Below are positions 1-40,931 of a stretch of DNA of 40,931 bases, in pieces. The DNA comes from Gammaproteobacteria bacterium. GTDB taxonomy: Bacteria; Pseudomonadota; Gammaproteobacteria; Thiohalospirales; Thiohalospiraceae. Within the stretch, counting starts at the first letter, position 1; every line of letters starts with the position of its first letter. Where the stretch lies: the NCBI GenBank assembly GCA_024277595.1, contig JAJRUV010000112.1, positions 1-40,931 on the forward strand, in the 5' to 3' direction. Below the pieces are notes generated by a model. The model was not told the origin of the DNA. It ran no database searches and saw only the letters and a list, made by a program, of their open reading frames with translations. The position numbers and the translations under genes were made by a program.

Positions 1-127
1 GTTGAAAAAGCCTCGGGCGAGTGCGAGACAAGGCGGAATCCGGCGAAAAAGCGCAGTTTACACGGAGTAAATGAGCATTTTGAGCCGGATTCCAACGCCG
101 GATCGTGCCGCATGAGGGTTTTTCAAC
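1..127. repeat. Palindromic miniature repeat (element A)
   Basis: The stretch begins GTTGAAAAAGCCTC and ends with the near-perfect inverted copy at 111-127 (13 of 14 bases pair). A second perfect inverted pair of 10 bp (GGAATCCGGC at 35-44, GCCGGATTCC at 84-93) lies inside, so the whole unit can fold into one long imperfect hairpin. The middle (about 42-81) contains TTTACACGGAGTAAA and AAATGAGCATTT, small dyads that recur in the element at 13344-13495. There is no coding capacity. It looks like a non-autonomous miniature transposable element. Because the window starts at its first base, a left-hand target duplication cannot be checked. Confidence 0.6.
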
Positions 128-137
128 AGCCTGTTAA

Positions 138-287
138 GGAAGCTCTGGATAAATCCGGTCGAATTTCCCGAGAGGGAAAATCTAGCAATAGTCATGCTAT
201 TGGTCGATCTTTATAGCGAAAATGCGGCTGATTTTAGCCTCAGGAAAATGACTGATGACTTGTTCAGAGGTTCATGCAAGAACCTCT
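138..287. repeat. Possible second miniature element or insertion sequence remnant
   Basis: GGAAGCTCTGGATAA at 138-152 resembles the reverse complement of TTGTTCAGAGGTTC at 260-273, giving imperfect ends of about 14 bp. Inside lies a small dyad (CAATAG 186-191, CTATTG 197-202). The right end runs into a perfect 8-bp hairpin (AGAGGTTC 266-273, GAACCTCT 280-287, six-base loop). No open frame is supported. From 288 to 481 nothing else recognisable is seen, and no convincing promoter for the following gene. Confidence 0.35.
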
Positions 288-481
288 AACGTGAAAACCC
301 CTGACAGAAAATTTAATAGTTAGCGGCCAAATCGACCATCACCCAACGAGAACGGCGACGTAAAGCTTATGATTACTCTACCCTATAAACTCGACAAAGC
401 GAATGCGACCTCTCTTCTGGATTCATCACCATGTTGGGAAAGGCTGGAAATTGCTTTTGACTTGTCTGGTTGTATGGATTT

Positions 482-922
482 ATGTCGGATATGAGGTTTT
501 TTCGCCAGATAAACAGACGGACATTGCTATTGTGGAGCTTATTGCTTTCTCTGGCGTTGCTGTGTGCGCAGGGGGCTGAGCTGCGCGTTCACAATATGGA
601 TCATGGGCATGACGACCACAGTCATACCCATTCTATTGATGAAGCTGGTGGTCATGGTCATTTGAGCAAAACTCATTCTGCTCGTGATACATTCTGCGAC
701 GATCATCATGATGGTGTGGTATCCGAGATCGATGTCACTCCTGATGGGCTATTGAAAAACAGCAATAACAGCGTTTTTTCGATAGCGCTATTCGCTCTCT
801 TCGTTACCTTGATGACGTTTGTTTTTTCACGACAGATTGTTCAGCGCTGCCGGGGAAATAAACTCATCATTCGTAGCAATTACCTCCTCTCTCCGCCTTT
901 ACGGGCGCCACCACAGCACTAA
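482..922 (+). CDS. Small His-rich membrane or periplasmic protein heading the metal-efflux operon
   Basis: A 146-aa protein in the position of CzcI/CnrY-type small proteins of metal-resistance operons. It has a hydrophobic N-terminus (about residues 12-32, signal peptide or anchor), then a histidine/aspartate-rich stretch (HGHDDHSHTH, GGHGH, DDHHD) that could bind divalent metals, and a second hydrophobic segment near residues 100-120 followed by a basic tail. I do not recognise a defined family; the metal-binding role is inferred from composition and from the downstream czcCBA genes. The start is uncertain: TTG at 470, ATG at 482 and ATG at 491 are all in frame and none has a strong ribosome-binding site. 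The stop lies 99 bases before the next gene. Confidence 0.65.
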   Translation: MSDMRFFRQINRRTLLLWSLLLSLALLCAQGAELRVHNMDHGHDDHSHTHSIDEAGGHGHLSKTHSARDTFCDDHHDGVVSEIDVTPDGLLKNSNNSVFSIALFALFVTLMTFVFSRQIVQRCRGNKLIIRSNYLLSPPLRAPPQH

Positions 923-1021
923 AATTCTTCTGATAACTTCTCGTTGCTTGGCATCGAGTTTTCCACGTGGATTGGTTTTGCTGCGCCTGCACATGGGCAA
1001 GCGTACACAAGGAGATTTGTA

Positions 1022-2341
1022 ATGTGGGTATCTTTTTTTATGCAGAGACAAACGGCTGCACGGTTGGCTGCATTTTGTCTGGTTTTGCTGAATCCGATCG
1101 CGACTGCCGGTGTTGCTGTTGCTTCCGGTTCAGAGGTTGATAAACACACCATCAGTCTGCATGAGGCCGTTATTAAAACCATTGAACACAACCCGAATTT
1201 ACGGGCTTTTGATTATCGGTTGAAAGCGCAGCAAGGGCGAGTGTGGCAGGCAGGGTTGGCTCCCAGCCCTGAATTAAACTTCGAGCTGGAAGATGTTCTG
1301 GGTACGGGAAAAAATAAAGGTGTGGATAGCGCACAAACGACTCTCAGTATTGGCTGGGTGCTTGAACGTGGAATCCGTCAGCGTTACGTTGATGCCGCTC
1401 GTGCGGGTTCATCTTTAATCGAAGTTGAAGCGGATATAAAACGGCTGGATGCGGCAGCTGAAACAGCACGTCTTTATCTTGCGAGCTTGGCCTGCCAAGC
1501 TCGCAGGGCGAATGCGGACAAAACGGTTCAGCTGGCAGAAGAGACGGTTAAATCGGTATCCAAACGCGTAAAAGCAGGCAAAACGCCTGAAGCGGAACTC
1601 TCCAGAGCAGAAGCAGAGCTGGCGCGCAGAAAACTGCAACGCGAAGATATTGACCACGAACAGCGATCAGCAAATCGCCGACTGGCTGCCCAGTGGGGAG
1701 AATCGGCGCCCACTTTCACACGGGTTGAGGGTGACATCACCGCTCTTCTCCAGATTGCATCATTCGAAACGTTCAAATCACGGCTGCCACAAAATCCCGA
1801 GTTTGAGCGACTATTGTCAAACCAGCTTTTAAAAAAGACGGAGTTACAGCTTGCTTTGGCTCAAGGCCGACCAGGCTGGCGCGTCAACGCGGGGATTCGT
1901 CATGACAATAGCACCGATGATCAAGCCTTCGTAACGGGCATTACCATCCCCTTTGGGGAACGTTCACGTAATCTCGGCCGCATTGCGGAAGCGCGTGCCA
2001 ATCTGGCTAAAACAGGCAGTGAAGCGCACGCCAAACGTATTCGTATCGAAACTGCGTTCTTCGTGATGTATGAAAAATTGCAGCACAGCCTGCACGTCAT
2101 CGAGGCTGTGCGTGACGAGATTATTCCGCCCCTTGAGCAGGCGCTGATAGAGACTCGCCGGGCATACAGGCTTGGGCGCTACAGCTATCTGGAACTGCGC
2201 AGTGTTCAAGGCGAGTTACTGGACGCACACAACGCGTTGATTGAGGCCAGCATCGATGCTCACCGTAACATGATTGAAATTGAACGATTGACCGGCGTGC
2301 GCATCGCACAAGCCGGGGCGAATTCAAGAGGTCTCAGATGA
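1022..2341 (+). CDS. czcC: Outer-membrane channel of heavy-metal efflux (TolC/CzcC family)
   Basis: A 439-aa protein with a signal peptide (hydrophobic residues about 13-35) and long alpha-helical heptad-rich segments typical of the outer-membrane efflux protein family, which forms trimeric exit ducts for RND pumps. ATG 1022 is chosen because CAAGGAG at 1008-1014 sits seven bases upstream; the frame is open further up to TTG 944, but that would place 26 extra residues before the signal sequence. The stop overlaps the start of the adaptor gene as ATGA at 2338-2341, so translation is probably coupled. Its place before a CzcB-like adaptor and a CzcA-like pump fixes its role better than its own sequence does. 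CnrC or CusC would be alternative labels. Confidence 0.85.
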   Translation: MWVSFFMQRQTAARLAAFCLVLLNPIATAGVAVASGSEVDKHTISLHEAVIKTIEHNPNLRAFDYRLKAQQGRVWQAGLAPSPELNFELEDVLGTGKNKGVDSAQTTLSIGWVLERGIRQRYVDAARAGSSLIEVEADIKRLDAAAETARLYLASLACQARRANADKTVQLAEETVKSVSKRVKAGKTPEAELSRAEAELARRKLQREDIDHEQRSANRRLAAQWGESAPTFTRVEGDITALLQIASFETFKSRLPQNPEFERLLSNQLLKKTELQLALAQGRPGWRVNAGIRHDNSTDDQAFVTGITIPFGERSRNLGRIAEARANLAKTGSEAHAKRIRIETAFFVMYEKLQHSLHVIEAVRDEIIPPLEQALIETRRAYRLGRYSYLELRSVQGELLDAHNALIEASIDAHRNMIEIERLTGVRIAQAGANSRGLR

Positions 2342-3618
2342 ACGATACGATGAAAGATTCCGCGCGGGTGATTTGCATACTGCTGTTGGCCACACTCCTG
2401 GGCGCTTGTGGCGGAGGAGATTCAGAGCATGCGAACTCGTCTAACGGGGGCCATGGCCACGATCATGGCCATGGTGAAGCGGCCGAAGTAGAACCAGAAA
2501 AAGGCCCACACGGAGGCAGACTGTTGAAAGATGGTGATTTCACTCTTGAACTGGCTGTTTTCGAGGCCGGTGTGCCCCCCGAGTTTCGTGCCTGGGCGAC
2601 GAAAAACGGCAAGATACTCGGCCCTGAAGAAGTGAAACTCAATATCAAGTTAACCCGCTTGGGTGGCAAGGTCGATGATATCAACTTTGAAAAAAAGGGT
2701 GATGCGCTGCGTGGCGACAGGGTTATCTACGAACCCCACTCGTTCGTTGTCACCATCAATGCTGTACACGACGGTGCAACCTATACCTGGCAATATGATA
2801 ACTTCGAAGGTCGCACCAGGATTGAAACGGCCGTAGCCGAAGCCCTGGAAATCGGAACCGCAGTTGCCGGTTCTGTCGTGATGCAAGAGACCATCAGCGT
2901 GTATGGCCGGATTGCAGCAAACAGCGAGCGTATCCGAAACGTCACTGCCCGTTTTGATGGTACGATCAAGTCTGTTTCAACGTCACTGGGTGAGCAGGTT
3001 CGCAAGGGCCAAAAACTGGCCACCGTTGAGAGCAACGAGAGTTTGCAGCTGTTTATCATTACTTCGCCTATCCATGGTGTGATCACTCAACGCAATGCCA
3101 ATGCTGGCGAACAGACGGACGGACGTCAACTGTTTACGATTATGGACACCCGCTCGGTTTGGGCGGAATTGTCGGTCTTTCCCGCCGGTCTGGCGAAAGT
3201 AAAAACAGGCGCACCTGTCATCATCACCGATACCACCAACGGCCAGACCGTTAACGGCAAGGTCTCTCAAATTGATGTGATGGCGCAAACCAATCAATCC
3301 GTGAATGTTCGTGTAGTACTGGATAACGAAAAGGGGCAACTGCGTCCTGGGCGTCATGTCAGCGCGAAAATAACCGTTGGCGAACATACTGCTTCCCTGG
3401 CGGTAAAACGAACCGGGCTACAAACATTCAGGGATTTTACGGTGGTTTATGCGCAAATTGGTGAAGAGTATGAAGTGCGTATGCTCGATCTTGGTTTGCA
3501 AGCGGGTGAATGGGCCGAGGTGCTGGGTGGGCTGGAGTCCGGTACCCGTTATGTCAGCGAAAACAGCTACGTCATCAAAGCCGATATTGAAAAAACCGGT
3601 GCGTCCCATGACCATTAA
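2338..3618 (+). CDS. czcB: Periplasmic adaptor lipoprotein of heavy-metal RND efflux (CzcB-like)
   Basis: A 426-aa HlyD/RND membrane-fusion protein that bridges pump and outer-membrane channel. The N-terminus carries a lipobox (L21-G-A-C24), predicting a lipid-anchored mature protein. Directly after it comes a His-rich stretch (HGHDHGHG around residues 39-46, then GPHGG), a probable metal-binding extension. A beta-rich domain of about 120 residues follows, then the lipoyl/hairpin region (around SVSTSLGEQVRKGQKLATVES) and the barrel domain with GRHVSAKITVG. The C-terminus ends in HDH. The start overlaps the czcC stop. The presence of His clusters at both ends fits chaperoning of Zn, Cd, Co or Ni, but the sequence does not show which metal. 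Confidence 0.88.
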   Translation: MNDTMKDSARVICILLLATLLGACGGGDSEHANSSNGGHGHDHGHGEAAEVEPEKGPHGGRLLKDGDFTLELAVFEAGVPPEFRAWATKNGKILGPEEVKLNIKLTRLGGKVDDINFEKKGDALRGDRVIYEPHSFVVTINAVHDGATYTWQYDNFEGRTRIETAVAEALEIGTAVAGSVVMQETISVYGRIAANSERIRNVTARFDGTIKSVSTSLGEQVRKGQKLATVESNESLQLFIITSPIHGVITQRNANAGEQTDGRQLFTIMDTRSVWAELSVFPAGLAKVKTGAPVIITDTTNGQTVNGKVSQIDVMAQTNQSVNVRVVLDNEKGQLRPGRHVSAKITVGEHTASLAVKRTGLQTFRDFTVVYAQIGEEYEVRMLDLGLQAGEWAEVLGGLESGTRYVSENSYVIKADIEKTGASHDH

Positions 3619-3630
3619 AGGCGAATCATC

Positions 3631-6600
3631 ATGTTAGAAGCAATTATCAGATTTGCGCTTGCCCGTCGAGGGTTGGTGATGGTGCTCGTCATTATCGTTA
3701 TGGGTCTGGGCGTGTGGAAATTTACCCAGTTACCGATTGACGCCGTACCGGATATTACCAACGTTCAGGTTGTCATCAATACTGCGGCTCCCGGTTACAC
3801 TCCGCTGGAATCAGAACAACGAGTGAGTTTTCCTGTAGAGACCGCGATGGCGGGTCTGCCAAAATTATCCTATACCCGTTCCGTCTCACGCTATGGTCTG
3901 TCGCAAGTGACGGTGGTGTTTGAAGAAGGCACGGATATCTATTTTGCCCGGCAGTTGGTCAGCGAACGCCTGAGCGGCGCAAAAGGCGACCTGCCCTCTT
4001 CACTGGAGCCGATCCTCGGCCCGATTGCTACGGGACTGGGCGAGATTTTTATGTTTACCGTTGATGCCAAACCGGGTGCCAGAAACAGCGATGGCAGCCT
4101 GGTAACACCAATGGACCTGCGTTCAGCCCACGACTGGATCATTCGTCCGCAGTTAATGCGCGTTGCGGGTGTGGCGGAGATAAACCCCATTGGCGGCTTC
4201 AAGAAAGAGATCTTGGTGGCACCTGACCCAGCCAGATTATTGGCTTACCAAACGAACTACACCGAGCTTGTCGAGGCGATACAAAACAACAATAGTAACC
4301 GCGGCGTTGGTTTCATCGAACACAATGGCGCACAGTGGTTGATGCGTGTGCCGGGCCAAGCTGGAACGCTGGCTGATCTGGCGAATATCGTGATCGGCCA
4401 ACATCAAGGTATTCCCGTTCTGGTTAAAGATGTGGCCAATGTCTCTTTGGGTAAAGAGTTGCGCTCAGGTGCCGCGACTCAGAATGGCCGGGAGGTCGTG
4501 ATGAGCACGGTTTTTATGTTGATTGGTGAAAATAGCCGTACCGTTGCCAATGATATTGCAATCAAGCTGGAAGAGATCAAGCGCACTCTACCTGACGGAA
4601 TCACCGTCACGGCCGTTTATAACCGAACCACGTTAGTCGACAAAACATTGGAGACCGTGCAAAAAAATCTGCTGGAAGGGGCTCTGCTGGTCATTGTGGT
4701 TCTGTTTCTGTTTTTAGGAAATGTTCGGGCCGCGATATTAACCGCTGCGGTTATTCCGATTGCCATGTTAATGACCATCACAGGCATGGTGCAGACAAAA
4801 ACCAGCGCCAACCTCATGAGTCTTGGTGCGCTGGATTTTGGTTTGATCATTGATGGAGCGATAATCATTGTCGAAAACTGTATGCGCCGCCTGAGCGAAT
4901 CCTGTCGTAAAGATGGCCTGCCACTCAAGGAACGTTTGGTTATCGTCTTTGAAGCAACCCGCGAGGTGATACGCCCTGCGTTATTTGGCGTGTTTATTAT
5001 TACCGCTGTCTATATTCCCATCTTCGCGCTCAGTGGCGTAGAAGGAAAAATGTTTCACCCCATGGCGATCACAGTCATTATCGCCTTGGTCAGCGCGATG
5101 ATTTTATCCATCACTTTTATTCCGGCCGGTGTCGCACTGCTCTTCAAGAAACCCGTAAAAGAGAAAAAAAACAGGATCGTTCAGACCGCTCGCTTGCTCT
5201 ACAAACCTGTTTTGTTACTTTCTCTGAAGCTCAGGTGGGTTGTTGTTGTATTTGCGCTCAGTCTGGTTATCTATTCCGGGTTCCTGATCCCGAAGTTAGG
5301 TTCCGAGTTTGTGCCTGAGCTTGATGAAGGTGATATCGCCATGCACGCATTGCGTATTCCCGGCACCTCACTCAGTGAAGCAATCCATCTACAAAAATCC
5401 CTGGAATCGGAAATCAAGAAACTGCCGGAGGTTGAACGGGTGTTTGCCAAAATCGGTACCGCCGAAGTGGCGACCGATGCCGTGCCGCCCAGCGTAGCGG
5501 ATAATTTCATTATTCTTAAACCTCGGGATGAGTGGCCGGATCCTGGCAAAGAAAAAACTCAATTTATTGCTGAGCTAGAGGCTTTGGTGACGCCGATTCC
5601 CGGTAATCGTTATGAATTTTTGCAACCCATTCAGATGCGTTTTAACGAACTGATTTCCGGGGTGCGTTCAGAGGTGGCTGTCAAGGTATTTGGTGATGAT
5701 TTTGAGCAACTGATTGCGCTGGGCGACCAGATAGAAAAGGTCGTTGGCAATGTGCCCGGTGCTGCCGATGTGGCTGTCGAGCAGACCACTGGCTTGCCAG
5801 TGATGACGATCGAGCCCAAACGTGAGGCCATGGCACGTTATGGTTTAAGCATCATTCAGTTACAGAATCTGCTGGCAACTGCGCTGGGGGGAACGGTTGC
5901 CAACCAACTGTATGAGGGAGATCGCCGTTCCGATATTGTGGTTCGCTTGCCCGAGGATCTGCGCACCGATGTTGATGCTCTGTCTGATCTTCCCGTTATG
6001 CTTGCCGATGGCAATTATATTCCCTTGAAGGAGGTGGCCAGGCTGCAATTGATCACAGGTTACAGTCAGGTATATCGGGAAAATGGCAAGCGTCGTGTCG
6101 TGGTTGCAGCCAACGTTCGCGGGCGAGACCTGGGTTCCTTTGTGCAGGATATTCAGCAAGCAATAGAAGAAAATATTGAAGTGCCCGCAGGCTATTGGGT
6201 TGAATATGGGGGAACTTATCAAAAGCTTCAATCGGCAACCCAACGTCTCTCCATTGTCGTGCCAATCACACTGGCATTAGTGATTAGCTTGCTTATTATG
6301 GCGTTGGGCTCGATCAAGGATGCTGCCATTATTTTTTCGGGGGTTCCGTTGGCGCTAACCGGAGGGATCGCAGCGTTGTTGTTGCGGGATATTCCCTTTT
6401 CAATTTCAGCCGCTGTGGGTTTCATTGCGCTATCGGGTATTGCGGTTTTGAACGGTTTGGTTATGGTCTCTTTTATTCGAGACCTGCGATTTCATGGACA
6501 GGCACTGCATGAAGCTATCATTGAAGGTGCATTAACCCGGTTGCGCCCTGTGTTAATGACCGCATTAGTGGCTGCGCTGGGTTTTGTTCCCATGGCGCTC

Positions 6601-6756
6601 AACACCGGCATTGGCTCGGAAGTGCAACGCCCACTGGCAACGGTTGTGATTGGCGGGATCATCTCATCGACGTTACTGACCCTGGTGGTGCTGCCTGCGC
6701 TCTATCGATTGGTGCATGGCCGAAGTGCCGTGCCACATAGCCGGCAGGAGGTATAG
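3631..6756 (+). CDS. czcA: Heavy-metal RND efflux pump (CzcA/CusA family)
   Basis: A 1041-aa inner-membrane proton/metal antiporter, full length for the HME-RND family. The first transmembrane segment follows residue 13, and the two large periplasmic loops and the central helix block are all present. The transmembrane-4 signature D402-F-G-x3-D-G-A-x3-V-E-N416 is intact and matches pumps for divalent cations (Co, Zn, Cd, Ni) rather than the Cu/Ag branch, where this motif differs. Start ATG 3631 has AAAGGCG about eight bases upstream; the gene follows czcB by 12 bases. It takes metal from periplasm or cytoplasm and drives it through CzcB and CzcC. No sensor-kinase or regulator gene is seen nearby. 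Confidence 0.93.
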   Translation: MLEAIIRFALARRGLVMVLVIIVMGLGVWKFTQLPIDAVPDITNVQVVINTAAPGYTPLESEQRVSFPVETAMAGLPKLSYTRSVSRYGLSQVTVVFEEGTDIYFARQLVSERLSGAKGDLPSSLEPILGPIATGLGEIFMFTVDAKPGARNSDGSLVTPMDLRSAHDWIIRPQLMRVAGVAEINPIGGFKKEILVAPDPARLLAYQTNYTELVEAIQNNNSNRGVGFIEHNGAQWLMRVPGQAGTLADLANIVIGQHQGIPVLVKDVANVSLGKELRSGAATQNGREVVMSTVFMLIGENSRTVANDIAIKLEEIKRTLPDGITVTAVYNRTTLVDKTLETVQKNLLEGALLVIVVLFLFLGNVRAAILTAAVIPIAMLMTITGMVQTKTSANLMSLGALDFGLIIDGAIIIVENCMRRLSESCRKDGLPLKERLVIVFEATREVIRPALFGVFIITAVYIPIFALSGVEGKMFHPMAITVIIALVSAMILSITFIPAGVALLFKKPVKEKKNRIVQTARLLYKPVLLLSLKLRWVVVVFALSLVIYSGFLIPKLGSEFVPELDEGDIAMHALRIPGTSLSEAIHLQKSLESEIKKLPEVERVFAKIGTAEVATDAVPPSVADNFIILKPRDEWPDPGKEKTQFIAELEALVTPIPGNRYEFLQPIQMRFNELISGVRSEVAVKVFGDDFEQLIALGDQIEKVVGNVPGAADVAVEQTTGLPVMTIEPKREAMARYGLSIIQLQNLLATALGGTVANQLYEGDRRSDIVVRLPEDLRTDVDALSDLPVMLADGNYIPLKEVARLQLITGYSQVYRENGKRRVVVAANVRGRDLGSFVQDIQQAIEENIEVPAGYWVEYGGTYQKLQSATQRLSIVVPITLALVISLLIMALGSIKDAAIIFSGVPLALTGGIAALLLRDIPFSISAAVGFIALSGIAVLNGLVMVSFIRDLRFHGQALHEAIIEGALTRLRPVLMTALVAALGFVPMALNTGIGSEVQRPLATVVIGGIISSTLLTLVVLPALYRLVHGRSAVPHSRQEV

Positions 6757-6758
6757 AG

Positions 6759-6833
6759 ATGAGTGCTCACAGACAGATTTTCATCCGTGTTAGCTGGCCA
6801 CTCCCGGATCAGTCAGGAGAACAATCAAGATGA
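6759..6833 (+). CDS. Very short ORF behind czcA (24 aa)
   Basis: The ORF begins two bases after the czcA stop and is preceded by a very strong ribosome-binding site, AGGAGG at 6746-6751, seven bases from the ATG. It would encode 24 residues starting MSAHRQIFIRV. Its stop overlaps the next ATG as ATGA at 6830-6833. I recognise no family. It may be a genuine small protein, a leader peptide, or the stump of a gene lost by decay; the good initiation signals are the only evidence. Confidence 0.3.
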   Translation: MSAHRQIFIRVSWPLPDQSGEQSR

Positions 6834-6937
6834 GTGATGTGACATTGGATGGTTTTCATTCTCTTGCTCAGGTGCGGAACTTGTTCTTGCTCCAGCTCAA
6901 TCCGGACTCATTTCGTATCGGGGCGGCTGGTGCTTGA
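6830..6937 (+). CDS. Short ORF coupled to the previous one (35 aa)
   Basis: The ATG at 6830 overlaps the previous stop, and AGGAGA at 6815-6820 lies nine bases upstream. The 35-residue product (begins MSDVTLDGFHSL, ends IGAAGA) has no recognisable domain. Just downstream the sequence turns into repeat debris, so this could be the remaining 5' part of a gene truncated by an insertion. Confidence 0.25.
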   Translation: MSDVTLDGFHSLAQVRNLFLLQLNPDSFRIGAAGA

Positions 6938-6950
6938 ATTTTATGGGGGA

Positions 6951-6984
6951 CTACTGTAGGATTCTCCGTCTTTAGGACGGGCGT
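6951..6984. repeat. Small hairpin resembling an IS200/IS605 end
   Basis: CCGTC at 6967-6971 and GACGG at 6976-6980 form a short stem around TTTAG. The surrounding GATTCTCCGTCTTTAGGACGGG resembles the subterminal hairpin commonly left behind tnpB-type genes of IS200/IS605 elements. No transposase sequence remains. The resemblance is from memory and short, hence the low score. The rest of 6938-7017 shows nothing else. Confidence 0.25.
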
Positions 6985-7017
6985 CATGATCATTCACATT
7001 ATGAGCGTCGATCTATC

Positions 7018-7085
7018 TCGTCTGGCTGTGTTACAAGAACTTGAAAGATACCGACTTCCTGCGTTCTCGCGCCCTGCCAGACGAG
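7018..7085. repeat. REP-like long palindrome upstream of rplM
   Basis: CTCGTCTGGC at 7018-7027 is answered by a perfect inverted GCCAGACGAG at 7076-7085. Pairing continues imperfectly inward (AGAAC near 7039, GTTCT near 7065), so the 68 bases can fold into one stem of more than 20 bp with mismatches. It has no coding capacity and lies about 80 bases before rplM. It looks like a dispersed intergenic palindrome. A role in rplM leader folding cannot be excluded. Confidence 0.55.
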
Positions 7086-7167
7086 CGCCTCAACGCCCAA
7101 AATGTGAATTGATTGTGACGCCTGTCCCTGGTTTGGGCGGGTTGCCTCATTTGGAGCAGTATTGGAT

Positions 7168-7596
7168 ATGAAGACCTTCAGCGCGAAACCTTCTGAAGTC
7201 AAACGTGACTGGTATCTGGTAGATGCCACTGACAAGACGCTGGGTCGTCTTGCGAGCGAGATTGCCAAGCGGTTACGCGGCAAACACAAACCGGTATATA
7301 CGCCACATGTGGATACGGGTGACTATATTGTGGTCATCAATGCAGAAAAGGTGCGTGTTTCGGGCAACAAGACAACTGACAAGATTTACTACCGTCATAC
7401 CGGCTATCCGGGCGGCATCAAGTCCACTACTTTCGACAAGCTGATTCAACGTGCCCCCGAGCGGGTCATCGAAACGGCGGTCAAGGGGATGTTGCCGAAG
7501 AACCCGTTGGGCCGGGCAATGTTTCGCAAACTGAAGGTTTATGCCGGTACCGAGCACAAGCATACCGCACAGCAGCCACAGCAGCTGGATATCTGA
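7168..7596 (+). CDS. rplM: 50S ribosomal protein L13
   Basis: A 142-aa protein, the usual proteobacterial length, with the L13 landmarks [16 protein letters not shown] near the N-terminus, [18 protein letters not shown] in the middle and [10 protein letters not shown] followed by [11 protein letters not shown] near the end. It is an early-assembling large-subunit protein bound to 23S rRNA. ATG 7168 is taken rather than the in-frame TTG six bases earlier because the family starts MKTF. GGAG at 7152-7155 is rather far upstream. The gene is followed after 31 bases by rpsI, the standard L13-S9 operon. Confidence 0.97.
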
Positions 7597-7627
7597 TTTA
7601 ACTTGCACGAATTGAAACGGAAATAAT

Positions 7628-8020
7628 ATGGCAGACAAGCATCATTATGGTACGGGGCGCCGCAAGGGTTCGACGGCACGGGTTTATCTGACCCCCGGCA
7701 GTGGCAATGTCACTGTAAACAAGCAGACGCTGGAGCAGTATTTCGGTCGCGAGACGGCTCGCATGGTGGTTCGGCAGCCACTGGAGCTGGTGGAGATGAC
7801 GGATAAAGTGGATGTGAACGTAGTAGTGAAGGGCGGCGGTATCAGCGGTCAGGCCGGTGCGATACGTCACGGCATTACCCGCGCCTTGATGGAACGCGAT
7901 GAATCTTTGCGCCCGGCCTTGCGCAAAGCGGGTTATGTGACTCGTGACGCTCGTGAGGTAGAGCGCAAGAAGGTCGGTTTGCACAAGGCGCGCAAGCGTC
8001 CTCAATTCTCCAAGCGTTAA
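7628..8020 (+). CDS. rpsI: 30S ribosomal protein S9
   Basis: A 130-aa protein of exactly the family length. It shows the N-terminal [14 protein letters not shown], the central [21 protein letters not shown] and the strictly conserved C-terminal tail [11 protein letters not shown] that reaches the ribosomal P site. ATG 7628 has a modest CGGAAA upstream. It is co-transcribed with rplM by position. Confidence 0.98.
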
Positions 8021-8030
8021 TCTGTTCAAT

Positions 8031-8060
8031 GTCCGGGGGGCTTCCAGGCTTCCCCGGAAC
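8031..8060 (+). terminator. Possible hairpin terminator after rpsI
   Basis: TCCGGGG (8032-8038) and CCCCGGA (8052-8058) form a 7-bp GC-rich stem eleven bases after the rpsI stop. No run of T follows and the tRNA-Gln gene begins five bases later, so it may instead be a processing or attenuation structure between rpsI and the tRNA. Confidence 0.35.
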
Positions 8061-8064
8061 CTGA

Positions 8065-8138
8065 TGGGGAATCGTCTAACGGCAGGACAGCGGACTCTGA
8101 CTCCGCTAATCTAGGTTCGAATCCTAGTTCCCCAGCCA
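8065..8138 (+). tRNA. tRNA-Gln (anticodon CTG)
   Basis: A 74-base cloverleaf with acceptor TGGGGAA paired to TTCCCCA, the U1-A72 pair typical of glutamine tRNAs. The anticodon stem is GCGGA/TCCGC around CTCTGAC, giving anticodon CTG. The T arm is CTAGG-TTCGAAT-CCTAG. The CCA end is encoded at 8136-8138. It sits directly behind rpsI. Confidence 0.95.
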
Positions 8139-8303
8139 TTATTATCCCAAAATCCAGCCCACTTGAAAAAACGACTCTGCTGTTGTCAGCGACCGTTCCA
8201 GGATTTTCTCTTTTGGGGTTTTAATTCGATGTTGATATCGTCGATCATTTTTCCCGCATCGTTTATTCTCTCAACATATTTGTCTTCTGAAACTGCGACA
8301 TAA

Positions 8304-9332
8304 ATGATGAGCGAGCATCGCATCCGCGAGATCCCTTATAACTACACTTCATTTTCCGATCGGGAGATTGTAATCCGTCTGTTGGGGGAGGAGGCGTGGC
8401 AGGTATTGCAGCGGTTGCGTGGCGAGCGTATCACCGGTCGTTCCGCACGCATGTTGTTTGAGGTTCTGGGGGATATGTGGGTGGTCAATCGTAACCCCTT
8501 TATCCAGGATGATCTGCTGGAGAACGAAAAGCGCCGTGAGTCACTGAGTCATGCCCTGCACCACCGTCTGGATCAGATAGTGGCGCGGGCAGATGGGAAC
8601 CAGCAGGCACTGTGGCTGGCTGGCAAGGCTCGTGAGGCAGCAACCGAATTTGAACAGTGGTTTCCCCGCCAACAGGCTTTGCGCAGCAAGTTGCTGAAGC
8701 GGTTTTCCCGGCTGACACGCCGCGACAATATTGATTTCAGCGGAATGGCGCGGGTCTCTCATGTGACCGATGCCACCGACTGGCGAGTGGAGTACCCGCT
8801 GGTTGTGTTGACGCCTGGCAGTGAACAGGAAATTTGTGCGCTGGTACAGGGCTGCATCGAACTGGGTTTGACCATTATTCCCCGTGGTGGCGGTACCGGC
8901 TATACCGGGGGAGCTGTGCCCCTGTTTCAGGATTCCGTGGTAATCAATACCGAAAAACTGGATGCGCTGGGCGAAGTGGACAAGTGCTCCCTGCCTGGCG
9001 TGGAATCCGAGGTTGCCACTATCCGCGCTGCTGCAGGTGTGGTTACCCGACGCGTGGCCGAGCGTGCCGAGCAGACAGGTTACGTATTCGCAGTGGATCC
9101 CACCTCTCAGGATGCCTCCTGTATCGGCGGCAACATCGCCATGAATGCCGGTGGCAAGAAGGCGGTGTTGTGGGGCACCACGCTGGACAATCTGCTCTCC
9201 TGGCGGATGGTGATGCCGGACGGCAACTGGCTGGAGGTGGAGCGTCTCAATCACAACCTGGGAAAATTCATGAGCAGCCGCTGGTCGAGTTTCGTCTCAC
9301 CCGGTACAGCTTTGATCGGAAAAAGCCGGTAG
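8304..9332 (+). CDS. DUF3683-type FAD/Fe-S oxidoreductase, N-terminal part (frameshifted)
   Basis: This is the first 321 codons of a very large D-lactate-dehydrogenase-like oxidoreductase, then 21 out-of-frame codons to the stop. Residues 1-150 match the DUF3683 leader domain by general appearance ([15 protein letters not shown] at the start). An FAD-binding type 4 domain follows, with [11 protein letters not shown] at about residue 193 and [11 protein letters not shown] at about 273. True homology is lost after LNHNLGK at 9264-9266: the expected continuation IHEQPLVEF lies in the -1 frame. The break is on the heptamer G GGA AAA (9260-9266). A one-base deletion, a sequencing error or programmed frameshifting would all explain it. 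ATG 8304 and ATG 8307 are adjacent; no strong ribosome-binding site is visible. Confidence 0.85.
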
Positions 9333-12151
9333 CTGAACCGGAGATTCTGAAGATCCCCGGTAGTGAATTGCGCAAGTCCGGTCTGGGCAAGGATGTGACC
9401 AACAAGTTCCTGGGCGGTCTGCCAGGAGTGCAGAAAGAGGGGTGTGACGGGCTGATCACCTCTGCGGTGTTTATCCTGCACCGCATGCCGCAGGCCATCC
9501 GCACCGTCTGCCTGGAGTTTTTCGACCCGGATTTGCACCGTGCCGTTCCTGCCATTGTGGAGATCAAAGACTTCCTGGATGGCGATCCCGATGTGGTGCT
9601 GGCCGGGATGGAGCATCTCGACGAACGCTATGTGCGTGCTATCAAGTACAGTCCCAAGGCTCCCCGCCGCGAACTTCCCAAGATGGTGCTGCTGGTGGAT
9701 GTGGCGGGTGACAGCGAGGATACCGTAGCGCGGGCGGCATCTGGTATAGTGAGGCTTGCCAATCAGCGGGGTGCGGAGGGATTCATTGCCGTCAGTCCCG
9801 AGGCCCGGCGCCACTTCTGGTCGGATAGGGCGCGTACTGCGGCCATCGCCGCCCACACCAATGCGTTCAAGATCAATGAGGATGTGGTGATTCCGCTGGG
9901 GCGGCTGCCGGAGTATAACGATGCTATCGAGCGCATCAACATCGAACTTTCCACCGCCAACAAGCTCGACATGATCGATGCGGTTGCCGACTATCTTGGC
10001 GGAGAACCGGCCGAACTGAAACAGGGCGGGGAGTTCAAGCAGAGCGCGGAGTCTGCCGCCATTCTCGCCACCAAGCGGCAGGCCGCCCTGCAACACTTGC
10101 AGCAGGTGCGGCAGCGCTGGAAAACATTGCTCGACAGTCTGGATGCGCCAGCCAGCCAGTATCTCTCCCTGTTTGATGAACAGGTTAGTCAGCGGATGCA
10201 ACCGGGCGATACCCTGTTTCGCCTGCTGCAGCGCCGGGATCTGCGCATCTCCTATCGTCAGCAGATGGAACGGCCGCTGAAAGAGATCTTTATCGGCCGC
10301 GAAATGGCGCCGGTTCGCGCTAGGCTGGACGAGATTCACGCCAGCTGCCGAGCCAGCCGCCTGTTTGTCGCTACCCATATGCATGCCGGGGACGGCAATG
10401 TCCACACCAACATCCCGGTGAACTCCAACGATTACCGGATGCTGCACCAGGCGGATCAGGTGGTGGAACGGATCATGGCATTGGCGGAGTCGCTGGGCGG
10501 CGTGATTTCCGGTGAACATGGCATCGGCCTGACCAAGATGCAGTTTCTGGCTCCTGAAGTGGTACAGGCGTTTACCGATTACAAGCAGCAGGTGGATCCC
10601 GACGGCCATTTCAATCGTGGCAAACTGCTGGCGGGTTCCGGTCTGCACAATGCCTACACCCCGTCATTGCGGCTGGTTGAGCAGGAGGCGCTGCTGCTGG
10701 AGGCCAGCGAGCTGGGTGAGTTGAACAATGACATCAAGGACTGCCTGCGTTGCGGCAAGTGCAAGCCGGTCTGCGCCACCCACATTCCGCGCGCCAATCT
10801 GCTCTATTCACCGCGCAACAAAATCCTTGCCACCGGCCTCATCATCGAGGCATTTCTCTATGAGGAGCAGACCCGGCGCGGAATCTCGGTACGCCACTTC
10901 GACGAACTGAACAACGTGGCCGATCACTGCACCATCTGCCACAAGTGCCTGGCTCCCTGTCCGGTGAATATCGATACCGGCGATGTCACCATCCGCATGC
11001 GCAACATCCTGCGCGAACAGGGCAAGAAGCGCCGCAACCTTGGCGCCTGGCTGTCGATGATGTTTCTCAACCTGACCGATCCAACGGCGATTCGCCTGGT
11101 GCGCAAGGGGCTGGTCGAGTGGGGTTACGCCGCTCAGCGTCTGGCTCATCGTGCAGCAGCGGCGGCCGGATTGCTGGGAGCAGGAGAGCCACCCGCGGCT
11201 ACTACCGGTCCGCCGACGGTCAAGGAGCAGATTATCCGCTTCATGGACAAACCGATGCCGGGCGGTCTGCCCAAACAGACGCCGCGTGCGCTGCTGGGGA
11301 TCGAAGACGGTGAGATTGTGCCGATCCTGCGCCATCCGGGCAAAGTTGGTGATGAGTCCGAGGCGGTGTTCTATTTCCCCGGTTGTGGTTCGGAACGACT
11401 GTTCAGCCAGGTAGGTCTGGCCACCCTGGCGATGCTTTACGAAACCGGTGTGCAAACCGTGCTGCCGCCGGGTTATCTCTGTTGCGGTTACCCGCAGACC
11501 GCGGCGGGGGACCGGAAAAAGGGAACCCGGATATCGGTCAACAACCAGGTGCTGTTCCACCGCATGGCCAACACACTGAACTATCTGGATATCAAAACGG
11601 TAATCGTCTCCTGCGGCACCTGCATGGATCAGCTGCAACAGTACCGCTTCGACAGAATTTTTCCCGGCTGCCGGCTGCTGGATATTCATGAGTATCTGCT
11701 GGAGAAGGGGATCCGGATGCAGGGCGGCAGCGGCAAAGCCTATCTCTACCATGACCCCTGCCACACTCCGATAAAGACCGAGCAGCCGGTCAAGGTTATC
11801 TCTGATTTAATGTCGCAGGAGGTACTGCTCTCCGATCGCTGTTGTGGAGAGGCCGGTACTCTGGCCATATCCCGCCCCGATATCGCCAGCCAGTTGCGCT
11901 ATCGCAAGCAGGAGGAGTTACACTGTGGTATCCGGCAGTTGACAGGTAAGGATACCGTTTCGGCCGGCAAGGTAAAAATGCTTACCTCCTGCCCTGCCTG
12001 CCAGACTGGTCTGTTGCGCTACACAGAAGTTACCGGGCTGGAGGTGGATTATGTGGTGGTCGAGCTGGCTGCCGAGCGGTTGGGAGAGGAGTGGCAACGG
12101 GGTTTTATTGATGGAGTTAAAAGCGGGGGTATTGAACGGGTGGTATTATAA
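9266..12151 (+). CDS. DUF3683-type FAD/Fe-S oxidoreductase, C-terminal part
   Basis: This continues the gene at 8304 in the -1 frame; joined, the two give 1282 aa, which fits the large single-chain family. In joined numbering, the rest of the flavin dehydrogenase domain contains [12 protein letters not shown] near 694 and [10 protein letters not shown] near 737, as in D-lactate/glycolate oxidases (GlcD, Dld). A two-cluster ferredoxin module follows ([11 protein letters not shown] near 814, [12 protein letters not shown] near 876). Then come paired CCG domains like those of GlpC and HdrB ([45 protein letters not shown]). The likely job is oxidation of a 2-hydroxyacid with electron transfer to the quinone pool; the substrate is not known. 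The frame is open upstream of 9266 to 8834, but that stretch is out-of-frame shadow. Confidence 0.85.
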
Positions 12152-12182
12152 TCCGGGTTGATGGTTCATTGAGGAGAGCGTC

Positions 12183-12392
12183 ATGTTTATGAAACACAAG
12201 CGTAGCGGTGATCTGATTGAGATAGTCGAGTTAACCGAGTTGATCGACCCTTTCAAGGAAAAGGCAACAGGGCGTTTTCATTCCGGCGAGGAACTTCAGG
12301 ATGCAGAACCGTTCAATAAGGATGAACTGGTATTTACATCAGGGGAAGTTCTGCCCCAATGCTGGGTTGACTCTCATTACCGTGATAGTTGA
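12183..12392 (+). CDS. Conserved small protein downstream of the DUF3683 oxidoreductase
   Basis: A 69-aa protein (MFMKHKRSGDLIEIV, then FHSGEELQDAEPF, then LPQCWVDSHYRDS). GAGGAG lies just upstream of ATG 12183, so it is well translated on paper. It starts 31 bases after the oxidoreductase stop and probably belongs to the same transcript. I recall similar short acidic proteins beside this oxidoreductase in other proteobacteria, but I assign no function. It has one cysteine and no membrane segment or signal peptide. Confidence 0.75.
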   Translation: MFMKHKRSGDLIEIVELTELIDPFKEKATGRFHSGEELQDAEPFNKDELVFTSGEVLPQCWVDSHYRDS

Positions 12393-12434
12393 TTTTACCC
12401 CGTTGGACAGAAATAGAGTGAGAGAGGGAATAAA

Positions 12435-13013
12435 TTGAAGACGTTAAAGGCCTTCGCAGGTAGTATGCTACTGGCAGCCAGCACAGCGACAGCAGCTGGC
12501 GCACTCGATGTCAATTTGAACAACGACAGCGTCCGTCTGGCGCTTAGCTGGATGACCAGCCCATCACCCAACAGCCTGGAGGGTGAGGCGGCGCTTTACT
12601 ACAACACCGACGACTACTATGTTGGTACGTTGGGTGTGCGTGTCGTGGGTGAAACCGGCAGGCAGGGAAACCCTATTGAGGCCGGGGTGGGTGGTAAACT
12701 TATCGGCATCACCTCGAGTGGTGATGATGATTTTGATGCGATGGCGTTGGGGCTTGGATTTGGTCTGCGTTATTATCCTGCCAGCATCAATCGGCTGGCA
12801 TTTGGCGGGCAGGCGCATTATGCCCCGGATATTGTTTCCTTTGGCGACGTCAACAATTTGTTTGAAGGTGTTTTGACTGTGGAGTACCAGGTGCTTCCCC
12901 AAGCATTTGCCTATATTGGCTATCGGTTGCTGAAGATCGAGCGGGAAGATAATAAAAAAACGCAGAATCTGGATGAAGGTGCACATGTAGGAATGCGTAT
13001 TTTATTTCAGTAA
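12435..13013 (+). CDS. YfaZ-like outer-membrane beta-barrel protein
   Basis: A 192-aa protein with a signal peptide (KTLKAFAGSMLLAASTATAAGA, probable cleavage after AGA or TAA). The rest is alternating beta-strand sequence: LRLALSWM-like strands, EGEAALYY, YVGTLGVRVVGE, FGLRYYPAS, YAYIGYRLLKIE, and a final strand HVGMRILFQ ending in an aromatic-rich terminus. The strand pattern and central LGFGLRYYP resemble the YfaZ family. Function unknown. Start TTG 12435 is supported by GAGGGA at 12424-12429; no ATG is available before the signal sequence. Confidence 0.7.
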   Translation: MKTLKAFAGSMLLAASTATAAGALDVNLNNDSVRLALSWMTSPSPNSLEGEAALYYNTDDYYVGTLGVRVVGETGRQGNPIEAGVGGKLIGITSSGDDDFDAMALGLGFGLRYYPASINRLAFGGQAHYAPDIVSFGDVNNLFEGVLTVEYQVLPQAFAYIGYRLLKIEREDNKKTQNLDEGAHVGMRILFQ

Positions 13014-13070
13014 ATGCGGCAGGACGCATAGTTTCTGCGAGTAGTACCCCCGGATCGGTGGGTACGTTGA

Positions 13071-13752
13071 TTGTGGCGATGCTCACGCACAGGCTTTGTG
13101 GTGGCGGCCATGCGCAATCATTGGGTGAGTTACTATAAGTGGTTGCAGCAGGGAAAATGGTCTTGGCCGGGATTGATGAGACAGTTTGTCCGTTTGGCAC
13201 TGAGGGTGGTCAAGCCGGAGGTCGGTTATCTGGTCATCGATGACACTTTTGATCCTGCGGACTTCGAGGGGAGCTAGGTGCCTCATCCCATGGGAACAAG
13301 CCCAGTCTGGCAGCGTGTGTGCGTAGACAATGTTAGGTTGGCTGTAACTATTCAGCATAGTTGAAAATGAGTATGTAACTGTTCAGATTGCCCCTGAAAT
13401 TTGTCAGTTCAAGGCGAAAAATGTGAGTTTACACGGGTAAATGATCATTTTTTAACGCAGAAATGGCAGATTTCAGGGGTGAGCTGAATAGTTACGGTTG
13501 GCTTTGTCTCTGGGTGATCAAGCGGTGCCTGTACTGCTGTCGCGTCTGGTGCCGAGCAGTAGCAACACCGGCAAACTGGTGGCGGCCATCTGGGCCGTTC
13601 ATGGACGTAACGTGCGTGTTGGTGGATAGCTGGTAGATATGCGCAGAGTCTTTATTGAGTCGATGTTGCCACGAGGCTTTGATGTCATTGGACAGATATG
13701 TGCTGGTATCCGGTTTTATGAGGAACCGCCCTGGCATCCGTGAAAATACGGC
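13071..13752 (+). pseudogene. Decayed DDE transposase (IS701/IS4-like), interrupted by a miniature element
   Basis: Fragments of one transposase are spread over three frames. NHWVSYYKWLQQGKWSW and VVKPEVGYLVIDDT (first DDE aspartates) lie around 13110-13250. After a frame break, NKPSLAACVR occurs near 13295-13325. After the insertion at 13344-13495 the frame resumes with LLSRLVPSS and GKLVAAIWAVHGR, and near 13735 come residues equivalent to GRPRKYG with an internal stop. Several frameshifts and stops show it is dead. The family label is from memory of the DDT and GRPRKYG motifs and is less certain than the diagnosis of a transposase. Inverted ends were not identified. Confidence 0.7.
13344..13495. 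mobile_element. 152-bp miniature transposable element with 8-bp target duplication
   Basis: The element begins GTAACTATTCAGC and ends with the perfect inverted copy GCTGAATAGTTAC (13-bp ends). It is flanked by an exact 8-bp direct repeat, GGTTGGCT at 13336-13343 and 13496-13503. Removing it and one repeat rejoins a continuous transposase sequence, so this is a true insertion. A second, slightly diverged left end (GTAACTGTTCAG at 13375-13386) lies inside and starts a longer inverted arm (GCCCCTGAAATTTG matched by CAGATTTCAGGGGTGA). The core 13413-13451 resembles that of element A at the window start. GTAA termini with 8-bp duplications suggest mobilisation by an IS66-type transposase. Confidence 0.85.
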
Positions 13753-13824
13753 AGTAAATAGCCGGCCCTTAAAAATACCATAACCATCTAATAATAAACA
13801 AGAAAAAATCCGGAAAGCGGTGAT

Positions 13825-13873
13825 CGTTTCGACCAGAAAGGGTACAATACAAGCTTGGTTTCTGGTCGAAACG
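13825..13873. repeat. Perfect inverted repeat, 15-bp arms
   Basis: CGTTTCGACCAGAAA at 13825-13839 is followed after 19 bases by its exact reverse complement at 13859-13873. The loop contains TACAAT, a possible -10 hexamer. It ends ten bases before the ATG of the truncated transposase at 13883, so it could be an operator of that gene, a hairpin, or two opposed insertion-sequence ends. The interval 13753-13824 is AT-rich and shows no gene. Confidence 0.7.
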
Positions 13874-13882
13874 GCGAATAAA

Positions 13883-14035
13883 ATGCTGACACGTAGCGCT
13901 GAGAGTCATCAGACCAATTTGTTTGGTACGGACTTGCTTTTACAGCTTGAACCAGAAGATCCCCTGCTGAAATTGTTTCTTGCTATCGGGCAAATCCGGA
14001 CTGCGAACTCAAAACCCGAGGCTGGCCGGGGGTAA
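13883..14035 (+). pseudogene. Truncated transposase, N-terminal fragment
   Basis: The start MLTRSAESHQTNLFGTDLLL is recognisable as the N-terminus of an IS5/IS1182-type transposase, in which a few hundred more residues should follow. Here similarity fades after DPLLKL and the frame closes at 14035, so only about 35 codons remain. A short piece in another frame (14032-14115, with ALASLVEAARILREDD) seems to be the tail of a different lost gene. Promoter and inverted ends are not identified. Confidence 0.55.
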
Positions 14036-14251
14036 AAACGGCGTTGGCCAGCTTGGTGGAAGCTGCCCGGATACTGCGGGAAGATGATACTAACAGCGCC
14101 GTGGCGACCGCCTGACCAGGAGTATCGGTTTAGCGGAGTACAACAAACAGCCATCGGAATGTGATAATTTCAGGCTTCAGCCATTTTGAGGACTGTCCTT
14201 GCCAGGCAAGCTATTGCCGGTGTGTCTTTCATCTATGGACTTTAAATGTGA

Positions 14252-14372
14252 ATTAAGAGCTAACAGCAACTACGGTACAAATCAAGCGCTTAGCTTGTAC
14301 GGATATTGGGTTCCACGCGTGGCTACCATATAAGTCATTGATTTTGTTTTTCTGAGGTTGTTAGCTCTTAAT
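14252..14372. repeat. 121-bp element with 14-bp inverted ends
   Basis: ATTAAGAGCTAACA at 14252-14265 is perfectly inverted at 14359-14372. Inside, GTACAA...TTGTAC flank AAGCGCTT, giving a second hairpin. The unit ends five bases before the yhbY stop on the opposite strand. It is non-coding and looks like another miniature transposable element. TTAA inside the ends could be part of a target site, but no separate duplication is visible. The interval 14116-14251 shows nothing recognisable. Confidence 0.6.
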
Positions 14373-14377
14373 GCGCA

Positions 14378-14674
14378 TTATAGTAGCGGGATACGCGGTT
14401 CCTTGTTGCGGGATTTCCGGTACAATGCAGCGATATGTCCGATTATTTGAACTGGTTCGCTTTCCGTTCGGCGGCAGATTTCATCTATCATGGTGCGACG
14501 GGTCTCCCGATCCGGTGCGCCAATTTTTACCTTGATTAGTTCGTGGAACTCAAGTGCTTGGTCGATCTCATCAACCACAGAATCGCTGATACCTGCCTGA
14601 CCAGTACGTACTATGGGTTTGAGCGAGTGGGCGAGCCGACGCAGATGCCGAATTTGTTTGTTGTTAAATGCCAT
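14378..14674 (-). CDS. yhbY: YhbY-family RNA-binding protein (CRM domain)
   Basis: A 98-aa single CRM-domain protein associated with pre-50S ribosomal particles. It shows the family pattern KQIRHLRRLAHSLKPIVRTG near the start, the G-Q-A-G-I-S turn, LIKVKIGAPDRE in the middle and a C-terminal QIIGHIAALYRKS. The start is set at the ATG at 14672-14674 (MAFNNKQIR); the frame is open 20 codons further up but that part has no family character. It is divergent from the rlmE side, the usual arrangement in gammaproteobacteria. Confidence 0.93.
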   Translation of the reverse strand: MAFNNKQIRHLRRLAHSLKPIVRTGQAGISDSVVDEIDQALEFHELIKVKIGAPDRETRRTMIDEICRRTESEPVQIIGHIAALYRKSRNKEPRIPLL

Positions 14675-14707
14675 AATCCAGGATAACCATTTAGAGAGTG
14701 ACGGACA

Positions 14708-14989
14708 GTGCCGAAACGGATAGAAACAGCCCAAAGTATAACCCGGAAGAGGCGAAGTATTACAGTAGCAGCCAGCCCTTTTAATCAGGTCAAATTTGAG
14801 TTGGGAATCGTGTTGGTGCTGCTTCCACTGGCATGGCTGGTAGTCGGTCGTGTGATTGCTGGCTCATTAGGGCAGTTTGCGGTACTGTTCGGATTGGTCT
14901 GTGTGGCTGCAGGATGGTTGGTGGTGCGAACTCGCTCAATCCTGCGGAAGCTGGAAATGGAGCGGATTCGTGGCGCGCAGCAAGAGTAG
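14708..14989 (+). CDS. Small two-helix membrane protein before rlmE
   Basis: A 93-aa protein starting at GTG 14708. It has a basic N-terminus (ITRKRR), then two hydrophobic segments (about residues 33-51 and 55-72, [16 protein letters not shown] and [17 protein letters not shown]) and a charged C-terminal helix. No family recognised. It overlaps the rlmE start by 20 bases, with the rlmE ribosome-binding site inside its last codons, which suggests coupled translation. The upstream ribosome-binding signal is weak. Confidence 0.55.
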
Positions 14990-15590
14990 CTCCAGGTGGT
15001 TGCGGGAACATTTTGATGACCCGTATGTCCAAAAGGCGCAGCAGGACGGATACCGTTCACGAGCCAGTTACAAATTGCTCGAGATACAGGAGAGAGATAA
15101 TCTCCTCAAACCCGGAATAACGCTGGTTGACTTGGGCGCGGCTCCCGGTGGCTGGTCGCAGCTCGCTGCACGGCTGGTGACAGGAACAGGCCGTGTCGTG
15201 GCACTGGATATTTTGCCTATGGATCCCCTGCCAGATGTAGAGTTTATTCAGGGCGATTTCCGTGAGCATCGGGTCTACGAACAGTTGATGCAACGGTTAG
15301 GGGAGCGAACCGTAGATATTGTAATATCGGATATGGCTCCCAATATAAGTGGAATGAAGGCTATCGATCAGCCCCGTGCGATGTATCTTGCCGAGTTGGC
15401 AGTGGGTTTTTCCTGTAATGTACTAAGATCGGGGGGAGACTTGGTTTTAAAGGCGTTTGAAGGTGAGGGGATGGGTGAATTGCGGCGGGAATTGCGTGGC
15501 TCCTTTCAAAAAGTCGTTACCCGCAAGCCAGCGGCATCGCGGCCTCGCTCGCGGGAAGTGTATCTGGTAGCGAGAAACCACATATTATAG
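14970..15590 (+). CDS. rlmE: 23S rRNA 2'-O-ribose U2552 methyltransferase
   Basis: A 206-aa RlmE/FtsJ enzyme that methylates U2552 in the 23S A-loop, a late step of 50S assembly. GTG 14970 is chosen because GGAG at 14959-14962 is seven bases upstream and the protein then begins as the family does. The SAM motif [12 protein letters not shown] is at 53-64. The catalytic tetrad is K35-D121-K161-E196, exactly three less than K38-D124-K164-E199 of the E. coli enzyme. It is directly upstream of ftsH, as usual. Confidence 0.96.
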
Positions 15591-15612
15591 TGACGTGGTG
15601 GCGGGTAGCGTA

Positions 15613-15621
15613 TGTTAGAAT
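15613..15621 (+). promoter_or_regulatory. Possible extended -10 element for ftsH
   Basis: TG-T-TAGAAT (13614-style extended -10; bases TG at 15613-15614 and hexamer at 15616-15621) matches TGnTATAAT in all but one position and lies 45 bases before the ftsH start. No clear -35 is seen at the right distance, as expected for extended -10 promoters. ftsH could also be transcribed from upstream of rlmE. Confidence 0.35.
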
Positions 15622-15665
15622 CGCGGGTTCTGGTTTAGAGATTTTAGAGATCCAAGAGGCATATT

Positions 15666-17615
15666 TTGAACGATATTGTTAAAAACATTTTATTGTGGGT
15701 TGTGATTGCTGTCATTTTGATGATGGTTTTCAATAACTTCACCCCGCAGCAGCAGGCGGCACAACCGCTTGAATACTCCCGTTTTGTGGCTGATGTGCGC
15801 GATGGGCAGGTGAAAAAGGTGACCATTGAAGGCCGGACTATCAAAGGAATAACAGCCGACGATAACACTTTTGTTACGTACAGCCCTGGCGACCCCGGAC
15901 TGATCGGCGATCTGCTCAATAGCAACGTCGTGATAGACGCACGTCCGCCCGAACAGCAGTCGTTACTGGTGCAAATTTTCATCTCCTGGTTCCCCATGTT
16001 GCTGTTGATTGCTGTGTGGATCTTCTTCATGCGGCAGATGCAGGGGGGCGGCGCGGGGCGCGGGGCCATGTCTTTTGGCAAGAGCCGTGCCCGGATGCTG
16101 GGTGAAAACCAGGTCAAGATAACCTTCAACGATGTGGCAGGTGCTGAAGAAGCCAAGGAAGATGTTGCTGAACTGGTGGAGTTTCTGCGGGAACCGGAAA
16201 AATTCCAGAAACTGGGTGGCAAGATCCCGCAAGGTGTATTAATGGTGGGGCCACCAGGTACCGGTAAGACGCTGTTAGCCAAGGCCATTGCAGGTGAAGC
16301 CAAAGTGCCGTTTTTCACCATCTCCGGCTCCGATTTTGTTGAGATGTTTGTAGGTGTTGGTGCATCCCGTGTGCGCGACATGTTCGAGCAGGCCAAAAAA
16401 CATGCTCCCTGCATTATTTTCATCGACGAGATTGATGCGGTGGGCCGTCATCGTGGTGCTGGCCTGGGTGGTGGTCACGATGAACGCGAACAGACCTTGA
16501 ACCAGTTGTTGGTGGAGATGGATGGTTTTGAGGGCAATGAGGGCGTGATTGTTATTGCTGCCACTAACCGGCCGGATGTTCTGGATCCGGCTTTGCTGCG
16601 TCCGGGGCGTTTTGACCGGCAGGTGGTGGTACCGCTGCCGGATCTGCGTGGTCGGGAACAGATCCTCAAGGTGCATATGCGTAAAGTACCGATTGCTGAT
16701 GATGTGAAGGCCTCGGTTATTGGCCGCGGTACGCCGGGATTCTCCGGCGCGGATCTGGCCAATCTGGTCAATGAGGCTGCCCTGTTTGCCGCTCGCGGAG
16801 GGGCGCGGACGGTGACTATGGATGATTTTGAAAAGGCCAAAGACAAGATCATGATGGGGGCGGAACGCAAGTCCATGGTGATGAGCGAGGATGAGAAAGA
16901 ACTTACCGCCTATCACGAATCGGGCCATGCTATCGTGGGACGCTTGGTACCGGATCATGATCCTGTACATAAAGTGACTATTATCCCTCGGGGACGTGCT
17001 TTGGGCGTGACCATGTTCCTGCCTACGGAAGATCGATACAGCTATAGCAAACAGCGCTTGGAAAGCCAGATTTGTACCCTGTTTGGTGGCCGTATTGCTG
17101 AAGAGCTGATTTTTGGCTCTGAAAAGGTGACTACCGGGGCTTCGAATGATATCCAGCGAACTACCGAGATTGCCCGCAACATGGTAACCAGGTGGGGCTT
17201 GTCGGAACGTTTGGGACCTCTGACCTACAGTGAAGAGGAAGGTGAGGTGTTTCTGGGGCATTCGGTGACTCAGCATAAAAATGTTTCTGATGAGACGGCT
17301 CATATCATCGATGAAGAGATACGCTCGATCATTGAGAATAACTATGAGAAAGCGAGAAAACTGCTGACCGATCATCTGGACAAGCTGCATATGATGGCTG
17401 ATGCATTGATGAAGTATGAAACCATTGATGCACAACAGATCGATGACATCATGGCCGGCAAACCGCCACGTCCCCCCAAGGATTGGGATGAGCCGGAGCC
17501 TCGCTCAGGTGGAGGAGGTGCAGTGGACAGTGACGAGAATGCTGGCAAGAGTGAGGAAGCCGTTAAAAAAGATAAAAAAAGCGGAAGTGTCGGGGAACCC
17601 GCAAGCCAACATTAA
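15666..17615 (+). CDS. ftsH: ATP-dependent zinc metalloprotease FtsH
   Basis: A 649-aa inner-membrane AAA protease. Two transmembrane segments (about 5-23 and 103-120) flank a periplasmic domain. The AAA module has Walker A GPPGTGKT at 195-202, Walker [12 protein letters not shown], and the second-region RPGRFDRQ. The zinc site HESGH is at 417-421. The C-terminal tail is Gly/charge-rich and low complexity. It degrades misfolded membrane proteins and regulators such as LpxC in relatives. Start TTG 15666 follows AGAGG with good spacing; no ATG fits the conserved N-terminus. folP follows 23 bases later. Confidence 0.97.
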
Positions 17616-17638
17616 CGGCAACTGCCGGGTTTTATTGA

Positions 17639-18478
17639 ATGACCAAGCGCCTGGACTGCGCGGGTAAACTGCTGGATCTGTCACTGCCGCAGGTAATGGG
17701 TATTCTGAATACCACTCCCGATTCCTTTTCGGACGGGGGTGTTTTTTTTTCCCCTGATGCAGCTATTAATCAGGCCCGTCATATGTTTCAGGCCGGGGCG
17801 GCGATAGTTGATGTCGGGGGGGAATCAACCCGGCCCGGTGCCCAGCCCGTGCCGCTGCAGGAGGAGCTCGATCGGGTAATTCCGGTAGTTGAGGGATTGC
17901 ATGCGGAATTGCCGGTTATTGTCTCCATAGACACCAGCAAACCAGAAGTGATGCGCGAGGCGGTCAAGGCCGGGGCTGGGATGATCAATGATGTCACCGC
18001 TCTTCGGCAGGACGGAGCAATAGCTGTCGCTGCTGAATGTAACGTTCCCGTTTGTCTGATGCATATGCAGGGCCAGCCCCGCATTATGCAGAAACAACCA
18101 CGCTACCATGACGTGGTTGGCGAGGTGACTGCTTTTTTGCGCAGTCGAATTAATGCCTGCCTGGGCGCGGGGATTCGTCGTGAACAACTACTGCTTGATC
18201 CTGGGTTTGGGTTCGGCAAGACATTAGCGCATAATTTACAGCTGCTGAATCGGCTTCCTGATATAACCGTGCTGGGATTCCCTGTATTGGTGGGGGTATC
18301 GCGTAAATCCATGCTGGGAACGCTGCTGGATGAACGTCCGGTACAGGGGCGGCTTTATGGCAGCATTACGGCGGCTACCGTGGCTGCGTGGTTGGGGGCA
18401 TCCGTTGTGCGTGCGCATGATGTGGGCCCTACCGTTGATGCCCTGAAGATAGCTGCTGCTGTAAAACAGATTGAATGA
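17639..18478 (+). CDS. folP: Dihydropteroate synthase
   Basis: A 279-aa TIM-barrel enzyme that joins 6-hydroxymethyl-dihydropterin diphosphate to p-aminobenzoate in folate synthesis. Family signatures are present: MGILNTTPDSFSDGG near residue 20, GGESTRPGA near 60 (phosphate and pABA side), DPGFGFGKT near 182, and GVSRKSMLG near 220. It is the usual partner of glmM behind ftsH. The start at ATG 17639 overlaps no upstream gene. Confidence 0.96.
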   Translation: MTKRLDCAGKLLDLSLPQVMGILNTTPDSFSDGGVFFSPDAAINQARHMFQAGAAIVDVGGESTRPGAQPVPLQEELDRVIPVVEGLHAELPVIVSIDTSKPEVMREAVKAGAGMINDVTALRQDGAIAVAAECNVPVCLMHMQGQPRIMQKQPRYHDVVGEVTAFLRSRINACLGAGIRREQLLLDPGFGFGKTLAHNLQLLNRLPDITVLGFPVLVGVSRKSMLGTLLDERPVQGRLYGSITAATVAAWLGASVVRAHDVGPTVDALKIAAAVKQIE

Positions 18479-18496
18479 CAAGAAAGCGAGGCGAGA

Positions 18497-19858
18497 ATGG
18501 GTAAACGCTATTTTGGGACTGATGGTATTCGTGGCAAGGTGGGAGATAATCCAATTACGCCGGAGTTTGTGCTGCATCTGGGCTGGGCAGTTGGCCATGT
18601 GCTGGCCAGTCACGGTGGCCGGGGTACCGTAGTGATTGGTAAGGACACCCGGATTTCCGGCTACATGTTTGAATCAGCCTTGCAGGCGGGTCTGTCTGCG
18701 GCTGGTGTGGATATCCGTCTTTTGGGACCCATGCCGACACCGGCCATCGCCTATCTTACCCGAACCATGCGGGCTGATGCCGGTATTGTTATCAGCGCTT
18801 CCCATAATCCCTATTTTGACAATGGTATCAAGTTTTTTTCCCGGCTTGGTTTCAAGCTTCCAGATGAAACGGAACATGAGATTGAAAAATATCTGGATCA
18901 TCCGGTCAGCTGTGTGGAGTCGGAGCAGCTCGGCAAGGCGGTGCGGGTAGATGACGCAGCCGGGCGATACATTGAATTCTGCAAGAGCACCGTTCCGCTC
19001 GGACTTGAGTTGGGCAGTATGAGAATGGTAGTGGATTGCGCGAACGGCGCGACCTATGACGTAGCGCCAAAAGTATTCCAGGAGTTGGGAGCCGAGGTCA
19101 TTCCCATCGGGACAGAGCCGGATGGTGTCAATATCAACACCGGGTGCGGCTCGACCAGCCCGGCCACGTTGCAGCAGGCTGTTATTGAGCATGGTGCGGA
19201 GGTGGGTATTGCGCTGGATGGTGACGGTGATCGCCTCATTATGGTTGACCACAAGGGTGAAGTGGTGGATGGCGATGAGTTGCTGTTTGTTATTGCCCGT
19301 GATCGGCAAGGCAATGGTCACCGCAACGGTGGTGCTTACAGTGGCGGTGTTGTTGGTACGGTAATGAGCAATCTCGGGCTGGAGCTGGCGTTTAGGGATG
19401 CCGGGATCCCTTTTCGGCGTGCAGCAGTGGGGGATCGTTATGTTGGAGAGATGATGCAACAGGAGGGGTGGCTCCTTGGTGGCGAGTCTTCCGGCCATAT
19501 CATCTGTCGTGATTGTACCACTACGGGTGACGGCATTGTCTCCGCGTTGCAGGTGGCGGCGGCGATGGTCAATAGCGGCCAGACGCTGTATACCTTGAAA
19601 CGGGGTATGACCAAATTTCCGCAAACCATGATAAACGTTCGCCTTGAAACGCGATTTTCACCGGACGATTCCGAGCATGTGCAAAACGCTGTGCGTGATG
19701 TGGAAGCACAACTGGTGGGACGTGGTCGTGTGCTGCTGCGGCCCTCGGGGACAGAGCCAGTGATTCGTGTCATGGTGGAAGGTGATGATGCTCCACAGGT
19801 CGAGACTTTGGCGAAACAGCTGGCTGATATTGTGGCCCAGGCGGCTATTGCAGAATGA
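18497..19858 (+). CDS. glmM: Phosphoglucosamine mutase
   Basis: A 453-aa alpha-D-phosphohexomutase that interconverts glucosamine-6-phosphate and glucosamine-1-phosphate for UDP-GlcNAc, and so for peptidoglycan and LPS. The N-terminus [12 protein letters not shown] is typical. The phosphorylated serine is S102 in ISASHNP. The metal loop DGDGDR is near 242, the sugar loop GGESSGH near 327, and the C-terminal phosphate site [12 protein letters not shown] near 418. ATG 18497 lies 18 bases after folP, with an AGGCGAG-type site upstream. Confidence 0.97.
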
Positions 19859-19876
19859 CAACTACAGGGATACCTC

Positions 19877-19972
19877 AAGGCGGCTGTCCGATTCAGGATG
19901 AGCCCACTGCGGAAAAGCCATTTTGGCCGGATGTCTCATTGCTACGCTCCCCTAAATCCGACAGCCTTCCGG
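19877..19972. repeat. Imperfect palindrome between glmM and tpiA
   Basis: GGCTGTCCGATT at 19882-19893 pairs with AATCCGACAGCC at 19955-19966 (11 of 12), and GCCATTTTGGC in the middle forms a smaller hairpin. It starts 18 bases after the glmM stop and could act as a 3' transcript structure or be a decayed miniature element. The remaining 19973-20185 holds no gene that I can support; the open minus-strand frame there has no recognisable family. Confidence 0.4.
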
Positions 19973-20185
19973 GAGTGCGTTTTATTCGATAGTGGCATCA
20001 GCTCGATATTGTTCGAGTCCTTCTCTTTCTGCATCGAGTTCTCAGGTGCCCGTAACTCGTTGAAGTGACCGATCAAGCCGCTGGTAAAAGGCGTAACAGA
20101 TAATTTTTGATATGTGAAAAATTGATTTTCTTGATCAGGGAAGGTAAGCTTCACCGACTTTTTGTTGCGAACATGAGGAAAACAG

Positions 20186-20938
20186 ATGCGTCAACCACTG
20201 GTCGCCGGGAACTGGAAGATGAATGGTTCCACCGAGAGTATCAAACATCTTCTGGATGGAATTAAACGTTCACTTGATGTGGTAAGCAAGGCGGAAGTTG
20301 TTGTGTGCCCCCCGTATGTTTATCTATCCGGTGTTCAGGCGCAACTGGCAGGGACAGCCATCTCGCTGGGTTCCCAGAATGTAAGCGAGTACAAAGCTGG
20401 TGCCTACACGGGCGAAATATCAACATCCATGTTGCTGGATCTCCAGTGTCGTTATGCCATTGTAGGGCACTCAGAACGCCGCTCTATCTATGGGGAAAAA
20501 GATGTGCAAGTAGCTGCCAAATTCGCCGCAGTGCGAGCTGCCGGCATCAAGCCTGTACTGTGCGTTGGAGAGGTTCTGGAGGAGCGGGAGCAGGGAGTTA
20601 CAGAAGATGTCGTGGCGCGTCAGCTGGATGCTGTTATTGCTCTGGAGGGGGTAGAGGCGCTTGCCGATGGCGTCATTGCCTATGAGCCGGTCTGGGCCAT
20701 TGGTACCGGTAAGACGGCCTCCCCCGAACAAGCCCAGGATGTGCATGCCTTTATTCGTAACCGTATTGCCCGATTGAGCGCTGTTACAGCAGAGAAAGTG
20801 CAGATTCTCTACGGGGGCAGCGTGAAAGGCGCCAATGCCCCGGAGCTGTTTTCCATGCCGGATATTGATGGCGGGCTGATTGGCGGCGCTTCGCTTGATG
20901 CGGATGAATTTATTTCCATCTGTCAGGCCGCCGTCTGA
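20186..20938 (+). CDS. tpiA: Triose-phosphate isomerase
   Basis: A 250-aa TIM-barrel enzyme of glycolysis/gluconeogenesis interconverting DHAP and glyceraldehyde-3-phosphate. Catalytic residues are all visible: N9 and K11 in AGNWKMNG, H95 in IVGHSERR, and E167 in AYEPVWAIGTG. The phosphate-binding loops YGGSVKG and GGASL are present near the C-terminus. ATG 20186 is preceded by GAGGAAAA. secG follows 25 bases later, a common gammaproteobacterial pairing. Confidence 0.97.
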   Translation: MRQPLVAGNWKMNGSTESIKHLLDGIKRSLDVVSKAEVVVCPPYVYLSGVQAQLAGTAISLGSQNVSEYKAGAYTGEISTSMLLDLQCRYAIVGHSERRSIYGEKDVQVAAKFAAVRAAGIKPVLCVGEVLEEREQGVTEDVVARQLDAVIALEGVEALADGVIAYEPVWAIGTGKTASPEQAQDVHAFIRNRIARLSAVTAEKVQILYGGSVKGANAPELFSMPDIDGGLIGGASLDADEFISICQAAV

Positions 20939-20963
20939 CAGATAACTATGGATATAGAGTAGC

Positions 20964-21389
20964 ATGCAAACAATTATACTGGCAGTTCACATTGTTATTG
21001 CCATTAGCCTCGTTATCCTGATTCTGCTGCAGACAGGAAAGGGGGCCGAGATGGGTGCGGCGTTTGGCGGCGGGGCATCAGGAACCGTGTTTGGCAGTCG
21101 CGGATCTGCTTCTTTTCTTACCCGTACTACTGCCATTCTTGCGGCAGCATTTTTTGCGACCAGTCTGACTTTGGCGTATTTGTCAGGGCAGACGGTCGTT
21201 CGCAAGAGTGTAACCGATGATTTTTCGCCATCACCCGTTGAGAAAATACAGCAAGAGCCGGCAACCTCAGCACCGGATGTTCCGGTACTACCGCCAGCTT
21301 CGGTGGAAGAGTCCGGGTCAGCAACAGACACGCCAGCCGTGCCTATGGCGACAGAACCGGCTGCGGGTGCCGGTGATAAACAGGAGTGA
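20964..21389 (+). CDS. secG: Protein-export membrane protein SecG
   Basis: A 141-aa subunit of the SecYEG translocon. Helix 1 (about residues 3-22) is followed by the conserved LLQTGKGAEMGAAFGGGASGTVFGSRGS loop, here split as LLQTGKGAEMGAAFGGG and onward, then helix 2 (about 51-72). The C-terminal third is a long low-complexity Pro/Ala/Glu tail, common in gammaproteobacterial SecG but variable. The start ATG 20964 follows a weak TAGAG site. Confidence 0.94.
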   Translation: MQTIILAVHIVIAISLVILILLQTGKGAEMGAAFGGGASGTVFGSRGSASFLTRTTAILAAAFFATSLTLAYLSGQTVVRKSVTDDFSPSPVEKIQQEPATSAPDVPVLPPASVEESGSATDTPAVPMATEPAAGAGDKQE

Positions 21390-21402
21390 TGCGCTGATAT
21401 TT

Positions 21403-21487
21403 GCGGATGTGGTGGAACTGGTAGACACGCCGTCTTGAGGGGGCGGTGGCGCGAGCTGTGCCGGTTCGAGTCCGGCCATCCGCACCA
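21403..21487 (+). tRNA. tRNA-Leu (anticodon GAG)
   Basis: An 85-base class II tRNA with long variable arm. Acceptor GCGGATG pairs with CATCCGC; CCA is encoded at 21485-21487. The anticodon stem CCGTC/GGCGG encloses TTGAGGG, giving GAG. The T arm is GCCGG-TTCGAGT-CCGGC. It lies 13 bases after secG and before nuoA, a conserved arrangement. A T run follows the CCA. Confidence 0.95.
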
Positions 21488-21577
21488 TTTTTTGATGATT
21501 TATAATATTCTGATATTCATGTTATTTGTTAAATTCACGGGGCGCGAAAAATATAGCTGAATCAGACCCTGAAAGGG

Positions 21578-21607
21578 TTGACATCATGTTTGCCCATGGC
21601 ATACGCT
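21578..21607 (+). promoter_or_regulatory. Candidate sigma-70 promoter of the nuo operon
   Basis: A perfect -35 hexamer TTGACA at 21578-21583 is followed 18 bases later by TACGCT (3 of 6 to TATAAT), about 63 bases before nuoA. The -10 is weak, so an activator may be needed. The region 21488-21577 is AT-rich with no gene. Confidence 0.4.
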
Positions 21608-21669
21608 GATCCAAACTATTGCAGTTTTGTTTCAGCGCTGCAGACAACAATTTGGGGACTCCGTAAATA

Positions 21670-22026
21670 ATGCTAGAAAATTATTTTCCCATCCTGATGT
21701 TTCTGGTTATCGGTTTTGCGCTGGGCGGAATAATGATTGGGTTGGGTCTGGTGCTGGCCCCCCGGCGCCCCGATGACCAGAAACTTTCCCCTTATGAATG
21801 CGGTTTCGAACCCTTCGAAGACAGTCGCATGAAATTCGACGTAAGATATTATCTCGTTGCTATCCTGTTTATCATTTTCGATCTGGAAATTGCCTTCCTG
21901 TTTCCCTGGGCGGTGGTGCTGGAGGAGATAGGGCTGTTTGGTTATCTCGCCATGGTGCTGTTCCTTGGTATTCTGGTTATCGGCTTCATTTATGAATGGA
22001 AGAAAGGGGCTCTGGAATGGGAATAG
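21670..22026 (+). CDS. nuoA: NADH-quinone oxidoreductase subunit A
   Basis: A 118-aa complex I membrane subunit with three predicted helices. It contains the conserved [21 protein letters not shown] loop between helices 1 and 2 (shown here in pieces: YECGFEPF, then RMKFDVRYY), which helps form the quinone-access region. It is the first gene of a 14-gene operon and its stop overlaps nuoB by 10 bases. GGGGA lies about 11 bases before ATG 21670. Confidence 0.96.
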
Positions 22027-22499
22027 AAGGTGTCCTGAAAGAAGGGGTTGTAACCACCTCTGCCGACCAGTTGATCAACTGGGCTCGCACGGGGTCGATG
22101 TGGCCGATGACCTTTGGTCTGGCCTGTTGTGCGGTAGAGATGATGCAGGCAGGTGCTGCCCGGTATGACATTGACCGCTTCGGTATGCTGTTCCGTCCCA
22201 GCCCCCGCCAGTCCGATGTGATGATCATTGCAGGAACCTTGATCAATAAAATGGCTCCGGCGCTGCGCAAAGTTTATGACCAGATGGCAGAGCCTCGCTG
22301 GGTTATATCCATGGGTTCCTGTGCCAATGGTGGCGGTTACTATCACTATTCCTATTCTGTGGTAAGAGGATGTGATCGGGTGGTTCCTGTTGATATCTAC
22401 GTACCGGGTTGTCCACCCACTGCCGAGGCACTGTTGTACGGCATTATGCAGTTGCGTAACAAGATCCGGCGCACCAACACCATAGCCCGAAGTGAGTGA
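22017..22499 (+). CDS. nuoB: NADH-quinone oxidoreductase subunit B
   Basis: A 160-aa subunit carrying the terminal [4Fe-4S] cluster N2. The ligands are the tandem C37-C38 in [10 protein letters not shown]102 in MGSCANGGG and C132 in [10 protein letters not shown] 22017 has AAAGGGG eight bases upstream; an in-frame ATG seven codons earlier lacks the family start. It overlaps nuoA by 10 bases, and its stop overlaps a possible GTG for nuoC. Confidence 0.97.
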
Positions 22500-22507
22500 G
22501 TTTATTG

Positions 22508-23134
22508 ATGTCCGATTCTATCCAGAAGCTGGTTGAACTGAGCCGAAACCAGTTTGAAGAAAGCGGTGGTAGCTGTAACGAGGCACTGGGTGAAGTGACA
22601 CTGGAAATTTCTCGCGGACAGCTTCTGGAAACCTGCAAGATTTTGCGTGATGAGCGCGGATTTTCCTTTGAAGAGCTTATCGATTTGTGCGCGGTTGATT
22701 ACTCCGAATTTGGTAATGGCAGCTGGGATGGTTCGCGATTTGCCGTGGTTTATCATCTGTTGTCGATAACCCATAATCACCGTCTGCGGTTGCGTGTATT
22801 TCTGGATAATCAGCAGCCGGTTATTGATTCCGTGGTTGATATCTGGGCCACTGCCAACTGGTTCGAACGGGAGGCCTTTGATCTGTACGGGGTGTTGTTC
22901 GAGGGCCATCCTGATCTGCGCCGTATCCTGACCGACTACGGTTTTATTGGTCACCCCTTTCGCAAGGATTTCCCGCTTGCCGGTAACGTGGAGATGCGTT
23001 ACGACGAGGAGAAGGGGCGCGTCATCTACGAGCCGGTGAGTATTGAAACACGCATAAATATTCCTCGAGTGATTCGTCACGATCACCGTTTTGCGGATGG
23101 AAGTTCAAGCGAAGGGGAAAATGGCGATGCCTGA
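22508..23134 (+). CDS. nuoC: NADH-quinone oxidoreductase subunit C
   Basis: A 208-aa hydrophilic 30-kDa subunit of the complex I connecting arm, separate from NuoD here (fused in E. coli). The family block [24 protein letters not shown] is present (as [12 protein letters not shown] and HPDLRRIL), followed by the conserved [13 protein letters not shown] 22508 is chosen; GTG 22496, overlapping the nuoB stop as GTGA, is in frame and would add four residues. The end overlaps nuoD by eight bases. Confidence 0.95.
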
Positions 23135-24380
23135 AATTCGTAACTATACCCTCAACTTTGGCCCTCAACACCCAGCTGCCCATGGCGTGCTGCGTCTGGT
23201 GCTGGAGATGGATGGTGAGGTCATCGAACGTGCAGATCCGCATATCGGTTTATTGCACCGCGCTACCGAAAAACTGGCCGAGACGCGAACCTATAATCAG
23301 GCGCTGCCTTATATGGACCGTCTTGATTACGTTTCCATGATGTGTAACGAACACGCTTATGTCATGGCAGTGGAGAAAATGCTGGGCGTTTCGGTACCCG
23401 TTCGTGCCCGGTATATCCGAGTGATGTTCGATGAGATAACACGCATTCTCAATCATCTCATGTGGATCGGTGCCCATGGTCTGGATATTGGTGCCATGAC
23501 TATCTTTCTGTACGCTTTTCGTGAGCGAGAGGATCTGATGGATTGCTATGAGGCGGTCTCCGGTGCGCGTTTGCATGCAGCCTACTATCGCCCTGGTGGT
23601 GTGTATCGTGATCTGCCGGACTCCATGCCCAAATACGAAACCTCCAAATGGCATAACACCAAAGATGTGGAGCGTCTTAATCGGAACCGTCAGGGTTCCA
23701 TGCTGGATTTTATTGAAGACTTCACTGACCGTTTCCCCACCTGTGTTGATGAGTATGAAACTTTGTTGACAGAGAATCGTATCTGGAAGCAACGTACGGT
23801 GGATATTGGTATCGTCACACCAGAGCGTGCTTTGCAGTTGGGTTTTACCGGACCCATGATTCGTGGCTCAGGTATCGCATGGGATCTGCGAAAAAAACAG
23901 CCTTATGAGGTTTATGAGCAGCTGGATTTTGATATCCCGGTTGGAACCAATGGTGATACCTATGACCGTTACTTGGTGCGGGTTGAGGAGATGCGCCAGT
24001 CAAACAGAATCATCAGACAATGTGTCAAATGGTTGCGTGAAAATTCCGGGCCGGTGATGCTTGATAATCACAAGATTACTCCTCCTCGCCGTGACGATGT
24101 CAAGGGAGATATGGAATCCCTGATTCACCATTTCAAACTATTCACAGAAGGGTACTGTATCCCCGAAGGTGAAGTATATGCGGCGGTCGAACATCCGAAA
24201 GGGGAGTTTGGTATCTACATGATTTCCGATGGTGCAAATAAACCCTATCGTCTGAAAATTCGTGCACCGGGTTTTGTGCATTTATCTGCACTTGATGAGA
24301 TGTCTCGCGGCCACATGCTGGCGGACGTGGTGGCCATCCTTGGAACCCAGGATATCGTTTTTGGGGAGGTTGACCGTTGA
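23127..24380 (+). CDS. nuoD: NADH-quinone oxidoreductase subunit D
   Basis: A 417-aa 49-kDa subunit lining the quinone pocket with NuoB. The N-terminal [13 protein letters not shown] holds the quinone-site H15 and H19. [11 protein letters not shown] and the C-terminal DIVFGEVDR are family-typical. ATG 23127 (MPEIRNYT) is taken because GGGG at 23114-23117 is nine bases upstream; ATG 23121 is too close to it. The stop is shared with the TTG of nuoE (TTGA at 24377-24380). Confidence 0.97.
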
Positions 24381-24874
24381 CGGGGAGAAACCTGATTGAT
24401 CTGCTGACAAAAGATTCCCGTGCCGGAATCGACCGCTGGGTTGCGAAATATCCGGCCGAGCAAAAGCAGTCGGCAGTGATGGCGGCACTGCGCATTGCGC
24501 AGGATCAAAATGATGGTCATTTAACGACTGACCTGATGGATGCGGTAGCTGAATATCTGCAGATGGATTCCATCGCGGTCTATGAGGTGGCTACGTTCTA
24601 TTCAATGTATGAAATGAAACCGGTCGGGCGCCATAAAATCTGTGTCTGCACCAATATTTCATGCATGTTGTGTGGTTCAGAAAAAATCGTCGAACATTTG
24701 CAGGAGAAGCTCGGGGTTGGTTTTGGCGAAGTGACACCCTATGGCCGGTTTTCACTGAAAGAGGTTGAGTGTCTTGGTGCCTGTGTTGGCGCTCCCATGT
24801 TCCAGATTGGTGAGCACTACTACGAGCATCTTACCGCTGAAAAGGTGGACAAGATTCTGGACGAACTTGATTGA
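24377..24874 (+). CDS. nuoE: NADH-quinone oxidoreductase subunit E
   Basis: A 165-aa thioredoxin-fold subunit of the NADH-dehydrogenase module holding [2Fe-2S] cluster N1a. Ligands are C91 and C96 (CTNISC) and C132 and C136 (CLGAC). The start is TTG 24377, four bases overlapping nuoD, with GGAGGT at 24364-24369 seven bases upstream inside nuoD. Confidence 0.95.
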
Positions 24875-24911
24875 GATGGATTGCGGCAGATAGTACGGCT
24901 GGAGCTAATGA

Positions 24912-26177
24912 ATGAATAACCAAGTCTGTTTCCGAACCCTGCATCTGGATAAGCCGTGGACGCTGGCGACTTATCAGGGCGCGGATGGTTATGAGGTTCT
25001 GAAAAAGATCCTCAAGGAAAGGACCGATCCTGATGATATTATCTCCGAATTAAAAACATCAGCGCTGCGCGGACGCGGCGGAGCGGGATTTCCAACCGGA
25101 CTGAAATGGAGTTTCATGCCCCGCAATGCGCCGGGACAGAAATATATTCTGTGTAATTCGGACGAAGGCGAACCGGGCACCTGCAAGGATCGCGATATCC
25201 TGCGCTATAACCCGCATCAACTTGTTGAAGGGATGATAATCGCCGGTTACTGCATCGGTGCCTCCATGGGATACAACTATATTCGTGGTGAGTTCTGGGA
25301 ACCCTATGAACGATTTGAAGCGGCGCTTGAAGAGGCGCGGACCGCCGGTCTTCTCGGGAAAAATATTTTGGGTTCGGGATTTGATTTTGATATCCAGGTT
25401 CATTTAGGCGGTGGAGCCTATGTGTGCGGAGAAGAGACGGCGCTCATTGAGTCTATTGAAGGGAAAAAAGGTCAGCCCCGTTTCAAGCCACCATTTCCCG
25501 CCAGTTACGGTCTGTATGGCAGGCCGACCACTATTAATAATACCGAGACGCTCGCCTCTGTTCCGGTCATTTTGAAAAAAGGCGGCAAGTGGTTTCTGGA
25601 GCTGGGTAAACCCAACAATGGTGGCAACAAGCTTTTTTGTGTTTCGGGTCACGTCAATAAACCGGGTAACTTTGAGATCCCGATGGGAACACCGTTCGCC
25701 GAGCTGCTGGAGATGGCTGGCGGTGTGCGTGACGGACATAAGCTGAAGGCGGTAATTCCGGGGGGGTCTTCTACCCCTGTATTACCTGCGGATGTGGTGA
25801 TGGATATCACCATGGATTATGATTCCATCGCCAAGGCGGGATCCATGCTGGGTGCGGGATCCGTTATCGTGATGGATGAAACCACTTGCATGGTCAAGGC
25901 GTTGGCGCGGATCTCCTACTTCTACTATGAAGAGTCGTGCGGTCAGTGCACGCCGTGCCGGGAAGGTACTGGCTGGTTGCAGCGGGTGGTCAATCGTGTC
26001 GAAAACGGCCAGGGGCGGCAAGAAGATCTGGATTTGCTGAACGAGGTTGCAAACGGCATTGCCGGAAAAACCATTTGTGCTCTCGGTGATGCGGCGGCTA
26101 TGCCGGTGACAAGTTTCGTCAAGCGTTTTCACGATGAATTCCAGTACCACATCGACCATAAAAAATGCATGGTGTGA
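24912..26177 (+). CDS. nuoF: NADH-quinone oxidoreductase subunit F
   Basis: A 421-aa subunit that binds NADH and FMN and cluster N3. The nucleotide loop [13 protein letters not shown] is at 54-66, the FMN-side motif [14 protein letters not shown] follows, and N3 ligands are C343, C346, C349 (CGQCTPC) and C389 in [13 protein letters not shown] at 24901-24904 precedes ATG 24912. It lies 37 bases after nuoE. Confidence 0.97.
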
Positions 26178-26222
26178 CGGATAAACGTACAAGGCTGAAT
26201 TTACAGGAATACAGGACGGGCA

Positions 26223-28595
26223 ATGGCAGATATTGAAATCAACGGCAAAACGATCAAGGCCCGTGATGGGGTAATGGTGATCGAAGCCGCCGATGAAGCC
26301 GGTATTACAATCCCGCGTTTCTGCTATCACGAGAAGCTGTCGGTTGCGGCCAGTTGCCGTATGTGTCTGGTGGAGGTGGAAAAGGCGCCCAAGCCATTGC
26401 CAGCCTGCGCCACTCCCGTTAGCGATGGCATGAAGGTTTGGACCAACTCGCCAAGAGCGCTGGCCGCACAGAAAAATGTGATGGAGTTTTTGTTAATTAA
26501 TCACCCGCTTGATTGCCCGATTTGCGATCAGGGTGGTGAATGCGAACTTCAGGATATTGCTGTCGGATATGGCAACGATGTTTCCCGCTTCGCTGAAATC
26601 AAGCGTGTGGTTAAAAGCAACGATATCGGGCCACTGATCGTTACCGATTTTACCCGCTGTATTCACTGTACCCGCTGTGTGCGTTTTGGCCAGGAGATTG
26701 CTGGTATCCGGGAGTTGGGGGCTACTGGCCGCGGGGAACATATGGAAATCGGCACCTATGTGGAGAAGAGTGTCAGTTCCGAGCTATCGGGGAATATTAT
26801 TGACCTCTGTCCCGTTGGTTCGCTCACATCCAAGCCGTTTCGTTTTACTGCCCGAGCCTGGGAGCTGACGGATTCCGCCGCCGTTTCGCCTCATGACTGC
26901 GTGGGTTCCAATCTCACGCTGCAGACTCGCCGGAACAAGGTGATGCGCTCACTGCCGCGAGCCAACGAGGCTATTAATGAAACCTGGATCTCTGATCGTG
27001 ATCGGTTCGGTTATGTCGGACTGAACAGTGAGGATCGGTTGAGAACACCTATGATCAAGGTGGCTGGTGAGTGGCGCGAGATTGATTGGAAAACCGCGCT
27101 GGAACAGGTGGTCAAAGGAGTCAAAAAGCTGATTGATACGCAGGGTGCTGATCAGTTGGGGGCACTGGTTTCACCCGGTGCAACACTGGAAGAGATGTAT
27201 CTGCTGCAAAAACTGATGCGGACTTTGGGTAGCGCCAATATTGACCATCGCCTGCGCCAGATTGATTTTTCTGATCAGGATCTTTTGCCGCCGTTCCCGT
27301 GGCTTGGGCAAAATATTGAACAGTTGGAAAAAGTGAATGCCGCATTGCTGATTGGCTCCAATGTGCGCAAAGAGCAGCCCATTATTGGCCACCGTTTGCG
27401 TAAGGCCGCAATTGCCGGCGCCAATATCATGTTTGTAAACCCCGTCGATTTCATGTTCAATTTTCCGGTTGCGGAGAAGCTGATTGGTAATCCAGCACAG
27501 ATGGTGCGAACGTTGGCGGCTATTGCCAAGGCGCTCCTCGATATTACTGGCGAAGCCGCCCCGGAGGGTTTGGCTTCACTGCTGGAAAATATTTCTGTTG
27601 GTGATACCGAACTGGCTATTGCAGAGCGCCTCAAGGCGGCAGAAAATGCCACAGTATTGCTGGGTGCCCTTGCTCAAGGGAGCCAACGGCTCTCATCCCT
27701 GCGCGCTTTGTCTGTCCTGATTGCGAAGCTCAGTGGCGCCCGTTTTGGACAGCTGTCTGAAGGAGCTAACAGCAGCGGCGGTTGGCTGGCCGGTGCTGTA
27801 CCGCATCGCGGTCCGGTAGGTCAGAAAACCTCGGTTACCAGTTTAGTCGATGCTTCTGTAATGCTGGAGCACCCATTGCGGGGCTATCTGCTGATGGGCG
27901 TGGAGCCGGAGCTGGATAGCTCTCATCCGGTTGCCGCCACAAAAGTGCTTAATGAAGCAGAGTTTGTCGTCTCACTGACTCCTTTTCTGAGTGAGCAGAT
28001 GAAACAGTATGCGGATGTGCTGTTGCCAATTTCACCTTTTTCGGAAACATCGGGAACCTTCGTTAACATTGAAGGCCGCTGGCAGAGCTTTGCCGGGGCT
28101 GTCGCACCCTTGGGCGACTCGCGCCCTGCCTGGAAGGTGCTCAGGGTTTTGGGAAATCTGTTTGATCTGCCAGGGTTTGAGTATATCTCAAGCGAACAGG
28201 TGCGCGATGAACTGAAAGCATCATGCGGGCAGGCTGAGTCCTCTGCGGAAGTGGCCTGGCGCTGCCCCGCCGATTTTAACGCTGTCTCCGTGAGCCTGCT
28301 CCGGGTTGGGGAGGTGCCGATCTACGCAACTGACGCGCTGGTTCGTCGATCGGAGCCTTTACAGCAGACGCAAGATGCCATGGCGGCGGCTGTGTATCTC
28401 AATGAGTCGGTGGCGACCGGTCTAGGGCTGGTCGATGGAGATATTGCCCAGGTAGTGCAGGGCGGCGGTTCAGTCTGGCTGCCGGTGGTGATTGATGAAC
28501 GGGTGGCTGATGGTTGTACTGTTATTCCGGCTGCACTGCCTGAGACGGCGGGGCTTGGTGCGATTCATGGTCCGGTGGATGTCAGCAAAAATTGA
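26223..28595 (+). CDS. nuoG: NADH-quinone oxidoreductase subunit G
   Basis: A 790-aa large Fe-S subunit. Cluster N1b is bound by C34, C45, C48 and C62; N5 by H94, C98, C101 and C107; N4 by C146, C149, C152 and C196. The remainder is a molybdopterin-oxidoreductase-like domain without catalytic function in this complex. Only one cysteine is seen in the segment after residue 215 (SPHDCVGSNL), where E. coli-type proteins carry the four N7 ligands, so N7 is probably absent, as in many other proteobacteria. AGGACGGG precedes ATG 26223. Confidence 0.95.
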   Translation: MADIEINGKTIKARDGVMVIEAADEAGITIPRFCYHEKLSVAASCRMCLVEVEKAPKPLPACATPVSDGMKVWTNSPRALAAQKNVMEFLLINHPLDCPICDQGGECELQDIAVGYGNDVSRFAEIKRVVKSNDIGPLIVTDFTRCIHCTRCVRFGQEIAGIRELGATGRGEHMEIGTYVEKSVSSELSGNIIDLCPVGSLTSKPFRFTARAWELTDSAAVSPHDCVGSNLTLQTRRNKVMRSLPRANEAINETWISDRDRFGYVGLNSEDRLRTPMIKVAGEWREIDWKTALEQVVKGVKKLIDTQGADQLGALVSPGATLEEMYLLQKLMRTLGSANIDHRLRQIDFSDQDLLPPFPWLGQNIEQLEKVNAALLIGSNVRKEQPIIGHRLRKAAIAGANIMFVNPVDFMFNFPVAEKLIGNPAQMVRTLAAIAKALLDITGEAAPEGLASLLENISVGDTELAIAERLKAAENATVLLGALAQGSQRLSSLRALSVLIAKLSGARFGQLSEGANSSGGWLAGAVPHRGPVGQKTSVTSLVDASVMLEHPLRGYLLMGVEPELDSSHPVAATKVLNEAEFVVSLTPFLSEQMKQYADVLLPISPFSETSGTFVNIEGRWQSFAGAVAPLGDSRPAWKVLRVLGNLFDLPGFEYISSEQVRDELKASCGQAESSAEVAWRCPADFNAVSVSLLRVGEVPIYATDALVRRSEPLQQTQDAMAAAVYLNESVATGLGLVDGDIAQVVQGGGSVWLPVVIDERVADGCTVIPAALPETAGLGAIHGPVDVSKN

Positions 28596-28621
28596 GATGA
28601 ACAACAGCGGATGGATTATTG

Positions 28622-29653
28622 ATGCTTGATGCGTTACTGACATTGGTGATTGTGCTGCTCAAGATCGTGGCGCTGCTTGTACCGCTGATGGTGGCGGTTG
28701 CCTATTTGACCTTCGCGGAGCGCAAGATCATTGGTTATATCCAGGGGCGTGTAGGCCCTCTGCATGTCGGTCCGCGCGGCTGGCTTCAGCCTATTGCGGA
28801 CGCGGTCAAGCTGATTTTCAAAGAGATTATTGTTCCTGCCGGAGCTAACCGGTTCCTATTCCTGCTGGCGCCCTTGCTTGCCATGGGGCCATCGATTGCA
28901 GCCTGGGCGGTAATGCCTCTTGGTGACAACCTGTACATTACCGATATTGATGCAGGGTTGTTGTATGTGTTGGCGGTCACATCACTAAGTGTCTATGGCA
29001 TCATCATTGCTGGCTGGGCGTCGAACTCCAAGTACGCTCTTCTTGGTGCACTGCGTTCTGCTGCCCAGGTAGTCTCCTATGAGATCGCGATGGGATTTGC
29101 TCTGGTTGGTGTGCTGCTTGCCGCTGGCAGCATGAATTTGCGCGAGATTGTTCTTTCGCAGGAAGGGAGTTTGTTGCACTGGTTCTGGTTGCCGCTGCTG
29201 CCGTTGTTTGTGGTCTATTTTATTGCCGGCCTTGCCGAGACCAACCGCGCACCTTTCGATCTTGCGGAGGGTGAGTCCGAGATTGTCGCGGGGTTCCATG
29301 TGGAGTACTCCGGCATGAGCTTTGGCGTCTTTTTTCTTGCCGAATACGCCAACATGATTCTTATCTCCATGTTGACTTCGCTAATGTTTCTCGGGGGATG
29401 GCTGTCTCCGTTCCAGGGAATTCCGGTGCTGGAGAGCCTGTTTAGCTGGGTGCCGGGGATTGTCTGGCTGTTGCTAAAGACTTCGTTTTTCCTGCTACTG
29501 TTCCTCTGGATACGTGCTACCTTCCCACGCTACCGGTATGATCAATTGATGCGTCTGGGATGGAAAATACTGATTCCGATTACTATTGCCTGGTTGTTGG
29601 TGGTTGGCGCGGCGGTCGTGGGCGGGCTTGGCCCATGGTTTGATGGTGCATAG
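28622..29653 (+). CDS. nuoH: NADH-quinone oxidoreductase subunit H
   Basis: A 343-aa membrane subunit with eight predicted helices, at the junction with the peripheral arm near the quinone channel. Family hallmarks are [15 protein letters not shown] near residue 33 and [20 protein letters not shown] near 205, the acidic loop implicated in coupling. ATG 28622 is preferred over the adjacent TTG 28619. It follows nuoG by 26 bases. Confidence 0.96.
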
Positions 29654-29673
29654 ACGGGAACGGAGAGGTTGAG

Positions 29674-30162
29674 ATGAAAGCATTAGGCCGTTTTTTCAAA
29701 AGTCTGTTCCTGCTGGAGCTGCTGCAGGGTTTGAGGCTGACCGGGCGCTATCTGCTGGATCGCAAGATCACCATAATTTATCCCGAGGAGAAGACGCCGC
29801 AGTCGCCTCGGTTTAGAGGGTTGCATGCTCAGCGCCGTTATCCCAACGGAGAGGAGCGCTGTATTGCCTGTAAGCTGTGCGAGGCAGTCTGTCCGGCAAT
29901 GGCTATTACCATAGAAGCAGAACCGCGTGAGGATGGCAGCCGGCGCACCTCGCGCTATGAGATTGATTTGACCAAATGTATTTTTTGCGGTTTTTGCGAA
30001 GAGTCCTGTCCGGTGGATGCTATCGTGGAGACCCGGGTTTTTGAGTATTTTGGTGACAAGCGCAGTGATCTTGTCAAAAGCAAAGAAGATCTACTGGCAG
30101 TTGGAGATCAGCATGAAACACAGATTGCTGCCGACCGTGCACAAGATGCACCTTATCGATAA
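29674..30162 (+). CDS. nuoI: NADH-quinone oxidoreductase subunit I
   Basis: A 162-aa ferredoxin-like subunit with clusters N6a and N6b. Ligand sets are C63/C66/C69 plus C73 ([12 protein letters not shown]) and C102/C105/C108 plus C112 ([12 protein letters not shown]). An N-terminal amphipathic helix ([14 protein letters not shown]) anchors it to the membrane. GGAGAGG lies before ATG 29674. Confidence 0.96.
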
Positions 30163-30183
30163 CACACGGGTATTGATATTCAG

Positions 30184-30813
30184 ATGAGTTTTGAGCAGTT
30201 CATCTTTTATTTGTTTGCCGCAGCCATGCTGGGTTCTGCCATGATGGTGATTACCGTGCGTAATACGGTGCATGCGGCGCTTTTTCTGGCGCTTACCTTC
30301 TTCTCTGCTGCGGCTCTGTGGCTGCTGCTGGAAGCAGAGTTTCTCGCTATTACACTGGTGCTGGTCTATGTGGGTGCGGTGATGGTGCTGTTCCTGTTTG
30401 TAGTCATGATGCTTGATGTCAATCTTGCCCAGTTGCGGGAAGGGTTTGTCCGGTTGCTGCCAGTTGGCATCGTAGTGGCGTTGCTGGCGATTGGCATGAT
30501 GGCTTATGTGGTCGGGCCCGGAAATTTCGGTCTGGGAAAATTTGCCGAACCAACCGGGCATCCAGCGGATTACAGTAATACCAAAGAGCTTGGCAGAGTG
30601 CTTTACACGGTTTATGTCTATCCGTTTGAGATAGCTGCCGTGATTCTGCTGGTGGCTATTATCGCTGCGATTTCCCTGGCGTTACGCAAACGGCCACTGA
30701 CCAAACATCAGAACCCGGATTCGCAGATAGCTGTGCGCAAAAAAGATCGGTTGCGCATCGTGAAGCTAGAGGCAGGGACGCGACAGCCGATAAATCTCGA
30801 GGACAAAAGATGA
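30184..30813 (+). CDS. nuoJ: NADH-quinone oxidoreductase subunit J
   Basis: A 209-aa membrane subunit with five predicted helices; the third holds [20 protein letters not shown] (shown as [12 protein letters not shown]), the family's most conserved stretch. The C-terminal part (TKHQNPDSQ onward) is a charged cytoplasmic tail. Its stop overlaps the nuoK start (ATGA at 30810-30813). Confidence 0.94.
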
Positions 30814-31115
30814 TTGCACTGTCTGATTATCTGATTCTGGGGGCAATCCTGTTCGGCATCAGTGTTGCCGGAGTTTTTCTCAATCGCAAAAATATCATTA
30901 TTCTGCTGATGTCAATTGAGTTGATGCTGCTTGCAGTCAATATCAACTTTATCGCTTTTTCTCATTACCTTGGTGACATTGCAGGTCAGGTATTTGTGTT
31001 TTTTATTCTCACAGTGGCAGCCGCGGAAGCGGCTATCGGACTTGCGATTCTGGTGGTTCTGTTCCGTAACAAACACACCATCAATGTTGATGATCTGGAT
31101 TCGTTGAAGGGATAG
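30810..31115 (+). CDS. nuoK: NADH-quinone oxidoreductase subunit K
   Basis: A 101-aa three-helix membrane subunit. The conserved proton-path glutamates are E37 (SIELML) and E73 (AAEAAIG). The four-base overlap with nuoJ and four-base gap to nuoL indicate coupled translation. Confidence 0.95.
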
Positions 31116-31119
31116 TATC

Positions 31120-33081
31120 GTGGTCGATAATATGCAGAACGTCTATCTCACCATCGCACTGGCTCCTCTGGTCGGAGCTGTCATCGCTGGCCTTTTCGGG
31201 CACTTTATCAGTCGTTCGGTTGCTCATACGGTGGCAATCGCGGGTGTCGCTATCTCCACAATTCTTTCGCTTTATGTATTCAAGCATATTGTTCTCGATG
31301 GTGCGGAGCCATTCAACGGTACGGTCTACACTTGGATGGTAAGCGACGGAATTCGTTTCGAGGTGGGATTTCTGGTTGATTCGCTAACCGCCATGATGAT
31401 GGTGGTAGTTACCTTCGTCTCCCTGATGGTACATATCTACACCATTGGCTACATGCATGATGATCCCGGTTACAAACGTTTTTTCAGCTATATCTCGCTG
31501 TTTACCTTTTCCATGTTGATGTTGGTGATGGCCAACAATTTCATGCAGCTATTTTTTGGCTGGGAAGCTGTCGGGCTGGTTTCCTATCTGCTGATCGGTT
31601 TCTGGTACAAGAGGCCGACCGCGATATTTGCAAACATGAAGGCTTTTTTGGTCAACCGCGTAGGTGATTTCGGTTTTCTGCTCGGAATTGCTGCCGTGTT
31701 GATGTATTTCAACAGTCTGGACTATGCTGATGTGTTCGAGGCGGCGCCGATGATGGCGGATATGACCATCCAGGTGATTCCGGGTGTTGATTGGTCGTTG
31801 ATGACGGTGATCTGTATCTTGTTGTTTATTGGTGCCATGGGTAAATCTGCCCAGGTTCCTCTACATGTGTGGCTGCCCGACTCGATGGAAGGCCCAACAC
31901 CGATTTCTGCATTGATTCACGCTGCTACCATGGTTACCGCCGGTATATTCATGGTGGCGAGGATGTCGCCGCTGTATGAGTTGTCCACCACGGCGCTGGG
32001 AGTGGTGCTGGTTATCGGTTCGATTACCGCTCTGTTTATGGGTATTTTGGGTATCATCCAGAACGATATAAAACGGGTAGTTGCTTACTCGACGCTCTCC
32101 CAGCTTGGCTATATGACCGTTGCCCTGGGTGCTTCCGCGTATGCCGCTGGTGTCTTTCATCTGATGACTCATGCCTTTTTCAAGGCGCTGCTGTTTCTCG
32201 CCGCAGGTTCGGTGATCATCGGTATGCACCATGAGCAGGATATCCGCAAAATGGGCGGCATTAAAAAATATATGCCGATTACCTACTGGACTATGTTAAT
32301 CGGCTCGCTGGCGCTGATTGGTTTCCCCGGTTTTGCAGGTTTCTTCTCCAAGGATGCCATTATTGAAGCGGTGCATCTTTCACAAACTCCTGGTGCCGGT
32401 TTTGCCTATTTCTCTGTACTCATTGGGGTGTTTATTACCGCGTTTTACAGTTTCCGGATGTTCTTCCTGGTGTTTCATGGCAATGAACGCATGGATAAAC
32501 ACACTCGGGGGCACCTGCACGAGACACCATGGGTTGTTACCGGACCTTTGATTGCGCTGGCGATACCGTCAATATTTATTGGTGCGATATTTATCGGCCC
32601 GATGCTGTTTGGTGATTTCTTTAACGGTGCTATCTTCGTAAGCCCTGAACGTGATGTGCTTGGCCATCTTGGAGAAAACTTCCATGGCTGGTTTGGTTTC
32701 ATTCTGCATGGTCTGGTTACTCCCGCGTTTTATCTTGCTGCAGCTGGCGTGGGTTCTGCGTGGTTTCTTTACCTGAAGCGTCCTGATATTCCGGCCATAA
32801 TCAAAGATCGATCTGGTATCGTTTATACGATTTTGGATAATAAATACGGATTTGATGATTTTAACAACAAGGTTATTGCTGCTGGCAGCCGTGGTTTGGG
32901 TAAGCTACTGTGGCAGATTGGTGATGAAAAAATTATTGACGGGTTCATTGTCAACGGCGCGGCAAAAAGCGTGGGCTGGTTCTCAGGCGTGATACGGTAT
33001 CTTCAGACCGGGTTTTTGTACCATTATGCCTTTGCAATGTTCGTGGGTCTGTTTGCCCTGATCGCCATTTTTGTGTTTTGA
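31120..33081 (+). CDS. nuoL: NADH-quinone oxidoreductase subunit L
   Basis: A 653-aa Mrp-antiporter-like proton-pumping subunit with long lateral helix at the C-terminal end. The key helix-5 glutamate is E149 in FFGWEAVGLVSY; the region around PLHVWLPDSMEGPTPISALIHAATMV (seen as PLHVWLPDSMEGP and ALIHAATMV) and the histidine-containing helices are intact. GTG 31120 is supported by AAGGGA eight bases upstream; ATG 31132 is an alternative four codons later. Confidence 0.95.
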   Translation: MVDNMQNVYLTIALAPLVGAVIAGLFGHFISRSVAHTVAIAGVAISTILSLYVFKHIVLDGAEPFNGTVYTWMVSDGIRFEVGFLVDSLTAMMMVVVTFVSLMVHIYTIGYMHDDPGYKRFFSYISLFTFSMLMLVMANNFMQLFFGWEAVGLVSYLLIGFWYKRPTAIFANMKAFLVNRVGDFGFLLGIAAVLMYFNSLDYADVFEAAPMMADMTIQVIPGVDWSLMTVICILLFIGAMGKSAQVPLHVWLPDSMEGPTPISALIHAATMVTAGIFMVARMSPLYELSTTALGVVLVIGSITALFMGILGIIQNDIKRVVAYSTLSQLGYMTVALGASAYAAGVFHLMTHAFFKALLFLAAGSVIIGMHHEQDIRKMGGIKKYMPITYWTMLIGSLALIGFPGFAGFFSKDAIIEAVHLSQTPGAGFAYFSVLIGVFITAFYSFRMFFLVFHGNERMDKHTRGHLHETPWVVTGPLIALAIPSIFIGAIFIGPMLFGDFFNGAIFVSPERDVLGHLGENFHGWFGFILHGLVTPAFYLAAAGVGSAWFLYLKRPDIPAIIKDRSGIVYTILDNKYGFDDFNNKVIAAGSRGLGKLLWQIGDEKIIDGFIVNGAAKSVGWFSGVIRYLQTGFLYHYAFAMFVGLFALIAIFVF

Positions 33082-33109
33082 CTGGAATATATATTAAAGG
33101 TGGGAATGC

Positions 33110-34627
33110 ATGTCATCTGATCTGCCACTGCTGAGCCTGGTTGTCTGGACCCCGATTATCGGTGGCTTGTTGGTGTTGGCCATAGGTAGTGGTAAACATG
33201 TGCTCGAGGCTCGGGTAGTGGCACTGCTGGTGGCGTTGCTCACTTTTGCCATCTCTATTCCACTGTATGTCCAGTTTGATGTAAATACTTTTCAGATGCA
33301 GTTCGTAGAACTGTATCCCTGGATTGAGCGTTTCAAAATCAATTATCACCTGGGCGTAGATGGTATCTCGATGCCATTGATTATTCTGACTACCTTTATA
33401 ACCGTGCTGGTTGTGTTGGCCGGTTGGGATGTGATCCAGTACAAACCTGCCCAGTACATGGCCGCCTTCCTTATTATGGAAGGATTAATGAACGGGGTGT
33501 TTGCAGCCCTGGACGGCATGTTGTTCTATGTGTTTTGGGAGGCATTGCTGATTCCCATGTTTATAGTGATCGGGGTCTGGGGCGGACCACGGCGGGTATA
33601 CGCCACTATCAAGTTCTTCCTGTACACGTTTCTGGGTTCGGTGTTTATGCTGGTCTCCCTGATATATATGTATTTCCAGGCAGACAGCTTCGCAATCCTT
33701 GATTTCCATACCTTGCGGATGGGTATGACCGCACAGATATTTATCTTCCTCGCTTTCCTGCTGGCCTTTGCTGTAAAAGTTCCCATGTGGCCGGTTCATA
33801 CCTGGTTGCCGGATGCGCACGTAGAAGCTCCTACCGGTGGCTCGGTTATTCTGGCTGCCATCATGCTTAAGCTGGGCGCCTATGGCTTCCTGCGTTTTAG
33901 CCTGCCAATAACACCGGATGCCAGCCAGGAGCTTGACTGGCTCATGATCACTCTGTCGCTGATTGCCGTGGTATATATTGGTTTTGTCGCCCTGGTGCAG
34001 AAAGACATGAAGAAATTGATTGCTTACTCTTCTATTTCGCACATGGGGTTTGTTACCCTCGGTTTCTTCATCGCGTTTACCATTTTCGAGAATACCGGCA
34101 GTTGGAAGGGTGCCGCCATGGGAATAGAAGGTGCCATCGTGCAGATGATTTCCCATGGCTTTATCTCTGCTGCGATGTTCCTCTGTATCGGGGTGCTTTA
34201 TGATCGGGTTCACAGCCGGGAGATTAGTGCCTATGGTGGAGTAACCAATACCATGCCAAACTTTGCTGCCTTTGCAGTGCTATTTGCTATGGCTAATGCC
34301 GGCTTACCGGGAACTTCCGGCTTTGTTGGCGAGTTTATGGTTATTTTGAGTGCGTTCAAAGCCAATTTCTGGTTTGCCTTTTTGGCGGCGCTAACGCTAA
34401 TTATCGGGGCAGCCTATACGCTGTGGATGGTTAAACGGGTTTTCTTTGGTGAAGTGGCCAACGATAATGTTGCCAAGCTCAAAGATATCAATTCACGCGA
34501 ATTTATTATATTGGCGGTTTTGGCGGTTGCAGTGCTGTTTTTTGGAATCTATCCTGCTCCGCTGCTGGAGGTGATGAGTGTTTCTGTCCAGCATCTGCTT
34601 GAACACATTGCGCAATCGAAGTTGTAA
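33110..34627 (+). CDS. nuoM: NADH-quinone oxidoreductase subunit M
   Basis: A 505-aa antiporter-like subunit. E144 sits in [12 protein letters not shown], the equivalent of the essential glutamate in E. coli Nuo[21 protein letters not shown] (middle of the pump channel) and SSISHMGFV are conserved. AAAGGTGGG lies before ATG 33110. Confidence 0.96.
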
Positions 34628-34641
34628 TCAGAGTGCCTGCT

Positions 34642-36081
34642 ATGGAATTTGAAATACCGAATATGAGCGTTGCTCTTCCCGAGATGTTCGTTCTTGGCAT
34701 GGCTTGCCTGATCCTGCTCATTGATCTGTTTTTGACCGATAAAACCCGCATTATCACATACTTGCTGGCTCAGGCAACGCTGATAGGCGCGGCGATTGCG
34801 TCATTGGGCCATCAGTTGGGTAGTCCGGAAATTGCTTTTAGCGGAAACTTCATCCGTGACGGGATGGGGGATATCTTGAAGATATTTATCTATCTTTCGG
34901 TGTTTGTCGTGTTTCTTTACTCTCGCTCTTACCTGCAGGCGCGTAATCTGTTCAAGGGTGAGTTTTACGTGATTGGGCTGTTCGGCGTTTTGGGAATGAT
35001 GGTGATGGTGTCTGCGCACAGTCTGTTGACACTTTATCTTGGCCTGGAGTTGCTCTCTTTGTCGATGTACGCACTGGTGGCAATGAATCGTGATTCCAGT
35101 TACGCCTCAGAAGCAGCGATGAAATATTTTGTCCTGGGCGCATTGGCATCTGGAATGCTGCTGTACGGAATGTCGATGCTCTATGGTGTAACCGGCTCCC
35201 TGGAATTGTCTCAAATCAGCGCGGGCGTTGCGGCCACCGGTGCCGACAATATGGTGCTCGTCTTCGGGCTAGTATTCACCGTGGTTGGTGTCGCTTTCAA
35301 GCTCGGCGCGGTACCATTTCACATGTGGGTTCCCGATGTTTATCAGGGTTCCCCTACGGCGGTGACGGTGTACATCGGCAGCGCACCCAAGATCGCTGCT
35401 TTCGCCATGGTAATGCGTCTTTTGGTGGATGGTCTGGAGGGGTTGCAGGAGCACTGGCAGGGAATGCTTGTTATTCTGGCGATTCTATCCTTGGCGGTAG
35501 GTAACATTACCGCGATTGCGCAGACTAATATCAAGCGTATGCTTGCCTATTCCACCATAGCGCACGTTGGCTACTTGCTGCTGGGCGTGCTGAGTGGCAC
35601 CGAGAGCGGCTATGCTTCATCAATGTTCTACACTATTGTATATGCGCTGATGAGTCTGGGCGGTTTTGGCATGATTATGCTGCTGAGCCGTGCCGGGTTT
35701 GAGGCCGACAGGCTGGATGATTTCAAGGGTCTGAATGAGCGCAGCCCCTGGTTTGCTTTCATGATGCTGATTTTGATGTTTTCCATGGCCGGTGTGCCGG
35801 TATTCCTGGGGTTCTGGGCCAAGCTTTCCGTATTGTCCGCCGTTGTCGAAGCAGGTATGGTCTGGCTTGCCGCAGTCGCGGTGATATTCTCGATTATCGG
35901 TGCATTTTACTACTTGCGCGTTGTCAAGCTGATGTATTTTGATAAACCTGAAGATGACTCGCCTATTGATGGCGAGATAGATGTTCGCGTGATGTTGAGC
36001 GCGAATAGTCTGGCAATTCTTGTTCTTGGCTTGTTTCCAGGAGTCTTGATGAACCTGTGTGTTAATGCATTTGCGGTGTGA
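34642..36081 (+). CDS. nuoN: NADH-quinone oxidoreductase subunit N
   Basis: A 479-aa antiporter-like subunit, last gene of the operon. E136 lies in [34 protein letters not shown] and [13 protein letters not shown] mark the proton channel. ATG 34642 is preferred; GTG 34633 is in frame three codons upstream. No clear hairpin terminator follows. Confidence 0.95.
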
Positions 36082-36254
36082 TGGCTGGCGAACCCGGATT
36101 CAGCATCTGCTATAGTTTAACGCATATATCGGTGTATGGCGTTATTTCGTAAGATTGCAATAAAATTACAATTGTCAGCAGTACCCTGCTGGAAGTTTAG
36201 CTCGCCTGATTGTCGATACTCTCAGATGACTGTTACCGCTTATTGCGCTTCGTT

Positions 36255-36283
36255 TTGTTTTTTTCCGGTAACTGCTATATCAT
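36255..36283 (+). promoter_or_regulatory. Candidate promoter of tRNA-Lys with overlapping dyad
   Basis: TTGTTT (36255-36260) and TATCAT (36278-36283, 5 of 6 to TATAAT) are spaced by 17 bases, 19 bases before the tRNA. A dyad GTTACCG (36232-36238) / CGGTAAC (36266-36272) overlaps the spacer and may be coincidental or an operator. The interval 36082-36254 otherwise shows no gene. Confidence 0.4.
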
Positions 36284-36302
36284 AGCCGACTTCCATTTTT
36301 TT

Positions 36303-36378
36303 GGGCCGTTAGCTCAGTTGGTAGAGCACCGGACTTTTAATCCGATGGTCCCGCGTTCGAGTCGCGGACGGCCCACCA
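36303..36378 (+). tRNA. tRNA-Lys (anticodon TTT)
   Basis: A 76-base cloverleaf: acceptor GGGCCGT/ACGGCCC, D arm GCTC-AGTTGGTA-GAGC, anticodon loop CTTTTAA with TTT, T arm CGCGG/TCGCG-type stem around TTCGAGT, encoded CCA at 36376-36378. A T run follows directly and may terminate transcription. Confidence 0.96.
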
Positions 36379-36545
36379 TTTTTTTGCAAATGAATTGACA
36401 GAAAAGCTCAAAGGCATCGACTGCTAATTTTTTGGGGCTATTGAGATGCGCATCCAGGGTGGGGTGATGGTGCAATTAATTTTTTTCCTCATCATACGAT
36501 GCGGAAAAGGTCGTAAGTATCTGCTATTGCTGAACCGGGTTTACG

Positions 36546-36590
36546 AGTGACTTCTATTCTTCAGTCGGGGGGGCGACTGAGTAAGTTACT
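36546..36590 (+). promoter_or_regulatory. Two-stem structured leader before the methyltransferase gene
   Basis: An outer stem AGTGACTT (36546-36553) / AAGTTACT (36583-36590) pairs completely with one G-T wobble. An inner perfect 7-bp stem TCAGTCG/CGACTGA (36561-36567, 36574-36580) carries a six-G loop. The structure ends 54 bases before the ATG at 36645. It could be a terminator of the tRNA-Lys region, a leader RNA fold, or a protein-binding cruciform. The remainder of 36379-36644 holds nothing recognisable. Confidence 0.4.
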
Positions 36591-36644
36591 GCGTTGATAA
36601 TGGAAGGCTGGTTGCGCTGGAGGGCAGATGTATAAAGGTCGGCG

Positions 36645-37265
36645 ATGAATATTGATGCTATAAAAACAGCCTATCGGCGCTACGCCCGTATCTATGATGT
36701 TGTGTTTGGCCCCATATTCCATCCGGGTCGTAAAGTTATTATAGGGGCGCTGGACTGTCATGCCGGAGACAACATTTTAGAGGTTGGCGTAGGAACCGGC
36801 TTATCTTTGCCGTTGTATCCTGACGATGTCAAGGTTACCGGTATTGATGTTTCTGCTGAAATGTTGACTAAAGCTCATGAGAGAGTTGAGCAAGAAGGGC
36901 TGGCCCACGTTGATGCTGTTCTTGAAATGGATGCTGAACAGATGCGCTTTAGCGACAACAGTTTTGACAAGGTTGTGGCGATGTACGTTGTTTCTGTGGT
37001 TCCTGATCCGGTTCAGCTGGTTAAGGAAATGGCCAGGGTGTGCAAACCTGATGGAGATATCTTTATCGCCAATCATTTCCGCTCAAATAATCCGTTACTC
37101 AAATTGGCTGAAAATTTTCTTTCTCCCCTGTCAAAACTGGCTGGTTTTCGGCCTGATTTTGATCTGGATGATTTTCTTCAGAAAACACAACTGGAAGTGA
37201 CAGAGATGCACAGCGTCAATCTGTTTGGCTACTGGAAAGTGCTTCGCTGCCGGAATATCGGCTGA
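36645..37265 (+). CDS. pmtA: PmtA-like phosphatidylethanolamine N-methyltransferase
   Basis: A 206-aa class I SAM-dependent methyltransferase. Motif I ILEVGVGTGLSLPLYP is at 44-59, the ribose-binding acid is D68 in TGIDVS, motif II FDKVVAMYVVSVVPDP follows, and the post-motif III segment contains RVCKPDGDIFIANHF. The N-terminus YARIYDVVFGPIFHPGR and the sequence GLSLPLYP closely match the Rhodobacter-type PmtA, which converts phosphatidylethanolamine stepwise to phosphatidylcholine. Other small-molecule or ubiquinone-type methyltransferases are possible. AAAGG precedes ATG 36645. It stands alone between two tRNA genes. Confidence 0.7.
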   Translation: MNIDAIKTAYRRYARIYDVVFGPIFHPGRKVIIGALDCHAGDNILEVGVGTGLSLPLYPDDVKVTGIDVSAEMLTKAHERVEQEGLAHVDAVLEMDAEQMRFSDNSFDKVVAMYVVSVVPDPVQLVKEMARVCKPDGDIFIANHFRSNNPLLKLAENFLSPLSKLAGFRPDFDLDDFLQKTQLEVTEMHSVNLFGYWKVLRCRNIG

Positions 37266-37376
37266 AAGTTGGTTGTTGGTCATTGAGCAGTTCAAAAAAT
37301 GCCATTACTATCATTTTGTTAGGGCGTATAAAGCAGTGAGTGGAAGGACAAACTATTTTGCTGCGGACTCCCATTG

Positions 37377-37452
<76 letters not shown>

Positions 37453-37548
37453 TTAGTCTTTTCAATGACTTACGGCGAAAACCGGAGTCTGTCAACATAG
37501 CAAAAACCCTCGCCCCCCATGTGGCAAACTCGCATGGAGGGAAGGTTC

Positions 37549-38356
37549 GTGGCGAAAAAATACGCACTGGTTTCAACCAAGGGTGGTGTGGGGAAAACCA
37601 CACTGTCGGCCAATCTCGGCGGAATCCTCGCTGACATGGGTCAGAAAGTGCTGTTGATCGACGCCGATCACCAGCAATCACTATCATCCTTGTCCCACAA
37701 AGCGGATCACGGTCTGCACAAGCTGGTCACGATGGCCAATGCGGATGGCTGTATCAGCCGCACCGAGATCCGCAATCTCGACATCATCCTCTCCGATGAT
37801 CCGGAGAAAACCATCAACACCTGGCTGCGGCAATCCTCCAGCCATTTTCAATATCTCCATGCGGCCCTGTTGGGACTCGATGAGCAGTATGACTACATCA
37901 GCATCGACACCAAAAGGATGCGGATGGCACCGGGGAGCTGCAGGAGATGGCCATCCGGGCCAGTGATACCCTGATCTCGCCCATAGCCCTCGAATGGATC
38001 GCAGCAAAAGAGTTTATCCGCAACACCATCGGGATACTGCATCGGCTGGAATCATCTCCCGGGATTCAGACCGGGCTGCCTGCTGTTCCCCCATGTTTGG
38101 CCTTATCTACGGGCTGGGACCGCTCCAGTGATACGTGACTGGCGGCACAGGAGCTACGCAAGGCGTTCAATGCGGAATCTCGCGGCAAGATTTCCATTCT
38201 GGATACGGTGATACCCAGTGTGGCCGGCCTATAATCAGGCTGCCGGTACACTGCTTTGAAATCAAACGTTATAACAGCCCCGCCCCTTCTGCCCATGACA
38301 CCACGCTTGAGCTGGTTCATGAACTCCTGCCGCATCTGTCAGATATCACCCTGTAA
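37549..38356 (+). pseudogene. Decayed ParA-family ATPase
   Basis: GTG 37549 has GGAGG at 37536-37540, eight bases upstream, and begins AKKYALVSTKGGVGKTT, a clear deviant Walker A of ParA/Soj ATPases, then LLIDADHQQSLSSL. The frame breaks near 37916: the continuation ATGELQEMA-equivalent (GTGELQEMAIRASDTL, LEWIAAKEFIRNTIGIL) is in the -1 frame. A stop follows at 38136-38138. The tail (LAAQELRKAFNAESRGKISILDTVIPSV, then AYNQAAGT, then LPVHCFEIKRYNSPAPSA) changes frame again near 38215-38250. The gene therefore carries at least three lesions and cannot make a full protein. Such genes commonly lie near the tRNA end of integrative conjugative elements. Confidence 0.85.
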
Positions 38357-38362
38357 TGGGAT

Positions 38363-38399
38363 GTGAACGACCACCGGTTAAAAACCGGCGGTTGTTCAC
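38363..38399. terminator. Long hairpin at the convergent ends of parA remnant and rimI
   Basis: GTGAAC-G-ACC-A-CCGGTT, loop AAA, AACCGG-C-GGT-T-GTTCAC forms 17-base arms with one mismatch and one wobble pair. It touches the last codon of rimI on the minus strand and lies six bases after the parA stop, a fit for a bidirectional terminator. No T run follows on either side. Confidence 0.5.
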
Positions 38400-38875
38400 T
38401 ATGCCGAACTGATATCCAGCGCAAAAACCAGCGCATCCTCGCGACCATCGGGCAGCGGGTAGTATGCCTTACGCCGACCAATTTGTTCGAAACCGGTAGA
38501 GCGGTAAAGTCGTATCGCTGCCGGGTTGGATGGCCGGGCCTCCAGCAGGATTAGATGGCAGCCAGAGTCCCGTACTAGTTCCAGCATATGTTCCAGCATC
38601 CGGCGGCCAATGCCGGCACCCTGCGACTCAGGACGAACGCACAGGTTGAGAATATGCGCTTCGCCCACATCCATTGCCATGGACATAATGGCATAGCCAA
38701 CCAACCCTCCATTTTGCTCGTATGCCCAACAATGATAGCCGATACGCAGGCAGTCCCGCATGATGCCGATGGTCCAGGGAACCGGGTAGGCCCGGTTCTC
38801 AATCTCCATTACCCCGGGCAGATCATGCTCAGTCATAAGACGGTGCTGCAGTGAAGGCTTAACCATTGTGCTCAC
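38399..38875 (-). CDS. rimI: Ribosomal protein S18 alanine N-acetyltransferase
   Basis: A 158-aa GNAT-family enzyme that acetylates the N-terminus of ribosomal protein S18. The acetyl-CoA loop ESQGAGIGRRML follows LNLCVRP, and the catalytic-side segment LLEARPSNPAAIRLYRSTGF with the later KAYY (general acid tyrosine region) matches RimI. The start GTG (38873-38875) overlaps the upstream uracil-glycosylase stop as GTGA; ATG at 38864-38866 is an in-frame alternative. Translation is probably coupled. Confidence 0.92.
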   Translation of the reverse strand: MSTMVKPSLQHRLMTEHDLPGVMEIENRAYPVPWTIGIMRDCLRIGYHCWAYEQNGGLVGYAIMSMAMDVGEAHILNLCVRPESQGAGIGRRMLEHMLELVRDSGCHLILLEARPSNPAAIRLYRSTGFEQIGRRKAYYPLPDGREDALVFALDISSA

Positions 38876-39585
38876 TGTGCTGCTACCTCAAGAGCCAGCT
38901 TGAGGTCCTGCCACGCCTTGCGCTTCTCCAGGGGAGAGCGCAACAGGTAGGCCGGATGGTAGGTCACTACCAACGGCGTATTCGCTTCTCCGTAGCTGTG
39001 GCGGCGGCCGCGCAACCGGGAGAGCGGTGCGTTGGTCTTAAGAAGATTCTGGGCGGCGATCCGGCCCACCGCCAGAATTAGCCGGGGTTGCACCAGCGCT
39101 ACCTGGCGCTGCAGCCAGGGCTCACACTGCTCAACCTCCTCGGGCCGGGGATCACGGTTGTTGGGGGGGCGACACTTCAGCACATTGGCAATATAGACCT
39201 GCTGCCGATCCAAACCGATAGCGAACAACATGGAATCCAGTAGCTGACCGGCCCGACCGACAAACGGTTCGCCGCGCCTGTCCTCCTCGGCACCGGGCGC
39301 CTCACCCACGATCATCCAGTCGGCATTGCGATTGCCCACGCCAAATACGGCCTGGGTGCGGGGGCAGTGCAGGTCACAGGCGGTGCAGGAGAGCACACGC
39401 GCCTGCAACGCCTCCCAATCCAGCCCGGTGATCTCTTCACCGACCGGAACCGGCAGTTCGGACGGCTCGCTGTCCGTGACGACTGGATCCGCAGATTGCG
39501 GGGCTAGTCTGGCAGCCCTGCCGCGCCGCTGCCACTCTACGATACCCATCGCCTGCAGATACTGATGACGCTGCTGCTGATCCAT
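38872..39585 (-). CDS. Uracil-DNA glycosylase, family 4 (Fe-S)
   Basis: A 237-aa base-excision repair enzyme that removes uracil from DNA. Motif [21 protein letters not shown] and motif [10 protein letters not shown] are present, with the four [4Fe-4S] cysteines in CTACDLHC (two used) and KCRPPNNR / EQCEPWL. The first 60 residues are a variable extension. Family-4 enzymes are often located beside rimI in this phylum. It lies between leuA (eight-base gap) and rimI (overlap) on one minus-strand transcript. Confidence 0.93.
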
Positions 39586-39593
39586 CGCGGTAA

Positions 39594-40931
39594 CTACACG
39601 TCCGCCGCCTGGGGATGAGCCCGATCCTGCGGTGTCAGGATCTTGTTCAGCGCATTGATATAGGCCTTGGCCGAAGCAATCACGATATCGGTATCAGCCC
39701 CTTGACCATTAACGATCCGCCCACCTTTTTCCAGCCGCACGGTGACCTCGCCCTGGGCATCGGTACCGCTGGTGATATTGTTCACCGAGTAGAGCTGCAA
39801 CTCGGTTCCGCTGTCGATGATACACTCGATCGCCTTGAAGCTGGCATCCACTACCCCACCGCCTTGCGCATGGCCCTGCCGCTCGACACCATCCACTGCC
39901 AGCGTCACCTCGGCATCGGGAGTCTCGCCGGTCTCGGAACAGACCTTCAGTGCGACCAGCTTAACCCGCTCGTTCTCCGCCTCGGTACTGGCCTCGGTAA
40001 CCAGCGCCTGCAGATCCTCGTCGAAGATCTCGTGCTTCTTGTCTGCCAGCGCCTTGAAGCGGGCGAAGGCCTCGTTGAGCTCCTCCTCGGAGGAGAACTC
40101 GATCCCCAGATCCTGCAGCCGGCTGCGGAAGGCGTTGCGGCCGGAGTGCTTGCCCAGCACCATGCGGTTGGCGGACCAGCCCACATCCTCGGCGCGCATG
40201 ATTTCGTAGGTTTCGCGGCTCTTGAGAACGCCGTCCTGGTGAATGCCGGACTCGTGGGCGAAGGCGTTGGCGCCCACGATGGCCTTGTTGGGCTGGATGG
40301 CGAACCCAGTGATGCTGGAGACCAGCCGCGAGGTGGGAACGATCTGGGTGGTGTCGATACCCACCGTGCAGGGGAACACATCCTGCCGGGTACGTACCGT
40401 CATCACCACCTCCTCCAGCGCGGCGTTGCCGGCCCGTTCGCCCAGGCCGTTGATGGTGCACTCCACCTGCCGCGCACCGTTCGCCACCGCCGCCAGCGAG
40501 TTGGCCACCGCCAGCCCGAGATCGTTGTGGCAGTGCACGGAGAACACCGCCTTGTCCGCATTGGGCACCCGCTCGCGCAGCATCCGGATCAGACCGCCGA
40601 ACTGCTCGGGGACGTTGTAGCCCACGGTATCGGGAATGTTGACCGTTCCGGCCCCGGCATCGATCACCGCCTCCAGCACCCGGCACAGGAAATCCGCCTC
40701 GGAGCGGCCCGCATCCTCGGGTGAGAACTCCACATCATCGGTGAACCGCCGCGCCAGCTTCACCGCCTGCACCGCCCGCTCCACCACCTGATCCGGGGTC
40801 ATGCGCAGCTTCTTCTCCATGTGGATGGGCGAGGTGGCGATGAAGGTGTGGATCCGTGTCCGCCCGGCACCCCTGAGTGCCTCGCCGGTACGTTCGATAT
40901 CGGCATCCAGCGCACGCGCCAGGCCGCAAAC
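39594..40931 (-). CDS. leuA: 2-isopropylmalate synthase, 5' end outside the window
   Basis: The frame is open to the right edge (reading [16 protein letters not shown] from 40931), so about 70-80 N-terminal residues are missing. The enzyme condenses acetyl-CoA with 2-ketoisovalerate, the first step of leucine synthesis. Catalytic-domain marks are [15 protein letters not shown], the metal-binding [18 protein letters not shown] and the linker [15 protein letters not shown], which begins the regulatory half. The C-terminal dimer domain that binds leucine follows, ending at 39594. An ATG at 40818-40820 is internal and should not be taken as the start. G+C is visibly higher here than in the neighbouring repeat regions. 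Confidence 0.96.

Follow-up and report, generated by a model that had tools for sequence, protein, structure and literature searches.

A hairpin core shared by mini-transposon-like elements with different terminal repeats, a probable portable module in a gammaproteobacterial genome and beyond

Two palindromic elements stand in the window analyzed here, a stretch of 40,931 nucleotides that opens a contig of a Gammaproteobacteria bacterium (GCA_024277595.1, contig JAJRUV010000112.1); one is cut by the contig start and the other interrupts a decayed transposase gene (Table 1). Both carry the same letters in the same order, and their ends differ. The question that the locus raises is whether the shared core is a unit in its own right, carried by different terminal repeats as an earlier note on this DNA had suggested, and if so what such a core might be for.

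The core reads GGCGAAAAA-GCGC-AGTTTACACGG-A-GTAAATGA-G-CATTTT in copy 1 and GGCGAAAAA-TGTG-AGTTTACACGG-GTAAATGA-T-CATTTT in copy 2. Local alignment of the 39–40 base cores gives a score of 51, equaled by 0 of 1000 shuffles, and the ordered core reported inside the two long hairpins is confirmed on these letters. With the core removed, the left arms score 16 (the 8-mer GTTGAAAA, which is non-terminal in copy 2), a value matched by 36 of 1000 shuffles, and the right arms score 10 (the 5-mer AACGC), matched by 962 of 1000; on these scores the ends of the two copies are not clearly homologous. The core pattern with type-1 spacing, which in the window recovered copy 1 only, had 0 matches at up to 3 mismatches in 100 dinucleotide shuffles of the window. 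As to extents, the span first proposed for copy 2 was exact, and that for copy 1 (1–127) is revised: its right end lies at 133, and its left end lies beyond GTTGAAAAAGCC, the full left end, judged from other copies, being CAGGCTGTTGAAAA outside GTTGAAAAAGCC.

Table 1. Positions of the two elements, their parts and the interrupted gene in the window.
Feature	Position	Strand	Details
Element type 1 (copy 1)	1–133	+	left end missing; the window opens at base 1 of contig C81
Right end CAGCCTG of copy 1	127–133		followed by TTAA at 134–137
Match of core model R1 in copy 1	23–107	+	85 positions, 87.8 bits, E 2.9e-21; R2 88.1 bits
AAGGC, left side of outer conserved internal loop, copy 1	30–34	+	
Core of copy 1, with the apical hairpin and the G-S-A/G-A internal loop	42–81	+	
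AACGC, right side of outer conserved internal loop, copy 1	94–98	+	
Decayed DDE_5-like transposase gene, left piece	13071–13274	+	25.8 bits (E 9.7e-6), slightly below the Pfam threshold of 27
Stop	13275–13277		parts the left piece from the stretch interrupted by copy 2, same frame
Left target duplication GGTTGGCT, copy 2	13336–13343		8 bp
Element type 2 (copy 2), GTAACTATTCAGC ... GCTGAATAGTTAC	13344–13495	+	152 bp
Inner second left repeat GTAACTGTTCAG of copy 2	13375–13386	+	nested 121-bp inverted-repeat pair 13375–13495
Match of core model R1 in copy 2	13404–13467	+	39.1 bits, E 6e-8; R2 39.6 bits
AAGGC, copy 2	13411–13415	+	10 nt nearer the core than in the commonest long form
Core of copy 2	13413–13451	+	
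AACGC, copy 2	13454–13458	+	10 nt nearer the core than in the commonest long form
Right target duplication GGTTGGCT, copy 2	13496–13503		exact 8 bp
Same frame resumed right of copy 2	13504–13626	+	no Pfam match of its own

Copy 2 has the marks of an insertion. When its 152 bp and one GGTTGGCT are taken out, the frame of the decayed transposase gene reads across the junction of the empty site; the gene (13071–13626) carries further stops besides copy 2. In type 2 the left repeat is present twice, at a distance of 31 bases, which yields nested inverted-repeat pairs of 152 and 121 bp (13344–13495), and exact 8-bp duplications surround one 121-bp copy (L146) as well as many 152-bp copies. A perfect inverted repeat at 13827–13839 and 13859–13871 (TTTCGACCAGAAA / TTTCTGGTCGAAA), downstream of the interrupted frame, is possibly an element end. 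The window also contains an FtsH-like protease gene (15666–17615) and complex I genes with NuoF-, NuoG-, NuoL- and NuoM-like products, together spanning 15666–34627, and four tRNA genes.

The core is far from limited to these two copies. In the 2.5-Mb genome to which the window belongs, the type-1 core occurs at 27 places and the type-2 core, in a count that takes in related subtypes, at 104 places (up to 3 mismatches; reversed-pattern controls 0), and no place in loci L001–L087 matches both patterns. BLAST with the 152-bp element returned at least 49 matches in the same genome (40 of 168 candidates scored), and a complete genome of the same genus (G212) holds 164 exact cores. Contigs C84, C122, C159, C46, C107, C112 and C186, as well as the window at base 1, begin or end in or beside elements; contig edges at these places indicate that the repeats break the assembly, so that copy numbers are likely lower bounds. 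Short, multi-copy and bounded by inverted ends, with typical lengths of 139 and 152 bp, the elements have the make-up of non-autonomous mini-transposons (MITEs), and the length of the target duplication is fixed per end type, as is expected of such elements. When the end pair giving the longest direct repeat was chosen for each copy, with element ends placed by local search, GTAAC-ended copies had an exact 8-bp duplication in 29 of 66 cases (none in 33, other lengths in 4), CAGGCYGTTGAAAA-ended copies an exact 4-bp duplication in 24 of 43 (none in 18, 2 bp in one) and GGGNNCCTCTAAAA-ended copies a 4-bp duplication in 5 of 15 (none in 6, 2 bp in 4). The 4-bp duplications of type 1 are mostly YTAR, as judged by eye. 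The pairing of GTAAC ends with 8 bp in type 2 and of CAGGCTGTTGAAAA with 4 bp in type 1 implies that the two window elements move by different transposition reactions.

Beyond this genome, a sample of 369 genomes of the class included 48 with an exact core (reversed-pattern control 0 among the genomes listed), and exact cores also stand in at least 120 stretches of a genome-contig scan, a count that says nothing on absence from other phyla. By record title, the matches listed come from Pseudomonadota (including Pseudomonas, Halomonas, Nitrosomonas, and Mariprofundales), Bacteroidota (including Alistipes, Prevotellaceae, Tannerella, Chitinophaga, and Cytophagaceae), Chlorobiota (one genome) and Desulfobacterota (one Desulfobacterales genome). 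The covariance model R1, described below, has matches in 75 of 249 genomes sampled from the phylum (E ≤0.01). Five end patterns beyond type 1 and type 2 surround exact cores. Sorted by patterns written by eye, 155 elements from the class-genome and contig-scan loci comprise 21 with CAGGCYGTTGAAAA, 19 with GTAACT, 18 with GGGNNCCTCT, 9 with GARGTTGWATAAMAAG (plus 2 shared with a neighboring pattern), 6 with TGTGTCACAAAGCG, 3 with GCGTTTTTCACGAGTG, and 2 with GAGGGTGTT, and 75 of the 155 are left unassigned; kinship among some of the end patterns is possible. A complete Pseudomonas-like genome adds another end type, in which the apical stem is altered too, in the form of two near-identical elements (L315 19896–19961 and L323 14800–14865; tip AAGTTTGG/CCAAATGA, ends CTAGGGCCTGTTGAC). 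Comparison of genome-wide copies and their ends, the check that the earlier note had proposed, accordingly reveals a multi-copy core, and true homology of the ends, which the note had named among the observations that would undo its reading, was not found.

The letters that the copies share are arranged in a common fold. Alignment A1 comprises 48 diverse copies picked by eye from 77 non-redundant ones, the 29 dropped being mostly short or irregular; most of its 22 invariant columns are demanded by the search pattern itself, for which the exact core was the bait. The stem between the core and AAGGC/AACGC lies outside the bait; its letters differ between copies but remain paired, with a count of 147 double-changed cells against 47.5 in shuffles (0 of 500 as high) and at most 55 when slid. 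Model R1, built from A1 without window sequence, finds both window copies (Table 1). Searches with R1 supplied 47 matches from 44 of the 48 loci for a second alignment, A2, which omits the own-genome locus L259 and the weak loci L299, L303, and L305 and from which model R2 was made. In A2, whose fitting to structure favors pairing figures, both sides change in 18 of 20 pairs and 95.5% of cells are paired, and the apical stem is swapped by double changes (e.g., GTTTAC/GTAAAT, GCGTAC/GTACGT, GTTTGC/GCAAAT). The internal loops behave differently: the left loop has G in 46 of 47 copies, G or C in 47 of 47 and A in 46 of 47, the right loop is GA in all 47, a bulged A is conserved in 42 of the 42 copies where it is present and the closing pair is G-U in 45 of 46, an invariance that is partly selected, since R1 rewards loop letters, as it does stem letters as well. 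Conservation is looser in CAAGGC, where each letter is kept in 36–43 of 47 copies, and in AACGC, with 32–45 of 47. Strong covariation of the stems, while the internal loops barely change, suggests that selection acts on the folded strand. Compensatory changes could also arise without function, through template-switching correction of palindromes, a process that should also erase fixed mismatches.

The spacing of these parts is variable within limits. AAGGC/AACGC are exact at −25/+13 in 41 of the 155 elements and at −15/+3 in 12, 45 have neither motif exact, and the rest have one motif or a small shift. Each arm of type 2 is shorter by 10 bases, roughly a full turn of the helix, a difference that would leave both loops on the same side. 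The loop at the tip measures 4, 5, or 6 nt in 50, 86, and 19 of the 155 elements, respectively; this variability, above an apical stem of constant length, is easier to reconcile with a recognized hairpin than with two double-stranded half-sites. At the gathering score, Rfam returned no element match from the window including both copies, only the four tRNAs, and with the threshold relaxed to E 1 nothing overlapped the elements in L005 (copy 1), L118, and L181. The common fold that had been suggested as a second check covaries across copies, and the idea of a modular family, in which one structured core is joined to different terminal repeats, is upheld by the number of copies, this fold, and the differing ends and duplications. 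The accompanying suggestion that the core has a function of its own, such as a binding site, is likely in view of how slowly the loop letters change; the partner that would bind there was not found.

GTAA ends with an 8-bp duplication are the mark of IS66-type elements, and a 4-bp YTAR target fits the definition of an IS5-type subgroup. By these definitions, the type-2 ends (GTAA start, 8-bp duplication) agree with the IS66 type and the type-1 ends (4-bp duplications as counted above, mostly YTAR by eye) with the IS5 type; from the sequence of their ends, type 2 looks like an element moved by an IS66-type transposase and type 1 like one moved by an IS5-type transposase. Three genomes of the genus yielded no autonomous or full-length helper bearing the same ends. 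PF03050 has 5 matches in G000 and 1 in G212, and PF01609 has 6 and 1, respectively; none is bracketed by a pair of type-1 or type-2 ends. A 1.2-kb pair of type-1-like ends in L215 was rejected as an insertion sequence, being separate small elements. The same locus has an element with type-1-like ends and a different, core-less interior, and also a nested arrangement (5088–5250 and 5997–6148) in which a type-2 copy with its 8-bp duplication lies beside a TTGAAAAAGTCC end that belongs to a core-less palindromic family with ends resembling type 1.

Some derivatives have lost the core. A 50-bp type-1 derivative (L330, 97–146) has both ends and an intact 4-bp CTAA duplication, a 69-bp type-2 derivative (L335, 70–138) has both ends and an intact 8-bp duplication (GGATTTTC), and L336 is a third core-less end pair. 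Among 20 further end-bearing places without a core match, picked by eye from the own-genome match lists of both core patterns, 8 still match R1 at E 0.1 and 12 are core-less or truncated. Core-less derivatives with intact duplications indicate either that the core is dispensable for these ends or that the tip was deleted after insertion.

Among described repeats, ERIC (also IRU or RU-1) is likewise a long imperfect palindrome of ~127 bp that lies between genes. Its tip, GA-GCTTAC-ATAA-GTAAGT-GA, has the GAG-stem-loop-stem-(T)GA arrangement of the core described here, with letters like AAGGC and AACGC near the expected places; an E. coli copy has AAGGC on the left and AACGCAG on the right. It differs in its ends (TATACTC...GAGTATA), its hosts and the letters of its apical stem, and the window elements, with their other terminal sequences, are not themselves ERIC. 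R1 scores 19.4 bits on the E. coli copy (E 0.015 in 52 kb). On six ERIC copies, found via BLAST with ERIC and not by a model, R1 run unfiltered scores 23.0, 19.4, 9.8 (partial), 9.5, 8.8, and 4.2 (partial) bits and R2 scores 24.1, 19.3, 16.2, 14.5, 13.3, and 4.5 (partial) bits; R2 matches over its whole length in five of the six at a modest 13.3–24.1 bits (E 2.5e-5 to 0.016 in 1.3 kb), and the copies align to its outer loop in two registers. In 400 kb of one Pseudomonas-like genome R2 gave 12 matches up to E 10, of which the six lowest (14.1–40.2 bits) look like real elements, some with inserted arms, and so give no chance level. By eye, the left-hand GAG and the right-hand GA are present in all six ERIC copies, with T before GA in five. 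A decoy test, illustrative only, used patterns chosen after ERIC had been inspected: among structure-preserving shuffles of four copies (50,000 per copy, 200,000 in total) the tip was met 14 times, the tip and one loop twice and all three patterns never; in the real copies, two have all three patterns (L238, L253), one the tip only (L255) and one none (L254, with one tip-stem mismatch). ERIC is likely, but not proven, to be kin to this core module. Positions 109–228 of the E. coli copy L238 also match the Vibrio RNA family V_AS5 of Rfam (RF02818) at 44.5 bits (E 6.1e-7), under the gathering score of 96, and this family seems, from that match, to be built on an ERIC-like repeat. In the passage available of a 2007 paper, how ERIC-type repeats evolved is called not known (PMC2759123); among the literature matches listed, no title, abstract, or passage linked ERIC or any MITE to a core common across end types.

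Other small repeats share single traits with the elements. MITEPsy1 of Pseudomonas syringae, as described in the accessible part of its report, is a 100-nt MITE with inverted ends and a 4-nt CTAG/YTAA duplication, akin to type 1; it was shown to move in vivo, the IS5-family element ISPsy2 being its tentative helper, and its authors mention similar sequences in other genera (PMC3189936). Its end, ...TCTGAAAAAGCC, is close to a class B end found here (GGAAGCTCTGAAAAAGG in L143). The likeness concerns ends and duplication, and that part of the report describes no cross-family core (PMC3189936); the MITEPsy1 end pattern has a near-match in 2 of 249 genomes of one genus. The REPs tagged GTAG or CGTC and associated with RAYT are, in the text available, hairpin superfamilies with conserved unpaired letters in several phyla, as here, and are 20–40 bp long with the tag at one end (PMC3733652), whereas the present elements, mostly 120–160 bp long, are bounded by terminal inverted repeats and duplicate 4 or 8 bp of their target; on length they do not belong to the REP/RAYT group. 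Correia/NEMIS, RUP, YPAL/RU-2, RU-3, and TIMEs are small non-autonomous palindromic repeats too; the text available describes the core for none of them, in a comparison that for RU-2 and RU-3 was made by eye on the letters given in an available passage (PMC2759123).

Taken together, these observations make it probable that the core is a structured, portable unit within MITEs that owe their ends to different insertion-sequence families and have the inner hairpin in common, across phyla and probably with ERIC. The modular architecture is well supported, and the mechanism of the hairpin is what we infer. Both window features would be non-autonomous mini-transposons of two modules each. The outer module, the terminal inverted repeat, would decide which transposase moves the element; the inner module would be the conserved hairpin, common to families with unrelated ends in several phyla and probably to ERIC, and would act as a folded single strand, be it RNA, single-stranded DNA, or an extruded cruciform. 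A putative, widely conserved protein may hold this module via the G-S-A/G-A loop, the bulged A, and the AAGGC/AACGC loop, in which case the module might help the element to spread or be tolerated rather than regulate one gene, and ends could have been exchanged or recruited repeatedly around the hairpin. The account in full, with a loop-selected module taken up by MITEs with different transposases across Gram-negative phyla, ERIC as the enterobacterial branch, a putative protein ligand and the module as the true unit of inheritance between exchangeable ends, is offered tentatively. What would be new is that MITEs carry a conserved, structured module that does not depend on their ends.

It is unlikely that the elements are instead a single MITE lineage in which the ends drifted along with those of the parent insertion sequences and the core is the slowest-changing, functionless remnant. 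Such drift would suit the end types CAGGCYGTTGAAAA, GGGNNCCTCTAAAA, and GAGGGTGTTTACAAAA, which look alike and may be related, and the 4-bp duplications that accompany two of them; the GTAAC/8-bp ends and the ERIC ends, however, are unreachable by small drift, and stems that turned over by double changes while the loop letters stayed are unlike a passive remnant.

Quite doubtful, too, is an RNA-level cis element, kept by the host because transcribed copies fold and alter the stability of neighboring mRNA. ERIC is reported to do this in Yersinia, in the parts available of two papers that also bear on RNase E (PMC2229807, PMC10969869). The fold and its covariation would agree with such a role, as would the position of the elements, which by a simple frame-based gene call are mostly intergenic (10 of 93, 1 of 42, and 0 of 27 lie inside frames of at least 300 bases) and which occur between convergent gene pairs more often than divergent ones (48 against 24, p 0.006), a preference that the purging of promoter insertions would also give. 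Between tandem neighbors, however, the two orientations are found 47 and 39 times (p 0.45), no preference, while the conserved loops are on one strand only, and cis-regulation by RNA in a fixed orientation is unsupported. The same holds for a lagging-strand signal: in one complete genome, where GC skew changes sign near the first base and between 2.4 and 2.7 Mb, 16–18 of 38 copies are co-oriented with replication, depending on the terminus assumed. The absence of orientation or replication bias in these samples tells against any part in host transcription or replication that is tied to one strand, and favors a role in the life of the element itself, or mere tolerance.

A signal for single-stranded-DNA transposition or replication on one template strand, comparable to RAYT or attC hairpins, is highly improbable; conserved unpaired letters in the hairpin and a variable terminal loop speak for it, but the copies of one complete genome show no leading- or lagging-strand preference, and target duplications that measure 8 and 4 bp are indicative of DDE transposases. 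Chance or convergence, with compositionally similar palindromes sharing a motif by accident, conceivable inasmuch as long AT-rich hairpins are common in such genomes, is rejected by the absence of shuffle matches, the empty reversed-pattern control and the R1 E-values of 2.9e-21 and 6e-8 obtained without window sequence.

In the usual account, MITEs are insertion sequences that have undergone deletion, and what lies between their ends has no meaning. A middle kept across phyla while the ends change, as the portable module proposed here would be, would reverse this view, and ERIC repeats would gain a place in a larger family. A hairpin of ~45 nt with nearly invariant loops would, moreover, be a concrete bait for the protein that recognizes it.
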